Assembly (NCBI RefSeq): GCF_900177765.1
Contig: NZ_FXWI01000004.1
Location: 186,001-250,000 of the forward strand
From: Agreia sp. VKM Ac-1783
GTDB lineage: Bacteria; Actinomycetota; Actinomycetes; Actinomycetales; Microbacteriaceae
Length of the DNA: 64,000 nt
Direction: 5' to 3'
Made by a program: the position numbers and the translations under genes. This document shows positions 1 to 64,000 of the stretch, one piece after another; positions within the stretch are counted from its first letter, which is position 1; each line of letters starts with the position of its first letter. The notes below the pieces were generated by a model. The model had not been told where the DNA came from. It made no database searches and saw only the letters and a list, made by a program, of their open reading frames with translations.

Positions 1-291
1 GCCGACTATCAGCACCACCACAGCACCGGCAGCGGTGCGCTGAACCTCGTGCACGTCGCGGCCGGCTGGTCAGACGCGACGATGGGCTTCGACACGAGCC
101 CCTGGGACGTCGCGGCCGGCGCCCATATCTTGCGCCGGACGGGCGGCAGCTACGCCGGCTTCCGCGAAGGCGTGGCCGTCGACCGACCGCAAGAGAGCCT
201 CGACTACGTTGCGATGGGGGCCGGCGGTGACCACAGCGCGCTCATCGCGCGGGTGCGCGAGCTGTCGGCGCGCTGGTTTCCGGCCGCCTAA
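1..291 (+). CDS. Inositol monophosphatase family protein, C-terminal part (5' end outside window)
   Basis: The reading frame is open from the first base and encodes the last 96 residues of a protein. The stretch WDVAAGAHILRRTGG (residues 35-49 of the fragment) is the second signature of the inositol monophosphatase/FBPase-like family, whose Asp binds the catalytic Mg2+. The preceding GSGALNLVHVAAG segment also fits the family. Members hydrolyse phosphomonoesters such as inositol-1-phosphate, histidinol phosphate or PAP; the substrate cannot be told from this fragment. The first signature (DGT.N) lies upstream of the window. A nested hairpin follows the stop codon. Confidence 0.85.
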   Translation, partial: ADYQHHHSTGSGALNLVHVAAGWSDATMGFDTSPWDVAAGAHILRRTGGSYAGFREGVAVDRPQESLDYVAMGAGGDHSALIARVRELSARWFPAA

Positions 292-298
292 CACGAGA

Positions 299-346
299 CC
301 GGATGCCGCGGGCCGCCGCCAGAGCGGCCCGGCCCACGGCATCCGG
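299..346. terminator. Nested hairpin between convergent genes, likely bidirectional terminator
   Basis: The outer stem pairs CCGGATGCCG (299-308) with CGGCATCCGG (337-346), a perfect 10 bp. The inner stem pairs GGGCCGC (310-316) with GCGGCCC (324-330) around a 7-nt loop. It sits 8 nt after the stop of the upstream gene and 25 nt before the end of the convergent gene. There is no T-run in either direction, so this is a structural call. Confidence 0.6.
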
Positions 347-370
347 CCCCTGGGTCAGGCGGTCACACGG

Positions 371-1027
371 TCACGCGCTGGTCAGCTCCCAGCTGTGCAC
401 GTGCTCCCACGTCATCGTCTTCCACCAACGGCCCGACCAATCAGGGCTCGCCGTGCGGTACATCACAACCGAGCGCCCGGCGAATCCGCTCGGCACCGGC
501 ACCTCGAGTTCTCTGATGAACTCGCCGACCTCGTCGCGCAAGTCGGGCCTCTCGTAGAGGTCATGCGAGGCCAGCGACAGGTGCCCACGAAACAGCTCGG
601 GCACGAAGTCATTGGGCAACGGGTTGTTCATGGGGCGCCGGAACGGCTCCACCGCGGCCTCGATGTCACGAGCGAGGCTCACCAGCGCCTCGTTCTCGGT
701 GCCGTCGGCGTTCTGGCTCACGTCGTAGACATAACCGATTCCAGGGGCTCGGATGCCCGCATTGTGCACCTCGAACGCCTCGCGATTCGCGAGCAGCGCG
801 GTCACGGCCGCGACCACCTCGTTCTCGTTGAAGCCGAAGGGCTGGCTACCGACGAGGGTCGCATGCGGGGGAAACGCGCCCGCCGAGAGAAGGCCGTATT
901 GAGCGCGCAGCTGGTCGGTGACGACGGTGACGGCACGGCACGTCTTCGCGTCGGGGCGCAGGTAGATTCCGTAGCGGTAGGGGTCGCTGTCGTCGCGGGG
1001 CAGTTTATGGGCGATGTGGTCGTTCAC
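371..1027 (-). CDS. 2H phosphoesterase / 2'-5' RNA ligase-like protein
   Basis: A protein of about 218 residues with the two HxT/S motifs of the LigT/2H phosphoesterase superfamily: PPHATLVGSQPF with H55xT57, and RGHLSLASHDL with H149xS151. Superfamily members act on 2'-5' or cyclic phosphodiester bonds in RNA or small nucleotides; the substrate here is unknown. The reading frame stays open upstream to 1123, but I choose the GTG at 1027. The extra N-terminal part looks unrelated to the fold and would translate across the operator palindrome at 1060-1077. The gene lies 120 nt downstream of a LacI-family regulator on the same strand, which suggests control by that regulator. Confidence 0.7.
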   Translation of the reverse strand: MNDHIAHKLPRDDSDPYRYGIYLRPDAKTCRAVTVVTDQLRAQYGLLSAGAFPPHATLVGSQPFGFNENEVVAAVTALLANREAFEVHNAGIRAPGIGYVYDVSQNADGTENEALVSLARDIEAAVEPFRRPMNNPLPNDFVPELFRGHLSLASHDLYERPDLRDEVGEFIRELEVPVPSGFAGRSVVMYRTASPDWSGRWWKTMTWEHVHSWELTSA

Positions 1028-1059
1028 ACGATCTCGCTTTCTGGTGGGTATCGTTCGGG

Positions 1060-1077
1060 ATAGGGAACGTTCCCTAT
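1060..1077. promoter_or_regulatory. 18-bp perfect palindrome, probable LacI-family operator
   Basis: ATAGGGAACGTTCCCTAT is a perfect 18-bp dyad with the central CG typical of LacI-family operators. It lies 33-50 nt upstream of the GTG start of the 2H phosphoesterase gene and 70 nt after the end of the LacI-family gene. A TTGACT-like -35 (1108-1103 on the minus strand) lies upstream, so a repressor bound here would cover the start of transcription. The adjacent LacI protein is the obvious candidate binder (inference). Confidence 0.65.
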
Positions 1078-1147
1078 TCTGAGACACGAACGGCTCGGCA
1101 CGAGTCAACGAGAAGGCGTCCACTGGGTGAACGAACGATGACGCGGG

Positions 1148-2218
1148 CTAGATCGCCGCCGCGGTTCGCCCCTCGATCAACTCGCCCGCGATCGAGCGAT
1201 GACGCGCACCCTCGGCAAGACCCTCGATCTGATCGACGACATCATCGACGGAGAGTCGTCCTATATGACTCAGCGGCTGCCGCCACGAGGTGATGCCGAG
1301 GAGGCTGGTCGTAAAGGGGCGCACGCCGTCGTACCCCGTCACCGAGATGTCAGTGGGGGCGCTGAGGCCCATGCGGCGCAGGGATTCGAGAACCGAGATC
1401 GCCCACGAATCGCTCGGAGCCATCACCGCGGTCACGCCACCGGCAGCCACTATCGCCTGCACGATCGAATCAGCACGCTCGACGTCTCCGCCGAAGTCCT
1501 CGCAACGAAAGGCGAGAACCTCGACCTCCGCTTCACGCAGGCGCTCCACCATCGCCATCGTGCGCGCCGACTGAGTGATCGACGATTCCGCGGTGTGGGT
1601 CATCACGGCCACGCGACGGTGACCGAGCATCGCCACGCGCTCCGCCAATCCTCGACCGCCGCCGACCTCGTCGCAGTAGACGCTGCTCACCGAGGGGTCC
1701 GCCTCCGGTCGACCCGCGATCACGGTCGGAATCCGGCGAGCGAAGGGAATGATGTCTTCGACGGGCAGAGCGCCGCTGCAGACGATGAGCCCCTCGACAC
1801 GCAGCGAGACGAGCGTCTCGAGAGCCCGCCGCTCCTCCTCGATCGGAAAGGTGCCAGATCCGGTGGCGGTGACCGCGCGGTATCCCCTGGCCGATGCCTG
1901 TTCCTGAAACGCCGTGAGGAGGTGACCGTAGAACGGCGTCGCGGCATCCCGAACGAAGACGCCCAGCGTATGGGTGCGATGAGCCGACATGCCACGCGCG
2001 TTCGCGTTGGCCACATAACCGAGTGCGTCGGCCGCCGCCTTGACCTTGGTCACCGTGCGCGCGGCCACACCGGGCGCTCCTGACAGAGCCCTCGAGACCA
2101 CCGACTTCGAGACGCCCGCGGCTGCAGCCACATCGTGGATGGTGGGCACGGGACCGCTCTGGCGCTCGCCGGGTGTGCGGCCCACCGGCTCGTGGTCTTC
2201 GGGGGTCAGCTCGCGCAC
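1148..2218 (-). CDS. LacI family transcriptional regulator
   Basis: 356 residues. The N-terminal helix-turn-helix lies at about residues 26-47 (TIHDVAAAAGVSKSVVSRAL), followed by a hinge near 70-80 and a periplasmic-binding-protein-like sensor domain (about 85-345). The first 20 residues are a charged extension, so the true start may be an internal codon nearer the HTH. Recognition-helix positions differ from the other LacI proteins in the window (K, S, R), so it should read a different operator. The best candidate is the palindrome at 1060-1077 just beyond its stop. The effector is unknown. Confidence 0.9.
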   Translation of the reverse strand: MRELTPEDHEPVGRTPGERQSGPVPTIHDVAAAAGVSKSVVSRALSGAPGVAARTVTKVKAAADALGYVANANARGMSAHRTHTLGVFVRDAATPFYGHLLTAFQEQASARGYRAVTATGSGTFPIEEERRALETLVSLRVEGLIVCSGALPVEDIIPFARRIPTVIAGRPEADPSVSSVYCDEVGGGRGLAERVAMLGHRRVAVMTHTAESSITQSARTMAMVERLREAEVEVLAFRCEDFGGDVERADSIVQAIVAAGGVTAVMAPSDSWAISVLESLRRMGLSAPTDISVTGYDGVRPFTTSLLGITSWRQPLSHIGRLSVDDVVDQIEGLAEGARHRSIAGELIEGRTAAAI

Positions 2219-2257
2219 GTTCCTACGCTAGCGGGCGCATCGACGGAGGTGGTGTCG

Positions 2258-2977
2258 TCATCGACTGCCGCCGTACTCCTTCGGTACGAGATCGAGTCGC
2301 GGCTCACCGGTCCCGATGAGCCGCACAATGGCATCCGCCACCAGCTCAGGAGTATCGAACGTGGCCCCGGCCGTCATCTCCTCGGCCTCGGCGCGGCCCG
2401 CCTTGATGGAGCTCATGAACTCGGTCTCTGTTGCAAAGGGAATCATCGTCGAGACGGTGATTCCCGTTCCCTCGAGCTCGTTTCGAGCGATCGCCCCCAG
2501 GCGCTCGAGGGCGATCTTCGACGCGACGTAGCCGCCCGTGCCCGGCACATCTCCGAAGGTCGTACCCGAACTGACGTTGACGATACGTCCGGCGCGCTGA
2601 CGTCGCATCGTCGGCAACACCGCCTGCATCAGCGCGAGCGGAGCCACGAGATTCAGCTCGAGCACAGCACGAAAGTCGTCGAGGTCGATCTGCTCGAGAG
2701 TCGCCTGGAATCCTTGACCAGCGTTGTTGACCAGCGCGTCGATGCGACCGAATTCTGTGAGAGCAGTGCGCACCAGAGCGTCGATCTGCCTCTGATCGGT
2801 GACGTCGCAGGGCACCGCGATCGATCCCTCAAGTTCTCTGGCAAGACTCGCGATTCGATCTTCGCGACGGGCAGCGAGCACCACACGAGCACCCGCTTGA
2901 GAAGCTGCCCGTGCCGTCGCCGCGCCGATGCCCGACGAGGCACCGGTGACGATGACCACAGCATTGTCGATGTCCAT
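2258..2977 (-). CDS. Short-chain dehydrogenase/reductase (SDR), classical type
   Basis: 239 residues. It has the classical SDR cofactor motif TGASSGIG (11-18), NNAG at 84-87, catalytic Ser136/137, and the Tyr150-x3-Lys154 pair. An Arg-rich segment after the first beta strand (LAARREDR) suggests NADP(H). It is an NAD(P)-dependent oxidoreductase of unknown substrate. It is divergent from a TetR regulator across a strong palindrome (3014-3049), an arrangement usual for a TetR repressor controlling a neighbouring oxidoreductase and itself. Confidence 0.88.
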   Translation of the reverse strand: MDIDNAVVIVTGASSGIGAATARAASQAGARVVLAARREDRIASLARELEGSIAVPCDVTDQRQIDALVRTALTEFGRIDALVNNAGQGFQATLEQIDLDDFRAVLELNLVAPLALMQAVLPTMRRQRAGRIVNVSSGTTFGDVPGTGGYVASKIALERLGAIARNELEGTGITVSTMIPFATETEFMSSIKAGRAEAEEMTAGATFDTPELVADAIVRLIGTGEPRLDLVPKEYGGSR

Positions 2978-3013
2978 ATCGCTCTCCTTCGTTCGCAGCC
3001 CCGCGTTCGGGCC

Positions 3014-3049
3014 GTCGACTTACGCTACTACTAAGTAGCGTAAGTCGAC
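3014..3049. promoter_or_regulatory. Long perfect palindrome in divergent promoter, probable TetR operator
   Basis: GTCGACTTACGCTACT (3014-3029) is repeated in inverted orientation at 3034-3049 with a 4-nt ACTA spacer, giving 16 perfectly paired bases per arm. It lies between the SDR start (2977) and the TetR start (3071), the expected place for an operator that controls both genes. The inner part with arms TTACGCTACT is about the length of a usual TetR-family site. Confidence 0.8.
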
Positions 3050-3070
3050 CCGGTGGGTTAATGTGAACTC

Positions 3071-3691
3071 GTGAACGCATCACGCTCAGACTCCCCCACC
3101 CGACGCACGGGACGCCCGATCGACCGATCGAGCGACGCTCTGGTTCTGTCGAGCGCTCTCGAGCTCCTCGCCGAGCGGGATTACGAGCGCTTTACCGTCG
3201 ACGAAGTCGCCGCGAGAACAGGAAAGGCCAAGACGACCCTCTACAGGAGGTGGCCTACGAAGGAAGATCTGGTGCTGGCCGCCATCAGCGCCATCGGGCG
3301 CCCTCCCGAACTCGACGCTCTGCCCGAAACCGGTTCTCTGCGTTCCGACCTGCTCGCGGTGATCGACTCGCCCTGGCTCGGCGGCGCCTCCCGGCGAACC
3401 TCGATCTTCGCCTCCCTGATCTTCGCGACCCGCAACTCCGAACGAATCGCCCGGGCAGTGCGTGCAGAGGTGACCGAGCCATACGTCGACATCTACAGAC
3501 GCATTCTGTCTCGCGCAGCTAACGGGCAGGATGCCGCCGACCGCGCCTCTCGCATCCGGGTGCTCGCCGAGGTGATCCCCGCCATGAGCACCCATCGACT
3601 CGGTTCCGGCTCCGAGTCCCCGTCTCGCGACTTCTTCGTCTCCGTCGTCGACGAGGTGGTGCTGCCCGCACTCATGTCAGCCAGGCCATAA
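3071..3691 (+). CDS. TetR/AcrR family transcriptional regulator
   Basis: 206 residues starting at GTG. The N-terminal TetR helix-turn-helix includes FTVDEVAARTGKAKTTLYRR (about residues 41-60), followed by WPTKEDLV. The C-terminal ligand domain is of the common TetR_C type seen in short actinobacterial regulators. The gene faces away from an SDR gene, with a 36-bp palindromic element 22 bp upstream of the start, so autoregulation and control of the SDR are likely. Its last 20 bases overlap the end of the convergent HAD gene. Confidence 0.9.
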   Translation: MNASRSDSPTRRTGRPIDRSSDALVLSSALELLAERDYERFTVDEVAARTGKAKTTLYRRWPTKEDLVLAAISAIGRPPELDALPETGSLRSDLLAVIDSPWLGGASRRTSIFASLIFATRNSERIARAVRAEVTEPYVDIYRRILSRAANGQDAADRASRIRVLAEVIPAMSTHRLGSGSESPSRDFFVSVVDEVVLPALMSARP

Positions 3692-4343
3692 CGGCGTCTT
3701 CGATGCCCTCCCGGTGTGGGCCATAGCGATCCACCAGCAGCGCCTCCATACCCACCGCGCGCGCTCCCTCGATGTCGTGCAGAGGGTTGTCTCCGACGAA
3801 CAGGCACTCCTCCGGCTCTACACCGAGGCCGGTCGCAAGCAGGCGGAAAGCTTCCGGATTAGGTTTCTGCACGCCCATGCTCTCTGAGATGCAGATGTGA
3901 TCGAAGACCTCGAGCAGTCCAGTGACGCGCAGCTTGTCGAGCTGCTGCTGCTCTGAGCCGTTCGTCAACAGTCCGACTCGACGCCCGTTGGCCTTCACTC
4001 GCCGCACCAGTTCGACGCTGTCCGAGAAGACACGCCATGCGGCCCGGTAGCCCGACAGATAGCGCTCGAACAGAGCATCGAGTTCCGCCGCATCAGCGGG
4101 GGCTGTCAGCCCGAGGGCGGGGAGCACCGTTCGCAGCCGTTCGCGACGCTGCTCCTGAAAATCGATGCGACGCGAACGCCAGCGTTCGATCTGCTCTTCC
4201 TCGGCTGTGAACCACAGCGCGCGGGCATGCTCCGATGGCTCGATTCCCAGCGATTCGAGAAAGCTGTCTACCCCGACGATCGCCGAACCACGATGGTCGA
4301 ACAGGGTGCCGTCGAGATCGAATCCCACCGCCCGTATTTCCAT
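3672..4343 (-). CDS. HAD family hydrolase
   Basis: About 223 residues from the ATG at 4343; the frame stays open to a GTG at 4370. Haloacid-dehalogenase motifs are complete: nucleophile/acid pair FDLDGT (D9, D11), LLTNGS (T127), KPNP lysine (K160) and GDNPLHDI (D185, D190). A helical cap lies between motifs I and II, as in subfamily IA phosphatases of the YjjG/phosphoglycolate type. It should dephosphorylate a small phosphorylated metabolite in the cytosol; the substrate is unknown. A GGGAGG sequence upstream fits neither start perfectly, so the start is uncertain by a few codons. The 3' end overlaps the convergent TetR gene by 20 bp. Confidence 0.85.
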   Translation of the reverse strand: MEIRAVGFDLDGTLFDHRGSAIVGVDSFLESLGIEPSEHARALWFTAEEEQIERWRSRRIDFQEQRRERLRTVLPALGLTAPADAAELDALFERYLSGYRAAWRVFSDSVELVRRVKANGRRVGLLTNGSEQQQLDKLRVTGLLEVFDHICISESMGVQKPNPEAFRLLATGLGVEPEECLFVGDNPLHDIEGARAVGMEALLVDRYGPHREGIEDAVMAWLT

Positions 4344-4501
4344 CACAGCACGATCACATCCCTCCCGCACCGGTCTCGGCTGAGAGCCAGCTTCGAACTC
4401 GCTCTGGTCATCCTGACTTTTTCACGGTCGCCATTCGCTGTTCAACGCCCGTTCATGGAGCCGTCGATCGATCAGGCGAAACGCGGAGAAAACTCGACGC
4501 C

Positions 4502-6427
4502 GTGCCCGAACACATCGAAGATGACAATCGTCCCGGCCTCTCGCGCCGCGGGTTCCTCGCCGCCGGCGGAGCCGTAGGAGCCCTCGCCGCAGCAGGCATG
4601 GGATCCCCCACACCAGCTGCCGCCTCGCCCTCCGCTGCCGACTCGATCCTCGCTGCGGCAGCGTCGGCTCCGTCTGTCGCATCACCCCCTATCCCCACGA
4701 AGAAGTGGGCACCCGACCTTCCGTCGCCGCGCTTCACCGTCGCGGTGATGCCGGATACCCAGTACATGTTCGACGGCGCGTCGATCGATCCCAAGCCGCT
4801 TCGCGCCTCTCTGCACTATCTGCTCTCTGAGCAGAAGCACCAGAACATCGTCTTTCTCGCACACCTCGGCGATCTGACTCAGAATGGCGCTGATGCCGAG
4901 ATGGCGGCCGTCGGCGCGGAGTTCGCTGTCTTGGACAAGGCCGGGGCGGCTTACAGCGTGCTGGCCGGCAATCACGATGTCGACTCGTCGACCGACGACC
5001 AGCGAGGAAAGACGGCCTACCTCGACACGTTCGGGCCTTCGCGATTCAGCGGCTCCGACAGCTTCGTCGACGCGTCACCCGACGGCTACAACACGGCGCA
5101 CAAGTTCACGGCCGCGGGGAGGGAGTGGCTGGTTCTCGCGCTCGACTGGCGAACCAGCGCCGGAGGGCTCACCTGGGCACACTCCGTGTTGGCCGCTCAT
5201 CCACAATCGCCCGTCATCATGACGTCGCACACTCTCGTCGACTCCGGAGCGGACGGCTCCGCGACCTTCGATGAGTATGGGCAGGGCCTGTGGGACTCGT
5301 TCGTCTCGGGCCACGACCAGATCTTCTTGACCCTCAACGGTCACTACTGGGGGCCGGGCCGCACGACCGCCGTCAACTCGGCCGGGAACACCGTCGATCT
5401 CCACCTGACGAACTACCAGAACCGCTACTACGGCGGCGCAGCAATGATCCGGCTCTACCACTTCGACACCGAGCGAAACGTGATCGATGTCGAGACGCTC
5501 GCACCGTTCTTGATCGATGGCGGACTGAAGACACCGAACGAGCTGGCAGAGCAGGAGACTCGGCTGAGCGGCGACATCGACCGCTTCACCGTGCAGATCG
5601 ACTTCGCCCAGCGGTTCTCCGGATTCGCACCCGTGGCCACTCGCCCGGCGCGCTCGGCGCAGAGCATGATCGTCTCGGGTACGACCGCCTATTGGCGCTT
5701 CGAGGGTCAGCCGAACGGCGCGAGCGTCAGCGGCTCTACTCGCGTGGCCGATCAGACCGGAAACGGCAACGATCTCGTCGTCGCCGGCCGACCCGGTGCA
5801 GTTGCCGGCGCCCTTCTCTGGTCGGATGCTCATCACCCCGATCAACCGAGCGTGGGCAGCCTGGCGCTGACCGGGGGTCGCCCCGGCGGCGACTACCTCA
5901 AGACCGTCGATCAGGCGCCAATGAACATCAACCAGTTCCTCCATGGCTACACGGTCGAGGCTTTTCTGTTTCTGCCCTCCACCTTCGATGGCAGCGCGAA
6001 CGGCTTCAGCGCCCTTCTTTCTCAGTCATCGTCTGCGGGCGAAGCAGGCAAGGCGCACTCGAGCAGTGGCGACCCGCAGGAGCCCTCGGTCACCTTGAGT
6101 CTCTCCAGCGATCGCGAGCTGCAGTGGTGTGTCTACCCCGTCAGCCAGGACGGCTCGCTCACGAACTGGGGCCATGAGCTGCCCCTCGCCACGTGGTGGC
6201 ACGTCGCGGTCGTCAACGATGGCAAGCACACCACGATGTACGTCGATGGATGCCCCGTGGCACGCAATCCATCGACTTCGAATAAGGGGCTGGCGGTGGT
6301 CGGCCAGCCCTGGCTGCTCGGTGGCTACAACTACGGAGGCAAGCTCGATCAGGTCTTCGTCGGCAGTATCGGCGACGTCAGAGTCGTCGAACGGGCACTC
6401 GACCCGAGCGAGTTCATGATCGCCTAG
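4502..6427 (+). CDS. Tat-exported metallophosphoesterase with C-terminal LamG-like domain
   Basis: 641 residues from GTG 4502, with GGAG 13 nt upstream. The frame is open further upstream but would overlap the divergent HAD gene and bury the signal peptide. The N-terminus has a twin-arginine signal (SRRGFLAAGG, R15-R16) and an Ala-rich hydrophobic core. The calcineurin-like catalytic domain (about 75-380) shows AVMPDTQ (D85), LGDLTQNG (D124), GNHD (N157-H158), H243 and GHYWG (H281). A concanavalin-type/LamG-like beta domain (about 395-640, beginning AYWRFEGQ) probably binds carbohydrate or matrix. Such proteins are extracellular phosphoesterases; the natural substrate is unknown. The last metal motif is GHYW rather than the usual GHxH. 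Confidence 0.85.
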   Translation: MPEHIEDDNRPGLSRRGFLAAGGAVGALAAAGMGSPTPAAASPSAADSILAAAASAPSVASPPIPTKKWAPDLPSPRFTVAVMPDTQYMFDGASIDPKPLRASLHYLLSEQKHQNIVFLAHLGDLTQNGADAEMAAVGAEFAVLDKAGAAYSVLAGNHDVDSSTDDQRGKTAYLDTFGPSRFSGSDSFVDASPDGYNTAHKFTAAGREWLVLALDWRTSAGGLTWAHSVLAAHPQSPVIMTSHTLVDSGADGSATFDEYGQGLWDSFVSGHDQIFLTLNGHYWGPGRTTAVNSAGNTVDLHLTNYQNRYYGGAAMIRLYHFDTERNVIDVETLAPFLIDGGLKTPNELAEQETRLSGDIDRFTVQIDFAQRFSGFAPVATRPARSAQSMIVSGTTAYWRFEGQPNGASVSGSTRVADQTGNGNDLVVAGRPGAVAGALLWSDAHHPDQPSVGSLALTGGRPGGDYLKTVDQAPMNINQFLHGYTVEAFLFLPSTFDGSANGFSALLSQSSSAGEAGKAHSSSGDPQEPSVTLSLSSDRELQWCVYPVSQDGSLTNWGHELPLATWWHVAVVNDGKHTTMYVDGCPVARNPSTSNKGLAVVGQPWLLGGYNYGGKLDQVFVGSIGDVRVVERALDPSEFMIA

Positions 6428-6447
6428 CCGACGCCCAGCTCTTCAGC

Positions 6448-6492
6448 GGCAGGCCCGAACGCGGCAGGCTCGAAGGCGGCAGGCTCGAAGAT
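6448..6492. repeat. 15-bp tandem repeat, 3 copies (array A)
   Basis: Three adjacent copies of a 15-mer of the form GGCAGGCTCGAAGGC at 6448, 6463 and 6478, with two to three changes among copies. This is the first of four tandem arrays that fill the gap between the convergent metallophosphoesterase and DUF222/HNH genes. Confidence 0.85.
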
Positions 6493-6500
6493 CTTGGGTC

Positions 6501-6555
6501 GTTCGATGCATTCGTGGGCCGTTCGGTGCGTTCGTGGGTCGTTCGGTGGGTTCGT
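6501..6555. repeat. 20-bp tandem repeat, about 2.7 copies (array B)
   Basis: Units beginning GTTCGATGCATTCGTGGGCC (6501), GTTCGGTGCGTTCGTGGGTC (6521) and a partial unit at 6541 (GTTCGGTGGGTTCGT). Array B is continuous with array C, which keeps the GTTCG beginning, so C may have grown out of B by slippage. Confidence 0.85.
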
Positions 6556-6630
6556 GTTCGAGCGCATTATGTTCAAGCGCGCCGTGTTCGAGCGCGCCGT
6601 GTTCGAGCGCGCCGTGTTCGAGCGCGCCGT
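6556..6630. repeat. 15-bp tandem repeat, 5 copies (array C)
   Basis: Five head-to-tail units of GTTCGAGCGCGCCGT at 6556, 6571, 6586, 6601 and 6616. The last three are identical, the second has one change, and the first is the most diverged. Perfect neighbouring copies suggest recent expansion or homogenisation. Units are a multiple of three, so every frame reads as pentapeptide repeats, but I see no credible gene here. Confidence 0.92.
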
Positions 6631-6675
6631 AAGCGCTGTTTGTCCTCGAAGCCGTAATCGTTGTTTGTCCTCTAA
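6626..6675. repeat. 25-bp tandem repeat, 2 copies (array D)
   Basis: Two adjacent 25-bp units, 6626-6650 and 6651-6675, share 22 of 25 positions and contain the core TGTTTGTCCTC. The second copy includes the stop codon of the DUF222/HNH gene, so the duplication reaches into its 3' end. Confidence 0.8.
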
Positions 6676-7988
6676 AAGGGGCAGTCCGCGAGACCCTCCT
6701 CCGGTCCTGTCGATCTGGCGGCGGTAGTGATGGCGTCTTCGAGTTGTTTCGGTGCGGGTTGCATCTTGCCTTCTGGCTGGATCACATAGCGGTAGCCGGC
6801 GGGTGAGGTGGCGGTGAGGGTGTCGTCTCCGTTCTGCACGATCTGCCACCTCGTGTGGTGTTTTACCCTGTGATGCGCCTGGCTCAGCGGTGCCAGGTTC
6901 TCCGGAACCGTGTTTCCTCCGTAGGCGTGATCTTCGGTGTGGTCGACATCGGCCTGCTCCGACGGGACGGTGCAGCCGGGGAACACACAGCTCGGGTGCA
7001 CGAGTCTCGCGTGGTCGATCATGCGCGCCGTGGGCCGATAGTCCCTTGGGTCTGTGGTCAGGATGCGTCCGGTGATCGGGTCGGTGAGGATCCGCCGCCA
7101 GGAGGTCGCCTCCGCCGTCAACTGCGCGGCGGTGGCCGGGTCGATCGGTCCGTAGCCGCGGAGGATGGCCGCCTCCTCACCGATACCGAGGAGAGTCATC
7201 GCGGGAACCATCACATGAACCCTGCCCCGGACGCCCCGGGTCGCACCCGGGATCGAGGTTTCACCGTTGAGCATCAGGTCGGTGAGGACATCGAGTTTCA
7301 GATGCGTCATACTCCGCGGGTCACCTCCCGCCCTGAGACCTGCCGCCAATCGAGTCGCCCTGTCTGTGATCGCGTGAATCTCGGGCGCCGGAGCGAACAG
7401 TGTCAGGTACGCCATGCCATCCGCTGCGGGATCGACGTAGATACGACGTGTGCCCGCGGCCTTCTCTGCCCGTTCGACCGCGGTGGTGGGTTGGGCGAGT
7501 TCGACCTCGTGGCGTGCCTTTCGATCGAGTTGCTTTGGATTCACCTCTGTAGCCAGCGCTGAGAGCCTCGTGTCGTACAACACCAAGGCGTCGCCGTCGA
7601 GGCCGTCGGCGTGCTTCGCGATGACCTCGGCATGCTCCCACGACACGACTCCGGCAGCCACTGCAGCGAGCGTGGCGGGAAGACGATCCACAAGAGCAGT
7701 GCTGGTGTCGATCAGAGTCGCGGCCCGGTACTCGGTGCGACGGGTGAGCTGGGCGAGTTCGGTGAACAACTCGACCCTCTCGACCCGAGCGGTCGACCAC
7801 ACGGGACCACCAGTCGAGGTGTCTGATGGCGCCTGCCGATGCAGGTGGTTTCTCGCGTCGGTGACGCGTCTGGCCCTGACCGCTGACAGTCGGGCTATCT
7901 GCTGATCGAGGGCGGCGACCTCTTCAAGCGCGACCACGTATGGGTCGGGCTCGAGGAGCGGGATCGAGGATGTCATACCTGAAGTCAA
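6672..7988 (-). CDS. DUF222 (13E12-type) protein with C-terminal HNH endonuclease domain
   Basis: 438 residues. The long helical N-terminal region (about 1-310) matches the DUF222/13E12 repeat family that is multicopy in many actinobacteria. The C-terminal HNH nuclease module has the zinc cysteines CVFPGC (C334, C339), DVDHTEDH (H350), an Asn near 364 and HH.VKHH (372-378). The nuclease fold looks intact, but the cellular role of the family is not established; mobile or selfish behaviour has been suggested from its copy number. The start may be the first or the second ATG (7988 or 7976). Its stop codon lies inside a 25-bp tandem duplication that borders a repeat-filled gap. Confidence 0.88.
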   Translation of the reverse strand: MTSGMTSSIPLLEPDPYVVALEEVAALDQQIARLSAVRARRVTDARNHLHRQAPSDTSTGGPVWSTARVERVELFTELAQLTRRTEYRAATLIDTSTALVDRLPATLAAVAAGVVSWEHAEVIAKHADGLDGDALVLYDTRLSALATEVNPKQLDRKARHEVELAQPTTAVERAEKAAGTRRIYVDPAADGMAYLTLFAPAPEIHAITDRATRLAAGLRAGGDPRSMTHLKLDVLTDLMLNGETSIPGATRGVRGRVHVMVPAMTLLGIGEEAAILRGYGPIDPATAAQLTAEATSWRRILTDPITGRILTTDPRDYRPTARMIDHARLVHPSCVFPGCTVPSEQADVDHTEDHAYGGNTVPENLAPLSQAHHRVKHHTRWQIVQNGDDTLTATSPAGYRYVIQPEGKMQPAPKQLEDAITTAARSTGPEEGLADCPF

Positions 7989-8210
7989 ACAGCAGCCACC
8001 GACACTGGGTCCAGGAGGGCATTCGATACTTGATCAGGGAATATCGCTGTGGATAACTCCCTAAATGGGGCGCCCTGTGGAGGAGTAGACGACGCCGATG
8101 AGCGAGTCCGAGGTCGCACGAGGCCGCCGCTCGATTTGACCGAGCACGGCTCGGCACATGCGCCCCACGCAGACCAGCAGCGACACTGGTTACAAGGGGA
8201 GATAGGCACC
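7989..8210 (+). promoter_or_regulatory. Leader region of the DUF4011 helicase gene: candidate promoter and dyad
   Basis: A 222-bp divergent gap. A possible promoter is TTGATC at 8030-8035, a 17-bp spacer and ATAACT at 8053-8058. A short dyad CCGAGC-ACG-GCTCGG lies at 8140-8154. Both are weak single-sequence calls. Confidence 0.3.
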
Positions 8211-11200
8211 ATGACCAACAACACCGGCGAGCCAGTCAGGCGCGCGAGACACGCGGCACCGATCGTCGACGGCACTGAACCCGTGCGCGACGCCCCCATC
8301 GAAGACGCCCCCCTCGAAGACGCTCCAGCCCAAGACACTCCCCCAGCCGACGCCCCCGTCGACCCCGACGCCCCCGTCGACCCCGACGCCCCCGTCGACC
8401 TCGTCGACCCCGAAGACGCCGTCGTGCTCAGCCGCCTCGAGCGCAACGACGACTCCCCCGCACGGGTGCGCAACTGGAAGCGCGACCTGCTCGACCTCAC
8501 CCTGCGCAATCCGCTGCTCAACATGCCGCACTCGCAGAAGGTGCTCGACCTCGTCGTGCCGCCGGGCCTGCTTCCATCGATCGACGACGCCGTGCACGCG
8601 GGCCGCAAGCTGCGCCTCTCGAGCGGGCTCGACGCATCCGGCCGCAAGCGGGTCGACGGAATCGACTCGCACACGCCGCTCGCGCACGACGAACTGAGCG
8701 CCGTCTTCCGCACCTCGCGCACCCTCTTTTCGCAACTCGACGACGACAAGCACCGCAAGCGGTTGCGGGCCATGAAACGCGAGGCCGAGTCGCTCGAGCA
8801 GGAGACAGGCAGCAATTACCTGTACCTCACGCTCGGCACGCTGATTCACACACGACCGGATGGGCGCGAGGCCCGCGCTCCCCTGTTCCTGATGCCGGTG
8901 CGGCTCACCGGCGGGCTCTCGTTCACCCCGTACTTCCTCGCCGCTGAAGGCGACGACCTGGCGACGCCGAACCTGTGTCTGCTGCAGTGGTTCGAGACCA
9001 CGCAGGGGCTCGACCTCTCCGAGCTGCGCGAGCCGGCGATCGACGACTCAGGGATCGCGATCGAGGCGGTGTTCGACGGCATCCGCCGCCAGCTCGCCGA
9101 AGCCGAGCTGCCCTACCGACTCGAGGAGTCGGTGAGCCTGGCCATCCTGCGCTTCTCGACCTTTCAAATCTGGAAGGACCTCGAGCTCAACTGGCGCTCT
9201 CTTCTCTCTAACCCCGTGGTCAGGCACCTGGTCGAGCGGCCAGGAGAGACCTTCGTCGAGCCCGCCGGCAATGCCCGCCCACAGATCGACGAGGCCGCTC
9301 TGAGACTGCCGATCGCGGCCGACGGCTCGCAGATGGCCGCCGTCGTGCGCGCCACGAGCGGCGAGTCCTTCGTTCTCGAAGGCCCTCCGGGCACGGGCAA
9401 GTCGCAGACCATCACGAACCTCATCGCCCACGCGCTCACCGAGGGCAAGACCGTGCTCTTCGTGGCCGAGAAGCAGGCCGCCCTCGAGGTCGTGAAGAGG
9501 CGGCTCGACGCCATCGGCCTCGGCACGTTCAGCCTCGAACTGCACGGCGCGAAGCAGTCGATGAACACCATCCGCGAGCAGCTGCGCGAGTCATTGCGCC
9601 TGCGTGTGCCGACAGATCCGCACGCCTGGGCACTGGCCGACACCCGATTGCGTTCGGCGATCGCCGAGCTCGACCGGCATCCGGCGCGGGTGCACTCGCC
9701 CAACGCTCTGGGCTACACCGTCTGGTCTGCCTACGACGCGCTGGCGACGCTCGGCGAGGGGTCGACCGCGGCCGTTCCCGCCAGCTGGCTCACGACGACC
9801 CCCGCCGAGAGCCCCACGATTCTCACCCGCGACTTCCGCGATGCCGCGCAGCGCTTCGGGCTGCGCGCGGGCCACCCGTGGCTCATTGCCGGCGCCACCG
9901 ATCCGGCGCAGTTGCAGGTGGCACCGGTCACCGAGTCCCTGCGCGATCTCGCCGCCGTGCGCCCCCGCCTCGACGAGCTCTCGCCCGAGGCGCGCCTCGC
10001 CCTCGGCGACCTGCGTCCGGCGACCGAGCTGCCCGTCGCATCCCGCCTGCTCGAGGCCCGGTCACGCGGCCTTCTGCCCGCGACCGATGCGCTCGCGACC
10101 ATCGACCGATCGAGCTGGCGCGAGGCATCCGATGCCCTACGGACCGGTCTCGTCGACTACCTCGAGCGTCACGCCGCCGTGCTCGCGAACGCGTCGCCGG
10201 CGGCGATCGAGACCCCCAAGCTCGACGAGTGGGCCGAGCGATCGGCCGCCCTCGACGCCGCCTGGTTCATGCCCGAGCTGCGTCGCCGCTCGATCCGCGC
10301 AGGTCTGCGGCCGCTGCTTCGCGCCGGATTCGAGCCGAGCGGCAAGGCGGTCACGCCGCTGCTCGTCGGGCTCCAGGCCGCGCGATCGGATGCGCAGGAG
10401 CTACAGCGTCAGGCCGCCGCTCTGGCGGGTCTCGTCCTTCCCGCCGGCTGGCAGCCCTACGCACCCGACGCGAAGAACGTGCTCGACACGGCCGTGCGCA
10501 CCTCACTCGGATCGGTCTGGCTGGCCAAGCGCACCCCGCGCGCCTGGGGCTGGATCTCGAACGCACGCGACGCCGGCGAGGCCGACACCGCGGTGCGCGA
10601 CGGCGCCATCGTGCGCGACATCGACGCCAGCTGGAACCGCTGGCTCGCCGCTATCGGAGCCACGGGACTCACGGTTCGGCAGTGGGCCCACGGCCGCGAT
10701 TGGGTCTCTGCGTGGGCGACAGACGAGGTCGCCTGGTTGATCGATGTGCGCGCGACAGGGCTGCTTCAGCTGCAGCGCTTCACCGAGACGCGGCGCCAGC
10801 TCGAGCATCTGCGCGAACTGGGCCTCGCGGGTTTCAGCACGCAGTTGGCGACGGGCCAGATCGAAGCGGCCGACGCATCCGAGGCCCTTTTGCGGGGACT
10901 CGCCTCCGCGTCGCTCGCCGAGCGACTGGCGGCGACACAGCTCGACAGCTTCGACGGCGATGCTCAAGACCGGCACGTCTCCGCCTACCGAGACCAGGGT
11001 GCACTGGTGCGAGAGCAGCTGCGCAGCGAACTCGCCTCCGAACTGCTCGCCGCGCGCCCTTTCGACGCTGACGAGCTGCGCGGCGAAGTGGCGGAACTCG
11101 CTCGCCAGATCGAGCGCAAGCGCGGTGGGCTCGCCTTCCGCGAGGTGGCCCGACGCTACCCGCGAGCGCTCACATCGATCGTGCCCGTGTTCCTCATGAG

Positions 11201-13217
11201 CCCCGGATCGGTAGCGCACTTCCTCGACCCCGACAGCATCGAATTCGACCTCGTGATCTTCGACGAGGCGTCGCAGATCAGGGTGCCGCAGGCCATCGGC
11301 GCGATGGGCCGGGGCAAGGCCGTGATCGTGGTCGGCGACTCGAAGCAGATGCCGCCCACGAGCATCATGCAGGTGGATGCGACGGGTCCCGACACGCCCG
11401 CGCCCGACCGCGATGCGCCGCTCGTCGTCGAAGACCTCGAGTCGATCCTCACCGAATCGGTGGAGTCCGGGCTGCCGCAGCTCTGGCTCAACTGGCACTA
11501 TCGCAGTCAAGACGAGAGCCTTATCGCGTTCTCGAACGCCGCCTACTACGGCAACAAACTCGTGAGCCTCCCGTCGCCGAGCAGCGCTGGAAAGGGCGCC
11601 GCGGCAGCGGGCGCCGCGACCGGTTCGAGCAGCGGCTCGGCCAGCACCGGCCTCAGCTGGCGCCGTGTCGACGGCACCTTCGACCGTGGACGCACTCGCA
11701 CGAACGAGGTCGAGGCGCAGGCCATCGTCGACGAGATCGTGTCGCGACTGCGCGCTCCCGCCACGATGCGCGAGTCGATCGGAGTGGTCTGCTTCAACGT
11801 TCAGCAGCGCGACCTGATCCTCGACAAGCTCGAAGACAGCACCGATCCGGTCATTCAGAAGGCTCTGCTCGCGGCCCCCGGCTCCGAGCTCTTCGTGAAG
11901 AACCTCGAGAACGTGCAGGGCGACGAGCGCGACACGATCCTGTTCTCGTTGGCCTTCTCCAAAGACCCCGACACGGGCACGCTGCCACTGAACTTCGGGC
12001 CGCTCAATCTGCCGGGCGGCGAGCGCCGACTCAACGTGGCCGTCACGCGCGCCAAGCGCCAGGTCGTGCTGTTCAGCTCGTTCGACGCCGAAGACATCCA
12101 GCTCACCCGCTCGCGCGCTCAGGGCATCGCCGATCTCAAGGCGTATCTGAACTTCGCCGCGACCCGCAGCGTGAACGCGCTTCCCGGCGGTCGCCGCCGC
12201 GGTGCGCAGGATGCGGTCACGGGCAATCGTGGACGGTTCGTCGACGAGATCGCCGCTGCCCTGCGCGACCGCGGTCTCGAGGTAGAGACCGGGCTCGGCC
12301 TCTCGACATTCACCGTCGACCTCGCGGTGCGTCGACCAGGCCAGGCATCGTGGGCCGTTGCGGTGATGGTCGACGGACCCGGCTGGGCCTCGCGGGCCAC
12401 GGTCAGCGACCGCGATGGCGCGCCGAATCTGCTCGTCGACGTGATGTCGTGGCCGGCCGTGATCCGCGCCTGGCTGCCCGCGTGGATCAGGGACCGCAGC
12501 GCCCTCATCGCCCGCATCGTCGTCGCGGTCGATCACCCGGCGAGTGCGCGACTGCCCGATGCGGATGCGGCACAGGCCGTGCGCGACGCCGGCAAGGCGG
12601 CCGATCGGGCGGCTGCAGACGCGGCGGCCGAGAAGGCGTTCCCCACCGCGGTCTCGACCTCGACGCTCGCCCGCGAACTGCCCGTGTTCGAGCCGGCAGA
12701 CGACAGCGCGACTCACCCCCAGTCCGCCCTCGACAACCTGGAGTCCGTGCCCGTCATCCGGTCGATGGCGGCGGACATCCTCGAGGCCGAGGGGCCGATC
12801 CCTCTCGACCGCCTGGTCGGCACGATCGCCCGCCGCTTCGACTACAGCCGGGTCGGCGATGCCAAACGGGCCCTGCTGCAGAACATCGTGCGTGAGGCGT
12901 TCACGGTGGCATCCGACGACTTCGTGTGGCCAGCGAGCCTCGACGCGTCGAGCTGGCGCGGGGTGCGGCGCACCTCATCTAGTGCCGTTCGGCCGGTCAC
13001 CGACGTGAGCCCGCAGGAGATCGCGAACGCGATCGAACTGCTGCTCGCCGAGTCGCTCTCAATCGACTCAGACGAGCTGCTGCGTGAGACAGCATCGGTG
13101 CTGGGCTACTCGAGGCTCACCGAGCAGACGCGCACCTGGATCGAGCGCGGCCTCGCTCTCGCCCTCTCAGAGAACCGAGTGGGGCGCGAGGGCACGAGGC
13201 TCGTTCGCCCGCACTAG
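8211..13217 (+). CDS. DUF4011 / SF1 helicase / Vsr-like nuclease / DUF3320 multidomain protein
   Basis: 1668 residues from ATG 8211, which has a good ribosome site (AGGGGAG region) about 9 nt upstream; the open frame begins earlier but lacks one. Order: acidic Asp/Pro/Ala linker with repeats (about 20-70), DUF4011 start (WKRDLLDLTLRNPLLN, about 88-103), Walker A GPPGTGKSQT (391-400), long helical insert, Walker B VIFDEASQI (about 1015-1023), VVGDSKQMPP and NWHYRSQDE, C-terminal helicase motif RLNVAVTRAKR (about 1273-1283), a restriction-endonuclease-like segment (about 1340-1450), and a DUF3320-like domain (about 1510-1580). It is a putative ATP-driven DNA/RNA translocase with a nuclease. Proteins of this architecture have been linked to phage defence in some bacteria; that role here is inference. 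Confidence 0.85.
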   Translation: MTNNTGEPVRRARHAAPIVDGTEPVRDAPIEDAPLEDAPAQDTPPADAPVDPDAPVDPDAPVDLVDPEDAVVLSRLERNDDSPARVRNWKRDLLDLTLRNPLLNMPHSQKVLDLVVPPGLLPSIDDAVHAGRKLRLSSGLDASGRKRVDGIDSHTPLAHDELSAVFRTSRTLFSQLDDDKHRKRLRAMKREAESLEQETGSNYLYLTLGTLIHTRPDGREARAPLFLMPVRLTGGLSFTPYFLAAEGDDLATPNLCLLQWFETTQGLDLSELREPAIDDSGIAIEAVFDGIRRQLAEAELPYRLEESVSLAILRFSTFQIWKDLELNWRSLLSNPVVRHLVERPGETFVEPAGNARPQIDEAALRLPIAADGSQMAAVVRATSGESFVLEGPPGTGKSQTITNLIAHALTEGKTVLFVAEKQAALEVVKRRLDAIGLGTFSLELHGAKQSMNTIREQLRESLRLRVPTDPHAWALADTRLRSAIAELDRHPARVHSPNALGYTVWSAYDALATLGEGSTAAVPASWLTTTPAESPTILTRDFRDAAQRFGLRAGHPWLIAGATDPAQLQVAPVTESLRDLAAVRPRLDELSPEARLALGDLRPATELPVASRLLEARSRGLLPATDALATIDRSSWREASDALRTGLVDYLERHAAVLANASPAAIETPKLDEWAERSAALDAAWFMPELRRRSIRAGLRPLLRAGFEPSGKAVTPLLVGLQAARSDAQELQRQAAALAGLVLPAGWQPYAPDAKNVLDTAVRTSLGSVWLAKRTPRAWGWISNARDAGEADTAVRDGAIVRDIDASWNRWLAAIGATGLTVRQWAHGRDWVSAWATDEVAWLIDVRATGLLQLQRFTETRRQLEHLRELGLAGFSTQLATGQIEAADASEALLRGLASASLAERLAATQLDSFDGDAQDRHVSAYRDQGALVREQLRSELASELLAARPFDADELRGEVAELARQIERKRGGLAFREVARRYPRALTSIVPVFLMSPGSVAHFLDPDSIEFDLVIFDEASQIRVPQAIGAMGRGKAVIVVGDSKQMPPTSIMQVDATGPDTPAPDRDAPLVVEDLESILTESVESGLPQLWLNWHYRSQDESLIAFSNAAYYGNKLVSLPSPSSAGKGAAAAGAATGSSSGSASTGLSWRRVDGTFDRGRTRTNEVEAQAIVDEIVSRLRAPATMRESIGVVCFNVQQRDLILDKLEDSTDPVIQKALLAAPGSELFVKNLENVQGDERDTILFSLAFSKDPDTGTLPLNFGPLNLPGGERRLNVAVTRAKRQVVLFSSFDAEDIQLTRSRAQGIADLKAYLNFAATRSVNALPGGRRRGAQDAVTGNRGRFVDEIAAALRDRGLEVETGLGLSTFTVDLAVRRPGQASWAVAVMVDGPGWASRATVSDRDGAPNLLVDVMSWPAVIRAWLPAWIRDRSALIARIVVAVDHPASARLPDADAAQAVRDAGKAADRAAADAAAEKAFPTAVSTSTLARELPVFEPADDSATHPQSALDNLESVPVIRSMAADILEAEGPIPLDRLVGTIARRFDYSRVGDAKRALLQNIVREAFTVASDDFVWPASLDASSWRGVRRTSSSAVRPVTDVSPQEIANAIELLLAESLSIDSDELLRETASVLGYSRLTEQTRTWIERGLALALSENRVGREGTRLVRPH

Positions 13218-13234
13218 CGCCTGCTTCGCGGGCG

Positions 13235-14560
13235 TCATTCTGCGCCAAGTCGCGCGCCGCGTGAGCGCACCTCGCGCAGCACGAACCCCGCCACGACCAC
13301 GAGGACGCCCGTCACCACGGCGGGGAGCGGCAGTGTGACCACGAGCACCGCGCAGCCGAGGGCGCCCAGCACGCTCACCGCACGCGGATAACGCCGATAT
13401 GCTCTGGCCTGCCGAAGCGCCGCCAGGTTCGCGACGAAGTAGTACAGCAGCACGCCGAACGACGAGAACCCGATCACTCCGCGAAGATCGGCGACAAGCA
13501 CGAGCACGACGACCACCGCACCCACCACGAGCTCCGCTCGGTAGGGCGTGTTGTAGCGCGGATGCACTGCGCTGAACCAGCGCGGCAGATCGCCCTCGCG
13601 CGCCATGGCGAAGGCTGTTCGGCCGATGCCGGCGATCAGCGCCAGCATCGCGCCGAGCGAAGCGAGAGCGGCCCCGATACGCACCAACGGCGCGGCCCAT
13701 GCCCATCCATTGGTCGTCACGACATCGACGAGCGGGTTGTCGGTCGCCGCCAGACCGGATGCGCCGAGCGCCCCGAGCGCGGTCACACCGATCGCGGCAT
13801 AGATCACCACCACGACCGCGAAGGCGATGCCGATGGCGCGTGGGATGTTCTTTGCCGGATCGCGCACCTCTTCGCCGAGGGTGGCGATGCGCGCGTACCC
13901 CGCGAAGGCGAAGAACAGCAGACCCGCCGACTGCAACACGGCGAGTGGCCCGCCGAGCCCGCTTCCTGCCTCGGCTTGCGCAGGGACTGTGCCCGAAAGC
14001 CTCCATTCCCCGCCCCCGCTGAACCACGAGCGGAGGTACTCGGGCACAACCGCCCAGCTCCCGTTCAGCAGGCCGGATGCGACGACCACCACGAGCAGAG
14101 CCAGCACCGGAATCACGATCACCTTCGTGAGCAGCGCGGTACGGGTGATGCCGAACAGGTTCACCGTGACGAGAACGACCACCACGGCGATCGCCACGGG
14201 GCGGGCCCACTGCGAGGGCACGGCGTAAGCCGCGAAGACCATCGCCATGGCCGCCGAGCTGGCGGTCTTGCCGATGAGAAAGCTCCAGCCGGCGGCGAAG
14301 CCCCACCGCGGTCCGAGCTTCTCGCGGCCATACACATAGGTACCCCCGGCCGACGGATACTGCGCGGCCAGCTGCGCCGACGACGACGCATTGCAGAACG
14401 CGACGATGGCCGCGACGACGAGACCCACGAGCAGGCCGGCGCCGGCGATGTGGGCGGCGGGCTGGAAGGCAGCGAAGACTCCGGCGCCGATCATCGACCC
14501 GAGCCCGATGAAGACAGCGTCGCCGAGGCTGAGCCGGCGCTCGAGACGAGATGAAGTCAC
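13235..14560 (-). CDS. APC family amino acid permease
   Basis: 441 residues, GTG start, strongly hydrophobic with about 12 membrane segments. The N-terminal LSLGDAVFIGLGSMIGAGVF is the classic glycine-rich TM1 substrate/ion site of APC-superfamily transporters. The AxYPSAGGTYVYGREKLG segment after TM2 also fits the family. It should import an amino acid or amine by proton symport or exchange. It lies downstream of putA on the same strand after about 150 bp with a possible terminator, so a role in amino-acid use alongside proline degradation is plausible but not shown. It ends 18 bp from the convergent helicase gene. Confidence 0.9.
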   Translation of the reverse strand: MTSSRLERRLSLGDAVFIGLGSMIGAGVFAAFQPAAHIAGAGLLVGLVVAAIVAFCNASSSAQLAAQYPSAGGTYVYGREKLGPRWGFAAGWSFLIGKTASSAAMAMVFAAYAVPSQWARPVAIAVVVVLVTVNLFGITRTALLTKVIVIPVLALLVVVVASGLLNGSWAVVPEYLRSWFSGGGEWRLSGTVPAQAEAGSGLGGPLAVLQSAGLLFFAFAGYARIATLGEEVRDPAKNIPRAIGIAFAVVVVIYAAIGVTALGALGASGLAATDNPLVDVVTTNGWAWAAPLVRIGAALASLGAMLALIAGIGRTAFAMAREGDLPRWFSAVHPRYNTPYRAELVVGAVVVVLVLVADLRGVIGFSSFGVLLYYFVANLAALRQARAYRRYPRAVSVLGALGCAVLVVTLPLPAVVTGVLVVVAGFVLREVRSRGARLGAE

Positions 14561-14673
14561 CCTGGAACGCTAGGGCACCGAGGTGAACACCGGGTATCGC
14601 GGCAGCGTGATGCCACTTCGGGCGAACGCAATCGTCACCTCAGCGGCGCCGGAGCACCCGAACCGTCACCTCA

Positions 14674-14696
14674 GTCCGACGCTGGCCGGCGCGGAC
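14674..14696 (-). terminator. Hairpin after putA, possible terminator
   Basis: GTCCGACGC (14674-14682) pairs with GCGCGGAC (14689-14696), eight base pairs with one bulged A and a 6-nt loop, starting 14 nt beyond the putA stop. There is no T-run. The rest of the 150-bp gap up to the APC gene shows nothing coding. Confidence 0.4.
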
Positions 14697-14709
14697 GCGC
14701 TGCGCGCAG

Positions 14710-17700
14710 CTAGAGCAGTCCGTCGGTGAGCGCGCTCGGGTTGCCGAAGCGGTGGTTCGTGATCGACACCGCCTGCTCCCGCAGGAACGGCAGCAGTTCG
14801 ATGCGGCCGGCGCGCGTGACCTCGCCCGCGTACACCGCGACATCCGGTTCGTCGCCCAGGGCGTCGGCGAGCTGCGTGGCCGAGCCACCGATGAGCCGGA
14901 TGCGCGGGGTCTCGACCCCTTCCGCGGCGACGCGCGCGAGCCACGCCTCATCGGTCTCGATGACCACGCGCACGGCCCACTCCTTGAGCAGGGCACGCAT
15001 CGGGCGCGGGAGCTTGTGCGCCGACGACAGCGTGACCTTCGACCGGGCGAGCGTCGCCGCCGAGAGCACGCGGAGCAGTTCGTGCCGCTCTGCGTCTTCG
15101 GAGAGCCGTACCGTGACGGGAACCGGGCGGTAGCGCAGCACATTGCGTTCGACCCCGAGCCCCGACCGGTCGACGGGCGCGAACGAGTCCGACCAGGCGA
15201 CCGCGTCGCTCTTGGCTCCGCGTCGGGCGATGTCGAAATGGTTCCAGTCGAGGCCGGCCTGTGCCGAGTCGAGAAGCGCCCCGACACGACCGTCGAGTCC
15301 CGCGTTACTGAGGCCCTGACTCGGCTCGCCCTGCTCCGTCGTCCACGAACCCAGATGCACCAGGTAGTTCGGGCCTCCGGCCTTCGCGCCCGCACCCACG
15401 GCGGACCGCTTCCAGCCTCCGAACGGCTGGCGCTGCACGATGGCACCCGTGATGCCGCGGTTCACGTAGAGGTTGCCCGCCTCGATGGTGGCGAGCCACT
15501 GCTCGATTTCGGCCGCGTCGAGCGAGTGCAGCCCCGCCGTCAGCCCGTAGTCTGTGCCGTTCTGGAACTCGACGGCCTGCTCGAGCGTCGACGCGTGCAT
15601 GATGCCGAGAACCGGTCCGAAGTACTCGGTGGTGTGGAACGGCGAGCTCGGCAGCACGCCCTCGCGCACTCCCGGGGTCCAGAGTCGCCCGTCTGAACTG
15701 CGCCGCAGCGGCTCGACCAGCCATTTCTCGCCCGGGCCAAGTGTGGTCAGCGCGTCGAGCAGCTTTCCCTGGGCGGGCTCGATCAGCGGGCCCATCTCGG
15801 TGAGCGGGTCGGATGCGTAGCCGACCCGCAGTGACGACACCGCATCCACGAGCTGGCGATGAAAACGCTCGGACCGCGCGACCGAACCGACGAGAATCAC
15901 GAGCGATGCCGCCGAGCACTTCTGGCCTGCATGGCCGAAAGCGCTCTTCACGATGTCGGCCACGGCGAGGTCGAGGTCTGCTGCGGGGGTCACGACGATG
16001 GCGTTCTTGCCGCTCGTCTCGGCGAGAAGGGGCAGGTCGCGCCGCCACGAGCGGAACAGCTTCGCCGTCTCGTATGCGCCGGTGAGGATGACGCGGTCGA
16101 CGCTCTCGTGAGCAACGAGCTGCCGAGACAGGTCACCCTCCTCGATGTCGACGAGCGCGAGAAGATCGCGAGGGATGCCGGACTCCCACAGGGCCTCGAG
16201 CAGCACAGCGGCCGAGCGTCGCGCCTGAGGTGCGGGCTTGATGATCACACCGCTGCCCGCAGCAAGGGCGGAGAGCACGGAGCCCGCCGGAATGGCGACG
16301 GGGAAGTTCCATGGGGGCGTCACGACAGTGAGTGCCGACGGTACGAACACGGCGCCATCGACGCGGTCGAGCTCCTCGGCGCGCGAGGCGTAGTAGTTGG
16401 CGAAGTCGATCGCTTCGCTCACCTCGGGGTCTCCCTCGGCGATGGTCTTGCCCGTCTCCGTGGCCATGACCTCGATGAGCCGGTCTCGGTTTGCCTCGAG
16501 CGCCAGCGCGGCGCGGCGCAGGACCGCGGCGCGCTCGGCGCCCGTCTCCCTGCCCCAGCGCGTTCCCGCGTCGCGCGCCGAGTGGATGATGCCTTCCAGA
16601 ACTGCAGGTTCGGTCACTCGGGCTGCGTCGATGGTGTCGACGCCGATGCGGTTGCTCGGCCCGACGAGACTCAGGATGCGTCGGCCCCAGTTGCGATTCG
16701 CGGCCAGCGAGGGGTCGGTGTCGGGCGTGTTCTCGAACTCGGAGGCGCGGGCGAGCTCGGAGAGGTCGCCGCGATCCTGGGTGCGGTTGCGCATCGGCAC
16801 GCCGCCTGAGCTCGTCAGCGGGCCGGGGCCCGCAGCCAGCTCGTCGACCGAGGCCAAAAATCGGTTCTTCTCGCGCTCGAACGCCGCATCGCTGGTCGCG
16901 ATGTCGAACACGCTCGACATGAAGTTCTCGTCGCTCGCGTTCTCTTCGAGCCGACGCACGAGGTAGCTGATCGCCACATCGAACTCTTTGGGATGCACGA
17001 CGGGCGTGTAGAGCAAGAGCTGACCGACCTCACGGCGAACCGCGTCGGCCTGCGCCGTCGCCATGCCGAGCAGCATCTCGAAGTCGATGCTCTCGGTCAC
17101 ACCGCGATTCTTCGCGAGCAGCCACGCGAACGCGATGTCGAACAGGTTGTGCCCGGCGACTCCGACACGCACGGCATCGGTGCGCTCGGGAGTGAGCGCC
17201 CACTCGAGCACGCGCTTGTAGTTGGAATCGGTCTCCTGCTTGGTGTCGTAGGTGGCGAGCGGCCAGCCGTGGACGGCCGCATCGACGTGTTCCATGGCGA
17301 GGTTGGCGCCCTTCACCACGCGCACCTTGATCGGCGCTCCCCCACGTTCGCGACGCGCGGCCGCCCATCTCTGCAGGCGCTGCATCGCGCCCAGCGCATC
17401 CGGCAGATAAGCCTGCAGCACGATGCCGCCGGTGTAGCCGAGCAGCTCCTCGCGATCGAGAATCCGCATGAACACCGCGAGAGTCAGGTCGAGGTCGCGG
17501 TACTCCTCCATATCGAGGTTGATGAACTTGTTCTCGGGAAGAGCGATGCGGTACAGCGGCATCAGGGTCTCGGCGACACGCTCGACCGTCTCGTCGAATG
17601 CCCACATCGAGAGATCGCTGGCGACAGCCGACACCTTGACCGACACGTAGTCGACGTCGGGCCTGGCGAGCAGCTTCTCGGTTCCCTCGAGTCGGCGTCG

Positions 17701-18204
17701 CGCCTCCGACGAGCCCAGCACGGCCTCGCCAAGCAGGTTGAGGTTGAGCCGCGACCCGTCACCGCGCAGCTTCTCGATGGCGGAGCCGAGCTTCGACGGG
17801 GTCGCATCGACCACAAGGTGACCGACCATCTGCCGCAGGACCTTGCGCGCCACGGGCACCACGACGCCCGGGACGACCTCTCCGAAGACCCCGCCCGCTG
17901 CCACGGCTCCGCGCAGATACCAGGGAAGAAAGGCGGGAACCCGACGACCGAGGTTCTGCAGATTCTTGGCGGCCACCGCCGTGTCTTCGGGCCGAGCGAC
18001 ACCGTCGACGAAGCCCACGGTGAAGGCGAGTCCGTCGGGGTCTTCGAGCACCCCGGCCAGACGCTCGGCCGACGGGTCGGGGGCTACGTCTTTCGACTCG
18101 TCGAGCCAGCGGCGCACGAGCGACACGGCCTGCGGCGCGAGGTCGGCGGGCGCGAGGCTCGGATCGGCCTCGAAGTCGGGCGAGTTCGGGTTCGCAGAGG
18201 TCAC
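14710..18204 (-). CDS. putA: Bifunctional proline dehydrogenase / delta-1-pyrroline-5-carboxylate dehydrogenase
   Basis: About 1164 residues from GTG 18204; the frame is open to 18261 but that would leave almost no space for the divergent gene's promoter. It oxidises proline to P5C (FAD) and then to glutamate (NAD+). The N-terminal proline dehydrogenase barrel (about 70-430) contains the flavin and substrate segment around KVRVVKGANLAMEH and the YLPDA.GA.QRL.RW region. The C-terminal aldehyde dehydrogenase (about 500-1000) has the AETSGK glutamate E729 and the catalytic cysteine C763 (GHAGQKCSAAS), 34 residues apart as usual in ALDHs. There is no N-terminal ribbon-helix-helix, so it is not a trifunctional PutA repressor. 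An extra C-terminal tail of about 160 residues follows the ALDH domain. Confidence 0.93.
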   Translation of the reverse strand: MTSANPNSPDFEADPSLAPADLAPQAVSLVRRWLDESKDVAPDPSAERLAGVLEDPDGLAFTVGFVDGVARPEDTAVAAKNLQNLGRRVPAFLPWYLRGAVAAGGVFGEVVPGVVVPVARKVLRQMVGHLVVDATPSKLGSAIEKLRGDGSRLNLNLLGEAVLGSSEARRRLEGTEKLLARPDVDYVSVKVSAVASDLSMWAFDETVERVAETLMPLYRIALPENKFINLDMEEYRDLDLTLAVFMRILDREELLGYTGGIVLQAYLPDALGAMQRLQRWAAARRERGGAPIKVRVVKGANLAMEHVDAAVHGWPLATYDTKQETDSNYKRVLEWALTPERTDAVRVGVAGHNLFDIAFAWLLAKNRGVTESIDFEMLLGMATAQADAVRREVGQLLLYTPVVHPKEFDVAISYLVRRLEENASDENFMSSVFDIATSDAAFEREKNRFLASVDELAAGPGPLTSSGGVPMRNRTQDRGDLSELARASEFENTPDTDPSLAANRNWGRRILSLVGPSNRIGVDTIDAARVTEPAVLEGIIHSARDAGTRWGRETGAERAAVLRRAALALEANRDRLIEVMATETGKTIAEGDPEVSEAIDFANYYASRAEELDRVDGAVFVPSALTVVTPPWNFPVAIPAGSVLSALAAGSGVIIKPAPQARRSAAVLLEALWESGIPRDLLALVDIEEGDLSRQLVAHESVDRVILTGAYETAKLFRSWRRDLPLLAETSGKNAIVVTPAADLDLAVADIVKSAFGHAGQKCSAASLVILVGSVARSERFHRQLVDAVSSLRVGYASDPLTEMGPLIEPAQGKLLDALTTLGPGEKWLVEPLRRSSDGRLWTPGVREGVLPSSPFHTTEYFGPVLGIMHASTLEQAVEFQNGTDYGLTAGLHSLDAAEIEQWLATIEAGNLYVNRGITGAIVQRQPFGGWKRSAVGAGAKAGGPNYLVHLGSWTTEQGEPSQGLSNAGLDGRVGALLDSAQAGLDWNHFDIARRGAKSDAVAWSDSFAPVDRSGLGVERNVLRYRPVPVTVRLSEDAERHELLRVLSAATLARSKVTLSSAHKLPRPMRALLKEWAVRVVIETDEAWLARVAAEGVETPRIRLIGGSATQLADALGDEPDVAVYAGEVTRAGRIELLPFLREQAVSITNHRFGNPSALTDGLL

Positions 18205-18274
18205 TCTTCGAGGATAAGACGTGGGTGCCTCCAACAGCCGGAGGCGGAGCGCAGCCCGCAACTATGCTCGACGC

Positions 18275-19858
18275 ATGAGCACCGCGGCCCTGCCCTCCGA
18301 AGTCGATGTCGTCATTGTGGGCGGGGGTCACAACGGCCTCGTCGCCGCTGCATACCTCGCGAAGGCCGGCCGCTCTGTTCTGCTGCTCGAACGACTCGAC
18401 CACACGGGCGGAGCAGCCGTGTCGGCACAGGCCTTCTCGGGCCATGACGCGCGGCTCTCGCGCTACTCCTACCTCGTCAGCCTTCTGCCGCAGCGCATCA
18501 TCGACGACCTCGGCCTCGACATCACCCTCCTGCGCCGCCGCTACTCCTCATACACTCCGTCGCCCGGCACCTCGACCGGGCTGCTCATCGACAACGGCGA
18601 CGCCGAGGCGACGGCAGCGTCGTTCGCCGCGATCGGCGCCGAACCGGATGCGCGGGGTTTCGCAGATTTCCAGCAACGCACGGCGAGGCTCGCCGAGACG
18701 CTCTGGCCGAGCCTGACCGAGCCGCTCATGACCCGCTCGGAGGCGAAGGCGCTGGTGGCCGACGATGCGAGCTGGAACGCCTTCATCGAGAATCCCCTCG
18801 CGGGAGCGATCGAGGCCGATGTCGCCAACGATCTGGTGCGCGGCGTTCTGCTCACCGACGCGCTCATCGGAACCTTCGCCCGAGCATCCGACGACGATCT
18901 CGCGCAGAACCGCTGCTTTCTGTATCACGTGATCGGCGGCGGAACCGGCGACTGGGACGTTCCGGTCGGCGGCATGGGCGCGGTCAGCGGTGCGCTGTGG
19001 CACGCGGCCACGGAGGCCGGCGCCACGATCGCGACCGGCGCCGAGGTCACGTCGGTCGACCCCGACGGCACCGTCGGGTTCACGATCGGCGGCAGAGAGC
19101 AGGTCGTTCGAGCGCAGCGCGTGCTCTCGAATGTCGCGCCCTTCGTTCTCGAGCGTCTTCTCGGAGGTGACCGCGCCGACAGCTCCCGCGCGAAGCCCGA
19201 GGGCGCTCAGGTGAAGGTCAACCTGCTGCTGTCGCGTCTGCCTAGGCTGCTCGACGAAACCGTCGCTCCCGAAGCCGCGTTCGGAGGTACCTTCCACATC
19301 CACGAGGGCTACGCCGAACTCGATCGGGCCGTCGACCTCGCAGAGTCGGGCGATATCCCCTCCCCGCTGCCCGCCGAGATCTATTGCCATTCGCTCACCG
19401 ACCCGTCGATCCTGTCGCCCGAGCTGCAGGCATCCGGCGCCCAGACCCTGACCGTCTTCGGTCTTCATGTGCCCGCACGACTGATCACCGAGGAGAACAA
19501 CGATGCCATGCGCGAGCGCCTGCAGGCGGCGGTGCTCGACTCGCTCAACAGTGTGCTGGCCGAGCCGATCGAGGCATGCCTGCTGCGAGACGACCAAGGA
19601 CGTCCCTGCATCGAAACCAAGACGACGCTCGACATCGAGCGCGCGCTCGGCATGCCGGGCGGCAACATCTTCCATGGACCGCTGTCGTGGCCGTTCGTCG
19701 ACGACGACACCCCTCTCGACAGCCCCGCCGAACGCTGGGGCGTCGCGACCGCACACGAACGCATCCTGGTCTGCGGCTCGGGAGCTCGCCGGGGCGGTGC
19801 GGTGAGTGGCCTGGGAGGCCACAATGCGGCGATGGCGGTACTCGAGTCGCTGGCCTGA
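18275..19858 (+). CDS. Phytoene-desaturase-like FAD-dependent oxidoreductase (PYROXD2-like)
   Basis: 527 residues from ATG 18275. The Rossmann dinucleotide motif VVIVGGGHNG (G16, G18, G21), the following acidic residue of the ADP-ribose site (LLLERLDHTGG) and the C-terminal FAD loop (GSGARRGGAVSGLGGHNAA) mark the NAD(P)/FAD oxidoreductase family related to CrtI. The substrate is unknown; the family includes non-carotenoid enzymes, and no carotenoid genes are nearby. It is divergent from putA with about 70 bp between starts, so the two may share a control region. Confidence 0.85.
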   Translation: MSTAALPSEVDVVIVGGGHNGLVAAAYLAKAGRSVLLLERLDHTGGAAVSAQAFSGHDARLSRYSYLVSLLPQRIIDDLGLDITLLRRRYSSYTPSPGTSTGLLIDNGDAEATAASFAAIGAEPDARGFADFQQRTARLAETLWPSLTEPLMTRSEAKALVADDASWNAFIENPLAGAIEADVANDLVRGVLLTDALIGTFARASDDDLAQNRCFLYHVIGGGTGDWDVPVGGMGAVSGALWHAATEAGATIATGAEVTSVDPDGTVGFTIGGREQVVRAQRVLSNVAPFVLERLLGGDRADSSRAKPEGAQVKVNLLLSRLPRLLDETVAPEAAFGGTFHIHEGYAELDRAVDLAESGDIPSPLPAEIYCHSLTDPSILSPELQASGAQTLTVFGLHVPARLITEENNDAMRERLQAAVLDSLNSVLAEPIEACLLRDDQGRPCIETKTTLDIERALGMPGGNIFHGPLSWPFVDDDTPLDSPAERWGVATAHERILVCGSGARRGGAVSGLGGHNAAMAVLESLA

Positions 19859-19894
19859 CGCTCCCTTGCGAAGCCTGACGATTTCTCAGGAGTC

Positions 19895-19925
19895 TTGACT
19901 CGACGTGAGTCGCTATGGCTACGAT
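19895..19925 (+). promoter_or_regulatory. Candidate promoter for the small gene at 19973
   Basis: TTGACT at 19895-19900, a 19-bp spacer and TACGAT at 19920-19925. A short dyad GACTC/GAGTC (19897-19911) overlaps the -35. It is the only promoter-like sequence in this 114-bp gap. The long spacer lowers confidence. Confidence 0.35.
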
Positions 19926-19972
19926 GAATCTTTCGCATCCGATCGCCGCGTAGTGGCGCGTTCACGATTCGG

Positions 19973-20350
19973 ATGCTCGAGCAGATTGCGTCCATGGATC
20001 TCGGTTTTCGAGCGAAGAGGTGGTTCGGCCCCAGCGAAGAGCCCCTGCGCGCCGCAGTCGTGCAGGGCATCGACGAAGAGATCGAGAACCCGTTCGACGC
20101 CGATGCCGCGATGATGCGCCACTGGCTTCCCGCGACAGCGACGATCGTCACCGTCGAACGCACCGGCGAGTGGGTCGATCGCAACGAGTTCTTCGACGTG
20201 ACTCTCGAGATCGAGCTCGATGGGGTCGGCCGCTACCCCGTGCGGCAACGACAGCTCGTTCCCGAGAAGACGCAGTCGGAATGGCTGCCCGGCGGCGAGT
20301 TCGACGTTCTGGTAGATCCGGCCGACCATTCGAAGGCCGTGCTGGCCTGA
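19973..20350 (+). CDS. Conserved hypothetical protein, beta-rich, 125 residues
   Basis: I do not recognise a named family. The sequence has an N-terminal amphipathic part (FRAKRWFGPSEEPLRAAVVQG) and then a beta-rich half (TATIVTVERTGEWVDRNEFFDVTLEIELDG) ending in LVDPADHSKAVLA. The pattern resembles small actinobacterial proteins that carry one compact beta domain and no signal peptide. The start may be ATG 19973 or ATG 19994; neither has a clear ribosome site. It is convergent with the glycosylase gene. Confidence 0.6.
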   Translation: MLEQIASMDLGFRAKRWFGPSEEPLRAAVVQGIDEEIENPFDADAAMMRHWLPATATIVTVERTGEWVDRNEFFDVTLEIELDGVGRYPVRQRQLVPEKTQSEWLPGGEFDVLVDPADHSKAVLA

Positions 20351-20362
20351 ACCGTTCGGCCT

Positions 20363-20390
20363 GCTCGAATCAGTGCGCTCGAATCAGTGC
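20363..20390. repeat. 14-bp perfect tandem duplication
   Basis: GCTCGAATCAGTGC occurs twice head to tail (20363-20376, 20377-20390). It spans the gap between two convergent genes and the stop codon of the glycosylase gene. Confidence 0.8.
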
Positions 20391-21319
20391 GCTCGGTGGT
20401 CTTGAATCGTCATTCGGGCCCCGTGCCTGGGCTTGGCGAAGCCGCTGGCCAGAATGAGGCGCACGACGCGCTGTCGGTGGCCGCGCCACGGCTCGAGCAG
20501 CTCGAGCATGCCGTCGTCGTCGACGGGCGAGCCGGTCAGCGCATAGCCGACGTGGGCCGCGAGATGGTAGTCGCCCACACTGACCGCGTCGGGGTCGCCG
20601 TGTGTGCGCTGCGTGGTCTCCGCTGCGGTCCACCGACCGATGCCCGGCAGCGTCTGCAGCCGTTTCGCGGCCGTCTCCGCATCCACACCCGCCGCCCGCT
20701 CGAGAGCGGTAGCGATCTGGCAGGCCGACACCACCGTGCGGCTGCGACGCGGATCGACGCCGGCGCGATGCCACTGCCACGAGGGCACCCCGCGCCAGAC
20801 GTCGGCGTGTGGAGTGACGTGCATGCCGGCGGGAGCGGGACCCGGGGCGACATCGCCGTGGATGCGGATGAGCTTGTACCAGGCCCTGTGCGCCTCGAGC
20901 GTGGTGACCTTCTGCTCGATGATGGCGGGTACGAGGGCCTCCATCATGAGCCCCGATCGGCTGAGCCGCATACCCGGGTTGCGTCGCCGCACCTCAGCCA
21001 GCGCGGGATGCGTGTGCAGCGACAGCTCTGACCAGTCGTCGTCGTGGCCCAGAAGCATGGGAACCCGCTCGATCAGCCAGTGCGCGCCGTCGCCCCATGC
21101 GTATGCCTCGATGCCGTGTCGCCGTTGACGCAGCAGCAGTGTCGCGGCTCCGATGGGCGTGCGCACCGTGCGCCAGAACCCCTCGGGCGTCGCGCGGCAG
21201 GTCGGGTCGCCCGTTCCCCTGCTGTGCACGCCCATGGTGCGCGCGACGTCGACCTCGTGCGCCGGTGTGTAGACGGTGGCGACGACATCGGATGCCGCGG
21301 GCGCCGCTTCAAGAGTCAT
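20384..21319 (-). CDS. AlkA-like DNA-3-methyladenine glycosylase (HhH-GPD)
   Basis: 311 residues. The helix-hairpin-helix and GPD region LQTLPGIGRWTAAETTQRTH followed by GDPDAVSVGDYHL carries the catalytic Asp (D250). The N-terminal half lacks obvious known motifs but fits the actinobacterial AlkA-like group. It removes alkylated purines from DNA as the first step of base-excision repair. No iron-sulfur cysteine cluster is present at the C-terminus, which excludes an endonuclease III type. It stands alone here. Confidence 0.85.
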   Translation of the reverse strand: MTLEAAPAASDVVATVYTPAHEVDVARTMGVHSRGTGDPTCRATPEGFWRTVRTPIGAATLLLRQRRHGIEAYAWGDGAHWLIERVPMLLGHDDDWSELSLHTHPALAEVRRRNPGMRLSRSGLMMEALVPAIIEQKVTTLEAHRAWYKLIRIHGDVAPGPAPAGMHVTPHADVWRGVPSWQWHRAGVDPRRSRTVVSACQIATALERAAGVDAETAAKRLQTLPGIGRWTAAETTQRTHGDPDAVSVGDYHLAAHVGYALTGSPVDDDGMLELLEPWRGHRQRVVRLILASGFAKPRHGARMTIQDHRAH

Positions 21320-21428
21320 GGTGACGGCAGGCTAACCCGAGGCTCAGACATTTGCCGCATCGACAGGTGAACACCGCTCGTCACAAGCCGTTCACTGCGG
21401 CGTCACCGGCGCCTGAGACAGTGACGCC

Positions 21429-21752
21429 ATGCAGACGTCGACGGCGACCCTCACCGCCCTCCACTCCCCCTACGCCTTGTCGGTCTTCACCGATCGGCTG
21501 GCTCGGTATCGGCGCATGCCTGTGGATGCCCACGGCTTCATCGTGTCGATTCCCGACGCGGGGCGCGTGCTGGTTCGGCAGGAGGGTCGGTCGCTGACCG
21601 TGAACGTGGTGGCCCCCGACGAGCGCACGCTCGCCGCATCGATGGCGGCGGTCGTGAGCGAGCTCGAGCAGGGCTTCGGTCGCTCCGACTTCAGGCGCAG
21701 CATCTCCATCCGCTGGCAGCGTCGCGACCTGGTGCCCGTGGCGCTGCGCTGA
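21429..21752 (+). CDS. DUF2218-like small protein
   Basis: 107 residues. The layout resembles DUF2218 proteins: a short N-terminal helix with tyrosine/arginine (ALSVFTDRLARYRR), a strand pair (GFIVSIPDAGRVLVRQEG), a LTVNVVAPDERTL strand, a long helix (ASMAAVVSELEQGFGR) and a final ISIRWQR strand. The function of the family is unknown. I assign it by pattern, without a decisive motif. Confidence 0.55.
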   Translation: MQTSTATLTALHSPYALSVFTDRLARYRRMPVDAHGFIVSIPDAGRVLVRQEGRSLTVNVVAPDERTLAASMAAVVSELEQGFGRSDFRRSISIRWQRRDLVPVALR

Positions 21753-21768
21753 TCGGTTTTACGCCGAT

Positions 21769-22005
21769 TCAGCCGTCGAGTTCGTCTTCGAGCTGCTCGA
21801 CAGTGAGGTGGTCGCCCGGCGTCGGCCGCCGGAACGGAATGCTCCCGGTGGACTCGTGTTCCTCGAGAGTGCCCTCGTCGTCGACGGCACCGTTTCCCGG
21901 CAACGTGTCCGGGCCGTCCACCGGACCGTCGTGCAGGTCGAGATCCTCGTCTCGGGCTGCGGGGTGGCGTTCGATCTGCGGTTCGAATGGCTCTGACATC
22001 GACAT
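21769..22005 (-). CDS. Small acidic hypothetical protein, 78 residues
   Basis: The protein is rich in Asp, Glu and Pro, without hydrophobic segments, and looks largely disordered apart from a C-terminal amphipathic stretch (DHLTVEQLEDELDG). No family is recognised. It is convergent with the DUF2218-like gene (16 bp apart) and divergent from the phosphate transporter. Coding status is moderately supported by its composition and fit into the gap. Confidence 0.5.
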   Translation of the reverse strand: MSMSEPFEPQIERHPAARDEDLDLHDGPVDGPDTLPGNGAVDDEGTLEEHESTGSIPFRRPTPGDHLTVEQLEDELDG

Positions 22006-22060
22006 GCCTGCAAGCGTGCTCCGCAGAGGTTAACAGCGGGTGTGATTTCTGCCTCCGGCC

Positions 22061-22078
22061 GTTCACTCCGATTTAACC
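22061..22078 (+). promoter_or_regulatory. Weak PHO-box-like sequence upstream of the phosphate transporter
   Basis: GTTCACTCCGATTTAACC resembles an actinobacterial PhoP direct repeat (GTTCACC units 11 bp apart), with a good first and poor second unit, about 85 bp before the PiT start. The gene's function is the main reason to mention it. Confidence 0.25.
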
Positions 22079-22160
22079 GCCGCGGCGTACCGTCGCCCGC
22101 GATCGCCCATCGAACCACTTCTCATCACCGCGCAGTACCCGATCCGAAAGGACGAAAAAC

Positions 22161-23324
22161 GTGGATGCGCTCATCACCGTTCTGCTCGTCGTGACCATCG
22201 CCCTCGTGTTCGACTTCACGAACGGGTTCCACGACACGGCCAACGCCATGGCGACTTCCGTGGCCACGGGCGCTCTGAAGCCCAAGGTCGCGGTCACCAT
22301 CTCTGCGGTGCTCAACCTGGTCGGCGCCTTCCTCTCGACGGAGGTCGCGAAGACCATCTCTCAGGGCATCATCAAGGAGGGCGATGGCGGGGTGCAGATC
22401 ACGCCCACGATGATCTTCGCCGGACTCGTCGGCGCGGTGCTGTGGAACCTCGGCACCTGGTATCTCGGTCTGCCCTCCAGTTCGACCCACGCGCTCTTCG
22501 GCGGCCTCATCGGCGCGGCGATCATCGGAGCCGGCTTCGGCTCGGTCGACTTCGGCGTCGTTCTGTCGAAGGTCGTTCTGCCCGCCCTCTTCTCACCGCT
22601 CGTGGCGGGCCTCGTCGCGCTGGTCGCCACCTACGCGGCGTACATGATCACGAAGCAGGCCCGCTCTCGCGGGGCGGATGCCGGCTTCCGCCACGGCCAG
22701 ACCATCTCGGCCTCGCTCGTCTCCCTCGCCCACGGCACGAATGACGCGCAGAAGACGATGGGCGTCATCACGCTCACGCTCATCGCGGCCGGCTACCAGG
22801 GGGCCGGAACGGGCCCGCAGTTCTGGGTCGTCGCATCCTGCGGCCTGGCCATCGCGCTGGGCACCTACCTCGGCGGATGGCGCATCATGCGCACGGTCGG
22901 CAAGCGCATCACCGATGTGCAGCCCGCCCAGGGTTTCGCTGCGGAGACCAGCTCGGCCGCGACCATCCTCATCTCGTCACACCTCGGCTTCGCCCTCTCG
23001 ACCACGCAGGTCACCTCGGGCGCTGTCGTCGGCTCGGGGCTCGGCAAGAAGCTCGCCACCGTGCACTGGGGAGTCGTCGGCCGCATCGCCATGGCCTGGC
23101 TCTTCACCCTTCCGGCGGCGGCGCTCGTCGGCGGCCTCGCCGCCTGGATCGCGAGCACCAGCACGGTCGGCCTCATCATCGTCGCGGTCCTCGCACTTGC
23201 CGGAGGCCTGGGGTTCGTGTTCCTCGCCCGCCGCCACCCCGTGACCCACGACAACGTGAACGACGTCGACGAAGACTACTCAGCCTCGCGCGAATCAGCA
23301 CCCGTAACGACCGGAAAGGCCTGA
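22161..23324 (+). CDS. PiT family inorganic phosphate transporter
   Basis: 387 residues, GTG start with AAAGGA 9 nt upstream. The two PiT signature repeats are visible: N-terminal FDFTNGFHDTANAMATSVAT and, about residue 190-205, SLAHGTNDAQKTMGVI. Roughly ten membrane segments are split by a hydrophilic loop containing ITKQARSRGADAGF. It is a low-affinity metal-phosphate/proton symporter of the inner membrane. A small membrane protein gene follows after 3 bp and is probably cotranscribed. Confidence 0.95.
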   Translation: MDALITVLLVVTIALVFDFTNGFHDTANAMATSVATGALKPKVAVTISAVLNLVGAFLSTEVAKTISQGIIKEGDGGVQITPTMIFAGLVGAVLWNLGTWYLGLPSSSTHALFGGLIGAAIIGAGFGSVDFGVVLSKVVLPALFSPLVAGLVALVATYAAYMITKQARSRGADAGFRHGQTISASLVSLAHGTNDAQKTMGVITLTLIAAGYQGAGTGPQFWVVASCGLAIALGTYLGGWRIMRTVGKRITDVQPAQGFAAETSSAATILISSHLGFALSTTQVTSGAVVGSGLGKKLATVHWGVVGRIAMAWLFTLPAAALVGGLAAWIASTSTVGLIIVAVLALAGGLGFVFLARRHPVTHDNVNDVDEDYSASRESAPVTTGKA

Positions 23325-23327
23325 CCC

Positions 23328-23606
23328 ATGACATCGGACAAGTTCCTCGGAGTCGACTGGGCCGCCTTCGGCATCGTGTTCGCCGTGGCGTTCGCCGCAG
23401 CCGTCGTGATCGTCTCGTTCTACGCTCTCGGGCTGCGCCTGCTCGCGGTCGGATCAGACGACGACACCGGAGCCGACGGCTCGATCGTGTCGACGGCCCG
23501 GGGCACACGACCCCTCGGCGCGACGGTCGGCGCGTTCGCCTGCCTCGCGGTGTGCGTGGCTGCGGTGCTGTACGGCCTGTACCTGATCATCCCGCAGTTC
23601 CACTGA
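23328..23606 (+). CDS. Small two-pass membrane protein downstream of PiT
   Basis: 92 residues with two hydrophobic helices (about 12-35 and 66-88) separated by an acidic loop (SDDDTGADGS). No named family is recognised; short two-helix proteins next to PiT genes are a recurrent actinobacterial arrangement. It starts 3 bp after the transporter stop, so it probably shares its transcript and could be an accessory subunit (inference). Confidence 0.75.
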   Translation: MTSDKFLGVDWAAFGIVFAVAFAAAVVIVSFYALGLRLLAVGSDDDTGADGSIVSTARGTRPLGATVGAFACLAVCVAAVLYGLYLIIPQFH

Positions 23607-23634
23607 CGCGTTCGGCCTCACTCATACTGGATGC

Positions 23635-24030
23635 GTGGATCCCGTCACGCGCTGCCCCTGCGGCTCCGGCCTGAGCTATGGCGAGTGCTGCGGCCCTCTG
23701 CATAGCGGAGCCGCGAGCGCCCCGACGGCCGAGCGACTGATGCGGTCGCGCTTCTCGGCCTTCGCGGTGGGCGACCCGGCCTACCTGCTGCGGTCGTGGC
23801 ATCCGGATACCCGGCCCGCGTCGATCGAGATCGACCCCGACACGCGTTGGCTCTGGCTCGAGATCGTGCGCACGGAGCGCGGCTCGGAGCGAGACGGCGA
23901 GGGGGTCGTCGAGTTCCGCGCGAAGTACCGGGTGGATGCGCCGGAAGGCCGATCATCGGGCGTGCAGCACGAGGTCAGCCGCTTCTCGCGAGTGGCGGGC
24001 GAGTGGGTCTACGTCGACGGCGAGGCCTGA
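23635..24030 (+). CDS. YchJ family protein (UPF0225) with N-terminal SEC-C zinc motif
   Basis: 131 residues from GTG 23635. The N-terminal RCPCGSGLSYGECCGPLHSG carries the SEC-C zinc-binding cysteines C7, C9, C18 and C19. The body contains the conserved LMRSRFSAFAVGDPAYLLRSW typical of YchJ and ends in a cystatin-like/NTF2-like fold. The molecular function is unknown; SEC-C motifs often mediate protein contacts, as in SecA. Standing alone after the PiT pair, it gives no functional hint from context. Confidence 0.88.
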   Translation: MDPVTRCPCGSGLSYGECCGPLHSGAASAPTAERLMRSRFSAFAVGDPAYLLRSWHPDTRPASIEIDPDTRWLWLEIVRTERGSERDGEGVVEFRAKYRVDAPEGRSSGVQHEVSRFSRVAGEWVYVDGEA

Positions 24031-24043
24031 CGCGCTGCGGCCT

Positions 24044-24253
24044 CTAGTTGGCGATCTTCTTCACGGCCTTCTTGGCCGCTTTCTGCGTCTTCTTCTGTGC
24101 GCGTGCACGGGCCTTCTTCACGGCGGGATCGTTCCAGAAGGCTTTCGCCGTATCGCTGATCTCGGCGTAGCGTCCGTGTCCGGCTTTGGCTCCGACGACA
24201 TACGCGGTCGTTCCGACGGCGATGACGACGAGCCACACGATGGGTTTCGGCAT
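24044..24253 (-). CDS. Small membrane-anchored protein with basic tail, 69 residues
   Basis: One N-terminal transmembrane helix (PIVWLVVIAVGTTAYVVGAK), then a short linker and a strongly basic Lys/Ala tail (ARAQKKTQKAAKKAVKKIAN) likely to contact nucleic acid or acidic lipids. It follows the AmaP-like gene on the same strand after 23 bp, so it is likely the last gene of the Asp23 operon. No family name is assigned. Confidence 0.65.
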   Translation of the reverse strand: MPKPIVWLVVIAVGTTAYVVGAKAGHGRYAEISDTAKAFWNDPAVKKARARAQKKTQKAAKKAVKKIAN

Positions 24254-24276
24254 GTGCTTCTTCTTTCTAGAGGTTT

Positions 24277-24882
24277 CTACTGAAGGCGGGTCGTCTTGCC
24301 GACCCGGGCTCGGAATCCGCCACTGACCTGGATCAGCGCGGGCAGTTCGCGCCCCAGCAGCCCGTCGAGTGCGAGCAGTTTCGACTCGACGATGGCTGCG
24401 GCGTCTTTCGGGGACACTCCACGGCGGCAGGTGACCGACACCTTCAGCACGGGAGTGCGGCGGACCGCGTAGGTCGAGACGTGCGACGCGACGAACTCGG
24501 AGTGGTCGTCGAGCGCATCCTGCAGGGCCTGCTCGGCCACCGAGGACTCGACGACCGTGGTGCCGTGTTCGCCACTCGAATCGGTGACGGCCCTCGACGT
24601 GTGCCCGTGCCCGTGGCGGGCGATGAACACGATGAGGATGACGATCGCGATGACGAGCAGCGCGACGACGGCGATGAGTATCCAGCTGACCTCGAGGCCC
24701 ACGAGCCGTGTCTGTTCCAGCGCCGAATCGACCTGGTCAGTGACCTGCGTACCGGCGTCTTTCCAGCCATCCCGGATGCCCGGCACGAGCACAGCGGCAG
24801 CAGCCGCGCCGCCCACGACGAGCAGCACGAGGCCGCATACGAAGACGAGGAGCCTGTTAGCGAAACGATTGCTGCTGGTCAT
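24277..24882 (-). CDS. AmaP-like membrane protein (alkaline shock response membrane anchor type)
   Basis: 201 residues with two transmembrane helices (about 10-32 and 65-88) and a soluble C-terminal domain of about 110 residues. This topology and its place in an Asp23/Gls24 operon match AmaP-type anchors, which in Gram-positive bacteria tether Asp23 to the membrane. The C-terminal half (VLKVSVTCRRGVSPKDAAAIVES) resembles an Asp23-like alpha/beta fold. The first base of its start overlaps the previous gene's stop (24879-24882), a translational coupling. Confidence 0.7.
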   Translation of the reverse strand: MTSSNRFANRLLVFVCGLVLLVVGGAAAAAVLVPGIRDGWKDAGTQVTDQVDSALEQTRLVGLEVSWILIAVVALLVIAIVILIVFIARHGHGHTSRAVTDSSGEHGTTVVESSVAEQALQDALDDHSEFVASHVSTYAVRRTPVLKVSVTCRRGVSPKDAAAIVESKLLALDGLLGRELPALIQVSGGFRARVGKTTRLQ

Positions 24883-25463
24883 GCTCCGACCTTGCCTTTC
24901 TCAGCGATGCGCACGCGGGCACGTACGGTGGGCCGGAGCCCGTAGGAGTCGAGCTGATCGCTCACCGCGCGAGTGACGGCGTCGCGATCTGCGGGAATAC
25001 CGGAGGTCGGGGTGAGGTCGACGACACCCAGTCGGTGCGAGACAGACACGGTTGCGTTGTCGGGGTCGACGTTGCCGGCGTACGACGCGTGGCGGGCCAG
25101 GGCGGATGCGATCACCTCGTTGTCGACGACGGTCACCGCCCGCTCGGTGTCGATGAGGTGGCGAGCGCGGCGCCCCGGCGAGAGCGACAGGACGATCAGG
25201 ACGAGCCCGATCACGGCCGTCACGATTCCGGCGATGGCCACGAGCGCCGCGGGCTGTTCGGCAAGGCCGACGGCCGAGGCGAACATGTCGGATGGCGCGA
25301 CGAGCAGCGCGGGCAGCCCGAGCAACGCGATCACGACCTCGGTTCCCACCCAGGCGAAGACCACGATGAGGATGATCGCGAGAACGATGGCGAGCATCGA
25401 ACGCGAGGAGTGGGTCTCGCGCCGCCCGATGCGGGCATAGAGAGCCTTGGTGCTGGAACTCAT
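24879..25463 (-). CDS. DUF6286-type membrane protein of the Asp23 cluster
   Basis: 194 residues. There are two hydrophobic helices (about 22-48 and 72-98), a short cytosolic GRRARHLID segment and a C-terminal alpha/beta domain (TVVDNEVIASALARHASYAG...VSVSHRLGVVDLTPTSG). The layout resembles DUF6286 proteins, which accompany Asp23/Gls24 genes in actinobacteria. The family has no established activity; a scaffold role in envelope stress is inferred from context. Both ends overlap their neighbours by 4 bp. Confidence 0.7.
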   Translation of the reverse strand: MSSSTKALYARIGRRETHSSRSMLAIVLAIILIVVFAWVGTEVVIALLGLPALLVAPSDMFASAVGLAEQPAALVAIAGIVTAVIGLVLIVLSLSPGRRARHLIDTERAVTVVDNEVIASALARHASYAGNVDPDNATVSVSHRLGVVDLTPTSGIPADRDAVTRAVSDQLDSYGLRPTVRARVRIAEKGKVGA

Positions 25464-25840
25464 TTCACTCTCTCTTCTGGCTGGATCCAGACGCCGGAGA
25501 CCTTCACGATCACCTGCGCGATCTGCGAGCCGGTGAGGGTCGTCACCCGCTCTCGGATGTCACCCTGGGCGCGTGCGGCGCGGTCGAGGATCGAGCCGCC
25601 GGAGCGGTTCACGACCGAGCTGTCGGACTGGATCCGGTCGAGCGATACAACTCGGATGGGCGTCGTCACTGTGAGGGCGAGAAGACCGTCGCGGTCGGCG
25701 AGGTCGACGCCGACGCGATTCGCGTCGACTCCGAGCGCGTCCGCTGTGACGGCGGACACGACACGATTCAGAGCTTTCGACGTGATGCGGGTGCGACCGC
25801 GCTGTGCCGCGCCGGCCGGAGTCGTCGCGGCGGAGGTCAT
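25460..25840 (-). CDS. Asp23/Gls24-like protein, short paralogue
   Basis: 126 residues, soluble. It contains the alternating helix-strand pattern of the Asp23/Gls24 family (ITSKALNRVVSAVTADALGV...GLLALTVTTPIRVVSL...GSQIAQVIVKVSGVWI), shorter and more diverged than the Asp23 gene at 26031. The family forms membrane-associated assemblies linked to cell-envelope stress. Start and stop overlap neighbours by 4 bp each. Confidence 0.65.
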   Translation of the reverse strand: MTSAATTPAGAAQRGRTRITSKALNRVVSAVTADALGVDANRVGVDLADRDGLLALTVTTPIRVVSLDRIQSDSSVVNRSGGSILDRAARAQGDIRERVTTLTGSQIAQVIVKVSGVWIQPEERVK

Positions 25841-26034
25841 GACGAGGATCGCTTTCCGCGGAAGGCGTCGACCAGGCCCGACACGTCGAGCTTGCCGTCG
25901 ACGACGCGGCCGACGAGTGCTCCGATGGCCATGGCCACCGCGACGAAGAGGAATGCCCAGAAGCCGAAGGCGACGCCGGTGAGCGCGAGGACCGCGCCGA
26001 TCAGAATACCCGTGCGGGTTGTCGAGGGGGTCAC
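25837..26034 (-). CDS. Small membrane protein of the Asp23 operon (DUF2273-like)
   Basis: 65 residues, almost all one or two hydrophobic helices (GILIGAVLALTGVAFGFWAF and FVAVAMAIGALVGRVV), with a C-terminal basic end (VDAFRGKRSSS). The position between two Asp23-like genes and the length fit the small DUF2273-type membrane proteins of such operons. Four-base overlaps on both sides indicate coupled translation. Confidence 0.7.
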   Translation of the reverse strand: MTPSTTRTGILIGAVLALTGVAFGFWAFLFVAVAMAIGALVGRVVDGKLDVSGLVDAFRGKRSSS

Positions 26035-26474
26035 TGGACTCGCGCCTCAGCCTCGTCGGAGTTGTCCTCCGAAGGAAGGTGCACGTCGTTGACGGTCACG
26101 TTGACCTCGGTGACCTCCATGCCCACGATCGACTCGACGGCCTGAATGACGTTGGCGCGAACACCGTCTGACACATCCTGCAGGGGCGCCGGGTACTCGG
26201 CCACGATGGTCACATCGACGGCGACCTGGGTCTCGCCGACCTCGACGTTGATTCCCTGGCTCTTGTCCTCACCGGCAACGGCCTCGCGGATGGCGCCGAA
26301 CGCGCGAGCCGCTCCACCGCCGAGGGCGAAGACACCGCGTGACTCGCGAGCGGCGATGCCCGCGACCTTGGCGATGACGGAGTCGTTGATGACCGTCTTA
26401 CCGAGAGTGCTCGACTCGGTCGTGACTCCAGCGGGAGCGACAGAGGCGGGGGTGGCGGGAGTGGTGCTGGCCAT
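26031..26474 (-). CDS. Asp23/Gls24 family envelope stress response protein
   Basis: 147 residues. After a Thr/Ala/Pro-rich leader, the Asp23 core begins at VINDSVIAKVAGIAARESRGVF and continues through GINVEVGETQVAVDVTIVAEYP and VEVTEVNVTVNDVHL-type strands, the standard Asp23/Gls24 pattern. The ribosome site AAGGAGAT is close to ATG 26474. It is the first gene of a six-gene minus-strand set (26474 down to 24044) with 4-bp overlaps through its first five genes. The product probably coats the inner face of the membrane with its AmaP-like partner during envelope stress (known for the family; inferred here). Confidence 0.88.
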   Translation of the reverse strand: MASTTPATPASVAPAGVTTESSTLGKTVINDSVIAKVAGIAARESRGVFALGGGAARAFGAIREAVAGEDKSQGINVEVGETQVAVDVTIVAEYPAPLQDVSDGVRANVIQAVESIVGMEVTEVNVTVNDVHLPSEDNSDEAEARVQ

Positions 26475-26497
26475 GATGATCTCCTTCGGGTTCTGAT

Positions 26498-26518
26498 GCC
26501 CGGATCTTCCGGGCTTTT
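26498..26518. other. Stem-loop with T-run on the plus strand, in the Asp23 operon leader
   Basis: GCCCGGA (26498-26504) pairs with TCCGGGC (26508-26514) around TCT, followed on the plus strand by TTTT. That is a classic intrinsic terminator, but for transcription opposite to the operon. On the operon's own strand it is a 5' leader hairpin 24 nt before the Asp23 start. The rest of the 120-bp gap holds no gene. Confidence 0.6.
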
Positions 26519-26595
26519 GTCGTGCTTCATGGATAGGTCGTTGCTAGCGAGGGATTCGTCACGCGGATCGTGAAACTTTTTTCGTGCGGCTGTTC

Positions 26596-26979
26596 TCAGG
26601 GCAGCAACTGCTGCAGCTGGCCGACCCATTCGACAACGGTCGGGATGGCCTCGCCAGCTTGGTCTGCCGCGGCGACGGCGCTGGCGCCCAAGGGATAGAT
26701 CGAGACGATCAGGGCCGCGATGACAGCGGCGACGGAGCAGATCCAGGCGAGCGCACCACGACGGATGCGCAGAATCAGCGCCAGGAATCCGGCTGCCAGC
26801 GCGTAGCCGCCGACGACGGTCGCGATCATGCCGCCGACCGGAAAGTCGACGAACGGAGCTGCCGCCGCGGCGGAGGCAACGAGCCCGATGACGGGTACGA
26901 GCACGACAGTCGCGACGATGACCGTGACGATCACGCCCGTGCCGAGGGCGAACCAGACGCTGCGCGGGCGGTGTCTCAT
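26596..26979 (-). CDS. Membrane protein, about 4 transmembrane helices, 127 residues
   Basis: The start ATG 26979 overlaps the TGA of the preceding DUF7882-type gene (ATGA), which decides it over a longer open frame. Four hydrophobic helices (about 10-33, 40-60, 62-80, 84-110) with short loops; the loop ILRIRRG gives a cytosolic positive patch. No family is recognised. The arrangement suggests cotranscription with the DUF7882 gene and possibly with the Asp23 operon beginning 120 bp further down. Confidence 0.7.
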   Translation of the reverse strand: MRHRPRSVWFALGTGVIVTVIVATVVLVPVIGLVASAAAAAPFVDFPVGGMIATVVGGYALAAGFLALILRIRRGALAWICSVAAVIAALIVSIYPLGASAVAAADQAGEAIPTVVEWVGQLQQLLP

Positions 26980-27275
26980 CGTTCGGATTCGGCGGGCTCT
27001 GCCACGATCTCGAGCCCGTTGGCCGAGTTCGCGGTGCGCATCAGCGCATCGATCCACGCTCGGTTGAGCGAGGGATGCCGCTTGCCGGAAAAAGTGAAGT
27101 AGAGGGGAATCGAGGGGTGCAGCCACATCATGTGGTGGCCTCGATCGTTCTCCCACGAGAGAGCGAAGCTCTCGCCGCGGCGGAGCTTCGCGAGCACGAC
27201 CACGCGAACGTGGTTGAGCGGTCGATCGTCGAGCACCATTTCTGCGCCCGTGTTGCCGTAGATGAGCTTGCCCAT
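26976..27275 (-). CDS. DUF7882-type small protein
   Basis: 99 residues starting MGKLIYGNTGAEMVLDDRPL, then HVRVVVLAKLRRGESFALSW, a WLHPSIPLYF strand, and a C-terminal NRAWIDALMRTANSANGL. This is the pattern of a small family common in Microbacteriaceae (DUF7882), sometimes mislabelled as ATP-dependent ligase fragments. No catalytic residues are evident and the function is unknown. A ribosome-site-like AGGGT lies 10 nt upstream. Confidence 0.75.
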   Translation of the reverse strand: MGKLIYGNTGAEMVLDDRPLNHVRVVVLAKLRRGESFALSWENDRGHHMMWLHPSIPLYFTFSGKRHPSLNRAWIDALMRTANSANGLEIVAEPAESER

Positions 27276-27370
27276 CAGAGCTGACCCTGCGAGTGGATGG
27301 ATGTATTCACGTTCTGTGTCTGTGGCCTTTCACATGTTGTGTCGAGTGCGACGGATGCCGCGACGCGGGC

Positions 27371-27397
27371 CGACCCCGGTCTCGTGGGCCGGGGTCG
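27371..27397 (-). terminator. Hairpin after the CsbD gene
   Basis: CGACCCCGG (27371-27379) pairs perfectly with CCGGGGTCG (27389-27397) over a 9-nt loop, starting 12 nt beyond the CsbD stop. No T-run follows on the minus strand. Confidence 0.6.
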
Positions 27398-27408
27398 ACA
27401 GAGGGCGC

Positions 27409-27582
27409 TTAGTGCTTGAACGCGTCTTTCACGTTCTCGCCGGCCTTCTTGGCGTCGGCCTTGACCTGCTCGGCCTTGCCCTCGGCGACCATGTTGTCGT
27501 CGTTGGTGATGTTTCCGAGCGCCTCTTTGGCCTTGCCCTTGAGGTCTTCGGCGGCGTTCTGGATCTTGTCGGCTGCGCTCAT
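27409..27582 (-). CDS. CsbD family stress protein
   Basis: 57 residues from ATG 27582, with AGGAA 8 nt upstream; longer in-frame starts lack one. The sequence MSAADKIQNAAEDLKGKAKE, then NITNDDNMVAEGKAEQVKAD, is typical of CsbD proteins: small, charged, helical and abundant after general stress (sigma-B controlled in Bacillus). The biochemical role is unknown. A TTGACA sequence (27656-27651, minus strand) lies upstream but without a convincing -10. Confidence 0.92.
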   Translation of the reverse strand: MSAADKIQNAAEDLKGKAKEALGNITNDDNMVAEGKAEQVKADAKKAGENVKDAFKH

Positions 27583-27808
27583 TGTTCGTTCCTGTCTTTC
27601 TGTCTTCGCTCGATCATCGAGAGCGGTCTCGAAACGAGGCCGTCCGCCGATGTCAAGACTTCGGTGAAGAAATCCCCGTGTGGGACTCTTACCTCTAAGA
27701 CGCATGCCGATGGTGATTCGTCACGCCCGATCGTGCCGAAATGCTGAGAAAAAGCTGCATGCCGAACGGCCGAGGGCTTCTGCCCCGTGACTGCTGCAGA
27801 GGATCCGC

Positions 27809-28138
27809 ATGACCGATTTCCCCGCGAGTTCGATCGCAGACGAGATTGAGAAGGCTCTCCGCGCCGTCGACGGCGTCACCGAGGTCTACGCGAGCGCGCC
27901 ACTCAGCTCGGTCGTCGTGAGCGAGGTCGGTGCGGCCGTGCTGCCTGTCGCCGTCGCGCCGCTCGTCACCGTCGAGACAGGGAAAGAAGGCACCAGCGTC
28001 GTCGCCGTGATCGGTGTGGACGAGAGCGGCCCGGCGCACGAGACAGGGCGTGCCGCCCACGATCGCATCGTCGACGTGCTCGAGGGCAGGCTGTCGGCCG
28101 CGCACGTCACCGTGCGCATCGCGATGATCTCGAGCTGA
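27809..28138 (+). CDS. Conserved hypothetical protein, 109 residues
   Basis: The protein reads as one alpha/beta domain: helix (SIADEIEKALRAVDGVTEVY), strands (VVVSEVGAAVLPVAVAPLVTV, TSVVAVIGVDES) and a final helix and strand (VDVLEGRLSAAHVTVRIAMI). The order resembles the Asp23-like alpha/beta pattern and the gene lies 1.3 kb from the Asp23 operon, so a link is possible; I do not assign a family. AGAGGA precedes ATG 27809. Confidence 0.6.
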   Translation: MTDFPASSIADEIEKALRAVDGVTEVYASAPLSSVVVSEVGAAVLPVAVAPLVTVETGKEGTSVVAVIGVDESGPAHETGRAAHDRIVDVLEGRLSAAHVTVRIAMISS

Positions 28139-28202
28139 CAGTGTCGAGGGTTCCCAGGCCCTTGGGAGGAAGGACTTTCGGCGGCATGCCACCCTTGAAG
28201 AG

Positions 28203-28844
28203 ATGATTCGTACAGCAGGCAACCCCACCGAGCTCGGCGGGCTCGCCGGCTTCGCACTCACCCTCATGGAGGCTATCGGCGAGTGGGGAGTGGGGCTTTT
28301 CACCCTCCTCGAGACGGTCTTCCCCCCGATTCCGAGCGAGGTCATCCTGCCGCTCGCGGGATTTCTGTCGGAGCGAGGCGAGCTCAACCTCGTGCTCGTG
28401 GTCATCACAAGCACCCTCGGCGCCTACGCGGGATCGCTCATCCTCTACTGGCTCGGCGCCAAGCTCGGAATGGATCGGGCGATCGAGTGGCTGTCGAAGC
28501 TGCCCCTGGTCGACAAGCGCGACTTCGAGAAAGCCGCCTCGTGGTTCTCGCGGCACGGCAAGTCAGCGGTGTTCTTCGGCAGGTTCATTCCCGGCGTCCG
28601 TAGCCTCATCTCGCTGCCGGCGGGCGCAGAGCGCATGCACCTCGTGACCTTCAGCATCTTCACCATCGCGGGAAGCGCCATCTGGAACGGGCTGCTGATC
28701 GGACTCGGAGCGGCACTCGGAACCCAGTACGAGATCATCGAGAAGTACAGCGACTACCTCAACTACGCCGTCTACGCCGCAATCGCCGGAGTCGTCGCCT
28801 GGCTCGTCATCCGGCGCGTCCGCCGCCACCGCGCCGACGCCTGA
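28203..28844 (+). CDS. DedA family membrane protein
   Basis: 213 residues. The conserved early motif LETVFPPIPSEVILPLAG, the re-entrant glycine region ISTLGAY-like (TSTLGAYAGSLILYWLG), and the later FFGRFIPGVRSLISLPAG are hallmark DedA/VTT-domain features, with about five membrane segments. DedA proteins act as lipid flippases or transport undecaprenyl phosphate and other phospholipids, supporting envelope homeostasis. The gene sits close to envelope-stress genes but on its own transcript. Confidence 0.93.
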   Translation: MIRTAGNPTELGGLAGFALTLMEAIGEWGVGLFTLLETVFPPIPSEVILPLAGFLSERGELNLVLVVITSTLGAYAGSLILYWLGAKLGMDRAIEWLSKLPLVDKRDFEKAASWFSRHGKSAVFFGRFIPGVRSLISLPAGAERMHLVTFSIFTIAGSAIWNGLLIGLGAALGTQYEIIEKYSDYLNYAVYAAIAGVVAWLVIRRVRRHRADA

Positions 28845-28869
28845 GAATCCCCGGGTACTCTGGGGCAGC

Positions 28870-29520
28870 ATGGAAACCCTCGACGATGTGTGGCCCCTCT
28901 TCGCGCTGCGCCTGAGGTCGCCTCGGCTCGAGCTGCGTCTGATGCGCGACGACGATCTGCCCGCGACCATCGAGGCCGTACTCGCCGGCATCCACCCGCC
29001 CGAGCGCATGCCGTTCGATGCGCCGTGGACTGACGCAGAGCCCGAGCAGCTCACCCGCGACTTCGCGAAGTACCACTGGCACCTGCGCACCACCGTGCAG
29101 CCCGGCACCTGGACCCTCGACTTCGTGGTTCTGCACGAGGGCCGCGTGATCGGAATGCAGGATCTGCGCGCTGAGAACCTCGCGCGCACGCAGACCGTCT
29201 CGTCGGGGTCGTGGCTGACCAGGCCGGCGCAGGGCCAGGGGTTCGGCAAAGAGATGCGCGCTGCCATCCTGCTCTTCGCATTCGAGCATCTCGACGTCGA
29301 GGTCGCCGAGTCGAGCGCGGCCACCTGGAACGAAGCGTCTCTCGGCGTCTCGCGTCGGCTGGGCTATAGAGAAGACGGGCAGACCGTCGTTGAACCCCGG
29401 CCCGGCGAGCCCAACACGATGCAGAAGCTGCGCCTCGACCGCGAACAGTTCGCGCGCCCAGACTGGGCTCTCGAGGTGCACGGCGCCGCTGCCGCCCGCT
29501 CCGAGCTGTTGCGCGGCTGA
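28870..29520 (+). CDS. GNAT family N-acetyltransferase (RimJ/RimL type)
   Basis: 216 residues. The central acetyl-CoA site is seen as SWLTRPAQGQGFGKEMRAAI (Q/RxxGxG/A variant), followed by FEHLDVEVAESSAATWNEAS and SRRLGYREDGQ, the order seen in RimJ/RimL-like N-acetyltransferases. The substrate may be a protein N-terminus or a small amine; it is not predictable. It ends 11 bp from the convergent antiporter gene. Confidence 0.85.
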   Translation: METLDDVWPLFALRLRSPRLELRLMRDDDLPATIEAVLAGIHPPERMPFDAPWTDAEPEQLTRDFAKYHWHLRTTVQPGTWTLDFVVLHEGRVIGMQDLRAENLARTQTVSSGSWLTRPAQGQGFGKEMRAAILLFAFEHLDVEVAESSAATWNEASLGVSRRLGYREDGQTVVEPRPGEPNTMQKLRLDREQFARPDWALEVHGAAAARSELLRG

Positions 29521-29531
29521 GCCAGCGGACA

Positions 29532-31124
29532 TCAGGTGAGGTTTTCGCCCGGCTTCGGCGGCTTGTGCATGTCGAGCGCGGACTCCTCCGCGTCGATGAA
29601 CGCGAGAGTCGTCTTGACCGCGCGCTCCTGATAGCGGCCCTCGGATCGGGCGTCGAGCACAGCCTGCCGCTCGGCCTGCACCATCATGCGGCGCAGTCTG
29701 TTGTACGACGCGGGGCGGGTCTCGTGGTCGGCCTCGGGAGGATTCTCGAGAGCTTCGGCGAGGAATCGAGCGTTCGTGCGCAGCCGCTCGACCACGCCGG
29801 GCTCGACCCCGTCGAGTTCCTGCTGCTCGAGCAGATCGAGGCCCGCGGTCTGCGCCTCGGCCATCAGCCGCTGCGTCTCACCGCGCTCCTGATCCACATC
29901 GGGCGGGGGCAGACGGAGCTTTCGAATAATCCAGGGCAGCGCCAGCCCCTCGACCAGCGTTCCCGCGACCACGACGAACGCCAAGAACTGCAAGAACTCC
30001 CTGTTCGGCGTCTCCTCGGGCAGCAGGAACGCGGCCGCCAACGTCACCACTCCCCGGATGCCGGCGAACGAGACCGCGATCCCGGTGCGCCAGCTCCATC
30101 CGCGGCCCCGCAACCATTGGGGGCCGAAGCGATAGACCGACGTGGTGATGAGCATCCAGACCACCCGCGAGACGACGAGCGCGAGCAGAATAACCGCTGA
30201 GATGCCGACGGTCGTCCAGAGGCCCGGGCCCGAGTCGACGACGCCGTCGAAGATCTCGGCGAGTGCGAGGCCCATAAGAAGGAAGACGGCGTTCTCGAGC
30301 AGGAACTGGATCGTGCGCCAGTTGATCGACTCGGCGATGCGGGCTTCGGCGGTCTGGATGATCGGGGATCGGTACCCGAGGAAGAGGCCCGCGACGACGA
30401 CCGCCAGAACGCCCGAGCCGTGGAACAGCTGCGCGGGAATGAACGCGAGATAGGGCGTGACCAGCGACAGGCTGGTGTCGAGCACGGGGGCACGCAGCTG
30501 CTGCCGGATCTTCGAGAGCACCCACCCGACGCCCAGGCCCACCGCAACCCCGACGACCACGGCGATCACGAAATCGGCCGCGACCATCCACGGATTGATG
30601 ATGCTGACCATCGCGAGGATGGCCGCGTTGAGGGCGACCAGGGCGGTGGCGTCGTTCAGCAGACTCTCGCCCTCGAGCACGGTCACGAGTCGTCGGGGCA
30701 GACCGAGGCGACCGGCCACGGCCGTCACGGCCACGGCATCCGTCGGAGCGACGACCGCGCCGAACGCGAATGCGGCGGCCAGCGTGATCGCCGGAATGAC
30801 GAGCCACGCGGCGAAGCCCACGACCACCACGGTGAAGGCCACGAGGCCGACCGACAGAAGCAGGATGCCGTCGCGCCGGGCGCGCACGTCGACGAACGAC
30901 GTGCGGATGGCCGCCGCGAAGAGCAGCGGGGGCAGCAGTCCGTAGAGGATCAGATCGGGTTCGATCTCGAGATGCGGCACGCCGGGGATGAACGAGGCCA
31001 CCGCCCCGACCAGCACGAGCGACACGGGAGCCGACCAGCCGATGCGCCTCGTCAGCCCGCTGACCGCGACGGTGACGACAACGAAGGACACGATCCAGAT
31101 GATCGCGACAACCGAGTCCTGCAT
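29532..31124 (-). CDS. Na+/H+ antiporter, CPA1 (NhaP/NHE) family
   Basis: 530 residues, about 12 membrane helices and a cytosolic C-terminal tail of about 120 residues. Family motifs include LPPLLFAAAI (TM3 region), GAVVAPTDAVAVTAV and GESLLNDATALVALN, the last containing the ion-binding Asp. It exchanges Na+ or K+ for protons across the inner membrane for pH and salt control. GGGGGG precedes ATG 31124 at a suitable distance. Confidence 0.93.
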   Translation of the reverse strand: MQDSVVAIIWIVSFVVVTVAVSGLTRRIGWSAPVSLVLVGAVASFIPGVPHLEIEPDLILYGLLPPLLFAAAIRTSFVDVRARRDGILLLSVGLVAFTVVVVGFAAWLVIPAITLAAAFAFGAVVAPTDAVAVTAVAGRLGLPRRLVTVLEGESLLNDATALVALNAAILAMVSIINPWMVAADFVIAVVVGVAVGLGVGWVLSKIRQQLRAPVLDTSLSLVTPYLAFIPAQLFHGSGVLAVVVAGLFLGYRSPIIQTAEARIAESINWRTIQFLLENAVFLLMGLALAEIFDGVVDSGPGLWTTVGISAVILLALVVSRVVWMLITTSVYRFGPQWLRGRGWSWRTGIAVSFAGIRGVVTLAAAFLLPEETPNREFLQFLAFVVVAGTLVEGLALPWIIRKLRLPPPDVDQERGETQRLMAEAQTAGLDLLEQQELDGVEPGVVERLRTNARFLAEALENPPEADHETRPASYNRLRRMMVQAERQAVLDARSEGRYQERAVKTTLAFIDAEESALDMHKPPKPGENLT

Positions 31125-31186
31125 GTGCCCCCCCTACGCGTTGATCGAGTAGGCCGCCCGCGGCCGTATCGAGATCATGAACCGTT

Positions 31187-31543
31187 CTACTGGTTCAACA
31201 ATTCCTGCCAGTTGGCGGGCACGCGCCCCGCGGGCCCAGGAACGGGCTGATTGGCCGGGTGGCTGTCGGGTGCTGCAAGCTGCGGCGCTCCGTCGTAGTA
31301 CTGCTCGGTCTCGAAGCTCCACACCCAGTCCTCACCGGGCTCGAAGCTCTGGATGATCGGATGCCCCGTCGAGGCTCCGTGCTTCGACGCGTGCTGGTTC
31401 GGCGAGCTGTCGCAGCAGCCGACGTGCCCGCACTGGGCGCAGCGGCGCAGATGGAACCACCACTGATCGTCGGTCTCGAGACACTCGACGCAGCCGGTGC
31501 CGCTCGGCGGCACAAACGGATCGATTCCTGGAATCGTGCTCAT
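31187..31543 (-). CDS. UBP-type zinc finger protein
   Basis: 118 residues. The UBP/ZnF-UBP fold is shown by CVECLETDD, RRCAQCGHVGCCDSSPNQHA and KHGASTGHPIIQSFEPGEDW, with the usual Cys/His ligands and the aromatic WVWSFETEQYY strand. In eukaryotes such fingers bind the ubiquitin C-terminus; the bacterial proteins are short, common in actinobacteria, and of unknown role. It lies downstream of nothing obvious and between the antiporter and the thioesterase on the same strand. Confidence 0.9.
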   Translation of the reverse strand: MSTIPGIDPFVPPSGTGCVECLETDDQWWFHLRRCAQCGHVGCCDSSPNQHASKHGASTGHPIIQSFEPGEDWVWSFETEQYYDGAPQLAAPDSHPANQPVPGPAGRVPANWQELLNQ

Positions 31544-31626
31544 AGTTCTCCCCGTTCTCCCTGGCGAAGCTCATGCGATGTGCCACCCAGAATAGTGGCG
31601 AGACGCTTCCTCGCGGCTGTCCCCCT

Positions 31627-31668
31627 TGCGGACAGTCGGTACAGGTGTGCCACTACCTCTTGTCCGCA
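31627..31668. repeat. Inverted repeat between UBP finger and thioesterase genes
   Basis: TGCGGACA (31627-31634) is inverted at 31661-31668 (TGTCCGCA) with a 26-nt interval, in a 147-bp gap. It could be a hairpin or regulator site; nothing else is seen in the gap. Confidence 0.45.
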
Positions 31669-31690
31669 GCGGTACCTGCTGGTGCAAGCG

Positions 31691-32236
31691 TCACCACTCG
31701 GAGGGCGCGGGAGCCTTCGTCGCGGGCAGCGCCGTGGTCTGGCCCCACTCATGCAGCCACTCGGGAACCGTGACGGTCTCGGGAATCGGGCCCACGGCAT
31801 CCAGAAGCTCGGGCATCGGCACGATGCCGCCACTGCGCTTCAGAAAGCGCCCGCGGATGAACGCGTGCGCGTAGATCTCGCCGTCGACCGTGAAGCGCTG
31901 CTCGACGTAGACGGCCTTCTCGTCGAAGCCGAGCACGCGAGACTCCACGTCGAAGCGCTGCCAGAGAGTGAGCGACTTGCGAAAGCTGATCGTCTCGGCG
32001 ACGACGACGGGGTACCAGCCACGCTTGTTGACGATCGACCAGATGCCGCTGCGCACGAGCATGTCGAGCCGTCCGAGGTCGAGGATCGACAGGTAGACCC
32101 CGTTGTTCATGTGCCTGAAGACGTCGAGGTCGGAGGGCAGTACGCGGAAGGGCGTGGATGCCACGTCGAACGTTCCCACGCGACGCCTCGACCGGGCGCG
32201 CCACTGGTACCAGACCGTTCGGAAGAAGAGGTGCAT
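31691..32236 (-). CDS. Acyl-CoA thioesterase-like hotdog protein
   Basis: 181 residues. The 4-hydroxybenzoyl-CoA-thioesterase-like hotdog core is visible: VLPSDLDVFRHMNNGVYLSI, where D, H and N are the usual active-site residues, followed by DLGRLDMLVRSG and VVVAETISFRKSLTLWQRFD. It should hydrolyse an acyl-CoA or acyl-ACP thioester; the substrate is unknown. The gene lies 9 bp beyond the MarR gene on the same strand and is probably cotranscribed with it. Confidence 0.88.
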   Translation of the reverse strand: MHLFFRTVWYQWRARSRRRVGTFDVASTPFRVLPSDLDVFRHMNNGVYLSILDLGRLDMLVRSGIWSIVNKRGWYPVVVAETISFRKSLTLWQRFDVESRVLGFDEKAVYVEQRFTVDGEIYAHAFIRGRFLKRSGGIVPMPELLDAVGPIPETVTVPEWLHEWGQTTALPATKAPAPSEW

Positions 32237-32245
32237 CCCCCGAAT

Positions 32246-32716
32246 CTAGCTACCGGCCGCCTGTCCTTGTGCATCGAGTCGATTTTCGATGTCGCGCAGC
32301 ACACGCGCAAACACACGAGCATCCTCCTCACCGATGTGCCCGACGACGAGTTCTCTCACGACGTGAGAGTGACCCGGCGCTGCGGCGGCCAGCACACGTC
32401 GGCCCTCATCTGTGAGCACGACACGAACGCCCCGCGCGTCCTCTTCGACGGCTGCGCGCGAGACCAGATGCGCTTGCTCGAGTCTGCGCACCTGTTGCGT
32501 GAGCCTCGTCTTGGGATTCTGCGTGAGTTCGCCGAGCCGGGTCATGCGGCAACCGGTTGGTCCGTTCGCCTCGAGAATGCTCAGGATGGCGTACTCACCG
32601 TGCGTCAACCCGAACGGACGCAACTGCTCGCCAAGACGCCGCTCGAGCTTCCACTGCACATCGACCCACTGGCGCCACAGCCCGGCCTCAGCAGGGGTCA
32701 GCCAGTTCTCAGTCAT
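32246..32716 (-). CDS. MarR family transcriptional regulator
   Basis: 156 residues from ATG 32716, preceded by GGGGAGAA; longer open frames upstream cross the operators and are unlikely. The winged helix shows LTHGEYAILSILEANGPTGC, MTRLGELTQNPKTRLTQQVRRL, and the wing AAVEEDARGVRVVLTDEGRR. It is divergent from an epimerase gene across two dyads (32728-32745 and 32766-32783), which should be its operators. The ligand is unknown. The downstream thioesterase is likely in the same transcript. Confidence 0.9.
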   Translation of the reverse strand: MTENWLTPAEAGLWRQWVDVQWKLERRLGEQLRPFGLTHGEYAILSILEANGPTGCRMTRLGELTQNPKTRLTQQVRRLEQAHLVSRAAVEEDARGVRVVLTDEGRRVLAAAAPGHSHVVRELVVGHIGEEDARVFARVLRDIENRLDAQGQAAGS

Positions 32717-32727
32717 TTCTCCCCATC

Positions 32728-32783
32728 TTGTCCAATCCTGAACAAAAGAGTAGCGTATCGGCAAGTAGTCCAATATTGGACTA
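32728..32783. promoter_or_regulatory. Two dyads in the MarR/epimerase divergent promoter
   Basis: A perfect 18-bp palindrome TAGTCCAATATTGGACTA lies at 32766-32783. A related imperfect dyad TTGTCCAATCCTGAACAA lies at 32728-32745, 12 bp before the MarR start. Both share TCCAAT, so the two may be a high- and a low-affinity site for the MarR protein that regulates itself and the epimerase. Confidence 0.8.
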
Positions 32784-32800
32784 GAGAGACGAGAACTGTC

Positions 32801-33727
32801 ATGAATGAATCGAGAACCATTCTGCTCGCGGGAGCCTCGGGCTTCATCGGCACGGCGCTCACTGCGGCGCTCGCGTCCGACGGGCACGACGTGCGCCGGC
32901 TCGTTCGCCGCGAACCGATCTCACCGGTGGAGACGCAGTGGCAGCCGGAGCGCCGTCAGCTGGCTCCCGGCGCTCTCGACGGTATCGATGTGGTGATCAA
33001 CCTGGCAGGCTCCAGCATCTCTCAACTGCCCTGGACGGCAGGGAGGAGGACTCGGATCCTCGAATCACGTCTGGATGCGACAGCCACGCTCGTGGACGCG
33101 ATCACGGCCTCACCCACACCGCCGTCGGCTTTCCTGAACGCCTCCGCATCGGGCTTCTACGGTGACCGTGGCGACGACGCGCTCAGTGAAAACGCTGTGC
33201 GAGGAACGGGATTCCTCGCAGATGTCACGGCTCGATGGGAGGCCGAAGCCCAGCGAGCGGCCGCGTTCACTCGCACTGTGCTCCTGCGCACGGGAATCGT
33301 TCTCGCCAAGGGAGGCGGAGCCGCGGCACCCCTCGTTCCTCTCACCCTCGCAGGCCTCGGCTCGAGACTCGGCTCGGGCCAGCAGTGGTGGCCGTGGATC
33401 TCGCTCGTCGACGAGGTGCGCGCTATCCAGCATCTGGCTTCGGAAGACGTCCATGGCGCCGTGAACCTCGTCGGCCCGACACCCGCCACGAGTGAGCAGA
33501 TAACCCGTGGGCTCGCTCGCGTGCTGCGCCGCCCACATCTCTTCGCCTTGCCCACGTGGCTACTGCGTCTCCCCCTGCGCGACGCAGCAGACGAACTGCT
33601 GTTGAGCAGCCAACGAATGCTCCCCGATCAGCTCATGAAGAGCGGGTTCCGCTTCACTCACGACTCGGTCGGAGCCGCCCTCGCGATGTTCGATCCGCGG
33701 CCGCCCTCTGAGGGCGCGCATATGTGA
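32801..33727 (+). CDS. TIGR01777-type NAD-dependent epimerase (DUF1731 C-terminus)
   Basis: 308 residues from ATG 32801. The N-terminal Rossmann motif ILLAGASGFIGTAL, internal INLAGSSIS, and the NASASGFYGDRGDD segment with Tyr mark the TIGR01777 SDR-like family. The C-terminal DAADELLLSSQRMLPDQLM is the DUF1731 tail. The catalytic role is unknown, though it is often called an epimerase. It is divergent from a MarR regulator and probably its target. Confidence 0.88.
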   Translation: MNESRTILLAGASGFIGTALTAALASDGHDVRRLVRREPISPVETQWQPERRQLAPGALDGIDVVINLAGSSISQLPWTAGRRTRILESRLDATATLVDAITASPTPPSAFLNASASGFYGDRGDDALSENAVRGTGFLADVTARWEAEAQRAAAFTRTVLLRTGIVLAKGGGAAAPLVPLTLAGLGSRLGSGQQWWPWISLVDEVRAIQHLASEDVHGAVNLVGPTPATSEQITRGLARVLRRPHLFALPTWLLRLPLRDAADELLLSSQRMLPDQLMKSGFRFTHDSVGAALAMFDPRPPSEGAHM

Positions 33728-33747
33728 TCCAGACGTACGCTTGATCA

Positions 33748-34722
33748 ATGACAACCACACCCCAGCACGCGCTTCCCTCCGGATTCACCGACCATTCCAC
33801 GGCGAGCGACGTGCTGGAGGGCATCGATCTGGCGGGCAAGACGGCCATCGTCACGGGCGGGTACTCCGGGCTCGGCATCGAGACGGTCGCTGCGCTGTCG
33901 GATGCCGGTGCACACGTCGTCGTGCCGGCTCGCCGCCCCGATGTGGCGCGGCAGGCCCTGGATGCGCGCGGCCTCTCCGAGGTCGAGGTCGACACGCTCG
34001 ATCTCTCGGATCTTGCGAGCGTGCGCGCCTTCGCGGAGCGCTTCGTGGCATCGGGGCGAAGCCTCGACATCCTTATCAACAACGCGGCGATCATGGCGTC
34101 GCCCGAGGCGCGCGTCGGCGACGGCTGGGAGTCGCAGTTCGCGACCAACCACCTCGGCCACTATGTGCTCACGAACCTGCTGTGGCCCGCGCTCGTCGCT
34201 GACGGAGGCGCCCGCGTGGTGGCCCTGTCGTCGACCGGGCACAAGCTCAGCTCCATGCGTTTCGACGACCCGCAGTTCACCTCGGGCTACGACAAGTGGC
34301 AGGCCTACGGCCAAGCGAAGACGGCCGACAGCCTGTTCGCCGTTCAGCTGGATGCGCTGGGTCAGTCGCACGGCGTCCGAGCGTTCGCGGCGCACCCGGG
34401 CGGCATCATGACTGAGCTGCAGCGCCACCTGCCTCGCGAGGAGATGATCGCCTCGGGGTGGATCACGGAGGACGGCACCGTGAACGAGCGCTTCAAGACG
34501 CCGGCGCAGGGCGCGGCCACCTCGACGTGGGCGGCCACGTCACCGCAGCTTGTGGGAATGGGCGGCGTGTACTGCGAGGACTGCGATATCGCGGAGCCCA
34601 CCGTCGCGGGCAGCCCGACGGCCCGCTTCGCCGGGGTGGATGCGCATGCGATCGATCCCGACGCCGCTGCCAAGCTGTGGGCGTTGTCGGCCGAGCTCAC
34701 GGGCGTGAACGCGTTCGCATAA
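33748..34722 (+). CDS. SDR family oxidoreductase (retinol-dehydrogenase-like)
   Basis: 324 residues. The nucleotide motif TGGYSGLGIET, the NNAAIMASPE segment and the catalytic pair YGQAK (Tyr-x3-Lys) with upstream Ser (ALSSTGHKLSS) are intact. The extended length and the 'SSMRFDDPQF' loop fit the retinol-dehydrogenase/WW-oxidoreductase-like SDR group. It uses NAD(P) on an unknown alcohol or carbonyl. It follows the epimerase by 20 bp and may be in the same transcript under the MarR site. Confidence 0.88.
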   Translation: MTTTPQHALPSGFTDHSTASDVLEGIDLAGKTAIVTGGYSGLGIETVAALSDAGAHVVVPARRPDVARQALDARGLSEVEVDTLDLSDLASVRAFAERFVASGRSLDILINNAAIMASPEARVGDGWESQFATNHLGHYVLTNLLWPALVADGGARVVALSSTGHKLSSMRFDDPQFTSGYDKWQAYGQAKTADSLFAVQLDALGQSHGVRAFAAHPGGIMTELQRHLPREEMIASGWITEDGTVNERFKTPAQGAATSTWAATSPQLVGMGGVYCEDCDIAEPTVAGSPTARFAGVDAHAIDPDAAAKLWALSAELTGVNAFA

Positions 34723-34769
34723 CTTCTCGATCTGGCGACGTACACTCCTAGCGACCCGGGAGGACCACC

Positions 34770-35222
34770 ATGGCAGCCGAGGCTTTTGATGCGCCAGCAG
34801 GGTTGAGGCGACTCCTCGCAGAAGGGGCCATTACCGACCGCTCTCTTCACTCCCTCACCGGAATGACCCTGGATGCGCTTCGAGCTTTCCTCTCGGTCGG
34901 CCAGTCGGAGATCGGGCTCACGACGACTCCGCTGGCGTTCTCCGACGAAGAGAGCGCGCGACTGTCGATTCTCGCGGCACAACTGACCGAGGGGATGACG
35001 ATCCCCGACGACGATCGACTCACGGGGATTCTCGAGGCCCTCACGATCGAACTCCGACTCACGCCTCAGAACATCGCCGCACTTGCCGGCCTCGACGCAC
35101 GTGACGTGGCCGCGGCGCTCACAGACCCGCGATCTATCCCGGATGAGAAGAAGTACGCGATCGCCATTCGAGCCTCATATCTTCTGAGCGCTCTCAACCG
35201 CGCCGTTCGCCGTTCGGAGTAG
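34770..35222 (+). CDS. Hypothetical protein with two HTH-like helical repeats, 150 residues
   Basis: All-helical. Residues 23-42 (TDRSLHSLTGMTLDALRAFL) and 109-128 (IAALAGLDARDVAAALTDPR) both look like helix-turn-helix units, with a serine/aspartate-rich linker between (DEESARLSILAAQLTEGMTI). No named family recognised; small two-HTH proteins can be DNA-binding or antitoxin-like. A good ribosome site GGGAGGA precedes ATG 34770. Confidence 0.6.
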   Translation: MAAEAFDAPAGLRRLLAEGAITDRSLHSLTGMTLDALRAFLSVGQSEIGLTTTPLAFSDEESARLSILAAQLTEGMTIPDDDRLTGILEALTIELRLTPQNIAALAGLDARDVAAALTDPRSIPDEKKYAIAIRASYLLSALNRAVRRSE

Positions 35223-35260
35223 GGAACCAGCACGTCACCGTGTCTCCGTGAGGTCGTCAG

Positions 35261-35328
35261 CTGTCGAATCGACAGATTCCGCGGGACACGACATGATGGT
35301 GCTAGGCGATTAGACAGACGATCGTCTG
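35261..35328. promoter_or_regulatory. Two dyads upstream of the glycosyltransferase gene
   Basis: CTGTCGA-A-TCGACAG lies at 35261-35275 and CAGACGATCGTCTG (14 bp, perfect) at 35315-35328, within the 161-bp gap before the glycosyltransferase start. The second resembles TetR-family operators, but no TetR gene is adjacent. No other content is seen in the gap. Confidence 0.5.
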
Positions 35329-35383
35329 ATGAAAATCGAATGCGCGCGCTTTCGACATCCGCGGCCAGATTGGAGCGCAGGCG

Positions 35384-36616
35384 ATGACGACATCCCCGGG
35401 TCGGCCCCTGCACATCGTTTTCTCGTTTCCCCGCGGCAGGGGTCACCTCGCTCCCCTGCTGCCGATCGCGCGACAGGCCGAAGCGGCCGGACATCGCACC
35501 GCCCTGATCGGCGCTCGAGAACCCGTTCTCGAGCAGACGGGGTTCACCCGACTCTGCCCCCGAGACATCCAGCTGCCATCGAGCACCGACGGCACCGGCG
35601 CGATGCGGTCGTTCGATTCGAAGCGCGTGCTGCAGAAAGTGGAAGAGGTGTTTCTGGGTACGGCCGCGTACGGCGCTCTGATCGACGTGCACCAGCTCCT
35701 GACCGACTGGGCCGCCGACATCCTCGTGTGCAGCGAATTCGACTTCGGAGCGATGACGGCCGCAGAGGAGGCCGGGGTGCCGTGCGTCGTGGTGACTGCT
35801 TTCGCCACCGCGAGCAACTCGTGGAAAGACTCCATCCGAGTACCGATCCAGCAGCTTCGCTTCGCGGCGGGGCTCGCACCCGACCCGCATCTGGCCATGC
35901 TGGATGGAGCGCTGACCGTGGTGCCTGCCACCGCCTCGATGCGCCCCGACACCGACTTCCAAGGCCCCGTCATGCGACTGCGACCCACGCCCCTCGAGAC
36001 CACGACACCGCATCCCGCGGCCGAGTGGTTTCGTGACGGCGACGAGACCCTTCGCATCTACGTCACCCTCGGCACCGAGTTCAACACGAGTTCCGGCGAC
36101 CTGTTCAGTCGCCTTCTCCAGGCGGTCGCCGAGCTGCCCGCTCGAATTCTGGTCACCACGGGCCCCTGGGTCGACCCGGGCACGATCGAACCCGGCGAGC
36201 GGCATGGGCCGAGCAGGATACGTGTCGAGCAGTACGTTCCCCAGGCCGAACTCATGCAGCATGCCGACCTCGTCGTGAATCATGGCGGGTCCGGCTCTGT
36301 CGTCGGGGCGCTGCACGCCGGCGTTCCGATGGTCGTTCTCCCGCTCGACGCGGATCAGGTGCCCAACGGCGATTTCATCGAGGCCGCCGGGGCGGGGGCC
36401 GTGTTGATCGCGGAAACCGCAACGCCGACTGAGATCCGAACCACCGCGCGGCACATCCTGTCGACACCGGGATACCGCTCGGCCGCTCGGGCAATCGGAG
36501 GGCAGCTGAGTTCACTGCCGACCGTCGGGGAGGTCATGACGGCCATCGAGGGGCTCCCGACCTCTTCTGGCCATCAGAGCCCAGCGTTCGAAGTGACAGA
36601 AACCATGCAGCCGTAG
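35384..36616 (+). CDS. MGT/UGT-type glycosyltransferase (GT1-like)
   Basis: 410 residues, GGAG 8 nt before ATG 35384. The N-terminal HIVFSFPRGRGHLAPLLPIA gives the acceptor-domain Gly/His loop of GT-B enzymes. The C-terminal donor site is VVNHGGSGSVVGALHAGVP with nearby PLDADQ, the HGG...D/Q region that binds the nucleotide-sugar diphosphate in MGT/UGT families. It probably transfers a sugar from a nucleotide donor to a small hydrophobic acceptor such as a terpenoid, lipid or antibiotic; no biosynthetic cluster is near. It is convergent with the first rhamnosidase gene. Confidence 0.85.
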   Translation: MTTSPGRPLHIVFSFPRGRGHLAPLLPIARQAEAAGHRTALIGAREPVLEQTGFTRLCPRDIQLPSSTDGTGAMRSFDSKRVLQKVEEVFLGTAAYGALIDVHQLLTDWAADILVCSEFDFGAMTAAEEAGVPCVVVTAFATASNSWKDSIRVPIQQLRFAAGLAPDPHLAMLDGALTVVPATASMRPDTDFQGPVMRLRPTPLETTTPHPAAEWFRDGDETLRIYVTLGTEFNTSSGDLFSRLLQAVAELPARILVTTGPWVDPGTIEPGERHGPSRIRVEQYVPQAELMQHADLVVNHGGSGSVVGALHAGVPMVVLPLDADQVPNGDFIEAAGAGAVLIAETATPTEIRTTARHILSTPGYRSAARAIGGQLSSLPTVGEVMTAIEGLPTSSGHQSPAFEVTETMQP

Positions 36617-36648
36617 GGCCGACGGACACCCTGCCATCGGATGGCGCG

Positions 36649-39267
36649 TCAGGCGACATCCGGCAGGGCGAACGCGATCGCGTGCTGCCCGTGGGCAAGC
36701 TCCACCGTGTCGTGGCCCACGATATCCAGAACCGCCGACGTGCCTACCGGTACGAGACAGGCGACGTGCAGCTGGGTGCCCACCACGCGCCATTCGATCG
36801 ACGCCTCGCCATACGGCGTCACATGCCGCGCGCTCGCCGAGGTGAGCCCACCGCCGGGTCGCGGGGCGAATCGGATGCGGCGATAGCCGGACGATTCGGG
36901 CGACAGCCCTCCCACGACACGGTGTAACCAGTCGCCGACCGAGCCGAGGGCGTAATGGTTGAACGAGGTCATGTCGCCCGGATTGACGGTGCCGTCCGGA
37001 AGCATGCTGTCCCAGCGTTCCCAGATAGTGGTGGCGCCCATCCTGACCATGTACAGCCACGACGGGCATTCGTCAGAGAGCAGAAGCCGGTACGCCGCCT
37101 CGTCTTGCCCTCCGAGCGTGAGCGCGTCAGAGATGACGGGCGTGCCCGCGAATCCGGTCTCCACCCGACCCCCCGCCTCGTTGACCAGCGCTGCGAGGCG
37201 GGCGGTGCCGACTCGTTGCAACTCCTGGGTCGGCCATAGGTGGAACGCCGTTGTGAGTGCGTAGGCAGCCTGAGAGTCTCCCTGCACCCTGCCGTCGGCG
37301 CTGAGGAAACGGTCTGCGTAAGCCGAAGCGACCGCAGAGGCGAGGTCGCCGTAGAACTGCGCATCCTCGGACTCACCGATGATCTCGGCGGTCAGCGCCA
37401 ACCGCCGGGCGGACTGAGCGAAATATGCCGTCGCGACCAGGTACGGGTCCGTCGTGGCGAGTTCCGGCTCGTCCGCTGGGGCCGCCGGGTCGAGCCAGTC
37501 TCCGAGCTGCATCGTGCCCGCGCAGATCAGGTCGTCACCGGCGCGAGCGTGCACCTCGTCGACCCACGCCTTAGCGCTCGGGTACTGCCGGCGGAGCAAC
37601 TCCGTGTCGGCGGTGCGCTCATGCAGAACGCCGGGAGTGAGTACCGCGACATCGCCCCACACGGCCACCGGGTCGACGGGCGCGTCCTGCCAGCTGCCCA
37701 GCGGAAGGTACGGCACGTAGAACGGCACAGTACCGCGATCGGTCTGCTCGACCGCGACGTCCTCCAGCCACGATGAGAGCATTCCGGTGACCGAGTAGAG
37801 AAAGGATGCCGTGGGCGCGAACACCTGGATGTCGCCCGTCCAGCCGAGCCGCTCGTCACGTTGTGGGCAGTCCATCGGTATGTCCACGAAGTTCGACCGC
37901 ATGCTCCAGAGGATGTTCTCGTGCAGTCGGTTGACCTCGGTGTTCGAGCTCTCGAACCAGCCTGCCCGCTCCATGTCGGTGTGGAGAACCCGGGAGACTA
38001 CGCCGTCACCCGAGAGCTCACCTTCCCATCCGCTGATCTCGGCATATCGATAACCGTGGATGGCAAACCGCGGTTCCCATGAGAAGTCGCCCGGCGGAAG
38101 CTCGACTGTGTCGGTCGCCTTCGCCTGACGCAGCGTGCGCGTATAGAGCTCTCCGTCCTCGAGAAGCTCGGCATGCCGCAGCACGATGGTGCTGCCGTTG
38201 GCAGAGTGGCCGGTGATACGCAAACGACCCGAGTGATTCTGCCCGAAGTCGATGATCCAGCGCCCCGAACCCTTGGTCTCGATACTCACGGGCGCAAGTT
38301 CGCTGGTGCAGCGGACGGGCGGACCGGTGGGCGCGACCAGCCTGGCCGAGCCACGGTCGCGCAAGACTACGTCGCTCCATGACGGATCGGCCCAGCCTGG
38401 CGCAGACCAACTCTGATCGTCATCGCGAAGATCGACGTGCTCCCCGTCGTAGATGCTCGAAAACACTATCGGGCCGAAACCGGCTGTCCACGTGCCATCA
38501 CTGGCGATGACGGTACGTCGCCCGTCCGCCCGGGTCAGCTCGATCTGGGCAAGCACAGACTGATCGTCCCCGTAGACGTTTCGTGATCCACCTTCGAAGC
38601 CGATGCGATCGCGCCACCATCCGTCTGACAGCCAGATTCCGATGGCGTTGAGCCCAGGCGTGATGTGCTGATCGAGATCGAACGTCGCGTAGCGCAAACG
38701 GTGCTGATAGCTGGTCCAGCCGGGCGTGAGTTCCTCGTCGCCGACTCGGCGCCCGTTGACCTCAGCCTGAGCAAGTCCGTGGGCGGTCAAGTAGAGACGG
38801 GCTCGCACGACATCATCGGGTGCGGTGAATTCGGCACGAACCCGCCCCGGGCGGCGATCGGTCTCGCGGTCTTCTGGCCATCCGGGACCCACGAAGCGAC
38901 CAGACCAGTCGTCGTCGTCGAGCAGTCCCAACTCGACAGTCGCGCGTTCACTCCACTCGCTCGTGCCGAACTCGGAAATACCGGCCACCCGTACGTGCAC
39001 TCGCTCGCGAGACGAGAGAGTGCGGCCAGGCCAATCGACGAGGATCTGCCCGTCGCCGTCGATCGTGTACGCGGTTAATTCCGAATCGCGGCCGGGGATA
39101 TCGACTGTGACTTCGATCACCGCGCCGGACTGCCGAAATCCCTCGGGGGCTGTGGCGTAGTTCCACGACAGGCGCGGTCTAGGCTCGCCGATTCCGAGTC
39201 GACCGTTGGCGTGATGCTCAAACCGGACACTGACGGGGCGAGGGGCAAGGATATCGGCCGGGCTCAT
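36649..39267 (-). CDS. Alpha-L-rhamnosidase, GH78 (copy A)
   Basis: 872 residues, no signal peptide, hence cytosolic. Family features are an N-terminal carbohydrate-binding/beta region (about 1-330), the (alpha/alpha)6 catalytic barrel with DCPQRDERLGWTGDIQ (D466-Q481), whose RDE..GW..D acidic residues are catalytic, and TIWERWDSMLPDG and MTSFNHYALGSV near the C-terminal end. It releases terminal alpha-L-rhamnose from imported oligosaccharides or glycosides. Its start overlaps the preceding permease stop (ATGA). It is the last gene of operon 1, and paralogous to the rhamnosidase at 48877. Confidence 0.93.
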   Translation of the reverse strand: MSPADILAPRPVSVRFEHHANGRLGIGEPRPRLSWNYATAPEGFRQSGAVIEVTVDIPGRDSELTAYTIDGDGQILVDWPGRTLSSRERVHVRVAGISEFGTSEWSERATVELGLLDDDDWSGRFVGPGWPEDRETDRRPGRVRAEFTAPDDVVRARLYLTAHGLAQAEVNGRRVGDEELTPGWTSYQHRLRYATFDLDQHITPGLNAIGIWLSDGWWRDRIGFEGGSRNVYGDDQSVLAQIELTRADGRRTVIASDGTWTAGFGPIVFSSIYDGEHVDLRDDDQSWSAPGWADPSWSDVVLRDRGSARLVAPTGPPVRCTSELAPVSIETKGSGRWIIDFGQNHSGRLRITGHSANGSTIVLRHAELLEDGELYTRTLRQAKATDTVELPPGDFSWEPRFAIHGYRYAEISGWEGELSGDGVVSRVLHTDMERAGWFESSNTEVNRLHENILWSMRSNFVDIPMDCPQRDERLGWTGDIQVFAPTASFLYSVTGMLSSWLEDVAVEQTDRGTVPFYVPYLPLGSWQDAPVDPVAVWGDVAVLTPGVLHERTADTELLRRQYPSAKAWVDEVHARAGDDLICAGTMQLGDWLDPAAPADEPELATTDPYLVATAYFAQSARRLALTAEIIGESEDAQFYGDLASAVASAYADRFLSADGRVQGDSQAAYALTTAFHLWPTQELQRVGTARLAALVNEAGGRVETGFAGTPVISDALTLGGQDEAAYRLLLSDECPSWLYMVRMGATTIWERWDSMLPDGTVNPGDMTSFNHYALGSVGDWLHRVVGGLSPESSGYRRIRFAPRPGGGLTSASARHVTPYGEASIEWRVVGTQLHVACLVPVGTSAVLDIVGHDTVELAHGQHAIAFALPDVA

Positions 39268-40151
39268 CCCTTCACCGCACCGGCTGCGAGCCCGCGCATG
39301 ACGCGTTGGTTGAGCACGAGGTACAGAGCCAGAATGATGAAGACGTTGATACAGATCGCCGCGAAAGTCGGCCCGTAATCGACGACCCCGAACTGTCCCG
39401 TGAAGTTGAGCAAGCCCACCTGCACGGTCCGCAGACTGTCGTCAGTGGTGAACGTGAGCGCGATCAGCAGGTCGTTCCAGAGAAAGAAGAACTGCACCAG
39501 CGCGATGGTGAAGATCGCGTTTCGCATCATCGGCAAAGCGATGAAGAAGAACGACTTCAGCGTGCTCGCACCGTCGATCGTCGAGGCCTCGAAGATCTCC
39601 CGCGGGATGTTGCGGAAATACGTCGCCATCATGAACACGGTCAAGGGCAGCGCCGTGGCCGTATAGGTGATGATGAGCGGCCAGAGCGTGGAGCTGAGGC
39701 CGAGGTTGAAGTACACGGAAAACAGTGGCAGCAGGATCATCTGACCCGGGATCATGATGCCCACGAGGAACACGAGCAGCAGGGTGTTGCGGCCTTTGAA
39801 GACCATGATCTCGAGCGCGAATCCGGCGGCGGTTCCGATGAGGAGGCAGATCGCAAGAGAGGGGAAGACGGCGATCACTGAATTGAGCAGATAGTGCGCC
39901 GTGGACTCCCACGCGATGGAGTAATTGGAGAAGTTGAACCAGTTCTCCGGCAAAGCCCATGTCGGGTTGTTCAGGAATTCATCTTGCGTTTTCAGCGAGC
40001 CAAGCACCAGCCAGACGAGCGGGTACACGAAGACGATCAGCAGAACTGCCACGACGATCCAGCCTGGGATCTTGCCGAGCACAGACCTTGTGCTGCGCCG
40101 ACGCCGCACGGTCTGCAACGGCCGGGGGGACGCGGTTGCGGTGTTCGTCAT
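39264..40151 (-). CDS. ABC sugar transporter permease, MalG type (operon 1)
   Basis: 295 residues, six membrane helices after a basic N-terminal leader. The cytosolic EAA loop YFRNIPREIFEASTIDGAST marks a CUT1-type permease that contacts the ATPase. With the MalF-type gene (40148) and the lipoprotein (41109) it forms an oligosaccharide importer; the GH78 neighbour points to rhamnose-containing ligands. ATGA overlaps link it to genes on both sides. Confidence 0.93.
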   Translation of the reverse strand: MTNTATASPRPLQTVRRRRSTRSVLGKIPGWIVVAVLLIVFVYPLVWLVLGSLKTQDEFLNNPTWALPENWFNFSNYSIAWESTAHYLLNSVIAVFPSLAICLLIGTAAGFALEIMVFKGRNTLLLVFLVGIMIPGQMILLPLFSVYFNLGLSSTLWPLIITYTATALPLTVFMMATYFRNIPREIFEASTIDGASTLKSFFFIALPMMRNAIFTIALVQFFFLWNDLLIALTFTTDDSLRTVQVGLLNFTGQFGVVDYGPTFAAICINVFIILALYLVLNQRVMRGLAAGAVKG

Positions 40152-41035
40152 GAGAACTCCTTAGAGTTGCGCGCGGTGGAGCGGAAGATGGCGACCGTGA
40201 CGAGCAGGCACATGATCGTGAGCATGAGGGCGATTGTTGAGCCGTACCCGTAGTCACCCCCGGCGAACGCGGTGCGGTACATGTAGAGAGTCAGCGGTGT
40301 CGTAGCGGAGCCCGGGCCGCCACCTGTCAGTGCGTAGATGGAGTCGAAGACCTTGAGCGTGCCGTTGATACTGAAGATGCCGGCCGCGATGATCACGGGC
40401 CAAGAGAGCGGGATCACTATGCGGCGTATGAGGCTGAAGGTGCCGGCGCCGTCTAGCCGTGCCGCCTCCATGACGTCGTCGGGGATGTCGATCACCCCGG
40501 TATAGAGGAGCACGCCGTAGAAGCCCATGGCGCGCCAGATGTCCATGATCGCGATCACCACGAATGCGGTTCCTGGATTGCCCAGCCAGTCGACGGACTC
40601 CATGCCGAGTCCGTTCAGAACTGAGTTGACGAGTCCCGTCTGGGGCGCGAACTCGAACATCTTCTGGAAGAGCAGCGAGACAGCCACGGTGGGCAGTACC
40701 ACCGGGAAAAACACCAGGGTGCGCACGACGTTCGACGCCCGTTTGAGAAAGAAGGTGTAGAGCAACGCCAAGAGATAGCCGAAGACGATCTGGCCGACGG
40801 TCACTACCAGCGCATATTTGATGGTGAAGAGCACGGCTGGGCCGGAATTCGGGTCGTTCCAGAACCGTGCGAAGTTCGCGAACCCCGCGAACTCGAATCC
40901 GCCGAGAACGCTTCCCGTGAAGAAGGTGTAGCCCAGCGACCACAGCATTGGCAGCAGCATGACCAGGGTGTAGACGAGCAGCGCCGGCCCGAGCAGGACC
41001 CCGATTGCGCGCTTGTCGCTGAGTACGGATTTCAT
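40148..41035 (-). CDS. ABC sugar transporter permease, MalF type (operon 1)
   Basis: 295 residues, six membrane helices; EAA loop IPDDVMEAARLDGAGTFSLI. CUT1-family inner membrane half of the importer. It lies 73 bp beyond the binding-protein gene, past a strong hairpin that probably lowers permease expression relative to the binding protein. No ATPase gene is found in the locus. Confidence 0.93.
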   Translation of the reverse strand: MKSVLSDKRAIGVLLGPALLVYTLVMLLPMLWSLGYTFFTGSVLGGFEFAGFANFARFWNDPNSGPAVLFTIKYALVVTVGQIVFGYLLALLYTFFLKRASNVVRTLVFFPVVLPTVAVSLLFQKMFEFAPQTGLVNSVLNGLGMESVDWLGNPGTAFVVIAIMDIWRAMGFYGVLLYTGVIDIPDDVMEAARLDGAGTFSLIRRIVIPLSWPVIIAAGIFSINGTLKVFDSIYALTGGGPGSATTPLTLYMYRTAFAGGDYGYGSTIALMLTIMCLLVTVAIFRSTARNSKEFS

Positions 41036-41057
41036 GTCAGCCTCGAGAAATGTGAAA

Positions 41058-41088
41058 AGCCGTGGGCGGGGTCGACCCGCCCACGGCT
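41058..41088 (-). terminator. Strong stem-loop between binding protein and permease genes (operon 1)
   Basis: AGCCGTGGGCGGG (41058-41070) pairs perfectly with CCCGCCCACGGCT (41076-41088), 13 bp with a 5-nt loop. On the minus strand it is followed by TTTT, so it can work as an intrinsic terminator or attenuator after the binding-protein gene. Confidence 0.8.
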
Positions 41089-41108
41089 CGATCGGATGAA
41101 GGTGGAGA

Positions 41109-42410
41109 TCAGTTAGTGATCGACGACTGAACGGTGTTCATGAAGTCGGAGCCCGAAAGCTGGCCGGACCCCAGCGGGCCGCCGTTGGTCTGGCTTGCCG
41201 TGGTGGCAGCCGGACCGAAGAGGGCCTCGAACCACTGGACCGTCTCACCGGAATCGGCGATCTCGGTCTGGACCAGCTGAGTCAGAGGTGGCACCTCGAC
41301 GTCACCGTTGACTGCGAAACCAGTGATCTGACCCTCACGAAGTGCCGCAGCACCGTAGTTCGCGGCGATACAGCTTGCCCACGACTTGACCTTCTCGTCG
41401 CCGTCGTAAGCCGACTTCGAGAAGGCGATGTCGGTACCCACGTTGGCCGGGGTCTGGTCTGCCGAGCCCTTGCCGCCACTGACTGCGGGGAAAGGCAAGA
41501 AGCCGATGTTGTCGGCTCCGATCTTGTTCTGCTCCGGGTCATTGAATGCAGAGACTGCCCATGAGCCCATGTAGTAATAGGCCGCCTGGCCGGTGAGGAA
41601 CTGGTTCAGCGCCGTGGCGTAGTCGATGGAACTCGGCGAAGGACCGAAGTAACCGGATGAACCGAGCTCAGCAACGACGTTCGCGGCGTCGGCGTACTCC
41701 GGGTCGGTCAGCTTGGCAGATCCGTCAGAGATCTTCTTCAGCGCGTCGGGGCCGAGGGTGCGGTAGATGTAGGCGCCCACCCAGCGAGTGACACCCCATC
41801 CGTCGCCGCCCTTGCCTGCGGCGGAGATGGGCTGAACACCGGCGGAATCCAACGTGGCGAAGGAGTCCTTAAGAGATTCCCAGGAGGTCGGCTCGGAGAC
41901 GCCGGCTTTTTCGAGCAGCGCCTTGTTGTACCAGATGCCCTCGATATTCAACTCGGTGGGCAGCACAAGAGTCTTGTCGTCATACAGTGTGTGAACTCCG
42001 GACAGAGCCACCGGCACGATCGACTTCTCGACGTCCGTGCCCGTGAAGTCGGTCACCTTGCCGGCACTGTCGAGCTCTTTGAGCAGGTCGGGCGAGTTCG
42101 GCGACACGAAGGCCGACGGAAGCGCATTCTGGCCACCCAGCAGCTGAAGCTGCTGGTCGAGCGAGGCCTGCGCCTGCTTGTTGATCTTCAACGGAAGCGC
42201 CTTGTTCTCGGCGGCGCACTCGTTCTCGCTGAGCGAGGTCAGGACCGTGGGGATGGTGCTGTTTTCGTTGATGGCGAGAAAGGTGAACTCTTTCGCCGAG
42301 CTGCCTGCACCCGATCCACCCGACGAACAGGCCGCGAGGCCTATGGCGACGACGGCAGCCGCAGCCGCCGTCAATACGGTGCGACGAGCGCGAGATGTGC
42401 TGTGGAACAT
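41109..42410 (-). CDS. Extracellular sugar-binding lipoprotein of the ABC importer (operon 1)
   Basis: 433 residues from ATG 42410, preceded by a perfect AAGGAGG; the longer open frame upstream crosses the promoter and is rejected. The signal ends in a lipobox (VVAIGLAACSSG). The type I family 1 binding-protein body follows, with the conserved LGPDALKK...LTDPEY and QNKIG.DNIGFLPFP segments. It captures the oligosaccharide outside the membrane for the permeases at 39264 and 40148. It is a close paralogue of the protein at 53308. Control is by the operator at 42439-42450 immediately after the -10. Confidence 0.92.
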   Translation of the reverse strand: MFHSTSRARRTVLTAAAAAVVAIGLAACSSGGSGAGSSAKEFTFLAINENSTIPTVLTSLSENECAAENKALPLKINKQAQASLDQQLQLLGGQNALPSAFVSPNSPDLLKELDSAGKVTDFTGTDVEKSIVPVALSGVHTLYDDKTLVLPTELNIEGIWYNKALLEKAGVSEPTSWESLKDSFATLDSAGVQPISAAGKGGDGWGVTRWVGAYIYRTLGPDALKKISDGSAKLTDPEYADAANVVAELGSSGYFGPSPSSIDYATALNQFLTGQAAYYYMGSWAVSAFNDPEQNKIGADNIGFLPFPAVSGGKGSADQTPANVGTDIAFSKSAYDGDEKVKSWASCIAANYGAAALREGQITGFAVNGDVEVPPLTQLVQTEIADSGETVQWFEALFGPAATTASQTNGGPLGSGQLSGSDFMNTVQSSITN

Positions 42411-42438
42411 GGGTTCCTCCTTGAACCTGGAATGTAAT

Positions 42439-42450
42439 TGAAGCGCTTCA
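42439..42450. promoter_or_regulatory. LacI-family operator TGAAGCGCTTCA (operon 1)
   Basis: A perfect 12-bp palindrome 2 bp downstream of the -10 box of the minus-strand promoter and 28 bp before the binding-protein start. A bound LacI protein would block RNA polymerase. The same 12-mer recurs at 43843, 54637 and 54671. Confidence 0.85.
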
Positions 42451-42451
42451 C

Positions 42452-42481
42452 AATATACCGACGACTTTGTCAGAACGTCAA
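42452..42481 (-). promoter_or_regulatory. Promoter of operon 1
   Basis: On the minus strand the -35 is TTGACG (42481-42476), an 18-bp spacer follows, and the -10 is TATATT (42457-42452). The operator begins two bases later. This is the best housekeeping-type promoter seen in the window. Confidence 0.7.
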
Positions 42482-42519
42482 CTCGCGATATCGCTGCTCC
42501 CGCATAATGGTTCGACATC

Positions 42520-43557
42520 ATGTCTGTTTCAGAGAGAACTCCCCCAGCGCCGTCCGCAGCGCGAATGGAGGACGTCGCCAAAAGGGCCGGTGTCGCTCTC
42601 GGCACGGTCTCGAATGTCATCAACCGACCTCAAAAGGTCTCGCGCTCCACTATCGAGAAAGTGCAACGCGCGATATCTGAGCTCGGCTTCGTTCCTAACC
42701 GTGCTGCCCGCGCCCTCGCGGCAGGCACGAGCAATACCATCGGCGTCGTCATCGCCGACCTCAGCAACTCATTCTTCGTCGACATGGCCCGCGGGGCTGA
42801 AAGTGTTGCGGCGGAATCGTCGATCAACGTGGTGCTCGCCAATACCGACATGCGCCGGTCGAAACAGGCATCGAACCTCGACCTGTTCCGGCAGGAGCGC
42901 ATGGCGGGCATTCTTCTCGCGCCCCTGCCGGGGGCAGATAGCTCACTGCTGACCGGTCGAAACGGAACGCCTCTGGTCTTCCTGAATGACGCCGCCATCG
43001 AAGGCGCCTGCACGGTGAGCGTCGACAATGAGCATGGGGGTTACCTCGCTGCGACCCACCTGCTCGCCATCGGCCGTCGGCGACTCCTGTTTGCCGGAGA
43101 CCCTGCTCAGGCCGTGCCGATCGCCGACCGTCTTCGAGGTGTCGAACGTGCGGTGCGCGAAGTGGTCGACGCAAGCCTCGAGGTCATCCGCACACCCGAG
43201 GTACAGGCCGAGAATGGGCGCACTCTGGGGTTCGACATCGCATCCCGTCCCACATCAGAGCGTCCCGATGGAATCATCGCCGCGGCTGACCTGCTCGCGC
43301 TGGGTCTGGTGCAGATCTTGGGATCCGACCCGTCCATCCGCATACCGGAGGACATTGCGATCACGGGGTACGACAACAACCGCGCCGCGTGGGAGAGTCT
43401 CGTTCCTATCACCACCATCGCCCAGCCCGGCGAGCAGATCGGCGCCGTGGCAATGGCACTGCTTCTCGAGGAGATCCGCGATCCCGAAGGCCACGAGCAC
43501 GCGCATTCGGTGCTTGAGCCCACGCTCGTGGTGCGGGCGAGCACACAACGCACCTGA
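42520..43557 (+). CDS. LacI family regulator 1 of the rhamnoside locus
   Basis: 345 residues. HTH at 16-37 (MEDVAKRAGVALGTVSNVIN), hinge with NRAARALAAGTSN (about 60-72), then a ligand-binding core. It is divergent from operon 1. There is no ribosome site before ATG 42520, and a CATAAT box ends 11 nt upstream, so a leaderless transcript is likely. Recognition-helix residues (L, G, N in the three key positions) match those of the LacI at 46719, so both should read TGAAGCGCTTCA. The inducer is probably a rhamnose-related sugar. Confidence 0.92.
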   Translation: MSVSERTPPAPSAARMEDVAKRAGVALGTVSNVINRPQKVSRSTIEKVQRAISELGFVPNRAARALAAGTSNTIGVVIADLSNSFFVDMARGAESVAAESSINVVLANTDMRRSKQASNLDLFRQERMAGILLAPLPGADSSLLTGRNGTPLVFLNDAAIEGACTVSVDNEHGGYLAATHLLAIGRRRLLFAGDPAQAVPIADRLRGVERAVREVVDASLEVIRTPEVQAENGRTLGFDIASRPTSERPDGIIAAADLLALGLVQILGSDPSIRIPEDIAITGYDNNRAAWESLVPITTIAQPGEQIGAVAMALLLEEIRDPEGHEHAHSVLEPTLVVRASTQRT

Positions 43558-43876
43558 CAGTGACTCGACTGCGCGCAGGAAGCCGGAGTGCCGACTGAGT
43601 TCAGTCCCGGCGTGCTTTCCGGACCGATCGGAAGGGCTACTCATACCGGCGTCCACTGTCGTCGATCGTGTGGCGCTGCTTCGCGTAATCGACATGACGA
43701 TGCCAAAACGCTGTCCGTAGCCCGAATCGAGCCTGCCGAGGCTGTCGCGGTCAAGCCGGGCAGAAATGTAGCGCTTCAACAGCTCAGCGAACACGACCTT
43801 GCCAGGTCACCTCTCTATGTGGTTTGGTGGTGAAGCGCATTATGAAGCGCTTCATTGCAGCTCAAGGAGGAACTGA
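43558..43876 (+). promoter_or_regulatory. 319-bp gap upstream of GH3: operator plus flanking half-site
   Basis: Palindrome ATGAAGCGCTTCAT at 43842-43855 contains the shared 12-mer (43843-43854). A half-site TGAAGCGCAT lies at 43831-43840. A CATTAT -10-like box (43838-43843) overlaps the operator; no clear -35 is seen. The first about 250 bp show no gene or strong structure. Confidence 0.75.
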
Positions 43877-46618
43877 ATGATGACAAAACGAAGATTCGCA
43901 CGAGTCGTGGCCGCCTCGGGGGCCGGCCTGCTTGCCTTATCGGCGTTGACCGGGGCGGCCGCCGCCCCAGACCAGCCATGGCGGGACACGTCGCAGACGC
44001 CGGAGTGGCGCGCGAGCGCGCTGCTGTCGGCCATGACATCCGACCAGAAGGTGACACTCATCCTCGCGACGAACGATGCCGACTTCGCACCGCTGGCCTA
44101 CCTCGGCATACCCGAGATGAGACGAGTTGATGCGTCGGGAGGCCTTCGAGGCGACACGGGCGTCACAGCCTTCCCAGCGCCGAACGCCCTGGGCGCCACG
44201 TTCGATACCGAGCTCGCAGGCGAGTACGGGTCCGTCATCGGCGCCGAGGCGCACGGTAAGCGCTGGAACGTCGTGCTCGGTCCGACTGTGGACATCGACC
44301 GAAACGGACTGTCCGGCCGCGCAGCCGAAGGATACGGCGAAGACACTCTCGTCAACGGCAAGATGGGGGCCGCCGTCGCCGCGGGTGTCGAGAGCGAGGG
44401 GGTGAGCACGATGATCAAGCACTTCGCCGCCTATGCCCAGGAAAGTGGACCGCGCGAGACCCTGGGAGTCGAGGTCTCAGAGCGAGCACTTCGTGAGCTC
44501 TACTACCCGCCGTTCGAGACGACTGTGGTCGAGGGAGGCGCGGACTCGGTGATGTGCGCGTATCCCCGCGTCAACGGTACCTACGCGTGCGAGAACCCCG
44601 ACATGTTGACGGCGCTGAAGACCGATCTTGGTCTCGACGGATATGTCGCTACGGACTTCGATCCTCGGTCCGACTGGATTTCCGGAATCAACGCGGGCGT
44701 CGACTCCCAGTCACTGTTCGCGAAGACAGATCGCACGCCGTTCACAGACGGGCGCATCTCAGCCGAGCGTGTCGACGATGCTGTCTACCGCATCCTCTTG
44801 GCGCTCTTCGATTCCGGCGCGTTCGATACGCCACTGCCCGCCGAGGCGGCCTCCGTCGTGACCAACGACGAGCATCTCGGGACTGCCGTCAAGACCGGCG
44901 AAGAAGCGACCGTGCTCCTGAAGAACTCCGGAGTCCTCCCGCTCAGCAATGAGCCGTCAGTGGCTGTCATCGGCCCAGCTGGAGGGGATGCGATTACCGG
45001 CATCGAAGGGTCTTCATACGTAAACCCTGGCGATTTCGTCACTCCTGCCGAGGCGATCTCCGCCAAAGCCGATGACGTCACGGTGTCTCAGGGATCCGTC
45101 GGCGATGTGGTGCTGCCCACGGCACCCGCATCGGCATTCGGAGCGGGACTCAATGCCGAGTACTTCGGCAGTGCCGACCTCTCCGGCCCTGCGATTTCAA
45201 GCGGAACCGCGTCGAACATCGACTTCTCCGGGGCTCCGGTCGAGGGGCTTCCCTCGACCTGGTCCGCTCGCTACTCCGGCACGATCACCCCGACATCCAC
45301 CGGGCTCCTCCGGCTGTCGTCTCTGCTTTCCGGAAGCGCGAAGGTCACGGTGAACGGCGAGACAGTCTTCGACGGAACCCGTTTCATCTGGGACTTCTTC
45401 TTCGCACCCCAGGAGTACACGCTGGGTGGGGTCGTCGAACTGGAGGCGGGCGTGCCCGCAGACATCGTCGTGGAGTACTCGACCGCAGGCGGTGGCTTCT
45501 TCGGACCGCGCATGACACTCGGCTGGCAGCCCGACAGTCTCATCCCCGCGGCTGTCGAAGCCGCGCGCAACTCGGATGTGGCGGTCGTGTTCGCAAATGA
45601 GTTCACGGGCGAAGCAGTCGATCGAGTTGGTCTCTCTTTGCCCGGCGACCAGAACGCACTGATCGAGGCGGTCGCGGCGGTGAATCCGAACACGATTGTT
45701 GTCCTCCACACTCCGGGCCCCGTGCTCATGCCATGGCTCGACGATGTGGCCGCGGTCACCCAGGCCTGGTACCAGGGAGCGGCAGTCGGCGAGAGCATCG
45801 CGAATGTGCTCTACGGCGATGCGGATCCAGGGGGCCGTCTCCCGATGACCTTCCCGGCCTCGAGCGAGCAGGGCCCAGCTCTTGTGCGCGACAGCAGCGA
45901 GGTGAGCTACGACGAAGGCATCTACGTCGGGTACAAGTGGTACGAGCAGAACGACGAGACGCCGCTCTTCCCGTTCGGATACGGCGAGTCGTACACCAAC
46001 TTTGCCTACTCCGACCTGACGACGACGCCGATGCTGATTCCGGCGTCACCGGTCGATGGCCCGTCAACGGCGGCTTCGATCGCGGCCACTCCCGCAACAG
46101 CATCTGTGACGATCACCAACACGGGCGAGCGTGCCGGGTCCGACGTGGTGCAGTTCTACGCTGGAGCACTGCCGACGGATGCTGTCGACACGGTCGATCG
46201 GGCGCTCGCCGGATTCGCGAAGGTCGATCTGGAACCGGGCGAATCTCAGCGCGTCACCGTCAAACTCGATAACCGCGTGCTGTCATATTGGGACACCGCG
46301 GCCGATCGTTGGGCGACACCGACTGGTAGCGTTCCGCTGGTTGCGGCGCGATCCGCTGCCGATGATCAACTGTCCTCGTCGGTTGCGGTCTCTGTCGCAC
46401 CGACGTCGACGGGCCCCGACGGAACGCCGGGGGACGGCGCACCGGGCACCGATCCGGCCGGCAACCAGCTCGGAGCATCCGGTTCGGACAAGCTCGCCGC
46501 AACGGGAAGCAGCACGGTAGCCAGTTCGGGCTTGCTCGCCGGTCTGCTCCTGATGTTGGGCGCTGGCCTGGCAGTTCAGCGTCGGCTGTCGCGCGCTTCA
46601 CAAACGCGCCGGAGCTAG
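43877..46618 (+). CDS. Secreted GH3 glycosidase with PA14 domain and LAATG wall-sorting tail
   Basis: 913 residues; AAGGAGG 6 nt upstream of ATG 43877. Order: Sec signal peptide (about 1-32), GH3 N-terminal barrel with KHFAAYAQ and nucleophile D260 (YVATDFDP), GH3 C-terminal domain interrupted by a PA14 insert (about 415-540, beginning GLNAEYFGSAD), Fn3-like domain (about 720-850), then LAATG (873-877), a hydrophobic helix and an arginine-rich end. The tail fits a sortase-anchored wall protein with an alanine instead of Pro at position 2. GH3 enzymes remove terminal beta-D-glucose, xylose or similar; the exact sugar is unknown. It starts glycan breakdown outside the cell, under the operator at 43843. 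Confidence 0.88.
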   Translation: MMTKRRFARVVAASGAGLLALSALTGAAAAPDQPWRDTSQTPEWRASALLSAMTSDQKVTLILATNDADFAPLAYLGIPEMRRVDASGGLRGDTGVTAFPAPNALGATFDTELAGEYGSVIGAEAHGKRWNVVLGPTVDIDRNGLSGRAAEGYGEDTLVNGKMGAAVAAGVESEGVSTMIKHFAAYAQESGPRETLGVEVSERALRELYYPPFETTVVEGGADSVMCAYPRVNGTYACENPDMLTALKTDLGLDGYVATDFDPRSDWISGINAGVDSQSLFAKTDRTPFTDGRISAERVDDAVYRILLALFDSGAFDTPLPAEAASVVTNDEHLGTAVKTGEEATVLLKNSGVLPLSNEPSVAVIGPAGGDAITGIEGSSYVNPGDFVTPAEAISAKADDVTVSQGSVGDVVLPTAPASAFGAGLNAEYFGSADLSGPAISSGTASNIDFSGAPVEGLPSTWSARYSGTITPTSTGLLRLSSLLSGSAKVTVNGETVFDGTRFIWDFFFAPQEYTLGGVVELEAGVPADIVVEYSTAGGGFFGPRMTLGWQPDSLIPAAVEAARNSDVAVVFANEFTGEAVDRVGLSLPGDQNALIEAVAAVNPNTIVVLHTPGPVLMPWLDDVAAVTQAWYQGAAVGESIANVLYGDADPGGRLPMTFPASSEQGPALVRDSSEVSYDEGIYVGYKWYEQNDETPLFPFGYGESYTNFAYSDLTTTPMLIPASPVDGPSTAASIAATPATASVTITNTGERAGSDVVQFYAGALPTDAVDTVDRALAGFAKVDLEPGESQRVTVKLDNRVLSYWDTAADRWATPTGSVPLVAARSAADDQLSSSVAVSVAPTSTGPDGTPGDGAPGTDPAGNQLGASGSDKLAATGSSTVASSGLLAGLLLMLGAGLAVQRRLSRASQTRRS

Positions 46619-46633
46619 CAGATCCGCCTGACT

Positions 46634-46676
46634 CCGGGGCCGTCGCATCGCACTCTGATCGATGCGGCGGCCCCGG
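46634..46676 (+). terminator. Strong terminator hairpin after GH3
   Basis: CCGGGGCCGTCGCATCG (46634-46650) pairs with CGATGCGGCGGCCCCGG (46660-46676), 17 bp with one G-U pair and a 9-nt loop, 16 nt after the GH3 stop. No T-run, as is common in actinobacteria. The rest of the gap leads to the next LacI gene. Confidence 0.75.
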
Positions 46677-46718
46677 CGCTAGTGTGGAGAAAGATCCCCG
46701 CCCGGCAGGAGTAATACA

Positions 46719-47831
46719 GTGGTGAACGCAGCATCGGCCCCGACGGCCAGCGGCAAGAACGGCTCCGTGACGATGCTCGATGTCGCCCACCATGCCGGCG
46801 TGGCAATCGGAACCGTTTCGAATGTGCTCAACCACCCCGACGGAGTGACACCGTCGATCCGAGACCGCGTCATCGCTTCCATCGACGAGCTCGGCTTCGT
46901 GCGCAACCGCACCGCCAGCAAGCTCGCAGCCGGCGTCAGCAACACGGTAGGCGTGGTCCTTGCCGATCTCGACAACTCCTACTTCACAGACATGGTCAGG
47001 GGCGCCGAGGGGGCGGCATCGAAGGCCGGCAAGTTCGTGGTCGTCGGCAACTCCGACATCGACATGTCGAAACAGCGCTCCTACCTGAACTACTTCGATG
47101 AAGAGCAGGTGTCGGGAATTCTCGTTGCTCCCCTGGGTGGTGTGATCCCTCCGACGGATCGACACCTCGCCATAAGGCGCCCCGTGGTCATTCTCGACGC
47201 TGCCCGTCAGCAACATGCTCACTGCGCGGTGAGCACTAACAACGTCGCGGCGGGACGGATGGCTGCGGAGCATCTGCTCGGTCTCGGTCGGCGACGATTG
47301 ATCTTCGCGGGCGGGCCGATAACCCGGTCTCGAGCCCTGGCCGATCGCCTACAAGGGGCGAAGGACGCCGTAGCCGAGGTCGCCGGGGCAACGCTCGAGC
47401 ACATTCCAACCGACGAAGTTCAGATAGAAGGCGGTCGCCAGGTCGGCTCTCTGCTCATCGAGCGCGGTGCCGATACGCTGCCAGACGGAATCGTTGCCGC
47501 TGCCGATCTGCTCGCCCTGGGCATCGTGCAAGTCCTGACGTCGTCTTCGCCCTATCGCTTCCCCGACGATGTCGCGCTGGTCGCGTGTGACGACAACCGC
47601 TCGGCCTACGACAGCATCGTTCCCATCTCCACCGTCGATCTGCCGGGACGCGAGATGGGGTCAGTCGGAATGCGCCTGCTTCTCGAAGAACTGACCGACG
47701 GTGACGCGCACGAGCATGAGCATGTCACTCTGGACCCCACACTCACGGCTCGCGAAAGCACCCTCGGCCGCAGCCGTACCCCCGCCCGCGAAGACGAGCA
47801 GTCACCGATCCCGCACCCTGTCGACGCCTAA
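46719..47831 (+). CDS. LacI family regulator 2 of the rhamnoside locus
   Basis: 370 residues from GTG 46719 or 46722, AGGAG 7-10 nt upstream. HTH at about 19-40 (MLDVAHHAGVAIGTVSNVLN), hinge NRTASKLAAGVSN, and a ligand-binding core whose first segments (VGVVLADLDNSYFTDMVRGAE) mirror regulator 1. The recognition-helix residues are the same as in regulator 1 (I for L, G, N). No copy of the shared operator is found directly upstream. A long acidic/basic tail (GRSRTPAREDEQSPIPHPVDA) follows the core. Its end overlaps the convergent GH43 gene by 4 bp. Confidence 0.92.
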   Translation: MVNAASAPTASGKNGSVTMLDVAHHAGVAIGTVSNVLNHPDGVTPSIRDRVIASIDELGFVRNRTASKLAAGVSNTVGVVLADLDNSYFTDMVRGAEGAASKAGKFVVVGNSDIDMSKQRSYLNYFDEEQVSGILVAPLGGVIPPTDRHLAIRRPVVILDAARQQHAHCAVSTNNVAAGRMAAEHLLGLGRRRLIFAGGPITRSRALADRLQGAKDAVAEVAGATLEHIPTDEVQIEGGRQVGSLLIERGADTLPDGIVAAADLLALGIVQVLTSSSPYRFPDDVALVACDDNRSAYDSIVPISTVDLPGREMGSVGMRLLLEELTDGDAHEHEHVTLDPTLTARESTLGRSRTPAREDEQSPIPHPVDA

Positions 47832-48880
47832 CCATCCTCGTAATCGTCAGGACTCCATGAGTCGTGCCACTCGATGACGGGAATGTCTCCGTCGAATCGG
47901 ATCGGAAGCCACACATAGTCGGCGATCGACGAGTCGACATGCGCGAACTCCTCCATGGGCTCGTCGCCGTCTCGGCCCGGAGCAAAGTGCTTTTCGAATT
48001 CCTGGAATGCTCTGGATCCGTCGTCGAGGTATCCAGGAAGCCACCGGTCGCCGAGCGCGATGTACAGGTCTCGCTTGCCCGGATGTTTGAAGATCGATGA
48101 GATCTGCGAGTGGAACGACGTGCGTGAGGCGTCGGTGGGATGCGGATCGCCCAGAGTTGTATAGGGCCCGTGATAGCTGGCCGCGACCGCCGATTCCGAG
48201 GGGTTCGGGTAGTACCCCGTGGTGCCTGAGGTGATCAGATAGTGCTTGCGATTGCGGGCGAAGTAGGCGGGGGCCTCTCGAACGTAGGGAGGCTGCGGCT
48301 GCGGGAAGTGCGTGGAATAGTAGCCGGTCACGTTCGTGTAGTCGTCGGTCAGATCTGCGACGATCATCTCCGAGTGCACTCGCTCGAAGTAGTAGTAAGC
48401 CTTGCCGTCGTGAGGATCGACGACCAGGTCGAAGTCGCCGGCACTCATGCCGAGCGGCCGGAGCCACTGGGTGACCGTCGAGTAGGGACCGAGTACATCG
48501 TCTGCCACGAGCACGGTGGATCGTTGCACAGACCCCTTGCTCATCACTTTGAGCCAGCACACGTACTTGCGAGTGTGCGGGTTGTAGATGATGTGCGGCC
48601 GATCCATGCCCGCCCCCGGGTAGAGCGGCGATTCATCGTCATCTGGCGCCGGTGGAATGATCAGCCCACGGTCGGTCCAGTTGACCAGGTCGGTCGAGGA
48701 GTAGCAGCGCACGCCCCAGTGCCAGATTCCACTACCCGGCGTCGATCGTTCCTTGTTCTCGCCGTACCAGTAGAAGATGCCGTCGACGACGATGATCGAG
48801 CCCCCGTGCGCCTGAATACGGTTGCCCTCAGTGTCGTTCCATACGCGGCCGGGGTAGATGAGGTTCTGCTGTTCGCTCAT
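47828..48880 (-). CDS. Glycoside hydrolase family 43 protein (GH43_24-like)
   Basis: 350 residues, no signal peptide. The N-terminal IQAHGGSIIVVDGIFYWYGE followed by CYSSTDLVNWTDRG is typical of GH43 beta-propellers and most like the exo-beta-1,3-galactanase subfamily (GH43_24); five blades fit the length. It may release galactose from beta-1,3-galactan chains, though the substrate is only inferred. Start overlaps the GH78 stop (ATGA). It is the last gene of operon 2. Confidence 0.8.
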   Translation of the reverse strand: MSEQQNLIYPGRVWNDTEGNRIQAHGGSIIVVDGIFYWYGENKERSTPGSGIWHWGVRCYSSTDLVNWTDRGLIIPPAPDDDESPLYPGAGMDRPHIIYNPHTRKYVCWLKVMSKGSVQRSTVLVADDVLGPYSTVTQWLRPLGMSAGDFDLVVDPHDGKAYYYFERVHSEMIVADLTDDYTNVTGYYSTHFPQPQPPYVREAPAYFARNRKHYLITSGTTGYYPNPSESAVAASYHGPYTTLGDPHPTDASRTSFHSQISSIFKHPGKRDLYIALGDRWLPGYLDDGSRAFQEFEKHFAPGRDGDEPMEEFAHVDSSIADYVWLPIRFDGDIPVIEWHDSWSPDDYEDG

Positions 48881-51480
48881 GTGATCTTTCTGAGTTCGGG
48901 GATTCGGATACGTGAAGAAAGCTCGTGGGTGCCTGCGCCGAGCTGCCGCCCGTCGGCCTCACCGGGCAGCACCACCTCGGCGGTCACGCCAAAGGGAACC
49001 GTCGCGGTGAGGTGAAACCGGTCGTCATCGAGTCGCCAGGAGACTTCGATACGCCCGTAAGGGCTGTCGAATCGAGTGGCGGCGGCGCGCACGGTTCCTC
49101 CCGGCTTGGGGGCGATGCGCACGCGTCGATAGCCGGGTCCGATCGGAGCCAAGCCGGCGACCGTGCGATGCATGAAATCGACGACCGCTCCCAACGCATA
49201 GTGGTTGAACGACGTCATGTCGCCCGGATTGACGCGACCATCAGGCAGCATGCTGTCCCAGCGCTCCCAGATGGTCGTCGCTCCCATGGTGATCGGGTAC
49301 AGCCACGACGGGCACTCGGTCTGCTGAAGCAGCGCGTAGGCGGACTCGACATGGCCCGTCTCAGCGAGAGCACCGCAGATGATCGGTGTTCCGACGAAGC
49401 CAGTCTGGATGCGATGGCCACCCTCGGCGACAAGGTCGGCCAGGCGCGTTCCGGCTTCCGCTCGCTGATCACCACGTTCGAAGAGATCGAAGGCAAGGCT
49501 GAGAGCGAGCGAGGTGGGAGACTCACCCGTCATGGGGCCCGAAGACAGAACCCATTCTCGGCGGAAGGCTGAGAGGGTGCGGTCGGCCAGGTCTGTGTAG
49601 GCGCTCTTGGCCTCGTTGTCTCCCAGGAGTCCTGCAACATCGGCGACGATGCGGGCCGATCGCACAAGGTACGCCGTGGTCACGAGATATTTATCCGTGC
49701 GCGCAGCGCCCGGGTCCTCTGGCGGAGCGATCGGATCGAGCCAGTCGCCCAATGCGAAGCCCGACCGAATCACGCCGTCCTCATCGGCACGTGCCGCGAG
49801 ATGCTCGACCCAGCCCCGCATGCTCGCGTATTGCTGCGACAGTATCCCGGCGTCGCCCAACTGCTCCCACATGACCCAGGGCACTATGGCAGACGCGTCG
49901 CCCCAGACAGCCGAGGAGGCCTCAGGGAATCCGCAGGGAACCCACGGAACGAAGTTGGGCACCGCGCCGCCCGCGTGCTGTTCGTCGGCGACGTCACGAA
50001 GCCAGCTGTCGAGCACCCCCGCGCTGCGATAGAGATATGACGCGGCAGGTGCGAACACCTGGATGTCGCCGGTCCAGCCCATGCGCTCGTCCCGTTGCGG
50101 ACAGTCCGTGGGGAGATCGACGAAGTTGTCGCGCATGCTCCAGACCGTGTTGTCGTGGAGTTTCTGCAGCATCGGATCGTCGACCGTGAACCAACCGGTG
50201 CGCTCCATATCCGTGTGCAGTACTACCGCCTTCACAGATTCCGGCGCGAGAGTGACGGCAGGCCAGCCGTCGAGCTCCGCGTAGCGGAAACCGTGGATCG
50301 TGAAGCGGGGCTGCCACACCTCTTCACCCTCACCTCGGAAGGTGTAACGGTCGATAGAGGTGGCCCGACGAAGCGTGCGTACCGCGAGTTCGTCGTTTTC
50401 GAGGACCTCCGCGTGGTGCAGGCGAAGCACATGGCCCGCGTCGCCCGCCGCCCGGAACGATAGTCGTCCGGAGATGTTCTGACCGAAATCAAGCCGGATG
50501 CGTCCATTCGGCCTGTATTCGACAGTGACGGGAGATAGCGTGTCGACCTGCCGCACGGGTTCTGCCACGGCATGTTCGATTCGCGCGGAGACGCTGGTCA
50601 GCTCCCGCAGTTCCGGACGCACCCACAGCGAGTCGTCATATTCAGCACGCGCCCAACCGGCTTCGTGCAACCTCGCGTCGAACTCCTCGCCCTCGTAGAG
50701 CCCTGCCGACGTAGTGGGGCCTCTGGAGGCGCGCCAGGCGTCGGCTAGATCGACGAGCTGCGGCACGCCATCGTCGCCGGTCAGTTCGAGCTGTGCAACG
50801 ATGCCGATGTGAGAGCCGTATAGGTCCCAGACCCCTCCGTCGAAGCCGATGTTTCCGCGGAACCACCCGTCTGCAAGCTCAATGCCGATGGCATTCGCTC
50901 CGGTGATCAGTAGCGGGGTGACATCGTAGGCCTGGGCTCGCAGACGGTGGTCGTAGCTTGTCCATCCGGGCGCGAGCTCATCATCCCCGACGCGGAGACC
51001 GTTGATCTCGGACCGATAGATTCCTTGCGCCGTCATGTAGAGCCGGGCGCGCACCGGCGCGACCTCGACCTCGAATTCGGCACGGAGCATCCATGCCGGC
51101 CGGGGGCCGGAGTGCGGGGCCGATGCCGACGGTACGACGAGGTGGACAGCCCAGTCCTCGCGCCGCAGCAGTCCGGTTTCGAGGCGGAGTGCTTCACCCC
51201 AGTCACCCGTCGTTCCGTCAGCAAGACCAACCCGTGCTCGAACGTCGACGATCTCCCGCGAGGCGAGGGGGTCGAATGGCCAGTCGACCAGAACCTGCTC
51301 CGCTCCTTCTACCCGCGCCATCTGAGTGCGACCGTCGAGCGTGGTCTTCTCGAACTCGGTCCAGAGGAGTTGGCTGTCCGAAGGGGAATCCACCCACCAC
51401 GACAGACGAGGTGTCGACGTGCCCAGGCCGTGGGCCTCTCGGCGGTGTTCCGCCCGCAGTCGGGTTACCAGGGCGCTCAT
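48877..51480 (-). CDS. Alpha-L-rhamnosidase, GH78 (copy B)
   Basis: 867 residues from ATG 51480, whose overlap with the permease stop (ATGA) fixes the start against a longer open frame. No signal peptide. DCPQRDERMGWTGDIQ (D459-Q474) and TIWERWDSMLPDG ... MTSFNHYALGAV repeat the GH78 catalytic signatures of copy A; the N-terminal region is more diverged. It cuts terminal alpha-L-rhamnose from an imported glycan. Operon 2 places it between the MalG-type permease and the GH43 enzyme. Confidence 0.93.
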   Translation of the reverse strand: MSALVTRLRAEHRREAHGLGTSTPRLSWWVDSPSDSQLLWTEFEKTTLDGRTQMARVEGAEQVLVDWPFDPLASREIVDVRARVGLADGTTGDWGEALRLETGLLRREDWAVHLVVPSASAPHSGPRPAWMLRAEFEVEVAPVRARLYMTAQGIYRSEINGLRVGDDELAPGWTSYDHRLRAQAYDVTPLLITGANAIGIELADGWFRGNIGFDGGVWDLYGSHIGIVAQLELTGDDGVPQLVDLADAWRASRGPTTSAGLYEGEEFDARLHEAGWARAEYDDSLWVRPELRELTSVSARIEHAVAEPVRQVDTLSPVTVEYRPNGRIRLDFGQNISGRLSFRAAGDAGHVLRLHHAEVLENDELAVRTLRRATSIDRYTFRGEGEEVWQPRFTIHGFRYAELDGWPAVTLAPESVKAVVLHTDMERTGWFTVDDPMLQKLHDNTVWSMRDNFVDLPTDCPQRDERMGWTGDIQVFAPAASYLYRSAGVLDSWLRDVADEQHAGGAVPNFVPWVPCGFPEASSAVWGDASAIVPWVMWEQLGDAGILSQQYASMRGWVEHLAARADEDGVIRSGFALGDWLDPIAPPEDPGAARTDKYLVTTAYLVRSARIVADVAGLLGDNEAKSAYTDLADRTLSAFRREWVLSSGPMTGESPTSLALSLAFDLFERGDQRAEAGTRLADLVAEGGHRIQTGFVGTPIICGALAETGHVESAYALLQQTECPSWLYPITMGATTIWERWDSMLPDGRVNPGDMTSFNHYALGAVVDFMHRTVAGLAPIGPGYRRVRIAPKPGGTVRAAATRFDSPYGRIEVSWRLDDDRFHLTATVPFGVTAEVVLPGEADGRQLGAGTHELSSRIRIPELRKIT

Positions 51481-52343
51481 CCTTTCACCGATCCAGCTGT
51501 CAGGCCCTTCATGACCTTCTGATTGAGGAAGAGGTAGAGCACGAGCGTGCCGACGACATTGACCGCAATTCCCGCGAACATCGGACCATAGTCGACGGCT
51601 CCGTACTGACCCGTGAAGTTGAGGAGGCCCGCCTGAATCGTGCGCAGATCCTGGCTGTTCGTGAAGGTGAGTGCGATCAACAGGTCGTTCCAGATGAAAA
51701 AGAACTGCACGAGCGCGACCGTGAAAAGCGCATTGCGCACGAGCGGCATACCGACCGACCAGAAAATTCGATAGATGTTCGCGCCGTCCAGCGTGGCAGC
51801 CTCGAAGATCTCTCGCGGAACAGCTCGGAAGAAGGTCGCCATCATGAACACGGTGAGAGGCAGACCCGTGGCCGTGTAGGTGATGATCAGCGGCCAGAGC
51901 GTCCCTGTGAGATGAAGCTTGAAGTAGATCGTGAACAGAGGCAACAGGATCATCTGCAACGGGATCATGACACCAGCGAGGAAGACGAGGAGAACGGCTC
52001 CGCGGCCTTTCCACACCATGACTTCGAGGGCGAAACCCGCAGCTGTTCCCAGCAACAAGATGAGAAACATCGAAGGGAAGACCGCGATCACGCTGTTGAG
52101 GATGTACTTGCCGAGGCCACCTCCCACGAAGGCTTCGACGTAGTTATCGAGGCTCCAACTTCGAGGCAGTGACCAGAACGGCTCGCTGAGGAATTCATCC
52201 TGCTGTTTGAACGAGCCGAGCAGTAGCCAGATCAGCGGGTAGGCGACGATGGCGAGCAGAATGGCGACGCCGATGAAGACCGGCAGGCGTCGTACGAAAG
52301 TGCGGACACGACGGTGGAACGGCGTTACGGCGAGAGTGGTCAT
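51477..52343 (-). CDS. ABC sugar transporter permease, MalG type (operon 2)
   Basis: 288 residues, six membrane segments, EAA loop FFRAVPREIFEAATLDGANI. Paralogue of the permease at 39264 with similar motif order. CUT1-type importer subunit coupled by 4-bp overlaps to the MalF-type gene and the rhamnosidase. Confidence 0.93.
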   Translation of the reverse strand: MTTLAVTPFHRRVRTFVRRLPVFIGVAILLAIVAYPLIWLLLGSFKQQDEFLSEPFWSLPRSWSLDNYVEAFVGGGLGKYILNSVIAVFPSMFLILLLGTAAGFALEVMVWKGRGAVLLVFLAGVMIPLQMILLPLFTIYFKLHLTGTLWPLIITYTATGLPLTVFMMATFFRAVPREIFEAATLDGANIYRIFWSVGMPLVRNALFTVALVQFFFIWNDLLIALTFTNSQDLRTIQAGLLNFTGQYGAVDYGPMFAGIAVNVVGTLVLYLFLNQKVMKGLTAGSVKG

Positions 52344-53230
52344 TTTTCGTTCCTCGTGAGGTCACGGCGCGACGCGCGAAAGATGAAGATCGTCACCAGC
52401 AGGCACATCACCGTGAGCATCAGCGCCACTGTGCTGCCGTAGCCGTATTGGCCGAAGCTGAACGAGGTCTGGAACATGTAGACGGTCAGCGGTGTCGTCG
52501 AGGTGCCGGGGCCTCCGTTCGTCAGAGCTACCACTGAGTCGAAGACCTTGAGAGTGCCGTTGATGCTGAAGATCGTCGCTGACAGAAGAACCGGCAATGA
52601 CAGCGGAAGAATGATGTGCCGGACGAGGCGCCAGCCGGCTGCCCCGTCGATGCGTGCGGACTCGATGATGTCTTCGGGGATCTCGACAACACCGGCGTAG
52701 AGAAGGACTGCATAGAAGCCCATAGACCGCCAGAGGTCCATCATGAGGATCACCCAGAACGATGCATCCGGCTGCCCGAACCAGTCGAACGTGTTGAGCC
52801 CGATGAATTCCATGATCGAGTTGATCGGCCCCTCTGTCGGAGCCGCTTCGAAGAACCGACGGAACAGCAGCGCCACAGCGACCGTGGGGAGGATCACAGG
52901 GAAGAAGACCAGCGTTCGCACGAGCGACGAAGCCTTTTTCAGGAAGAAGACGTACAACAGGGCGAGGGCGTAGCCGACGACCACCTGCAGAACGGTGAGG
53001 ATGAGTGCGTAGCGGAGAGTGAACCCGACCGCCTCGAGGGCCGTGGGGTCGTTGAAGAAGCGAACGAAGTTATCGATGCCGACGAACTCGAACCCGCTGA
53101 CCGCATTGCCCTCGTAGACGGTGTAGACAAGAGACCACACGATCGGGACGAGCATGACAAGGGAGTACACGAGCAGGGCGGGACCGAGAAGCACGAGAAC
53201 GGCACGTGGGTTGCCGAGGAGTCTTTCCAT
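52340..53230 (-). CDS. ABC sugar transporter permease, MalF type (operon 2)
   Basis: 296 residues from ATG 53230 (AAAGG about 8 nt upstream); a longer frame to 53269 lacks a ribosome site. Six membrane helices, EAA loop IPEDIIESARIDGAAGWRLV. CUT1 permease, paralogous to 40148. Separated from the binding-protein gene by a 77-bp gap with a stem-loop. Confidence 0.92.
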   Translation of the reverse strand: MERLLGNPRAVLVLLGPALLVYSLVMLVPIVWSLVYTVYEGNAVSGFEFVGIDNFVRFFNDPTALEAVGFTLRYALILTVLQVVVGYALALLYVFFLKKASSLVRTLVFFPVILPTVAVALLFRRFFEAAPTEGPINSIMEFIGLNTFDWFGQPDASFWVILMMDLWRSMGFYAVLLYAGVVEIPEDIIESARIDGAAGWRLVRHIILPLSLPVLLSATIFSINGTLKVFDSVVALTNGGPGTSTTPLTVYMFQTSFSFGQYGYGSTVALMLTVMCLLVTIFIFRASRRDLTRNEK

Positions 53231-53249
53231 GGGTGTGCCTTTATTTCGT

Positions 53250-53291
53250 CGCTGCAAGAGCGGAGCCACAGACGACTCCGCCCTCGCAGCG
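53250..53291 (-). other. Two-part stem-loop between binding protein and permease genes (operon 2)
   Basis: CGCTGC (53250-53255) pairs with GCAGCG (53286-53291), and GCGGAG (53260-53265) with CTCCGC (53276-53281), with an internal loop between. No T-run. It sits at the same place as the perfect hairpin in operon 1 and could stabilise the upstream message or attenuate transcription. Confidence 0.55.
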
Positions 53292-53307
53292 GGTGAATGA
53301 GAGAGGG

Positions 53308-54612
53308 TTACTTGTTCGCGTCCTGCACGAGCTTCATGAACGCTTCTCCCGTGAGCGTGCCGGCCGCGAGCCCACCACCGTTCTTCTGACTGACCGCCGT
53401 CGCCTCCGGGCTGAAAGCGGCCTCGAACCAGAGAACGCTGCTGGGGGCCTCAGCGATGATGTTCTGCACTTCCTGGGTGAGGGCGGGCTGATCGGCTGGC
53501 GGGTTGTTCACCACGAAACCCGTGACCTGACCGAACTCGTTCAGTGCGACATCGCCGTAATTGGCTGTCACGCAATCGAGCCACTGGGCGACATCGTCGT
53601 CGTAGCCCTTCTCTGTGAACATGACCGGGATTCCGACGTTCGCTGGCACCTGGTCGATGGTGCCCTTGCCGCCTTCGACAGTCGGGAAGGGAGTGAAGCC
53701 GATGTTGTCGACTCCGATCTTGTTCTGCTCTTGATCGTTAAACGCGGCGAGCGCCCAGCTGCCCATGTAGAAGAAGGCTCCTCCACCGGTGAGGAACTGG
53801 TTGAGAGCCGTGTTGTAGTCGATCGATCCCGCGGCTGCCCCGAAGTACCCAGCGGTTCCCAGCTCTGCTACGGCATCCGCGGCCGCGACGTACTCGGGAT
53901 CGGTGAGGGACGCGTCTCCGTCGGCCACTTTCTTGAGCGCGTCTGGGCCGAGGTCGCGCGCGATGTAGTCACCGACCAGACGCGTGATGGGCCATCCGTC
54001 TTTTCCTGCAGCGATGAAAGGCTGCACGTCATTCGCCTGGAGAGTGGCCGCCGCATCGACGAGCTCGTCCCACGTGGCTGGAGCCTCGATGCCGTTGTCA
54101 GCCAGGATCTGCTTGTTGTACCAGAATCCCTCGATGTTGAACTCGGTCGGCAGCGCGTACAGATCGCCACCACCGTAGAGGGCCTTGATCGTCGACTCGG
54201 CAGCCGGGAGTACGCGGCCCTCGAGACCTTCTTTCTTGAAAGTTTCCGAGAGGTTGAGCACCTTTCCGGAGTCGATGAACTCCTGCATGAGGGAGGGTGT
54301 TCCGCCCGCCATGCTCATGTCGGAGAGGGCGTCCTGGCCGGCGAGCAACTGAAGCTGCTGATCCCACGTCGTGCCATCGATCGCGTCGGCCTTCAGCGGC
54401 GCTGCCTTCTCCGCTGCGGCGCACTTGTCTTTGGCCAGGACGTCGAGGGTGCCCGAGATAGCCGTGTTCTGGGTCTGCCCCAGGTACGTGAATTCCTTCG
54501 TGCTCGATCCGCCGCCGCCACCGCCCGCACAGCCAGTCAGGGCGATGACACCCACGCCCACGGCAGCAACGATGGATAGGTTTCGCCGGCGATGCCCGCG
54601 TGCTGTGATCAT
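53308..54612 (-). CDS. Extracellular sugar-binding lipoprotein of the ABC importer (operon 2)
   Basis: 434 residues; AAGGAGG 7 nt upstream of ATG 54612. Signal with lipobox (VIALTGCAGG). The body shares long blocks with the operon 1 protein, such as LGPDALKK, YNTALNQFLTG, and QNKIGVDNIGFTPFP, indicating a paralogue with a similar but probably not identical ligand. It serves the permeases at 51477 and 52340. Two operator copies lie in its promoter. Confidence 0.92.
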   Translation of the reverse strand: MITARGHRRRNLSIVAAVGVGVIALTGCAGGGGGGSSTKEFTYLGQTQNTAISGTLDVLAKDKCAAAEKAAPLKADAIDGTTWDQQLQLLAGQDALSDMSMAGGTPSLMQEFIDSGKVLNLSETFKKEGLEGRVLPAAESTIKALYGGGDLYALPTEFNIEGFWYNKQILADNGIEAPATWDELVDAAATLQANDVQPFIAAGKDGWPITRLVGDYIARDLGPDALKKVADGDASLTDPEYVAAADAVAELGTAGYFGAAAGSIDYNTALNQFLTGGGAFFYMGSWALAAFNDQEQNKIGVDNIGFTPFPTVEGGKGTIDQVPANVGIPVMFTEKGYDDDVAQWLDCVTANYGDVALNEFGQVTGFVVNNPPADQPALTQEVQNIIAEAPSSVLWFEAAFSPEATAVSQKNGGGLAAGTLTGEAFMKLVQDANK

Positions 54613-54636
54613 TGTTTCCTCCTTGAAACATGCGCC

Positions 54637-54648
54637 TGAAGCGCTTCA
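54637..54648. promoter_or_regulatory. LacI-family operator TGAAGCGCTTCA (operon 2, proximal)
   Basis: Exact copy of the 12-mer, 24 bp before the binding-protein start. The centre-to-centre distance to the next copy is 34 bp. Confidence 0.85.
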
Positions 54649-54670
54649 TATTTTGAGCGGAAAGCGCCGG

Positions 54671-54682
54671 TGAAGCGCTTCA
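54671..54682. promoter_or_regulatory. LacI-family operator TGAAGCGCTTCA (operon 2, distal)
   Basis: Second exact copy, 34 bp from the first by centres, about three helical turns, which may allow two repressor dimers to cooperate. Confidence 0.85.
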
Positions 54683-54711
54683 TAAGTATGAGTGTGGAGG
54701 GGAAAGATGCT

Positions 54712-54737
54712 GTTGTCAACCAAAACTGATTGACAAC
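54712..54737 (-). promoter_or_regulatory. Operon 2 -35 box inside an 8-bp-arm dyad
   Basis: GTTGTCAA (54712-54719) and TTGACAAC (54730-54737) are inverted with a 10-bp interval. Read on the minus strand, TTGACA at 54719-54714 can be the operon's -35, 17 bp before a weak CACACT. The dyad is not explained by the promoter alone and may bind a second regulator. Confidence 0.5.
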
Positions 54738-54811
54738 GTCGACGGGGCCTCAGACAAAATCGGCTCCAGGTTGGATCCCTCCGAAAGCCGGGTGTGAGCA
54801 CCCGACTAGCG

Positions 54812-55411
54812 CTACGGAACCCAGAACCCCATCGCGCAGAGCACCCGCGCCTCGTCATCGGCATCGGCCGGCGGCTCGATTGCGGGAGGGAAGACCCCGA
54901 AGCTGCGCCACTCGTCGGCATGCGGAAGGACCCATTCGTTCAGCCCCTCGATGAGTTCGGGCGAGAGGTGGAATGGGATGTTGAGATGCTTCGCGATCAT
55001 CCACGCCTGGGTAGCGCGATACATGGCGAGGTGGGAGAGCCCTTCGTCGGCCGGGTAGTCGCCGTACTGAAAGTGGAACGTCGAGCCGAAGTCGACGCCA
55101 GCCTCAACGGCTGCCGTAGCCGCGTCGTTCAGGGCGTCATATGAGGCGATAGGGTCATCGCCGAGCAGGTCTTTGTCTCGCAGCTCGTCGCCATCGGCGA
55201 TCGACTTTCCGGCCAACACCCCGGGAACCCAGGCCTCGTCGTAGGCGTGAGAAATGAGGAGATGGCGCACGGTGGGGTTCTCGAAAGACGACCACGTCGC
55301 GGGAACCGGCTTGTCGAAGTCGCCCGGCTGCACTCGATCGATGACGCTGCGAAGAGCGGCATCTGACAGAAGAAAGAAGGTATCGGCTCTCATATCCCGA
55401 AGTGTAGACAC
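54812..55411 (-). CDS. DinB-like / TIGR03086-type metal-binding protein (mycothiol-dependent isomerase N-terminal fold)
   Basis: 199 residues (GTG 55411; ATG 55393 is the alternative). A helical bundle with the expected start (ADTFFLLSDAALRSVIDRVQPGDFDKP) and W..FENPTVRHLLISHAYDEAWV carries the His residues of the DinB/maleylpyruvate isomerase fold. Such proteins use a metal and often mycothiol; the activity here is unknown. It is divergent from nothing: its start faces the DUF6226-like gene, both on the minus strand. Confidence 0.75.
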   Translation of the reverse strand: MSTLRDMRADTFFLLSDAALRSVIDRVQPGDFDKPVPATWSSFENPTVRHLLISHAYDEAWVPGVLAGKSIADGDELRDKDLLGDDPIASYDALNDAATAAVEAGVDFGSTFHFQYGDYPADEGLSHLAMYRATQAWMIAKHLNIPFHLSPELIEGLNEWVLPHADEWRSFGVFPPAIEPPADADDEARVLCAMGFWVP

Positions 55412-55426
55412 CGCCCCCGACGCTGA

Positions 55427-56068
55427 CTAGACCTCGCGAATGGGCCACGCGCTCCACTGGCCGGATGCGGGCAGCATGCCGCGCCCGGTCTCCACCCGCT
55501 CGCCCGGCACCTCAGCCAGCCTGCGGCGAGCGGACTCCATTCCAGTGTCGTTCTCGATCCGGTATTCGAACCAGCCATCCGGGCGGGCATCGATTCGCTC
55601 GGAGGCTCCCCCCGCCACTACGGCCCAGACCGTCCACTCGAGTTGGTCGACAAGCCACACGATGTCGTCGTCGCACGCGTCACAGCCGCACATGGGAAAT
55701 GTCGAGTCGACGAGCGCACCCATATGAAGAACCACACCGGGGAACGACGTGAACGCGAAGGTCAGCGGAGCCGCTAGGGGGTCACGGGGTGTAATCCGAA
55801 CAGCTGTCTCCAGACTGTGGAGCTGCCGCCCAAAATCAGCGGCGACGCTCTCGTTTCGTTCCACGGTGACGTCGAACGTCACGATCAGCCAATCGATCAG
55901 AGCACGCGCAACTGTATGAAGCGGCTCGAATCGATCGAGATTCTCTGTGCGCGAGTAGGCATCCTCGGGCGGTGACATGCCACGCCATCGCGATCCATAC
56001 GGGATCGGCGTCCCCGCCTCATCGAGGTACACCTTCAACGGCAGCGCGGGCCGCTCATACCCGTTCAC
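55427..56068 (-). CDS. DUF6226-like protein
   Basis: 213 residues from GTG 56068, whose overlap with the hydrolase stop (GTGA) fixes the start. Opening NGYERPALPLKVYLDEAGTP and the segment FEPLHTVARALIDWLIVTFD match a small actinobacterial family (DUF6226). There is a CGCDACDDD segment with two cysteines. The function is unknown; translational coupling to an acyl-CoA operon hints at an accessory role. Confidence 0.65.
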   Translation of the reverse strand: MNGYERPALPLKVYLDEAGTPIPYGSRWRGMSPPEDAYSRTENLDRFEPLHTVARALIDWLIVTFDVTVERNESVAADFGRQLHSLETAVRITPRDPLAAPLTFAFTSFPGVVLHMGALVDSTFPMCGCDACDDDIVWLVDQLEWTVWAVVAGGASERIDARPDGWFEYRIENDTGMESARRRLAEVPGERVETGRGMLPASGQWSAWPIREV

Positions 56069-57132
56069 CCGGCAACCGCGGCCTGCGGGAACGGGTCGTT
56101 CGCGGCATCCGACGCCTCGAGGAACGAGGCGACGGTCGAGGGCGACACCTCGTCGAGACTCGCCGGCGCCCAGTGAGGAGTGCGGTCTTTGTCGATGACC
56201 TGCGCGCGCACTCCCTCGCGGAAGTCGTGGTGCGCCAAGGCGTGCGCCATGATCCGCAGCTCCTGGTTGAAGCAGGCCTCGAGGCTGGGCAGCTCGCGAG
56301 CGCGGCGAAGCGATTCCAGGGTGACGGCCACCGCCGTGGGCGACTTGGTTCTGATGAGCGCGGCAGTCTCGGCCGCCGCGGAGGCACCCGACGCCGCCAG
56401 GGCATCCAGAATCTCGTCGACAGAGTCGTGCGCGAACGCCGGCTCGATCCACGACGCGTCGGCCGTCAGCCGATCGGATGCGCGAGCGCCGATCGGCGGC
56501 TCGGCAGACACGGCGGCCACGGCCTCGTCGGCGGGCAGCTCCTCCAGCGACGCGACGAGGGTGGGCAGTCGATCCGCCGGCACGAACGTATCCGCGAGTC
56601 CGAGCTCGATCGCGTCGGCCGCCGACGCGGTGCGCGCGGTGAGGGCCAGATAGGTGCCCAGCTCTCTGGGCGCACGGCTCAGCAGCCAGCTGCCGCCGAC
56701 ATCCGGGGTGAGGCCGATGCTGACCTCGGGCATGCCGAGCGCGGAGTCGTCGCTGACCACGCGATGCGAGGCGTGACCCGAGAGGCCGATGCCACCGCCC
56801 AGCACGAAGCCGTTCATGACCGCGATGAACGGCTTGGGGTAGCGGGCAATCTGGTCGTTCACCAGGTACTCGTCGCGCAGAAAGGCGACCGCGCTCGCTA
56901 CGTCGTCGGCCACAACGCGGCTGTGCAGCTGGGTCACATCGCCACCCGCGCAGAGTCCACGAGTGCCGTTTCCCGTGAGCAGAACGGTCGCGATCGCGTC
57001 GTCGAGCGCCCACGCTGTGAGGTTCTCGCCGATGGCCGTGACCATGTCGTGGGTGAGTGCGTTGATGGCGCGCGGGCGGTTCAACGTGATGTGGGCGAGC
57101 CGGCCCCGAACCTCGAAGAGAACGTCGCTCAC
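56065..57132 (-). CDS. 3-hydroxyisobutyryl-CoA hydrolase-like (enoyl-CoA hydratase/isomerase family)
   Basis: 355 residues. Crotonase core: GLCAGGDVTQLH (oxyanion hole), NGFVLGGGIGLSGHASHRVV, and MPEVSIGLTPDVGGSWLLSR with the acidic residues used by 3-hydroxyisobutyryl-CoA hydrolases. The long C-terminal part fits that family, which releases 3-hydroxyisobutyrate in valine breakdown. The acyl-CoA synthetase gene overlaps its start (ATGA), and the DUF6226-like gene overlaps its stop. Confidence 0.88.
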   Translation of the reverse strand: MSDVLFEVRGRLAHITLNRPRAINALTHDMVTAIGENLTAWALDDAIATVLLTGNGTRGLCAGGDVTQLHSRVVADDVASAVAFLRDEYLVNDQIARYPKPFIAVMNGFVLGGGIGLSGHASHRVVSDDSALGMPEVSIGLTPDVGGSWLLSRAPRELGTYLALTARTASAADAIELGLADTFVPADRLPTLVASLEELPADEAVAAVSAEPPIGARASDRLTADASWIEPAFAHDSVDEILDALAASGASAAAETAALIRTKSPTAVAVTLESLRRARELPSLEACFNQELRIMAHALAHHDFREGVRAQVIDKDRTPHWAPASLDEVSPSTVASFLEASDAANDPFPQAAVAG

Positions 57133-58883
57133 GAGGCCGCCCCTCCCGCGTTGCCCACGGCCTTCAGCTCGGGAAACTGATCGTCACGCCACTCCACCGC
57201 GACGATGATCCCCTCGGCGACCCGCTCCTCGCGTTCGCGCAGCTCGACCCGGCGGATCTTGCCCGAGATCGTCTTCGGCAACTCGAAGAACTCGATGCGG
57301 CGCACCCGCTGAAACGGGGCCAGCCGCTCACGCGCGAATCGCAGAATCTCTTTCGCCGTCGCATCCGTCGGCTCGAAGCCGGCCGCAAGCACGACGTAGG
57401 CCTTCGGAACGGCCAGCCGCACAGCATCCGGGGCCGGCACGATGGCGGCCTCGACCACGGCCGGATGCTCGATGAGCACGCTCTCGAGCTCGAACGGGCT
57501 GATCTTGTAATCGGATGCCTTGAACACGTCGTCGGTCCGGCCCACGTAGGTGAGATACCCGGCTGCGTCGCGCGTGGCAACGTCTCCGGTATGGAAGTAG
57601 CCGTCATGCTCGCTTTCGGCGTTCCTCGTAGGGTCACCCACGTAGCCGGTCATGAGGTTGACGGGCCGCGAGCGCACGTCGACGCAGATCTCGCCCTCGT
57701 TCGCCTCGAGGCCCGTCATCGGGTCGACCAGCACGATCGGGCAGCCGGGAAGCGGCCGGCCCATCGAGCCGTCCTTGATCGAGGCACCTGGGGTGTTGGC
57801 CACGACCGCGGTCATCTCGGTCTGGCCGTAGCCATCGCGAATGGTGAGCCCCCAGTGCTTTCGCACGCGCGAGATCACCTCGGGGTTCAGCGGCTCGCCC
57901 GCCGAGATCGCCTCGCGCAGGTCGCCGGCGCCGACGCTCAGATCGGTCTGAATGATCATGCGCCACACCGTGGGCGGCGCGCAGAACGACGTCACCTTCT
58001 CTTCGCGGATGCGATCGAGAAGAGCCACGGCATCGAAGCGCGCGTAGTTGTAGACGAAGATCGTGGCCTCGGCGATCCACGGCGCGAAGAAGCAGCTCCA
58101 CGCGTGCTTCGCCCACCCCGGCGAGCTGATCGCCAGGTGCACGTCGCCGGGGCGCAGCCCGAGCCAGTACATCGTCGACAGGTGCCCCACCGGGTACGAC
58201 ACGTGGCTGTGCTCCACGAGCTTCGGCCTGCTCGTCGTGCCCGAGGTGAAGTAGAGAAGCAGCGCGTCGCTCGATGCGTTGCCGGGGTGCGGCAGGGGGC
58301 CACGCGCGGCGGGCCCGTCGGTCGGGTCGCTGGCGAACGCGTCGGCGAAGGTCAGCCAACCGGATGCCGCTGGCGCGGCCGCCGCTTCGCCCACCCGGAT
58401 GCGCGTGTACCCGCCCGGCACGGCGTCGAACTTCGCGGCGTCGGCGGCATCCACAATCACGTGACGCACCCGCCCGCGCTCGACGCGGTCGATGAGGTCG
58501 GCCGGACCCATGGCCGTGGTCGTCGGCAGGATCACCGCGCCCAGCTTCATGATGGCGAGCATCGCCTCCCAGAGTTCCACCTGGTTGCCGAGCATCAGCA
58601 TCACGGTGTCGCCCTTCACGACGCCGCAAGCGCTGAGCCAGTGACCGAGGAGGTCGGAGCGGGTGGCGAGCTCGTCGAAGGTGCGCGTGGTGCGGCGCCC
58701 GTCTTCCTCCACGATCACGAGGGCTTCGGTGTCGTTGCCCCTGGCGATCTGATCGAACCAGTCGATCGCCCAATTGAAGCGGGGGCCGACATCCGGCCAT
58801 TCGAACTCTCGGCGGGCGGTGTCGTAGTCGTCGCGCAGAGCCACGAGCTGGTCACGGGCAGCGCGAAAAACCTCAGTCGTCAT
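57129..58883 (-). CDS. Acyl-CoA synthetase (AMP-binding family)
   Basis: 584 residues. ANL-family motifs: LLYFTSGTTSRPKLVEHSH (P-loop), DGYGQTEMTA, GRTDDVFKASDYKISPFELE and the C-terminal lysine KTISGKIRR. It activates a carboxylic acid with ATP and CoA; chain length is unknown. It is the first gene of a three-gene minus-strand operon with 4-bp overlaps. Confidence 0.92.
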   Translation of the reverse strand: MTTEVFRAARDQLVALRDDYDTARREFEWPDVGPRFNWAIDWFDQIARGNDTEALVIVEEDGRRTTRTFDELATRSDLLGHWLSACGVVKGDTVMLMLGNQVELWEAMLAIMKLGAVILPTTTAMGPADLIDRVERGRVRHVIVDAADAAKFDAVPGGYTRIRVGEAAAAPAASGWLTFADAFASDPTDGPAARGPLPHPGNASSDALLLYFTSGTTSRPKLVEHSHVSYPVGHLSTMYWLGLRPGDVHLAISSPGWAKHAWSCFFAPWIAEATIFVYNYARFDAVALLDRIREEKVTSFCAPPTVWRMIIQTDLSVGAGDLREAISAGEPLNPEVISRVRKHWGLTIRDGYGQTEMTAVVANTPGASIKDGSMGRPLPGCPIVLVDPMTGLEANEGEICVDVRSRPVNLMTGYVGDPTRNAESEHDGYFHTGDVATRDAAGYLTYVGRTDDVFKASDYKISPFELESVLIEHPAVVEAAIVPAPDAVRLAVPKAYVVLAAGFEPTDATAKEILRFARERLAPFQRVRRIEFFELPKTISGKIRRVELREREERVAEGIIVAVEWRDDQFPELKAVGNAGGAAS

Positions 58884-58964
58884 TGTTCGACTTTAGGCCG
58901 CGCGAATGCCCGGAGGGCCAACCCTCAGCGCGCACTGGCAAGAGGCACAACTAATGTGTTTCAC

Positions 58965-59432
58965 ATGGTTGTGACCCGTCCTGCGATTGCCGACGATTAC
59001 GCGCGTGTCGTGGAATGGGTGCCCGATGCCGCCGCTCTGTACCTATTCGCCGGTCCGAGCCTCGTTTGGCCGCCCACAGTCGCACAACTCGAGCAGCTCG
59101 CCGTGCGGCCGGGTCTGAGCGCCTGGATGGTAGACGACGACGAGCACGAAGCCGCCTGGGGACATTTCGACCTGACGACGCAAGGCCGTTCCGCCCGCCT
59201 GGGAAGAGTGATTATCGATCCGCGATACCGCGGACGAGGCCTCGGACTCAGTCTCACCCTGGCGGCATTAGAGAGGGCTCGTGTTCTCGAACTGAGCGAA
59301 GTCCGCCTGGCGGTCGTGGCAGACAACGAACCGGCAGTGAGGGCCTACCGACGAGCTGGGTTCGAAGAAATCGTGGATCCCGAGCGTCCCGAGTTCGCAG
59401 CGATGGCATATCAGATCTCCGATCGCCCGTAA
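58965..59432 (+). CDS. GNAT family N-acetyltransferase
   Basis: 155 residues from ATG 58965; the frame is open further upstream but that part is antisense to the acyl-CoA synthetase gene. The acetyl-CoA site is seen as RVIIDPRYRGRGLGLSLT, followed by LAVVADNEPAVRAYRRAGFE, the standard C-terminal GNAT order. Substrate unknown. Confidence 0.85.
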   Translation: MVVTRPAIADDYARVVEWVPDAAALYLFAGPSLVWPPTVAQLEQLAVRPGLSAWMVDDDEHEAAWGHFDLTTQGRSARLGRVIIDPRYRGRGLGLSLTLAALERARVLELSEVRLAVVADNEPAVRAYRRAGFEEIVDPERPEFAAMAYQISDRP

Positions 59433-59494
59433 GACGGACAACCCCGAACGGCAGTGCGCCGCAACCGTCAGGTCAGTTCGCCACGCAGCGCGGT

Positions 59495-59605
59495 CGAGGC
59501 GGCTCCGTAACTGAGGACAATCGTCTCAGCACTCATCCGGGCCCCGCGTCCTTCCGGGTGAGTTCAGGCCGTCGATCACGGATGTCCTCAGTTACGAGCC
59601 CCTCG
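59495..59605. repeat. About 110-bp imperfect inverted repeat without coding content
   Basis: The outer arms (59501-59519 and 59583-59600) share GTAACTGAGGACA in inverted order, extended outward by CGAGG-type matches to 59495 and 59605 with small indels. An inner arm pair (ACTCATCCGG near 59530-59539 and CCGGGTGAGT near 59553-59562) would fold the centre. It lies in a 266-bp gap after the GNAT gene. No protein-coding signal is seen; it could be a small MITE-like remnant or a structured RNA/terminator. Confidence 0.6.
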
Positions 59606-59698
59606 TCGGGGGACCGGCGAAAGGACGCTGTGCAAGATAGCTGAGAGTTGGCAGCGTTCCCAGCTTTGTTGCCGGTGTTACGTCTCTACCATCAGCTC

Positions 59699-61003
59699 GT
59701 GCCTGCCTACCTTCTGTGCTGTCCCCCGATCTACGGTCATCTTTCGCCCCTGGTGGATGTGGGTCGAGGACTCGGGGAGCGGGGCGCCGACGTCACCGTT
59801 CTCACCGGCCGCAAGTATGAAGATCTCGTCATACGGTCGGGCCTCTCGTTTGCCCCGCTGCCCGCCGAGGTCGATTACGACGACGACGATCTGGATGCCT
59901 GGCTTCCCGGCCGCGACAAGCTTCACGGCTTGGCGGCGGTACGCTTCGGCATGATCGGCATGTTTGCTCGCGTCATCCCAGCGCAGTGGCGTGCGGTGGA
60001 GTCACTGCTCGCCTCTCAGCCATTCGACGCGATCGTCGGCGAGGCCTCGTTCACCGGGCTCGCCCCCTACCTCGCGAGGGCGCGGAAGGACCGGCTACCC
60101 GTCGTGGGCGTCTCGGCCGTGCCGGTCATTCTCGGCAGTGTCGACGCCGCACCGTTCGGCACCGCGCTTCAACCAGGGGCATCCGGCCTCGCTCGTGCGC
60201 GGAACAGGGCGCTGAATGCCTTCCTGCTCCGCGGTCCGTTCCGCCCCGTGGAGCTCGCCGTGAACGGAGCACTCGCCGAGGTCGGCGTCTCGCCGACCGG
60301 CGTCAGCTTCTTCGACTTCGCCTACCGGTCCTTCGACCTCCTATTCCAGCTCAGCGTCGAGGGCATGGAGTACCCGCGGCGCGAGCTGCCCAGCACGGTG
60401 CGTTTCGTCGGGCCACTGCGGCCGCGCCCTGGTCTGCCACACGCATCCGATCTGCCTGCGTGGTGGGGCGATCTGGATGCCGGGCGGCCCGTCGTGCACG
60501 TGTCGCAAGGCACCATCGACAACGTCGACCTCGGGCGTCTGATCGTGCCGACACTTCGCGCGCTGGCGAACGACGACGTACTCGTCGTGGCGACAACCGG
60601 TGGGCGGCCGATCGCCGATGTGGCGGTAGCGATGGGAGGCGACATCCCATCCAATGCCCGGATAGCGGAGTTCGTGCCCTATGACGAGCTTCTGCCACTC
60701 TGCGATGTGTTCGTGACCAATGGAGGATTCGGCGGCGTGCAACGGGCACTCGCGGTCGGGGTTCCCCTCGTCGTGGCCGGATCGACCGAAGAGAAGCCCG
60801 AGGTGGCGGCGCGTATTCAGTGGGCGGGCTGCGGCATCAACCTGCGCACCGGATCTCCCCGACCCGATCGTGTGCGCGACGCCGTGCGTCGGGTGCTGCG
60901 CGAGCCGGGCTACCGTGCGGCGAGCGAGGCGCTCCGCGACGAGATCAGAGCCCTGCCTGACCCGATCGACGTCATCTCAGGTGCTCTGGCCCACATGCAC
61001 TGA
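59699..61003 (+). CDS. MGT/UGT-type glycosyltransferase, second copy
   Basis: 434 residues from GTG 59699; a TTG further upstream would add 17 poorly fitting residues. N-terminal YLLCCPPIYGHLSPLVDVGR (acceptor-side Gly/His loop) and C-terminal VFVTNGGFGGVQRALAVGVP donor loop mark a GT-B enzyme of the MGT/UGT group. The HGG signature of the 35384 protein is replaced by TNGGFGG. Substrates unknown; it probably glycosylates a small hydrophobic acceptor. Confidence 0.85.
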   Translation: MPAYLLCCPPIYGHLSPLVDVGRGLGERGADVTVLTGRKYEDLVIRSGLSFAPLPAEVDYDDDDLDAWLPGRDKLHGLAAVRFGMIGMFARVIPAQWRAVESLLASQPFDAIVGEASFTGLAPYLARARKDRLPVVGVSAVPVILGSVDAAPFGTALQPGASGLARARNRALNAFLLRGPFRPVELAVNGALAEVGVSPTGVSFFDFAYRSFDLLFQLSVEGMEYPRRELPSTVRFVGPLRPRPGLPHASDLPAWWGDLDAGRPVVHVSQGTIDNVDLGRLIVPTLRALANDDVLVVATTGGRPIADVAVAMGGDIPSNARIAEFVPYDELLPLCDVFVTNGGFGGVQRALAVGVPLVVAGSTEEKPEVAARIQWAGCGINLRTGSPRPDRVRDAVRRVLREPGYRAASEALRDEIRALPDPIDVISGALAHMH

Positions 61004-61105
61004 GGTTCGGGGAAGGGCCGCATCGGAACGAATCCAAGCGGCCATTTTCCGCACTTCAGTGATCTCGATATGGTCGCTGGGCGACCTACTCGATCAGCGC
61101 ACCGG

Positions 61106-62197
61106 CTAAGCGCGCGGCGGCGGGCCCGACGTGTCGCCCTCGCGGAACACGACCGGAAGCACGATGCCCGAAGGAGCTCCCCCGGCCAACAGCTCTCCCA
61201 CCATGCGACCCGCCTGCAGGCCACGTTCGTGCAGCGGCTGCTCCACCGTCGTAAGGCGACGACCCAGCAGGGGAATGTGTGCCCCGTCGAATCCCGTCAC
61301 CGTGAGGTCACGCGGAACCTCGAGTCCTCGCACGGCAGCCGCCCGCAGCGTCCCCACGGCGAGCATGTCGTTCTGCGCCAGGATCGCCGTGGGAGGCGAC
61401 GCCTGATCGAGCAGGCGCCCCGCCGCGATCTCTCCCGAGTCGAGCTCTCGGCCTCCGGCCTCGACGCGCACGGCGTCGGGGAACACGGATGCCACAGCGC
61501 GCAGCCGTTCGCGAATCGTGCGGTTGCTGATCGTCTCGAGATTCGCGTCGATCGGCTCGATCGGGCCGGGAGGCCCATTGGCGTCGATGCGCGTCGAGCG
61601 CATCACCACCCCGATTCGCGTGTGGCCGAGATCTCGCACGTGGCGGGCCAACACGGCCATCCCACTCGCATCGTCGATGTCGACGAGCGTGACGCCCTCT
61701 TCGTGCGGACCCTCGACCCCGACCATGGGGATGTGGCGGGCACGCATGCTCGGCAGGAGGCCGTCGAACTCCTCGCCTCGGGTGAGGAACACGACGGCGT
61801 CGACGGGCATGCCGTCGAGGAGTCGCGCCGAGCGATCGCCCGACTCCGACCGGTGCGACAGCAGCAGCTGGCCCACGTCGAGCTCATCGAGCGCCTCGCT
61901 CAGCCCCGACATCGTGGCCATCGCCACCGGATTCTGGAAGGCCCGGCGCACGGTTCCCGCCACGATGATGCCCACGATGCCCGAGCGACCGCTCTTCAAC
62001 GAGCGGGCCGTCGGGTTCGGTCCCGCGTAGCCGATCTCGGCTGCGGCGGCCAGGATGCGCGCCCTCGTGCGCTCGGTGATCGAGCCGGTGCGACGGTACG
62101 CCAGCGACGCGGTGGAGGTCGAGACCTTCGCGAGCGCGGCGACGTCGGCAAGGGTCACAGAGGTGCGCGCCGGACTCGATCTCATGACTTTCACCAT
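61106..62197 (-). CDS. LacI family regulator next to a new ABC importer
   Basis: 363 residues (ATG 62197 or 62185). HTH about 15-36 (TLADVAALAKVSTSTASLAY), hinge NPTARSLKSGRSGIVG, then a ligand-binding core. Recognition-helix residues (T, S, L) differ from the rhamnoside regulators. It is divergent from a binding-protein gene across dyads at 62248 and 62286, so it probably controls that importer and itself. Confidence 0.9.
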   Translation of the reverse strand: MVKVMRSSPARTSVTLADVAALAKVSTSTASLAYRRTGSITERTRARILAAAAEIGYAGPNPTARSLKSGRSGIVGIIVAGTVRRAFQNPVAMATMSGLSEALDELDVGQLLLSHRSESGDRSARLLDGMPVDAVVFLTRGEEFDGLLPSMRARHIPMVGVEGPHEEGVTLVDIDDASGMAVLARHVRDLGHTRIGVVMRSTRIDANGPPGPIEPIDANLETISNRTIRERLRAVASVFPDAVRVEAGGRELDSGEIAAGRLLDQASPPTAILAQNDMLAVGTLRAAAVRGLEVPRDLTVTGFDGAHIPLLGRRLTTVEQPLHERGLQAGRMVGELLAGGAPSGIVLPVVFREGDTSGPPPRA

Positions 62198-62247
62198 AGC
62201 TACGCGCAGCTTCCTCCCAGGGCGAGTTAGGCACGATGTCCCCCAAT

Positions 62248-62259
62248 CGCAACGTTGCG
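62248..62259. promoter_or_regulatory. 12-bp palindrome CGCAACGTTGCG, probable operator
   Basis: Perfect palindrome with central AACGTT, 51 bp upstream of the regulator's start codon and 70 bp before the binding-protein start, in the divergent gap. Confidence 0.65.
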
Positions 62260-62285
62260 TTCACCATCGCAGCCCACTATCGAAA

Positions 62286-62302
62286 CGATGCGATTCGCAT
62301 CG
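62286..62302. promoter_or_regulatory. 17-bp odd-centred dyad CGATGCGA-T-TCGCATCG
   Basis: Perfect 8-bp arms with one central T, between the first dyad and the binding-protein start. It overlaps an in-frame ATG at 62288, an argument against using that start. Confidence 0.5.
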
Positions 62303-62329
62303 ACACCCGACCCGAAGGACCCAACACCC

Positions 62330-63496
62330 GTGATGCCCCGTCGTTGTCTTCTTACCCTCTCCGCCGCCGCAGCGGTCGCGCTCGCGCTGGCCGGCTGCGC
62401 TCCGACCGCCAGCACAGATGTGGCCGCCACCAACCACGCCGTGACCGACGCTTCGGGCACCGCGACCGTCTTCATCTCCGGCGACACCAATGTGCAGAGC
62501 CTCTGGACCGACGCCATCATTCCCGCCTTCGAGAAGGCGAACCCCGGCGCATCCGTCACGACGACCCTCGACCTGCACGGCGAGCACGACGCGCAGACCA
62601 TGGCGAAGCTCACCAGCTCGGTGCAGGCCAAGGAAGACCCCGGATTCGACCTCATCGACTCGGGCTTCATCCAGGCCGCCGGCAAGGCCGGTCTGCTCGA
62701 AGACGTGTCGGCCGACAACATCCCCAACCTCGCCACGGTGCCCGACACCACGGTGAAGGCCGGCGCCGGATTCGGAATCCCGTACCGTGCCTCCTCCGTG
62801 CTGCTCGCCTACGACTCCACCAAGGTGAAGACGCCGCCGACCACTCTCGACGAGCTGCTGAAGTGGATCACGGCCAACCCCGGCCAGTTCACCTACAACT
62901 CGCCCTCCACCGGCGGCTCCGGTGCGGCCTTCGTGACCACCGTGCTCGACAAGTACGTCTCCGACGCGTCACGCACCGCCATGACCACGGGCTACGACCA
63001 GTCGCTCGAGGGCGAGTGGGACAAGGGCTTCGACGAGCTCAAGAGCCTCGGCTCGTCGATGTACCAGCAGGGCGTCTACCCCAACGGCAACAACCAGGTG
63101 CTCGAGTTGCTCGGCACAGGCGCGATCCAGATGGCGCCTGTCTGGAGCGACCAGGTCATCACGGCCCAGAAGACCGGCACCCTGCCCGCGAACATCAAGT
63201 ACGCGCAGATCTCGAACCCGTCGTTCACGGGAAGCGCCTCATACCTCGGCATTCCCAAGACGGCCGCACACAAGGACGTCGCGCAGAAGCTCGCCGACTA
63301 CGTGCTCTCTTCTGAGGGTCAGGCGCTCATCGCCTCGACCATCGCGGGCTATCCGGTGATCTCCCTCGACAACGTTCCTGCCGATCTGAAAGACAAGTTC
63401 GCCTCGGCCGACCCGTCGGCGCTGCGACCCACCTACTACAGCCAGATGGCGTCTGACATGAACAACCTCTGGGACGCGAAGGTTCCCGGACAGTGA
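62330..63496 (+). CDS. Extracellular solute-binding lipoprotein of an ABC importer
   Basis: 388 residues from GTG 62330 (or ATG 62333), with AAGGA 10 nt upstream; earlier frames lack a signal. Lipobox (VALALAGCAP). Periplasmic-binding-protein body of the PotD/AfuA-like class (PAFEKANPGASVTTTLD, GIPYRASSVLLAYD). The ligand could be a polyamine, sugar phosphate, phosphonate or metal; not predictable. The next gene overlaps its stop by 3 bp. Confidence 0.88.
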   Translation: MMPRRCLLTLSAAAAVALALAGCAPTASTDVAATNHAVTDASGTATVFISGDTNVQSLWTDAIIPAFEKANPGASVTTTLDLHGEHDAQTMAKLTSSVQAKEDPGFDLIDSGFIQAAGKAGLLEDVSADNIPNLATVPDTTVKAGAGFGIPYRASSVLLAYDSTKVKTPPTTLDELLKWITANPGQFTYNSPSTGGSGAAFVTTVLDKYVSDASRTAMTTGYDQSLEGEWDKGFDELKSLGSSMYQQGVYPNGNNQVLELLGTGAIQMAPVWSDQVITAQKTGTLPANIKYAQISNPSFTGSASYLGIPKTAAHKDVAQKLADYVLSSEGQALIASTIAGYPVISLDNVPADLKDKFASADPSALRPTYYSQMASDMNNLWDAKVPGQ

Positions 63497-64000
63497 CCGA
63501 CATCCGATCGGGGCGTCGCGCCCCGGTCGGTGCCCGGCGGCGGGTCTCCCCTGAGGCCCGCCGCTCGGGCATCGGCCTCGCCATGGCACTGCCGCCCGTG
63601 GTACTGCTCGCACTCTTCGTGGGCGTTCCCGTGGTTCTCGCCATCGGCTTCAGCCTCGGCCACACCGGCGGGCTCAACAGCACGATCGCCTCGATCGGAC
63701 TGAACACCCGTGAGGCGACCAGCTGGTGGGGAACGGCACAGGCCTACGTCGACGTCTTCACCGACCCTCGCTTCACCCGCGACCTCGGGGTGACCGTCGG
63801 CGTGACCGTGGTCTCGACCGTCATCGTGCTGGCCTTGGCCCTCGGCATCGCCCTCAACCTGCGGCTGCGCGGCGGACGGCTCGCGAGCGTCTTCGCCGGC
63901 CTGGCCGTGGTGCCTCTCTTCATCCCCGTGGTGATCGCGTCGTGGGCCATCCTGACCTTCTACTCGGGCGACGGATTCGTGCGCACCGTCTTCGCCCTCG
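63493..64000 (+). CDS. ABC transporter permease, first part (3' end outside window)
   Basis: The GTG at 63493 overlaps the binding-protein stop. 169 residues are visible: an arginine-rich leader, a first transmembrane helix (GLAMALPPVVLLALFVGVPV), a periplasmic loop, a second membrane helix (DLGVTVGVTVVSTVIVLALA) and a third (FAGLAVVPLFIPVVIASWAI). It has the usual layout of the PotB/UgpA-like permease class. The EAA loop lies beyond the window. Confidence 0.85.
   Translation, partial: MTDIRSGRRAPVGARRRVSPEARRSGIGLAMALPPVVLLALFVGVPVVLAIGFSLGHTGGLNSTIASIGLNTREATSWWGTAQAYVDVFTDPRFTRDLGVTVGVTVVSTVIVLALALGIALNLRLRGGRLASVFAGLAVVPLFIPVVIASWAILTFYSGDGFVRTVFAL

Follow-up and report, generated by a model that had tools for sequence, protein, structure and literature searches.

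Related LacI repressors with common operators are of a known kind. GalR and GalS of Escherichia coli, both LacI-family relatives, have operators in common, and differ from the Agreia pair described here in both the operator and the sugar. In the same species, GntR and IdnR are related LacI-family repressors with homologous targets, and IdnR sites are recognised by GntR; sites approximately 13 bp apart are known among the GntR targets, and a recent duplication has been inferred for the pair (Ravcheev 2014, PMC4052901). The two Agreia proteins are approximately 52% identical overall and come from separate cassettes, and the cross-recognition that is reported for GntR and IdnR is here a prediction. 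In Bifidobacterium breve, gel-shift evidence gives near-identical operators for two distinct LacI-type regulators, AraQ and MalR1 (PMC6882875). The likeness is that of two such regulators with near-identical operators in one actinobacterium; however, AraQ and MalR1 belong to central metabolism and use another operator, whereas the Agreia case is a local rhamnoside locus with predicted binding.

Rhamnoside ABC transporters and alpha-L-rhamnosidases of actinobacteria have also been placed under LacI-family control. The LacI-type RhaR regulon of the Actinomycetales includes rhiLFG and ramA/rhmA, with predicted co-regulation of rhamnose and rhamnoside genes (Rodionova 2013, PMC3870299). In Agreia, by contrast, the RhaR-like protein is encoded beside rhaI and has a separate operator, and each rhamnoside cassette carries a repressor of its own. 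For the TVSR group of the LacI family, a recognition code connects AA15/AA16 with NT-5/NT-4, AA20 with NT-6 and AA55 with NT-2 (Camas 2010, PMC2978694). The AA55 link fits the present proteins, in which Ala goes with G at NT-2 and Arg with T, although the Agreia subfamily is TVSN/TVSH and neither "NT-7" nor "TVSN" occurs in the main text of that paper. The association between NT-7 and AA32 described below is new here.

Two cassettes and four operators

The window is a stretch of 64,000 nucleotides from Agreia sp. VKM Ac-1783. A first-pass annotation had proposed that a 12-mer, TGAAGCGCTTCA, defines one regulon under two LacI paralogues with a common recognition helix. The features of this locus, by position in the window, are:

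36649..39267, minus strand, GH78a, alpha-L-rhamnosidase, module 1
39264..40151, minus strand, permease 2 of module 1 (reading frame; homologues in the same order in relatives)
40148..41035, minus strand, permease 1 of module 1 (reading frame; homologues in the same order in relatives)
41109..42410, minus strand, SBP1, ABC transporter solute-binding protein, module 1
42439..42450, operator O1, TTGAAGCGCTTCAC including outer bases, between SBP1 and lacI-1
42520..43557, plus strand, LacI-1, module 1 repressor (AA15 Leu27, AA16 Gly28, AA20 Asn32, AA32 Thr44, AA55 Ala67)
43818..54697, module 2 cassette, span of the long match to Agreia sp. Leaf283
43831..43842, decayed site adjoining O2, TGAAGCGCATTA
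43843..43854, operator O2, ATGAAGCGCTTCAT, upstream of GH3
43877..46618, plus strand, GH3 glycosidase with PA14 domain, module 2
46719..47831, plus strand, LacI-2, module 2 repressor (AA15 Ile30, AA16 Gly31, AA20 Asn35, AA32 Ile47, AA55 Ala70)
47828..48880, minus strand, GH43, module 2 (nearest solved relatives include galactan 1,3-beta-galactosidases)
48877..51480, minus strand, GH78b, alpha-L-rhamnosidase, module 2
51477..52343, minus strand, permease 2 of module 2 (reading frame; homologues in the same order in relatives)
52340..53269, minus strand, permease 1 of module 2 (reading frame; homologues in the same order in relatives)
53308..54612, minus strand, SBP2, ABC transporter solute-binding protein, module 2
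54637..54648, operator O3, CTGAAGCGCTTCAT, upstream of SBP2
54671..54682, operator O4, GTGAAGCGCTTCAT, upstream of SBP2

The LacI/GalR domains PF00356 and PF13377 score above cut-off in both repressors, and the GH78 domain set of five Pfam models is present in each of GH78a and GH78b. The recognition helices read A-L-G-T-V-S-N-V in LacI-1 and A-I-G-T-V-S-N-V in LacI-2. Residues at the three usual specificity positions had been described as the same, which is correct for Gly at AA16 and Asn at AA20 but not for AA15, which is Leu in one protein and Ile in the other; the hinge residue AA55 is Ala in both. As the same annotation stated, the helix is different in the two further LacI proteins of the window (1148-2218 and 61106-62197, minus strand).

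A search of the whole window confirmed the exact 12-mer at 42439, 43843, 54637 and 54671 and nowhere else, and the genome-wide search that had been proposed as a check found no exact copy beyond the window in the 3,762,434-base genome, so that all four sites lie in the stacked locus. The chance expectation for the whole genome, computed from the composition of the window, is 0.12 with single bases and 0.20 with a first-order Markov model, and the control pattern, the 12-mer read backwards, has one exact copy. Near-copies do not rise above background, with 14 sites genome-wide at up to one mismatch versus 21 for the reversed control, and a wider regulon with more sites elsewhere was rejected on both counts. 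Full-text searches of the literature with TGAAGCGCTTCA, and with GAAGCGCTTC together with LacI, returned no paper that by its title concerned a LacI operator.

As in the LacI/GalR family generally, the operators are palindromic, have a central CG and lie in local promoter regions, with the start codons of SBP1, GH3 and SBP2 about 22-58 bp downstream. SBP1 has a promoter-like site whose -10-like hexamer adjoins O1, and O3 and O4 are 34 bp apart. The decayed site next to O2 is a perfect 12-mer in A. pratensis and in Agreia sp. Leaf283. The placement of the sites before the two operons and GH3 was rightly noted, but 42439 is also upstream of the divergent lacI-1, which had gone unmentioned. A consensus scan gave no promoter for lacI-2.

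Module 2 matches Agreia sp. Leaf283 at 81.6% over 10.9 kb, with other flanks in that genome and with site spacings (12 and 32-34 bp) that are the same or nearly so. In Herbiconiux solani, module 1 is present and the module 2 genes are absent within 20 kb. LacI-1 and LacI-2 group apart, in two supported clades that also hold other genera, a result that rules out a recent tandem duplication of the regulator. As judged from these comparisons, the pair is two stacked cassettes and not a local duplication; the two proteins are paralogues only in the wide sense, as old members of one subfamily that arrived with separate cassettes.

The core operator and its regulators in relatives

The exact 12-mer is present in 57 of 79 related loci (77 sites) and absent from 22, and none of 179 other palindromes with the same make-up is found in more than two of the 79. 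Most of the sites (71/77) are within 300 bp upstream of a module-gene homologue, or within 60 bp inside the start of its longest frame. All nine typed loci that lack both the 12-mer and any one-mismatch copy have a residue other than Leu or Ile at AA15; a tenth such locus is cut off.

For 115 distinct LacI frames with Gly at AA16 and Asn or His at AA20, the upstream 500 bp were put through an unprompted palindrome scan. Leu/Ile15 goes with TGAAGCGCTTCA in 42 of 71, Val15 with TGAATCGATTCA in 4 of 14, His15 with TGATGCGCATCA in 3 of 6 and Arg15 with TGGAGCGCTCCA in two regulators, and no Leu/Ile15 regulator among the 115 frames has any of the last three palindromes. Counting against the association are 14 of 38 Leu-Gly-Asn-Ala regulators whose upstream 500 bp hold no perfect palindrome centred on CG, and loci L132, L143, L134, L181 and L152, which have the exact 12-mer despite Thr, Gln or Ser at AA15.

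AA15 switches between Leu and Ile at least 10 times on the regulator tree (63 such rows), and 11 of the 12 Ile15 regulators have the exact 12-mer in their own locus. Single-regulator genomes point the same way. MAG bin_70 (L106) has a LacI-1-type module, which holds the one genomic 12-mer (1/1), and Microbacterium halimionae (L175) has a LacI-2-type module, which holds all of its genomic 12-mers (3/3); no second Leu15/Ile15-Gly16-Ala55 LacI protein of either was among the relatives found. Leaf283 was dropped as a strict LacI-2-only genome since a second Leu15/Ala55 regulator is present. Both regulators are linked indirectly to one core operator through these genomes and the subfamily-wide association, and a core common to the two is well supported.

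A RhaR-like LacI protein outside the window (contig C5, 118417-119427) also has GTVSNV, but with Val15 and Arg55. Its gene adjoins rhaI (TIGR02635 above cut-off), and TTGAATCGATTCAA, between the two genes, is the sole genomic copy of TGAATCGATTCA. Because this protein has GTVSNV but a different core in its operator, GTVSNV alone is insufficient to define the site and was ruled out as its determinant. L-rhamnose catabolic genes are not under the 12-mer, which is confined to the stacked locus, where the regulated genes are not rha genes.

The base outside the core and how the locus may be read

The operators of the two cassettes do not have the same base at NT-7, the position next to the 12-mer. 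With the window and A. pratensis left out, T stands at this position in 3 of 22 LacI-2-clade half-sites and in 4 of 8 from the LacI-1 clade; the unsorted remainder has it in 51 of 58. Sorted by residue, T occurs in 103 of 134 with Thr at AA32 versus 9 of 42 with other residues, an association picked post hoc from 56 columns and in related rows. Three independent AA32-NT-7 pairs lie on supported branches, averaging 1.4-2.0 in the same direction and about zero in the opposite one, which is not significant. Leaf283 has two such regulators, and the one exact site of its Thr32 regulator is T/T whereas the four sites of its Ile32 LacI-2 module are all A/A. There are exceptions. O1, with outer bases T/C in the window, A. 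pratensis and L106, is T/G at NT-7 and departs from T although its home regulator has Thr32; the RhaR-like proteins of A. pratensis and A. bicolorata have Ala32 yet T/T, as does L176 with Val32; and in the Agromyces/Leifsonia group, with Thr32, only 12 of 24 half-sites have T. Overall, the bases just outside the core seem to favour the home repressor, and since NT-7 varies with the cassette and follows AA32, either regulator may have a preference for the operators of its home cassette.

The locus is probably best read as overlapping regulons with a common core and a graded home preference via NT-7, in stacked cassettes with their own repressors. Two self-contained rhamnoside-utilisation cassettes, each with a LacI-family repressor, would have been stacked in an Agreia ancestor: module 1 with SBP1, two permeases, GH78a and LacI-1, and module 2 with SBP2, two permeases, GH78b, GH43, GH3 and LacI-2. 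Both repressors would belong to one actinobacterial subfamily in which Leu/Ile at AA15, Gly at AA16, Asn/His at AA20 and mostly Ala at AA55 go with the core TGAAGCGCTTCA, so that stacking would leave two repressors with one core operator. Cross-talk is probable because the two belong to a single subfamily and have their core DNA target in common. For binding, repression and inducers, we infer that both would act as classical repressors, given the position of O1 at the -10-like hexamer, and would be released by imported sugar. LacI-2, with Ile at AA32, would prefer a purine at NT-7, and LacI-1, with Thr, would prefer T, the commonest base in the subfamily; LacI-1 would therefore favour O1 and LacI-2 would favour O2-O4, with weaker cross-binding. 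The proposal of one regulon survives in the common core operator, but it is too simple for an outer base that splits by cassette. The two inducers or hierarchy suggested with it could still apply, because both repressor genes are under purifying selection and only lacI-1 has an upstream 12-mer.

One fully common regulon, in which each of the four sites would be bound about as well by one repressor as by the other, with AND logic from two inducers or with one protein dominating, is unlikely. The identical 12-bp core at O1-O4, the agreement of the two proteins at AA16, AA20 and AA55, and the interchange of Leu and Ile at AA15 with the core unchanged are all consistent with it, and the identity of 34/57 in the DNA-binding part versus 136/267 in the ligand part suggests that sensing may differ. 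It conflicts, however, with the cassette-wise split of NT-7 and its tracking of AA32 in relatives, even within Leaf283. Distinctly unlikely as well is the opposite arrangement of two insulated local regulons, with LacI-1 acting on SBP1 and lacI-1 only, LacI-2 on GH3 and SBP2 only, and the 12-mer a mere inheritance. The operators do look inherited with each cassette, as in the T/C of O1 and the module 2 spacings in Leaf283, but O1 has at one NT-7 a G, a base accepted by the LacI-2 clade, and a single outer base pair rarely blocks repressor binding absolutely. That a different protein reads the 12-mer, its link to LacI-1 and LacI-2 being indirect, is highly improbable: the genome has 27 LacI proteins (Pfam cut-off), one Agreia genome (G300) has three 12-mers at or inside unrelated genes, and many genomes of the wider family hold a single 12-mer and, equally, a single copy of the reversed control, but the association of residues with sites and the linkage to the modules in the 57 loci argue against it.

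More generally, and tentatively, overlapping regulons with a graded home preference may reflect a residue code of the TVSN/TVSH rhamnoside LacI subfamily for a 14-bp operator, in which AA15 (Leu/Ile, Val, His or Arg) and AA55 would pick the core and AA32 (Thr or not) the outer base, permitting stacked and partly insulated cassettes, as in the species of the window and, separately, in Leaf283. When a second sugar cassette is gained with its own repressor, two control circuits can merge. This locus, the sister species and a single-cassette relative form a natural series for cross-talk (module 1 alone, module 2 alone, both stacked), and the series bears on whether one outer base pair suffices to separate circuits. 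The residue-to-base association takes the LacI recognition code that was published for the TVSR group beyond that group, and directly testable mutants follow from the association.

Operator sites and recognition residues

The four exact copies of the 12-mer, the palindromic operator core, lie where the first-pass annotation had placed them, upstream of SBP1, GH3 and SBP2, and no further copy occurs in the window. O1 is additionally upstream of the divergent lacI-1. The two bases given for each operator are those at NT-7, just outside the 12-mer.

42439, operator O1, T/G
42520-43557, + strand, LacI-1: AA15 Leu, AA16 Gly, AA20 Asn, AA55 Ala
43843, operator O2, A/A
46719-47831, + strand, LacI-2: AA15 Ile, AA16 Gly, AA20 Asn, AA55 Ala
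54637, operator O3, C/A
54671, operator O4, G/A
C5:118417-119427, RhaR-like LacI protein with GTVSNV: Val15, Arg55

The genome-wide search proposed in that annotation found no exact 12-mer besides these four in 3,762,434 bases, with 0.12-0.20 copies expected from the window's composition; one-mismatch copies in the genome were not above background (14 sites versus 21 for the reversed control). At SBP1, a promoter-like site (TTGACG-18-TATATT, 1 found versus 0.4 expected in shuffles) carries a -10-like hexamer, and O1 starts 1 bp after it. A decayed copy at 43831 adjoins O2, and both copies of this abutting pair are perfect in A. pratensis and Leaf283. The pair (43831-43854) stands before GH3 head to tail with zero gap, a spacing usually considered too tight for a pair of dimers to sit next to each other. 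The window scan found no 12-mer in the GH3-lacI-2 gap, where a strong inverted repeat is visible by eye (46635-46676), mostly kept in three Agreia genomes and without a terminator call from the consensus scan. In one Agreia genome (G300; L086, L087, L088), three exact 12-mers coincide with unrelated genes, at them or within them, and one of the three is close to a frame resembling ribosomal protein S2; the 12-mer alone is therefore no proof of an operator.

The two regulators had been described as identical at the three specificity positions. With residues numbered after Camas 2010 (PMC2978694), this holds for AA16 and AA20, whereas AA15 shows a conservative change; the hinge residue AA55, absent from the earlier description, also agrees. 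Among the 27 LacI proteins of the source genome, one other, the RhaR-like protein, has GTVSNV. Its gene is divergent from an L-rhamnose isomerase gene (TIGR02635, over cut-off), and the gap between them contains TTGAATCGATTCAA, with a 12-bp core, TGAATCGATTCA, that is single-copy in this genome. Because this Val15, Arg55 protein has another operator, GTVSNV was rejected as a sufficient definer of the 12-mer. The pair (L182:10414-12685, G000:C5) lies ~67 kb before the window.

Operator bases and regulator residues among relatives

Homology to the regulators yielded 79 loci from the best 80 matches listed. Among these matches, the exact 12-mer occurs in 57 of 79 loci (77 sites), while none of 179 alternative palindromes with that make-up occurs in more than 2; 12 of the 22 loci lacking it have a one-mismatch copy, and of the remaining ten, nine are typeable, all with AA15 other than Leu or Ile. 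A palindrome scan of 500 bp upstream of 115 distinct LacI frames (AA16 Gly, AA20 Asn or His) paired Leu/Ile15 with TGAAGCGCTTCA (42/71), Val15 with TGAATCGATTCA (4/14), His15 with TGATGCGCATCA (3/6) and Arg15 with TGGAGCGCTCCA (both of the two having Asn20).

In a 63-row tree from the protein minus its DNA-binding part, AA15 switches between Leu and Ile no fewer than 10 times. The exact 12-mer is in the locus of 11 of the 12 Ile15 rows, two of these loci (window and A. pratensis) holding both regulators. The 12-mer also persists in five exceptional loci whose AA15 is Thr, Gln or Ser. All three genomic 12-mers of M. halimionae lie at a LacI-2-type module and the single one of MAG bin_70 at a LacI-1-type module, and no second Leu/Ile15-Gly16-Ala55 LacI was among the relatives found for either. 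Herbiconiux solani has one of two at module 1 and one elsewhere; by eye, the exact 12-mer near module 1 stands at the start of a GH1 beta-glucosidase-like frame (L104:11009-12475). These apparent residue-base correspondences in the TVSN/TVSH subfamily, like the NT-7 link below, are sequence associations.

The outer base also varies by group.

Half-sites with T at NT-7, excluding those of the window and A. pratensis
Unsorted rest: 51/58
Nocardioides: 7/8
Agromyces/Leifsonia group: 12/24
Arthrobacter group: 9/18
LacI-1 clade: 4/8
LacI-2 clade: 3/22, with A (10) and G (9) predominating instead

In LacI complexes, AA32 probably sits close to the phosphate backbone. It is the DNA-binding-part column best associated with NT-7 (Fisher p 3e-5, the best from a search across 56 columns and all residues): over all cores, T occurs at 103 of 134 half-sites with Thr32 versus 9 of 42 otherwise. 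Leaf283 favors such a rule, as its Thr32 regulator has an exact T/T site and the LacI-2 module, with Ile32, shows A/A in 4/4 sites. However, the combination of Ala32 with T/T at the RhaR-like proteins from A. pratensis and A. bicolorata disfavors a strict rule, and the only three independent pairs on supported branches gave a mean agreement of 1.4-2.0 and contradiction of ~0, not significant.

Two stacked cassettes

By Pfam, the locus encodes two GH78 alpha-L-rhamnosidases, two solute-binding proteins, a GH3 with PA14, a GH43 and two LacI proteins. Solved relatives include galactan 1,3-beta-galactosidases for GH43 and beta-glucosidases for GH3, and this content makes a rhamnose-containing glycoside or oligosaccharide the likely substrate. 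The C-terminal end of GH3 (43877-46618) shows by eye LAATG followed by hydrophobic residues and a basic tail, presumably as in a sortase-anchored surface protein; neither GH78 frame has an obvious signal peptide by eye.

Blast against Agreia sp. Leaf283 gave one long match (43818-54697, 81.6% over 10.9 kb), from GH3 and its operators through SBP2 and its operators, with different flanks, and three weaker matches to homologues of module 1 genes. Herbiconiux solani has module 1 with lacI-1, and module 2 genes were not found in the 20-kb stretch examined; A. pratensis has both modules stacked in the window's order. A. bicolorata, with the same chromosomal flanks, has a single, different rhamnosidase module that comes with TTGATGCGCATCAA and a His15 repressor. 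A His15 repressor (AGVSHGTVSNFF) accompanies two abutting TTGATGCGCATCAA-based operators (L069/L112 in Agreia bicolorata, L067, L068, L073), of which one frequently departs at one or two positions.

An 89-row tree places LacI-1 in a 5-row group (97/91) together with Herbiconiux, Rathayibacter and an actinomycete MAG. LacI-2 falls in a 9-row group (95/100) that includes Leaf283, M. halimionae and other Microbacteriaceae. Given dN/dS values against A. pratensis of 0.07 (lacI-1) and 0.10 (lacI-2), neither gene looks dispensable. Next-best relatives were taken from 18 family genomes; of their 20 loci, 17 have a Val15/Arg55 regulator, and a regulator combining Leu/Ile15 with Ala55 is absent. Two Leu/Ile15-Ala55 regulators per genome look uncommon; Leaf283 is a second case. 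An actinobacterial module with the 12-mer is also present on a contig (L172) deposited under Stenotrophomonas maltophilia P13; its repressor groups with Microbacterium in the tree, through either assembly contamination or transfer.

Known systems and proposed regulation

Operator sharing by related LacI proteins is already a known phenomenon, as in GalR and GalS. Common operators are also described for GntR/IdnR (PMC4052901) and AraQ/MalR1 (PMC6882875), and Rodionova 2013 (PMC3870299) predicted LacI-type control of actinobacterial rhamnoside uptake. The papers compared here did not show the TVSN/TVSH subfamily code, the AA32-NT-7 link or cassette stacking. Operator spacings in Agreia, 12 bp for the O2 pair and 32-34 bp for O3-O4, come close to the 13- and 32-bp peaks that section 9 of PMC4052901 gives for LacI-family sites, the zero-gap pair resembling the 13-bp class.

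LacI-1 and LacI-2 are most likely classical repressors, and each would be freed by the sugar imported via its own module's ABC transporter. Because the core is common to both, each may also contact the operators of the other cassette, more weakly. If there is a hierarchy, control of lacI-1 by LacI-2 would be the likelier direction, as lacI-1 has O1 upstream and lacI-2 has no upstream 12-mer.
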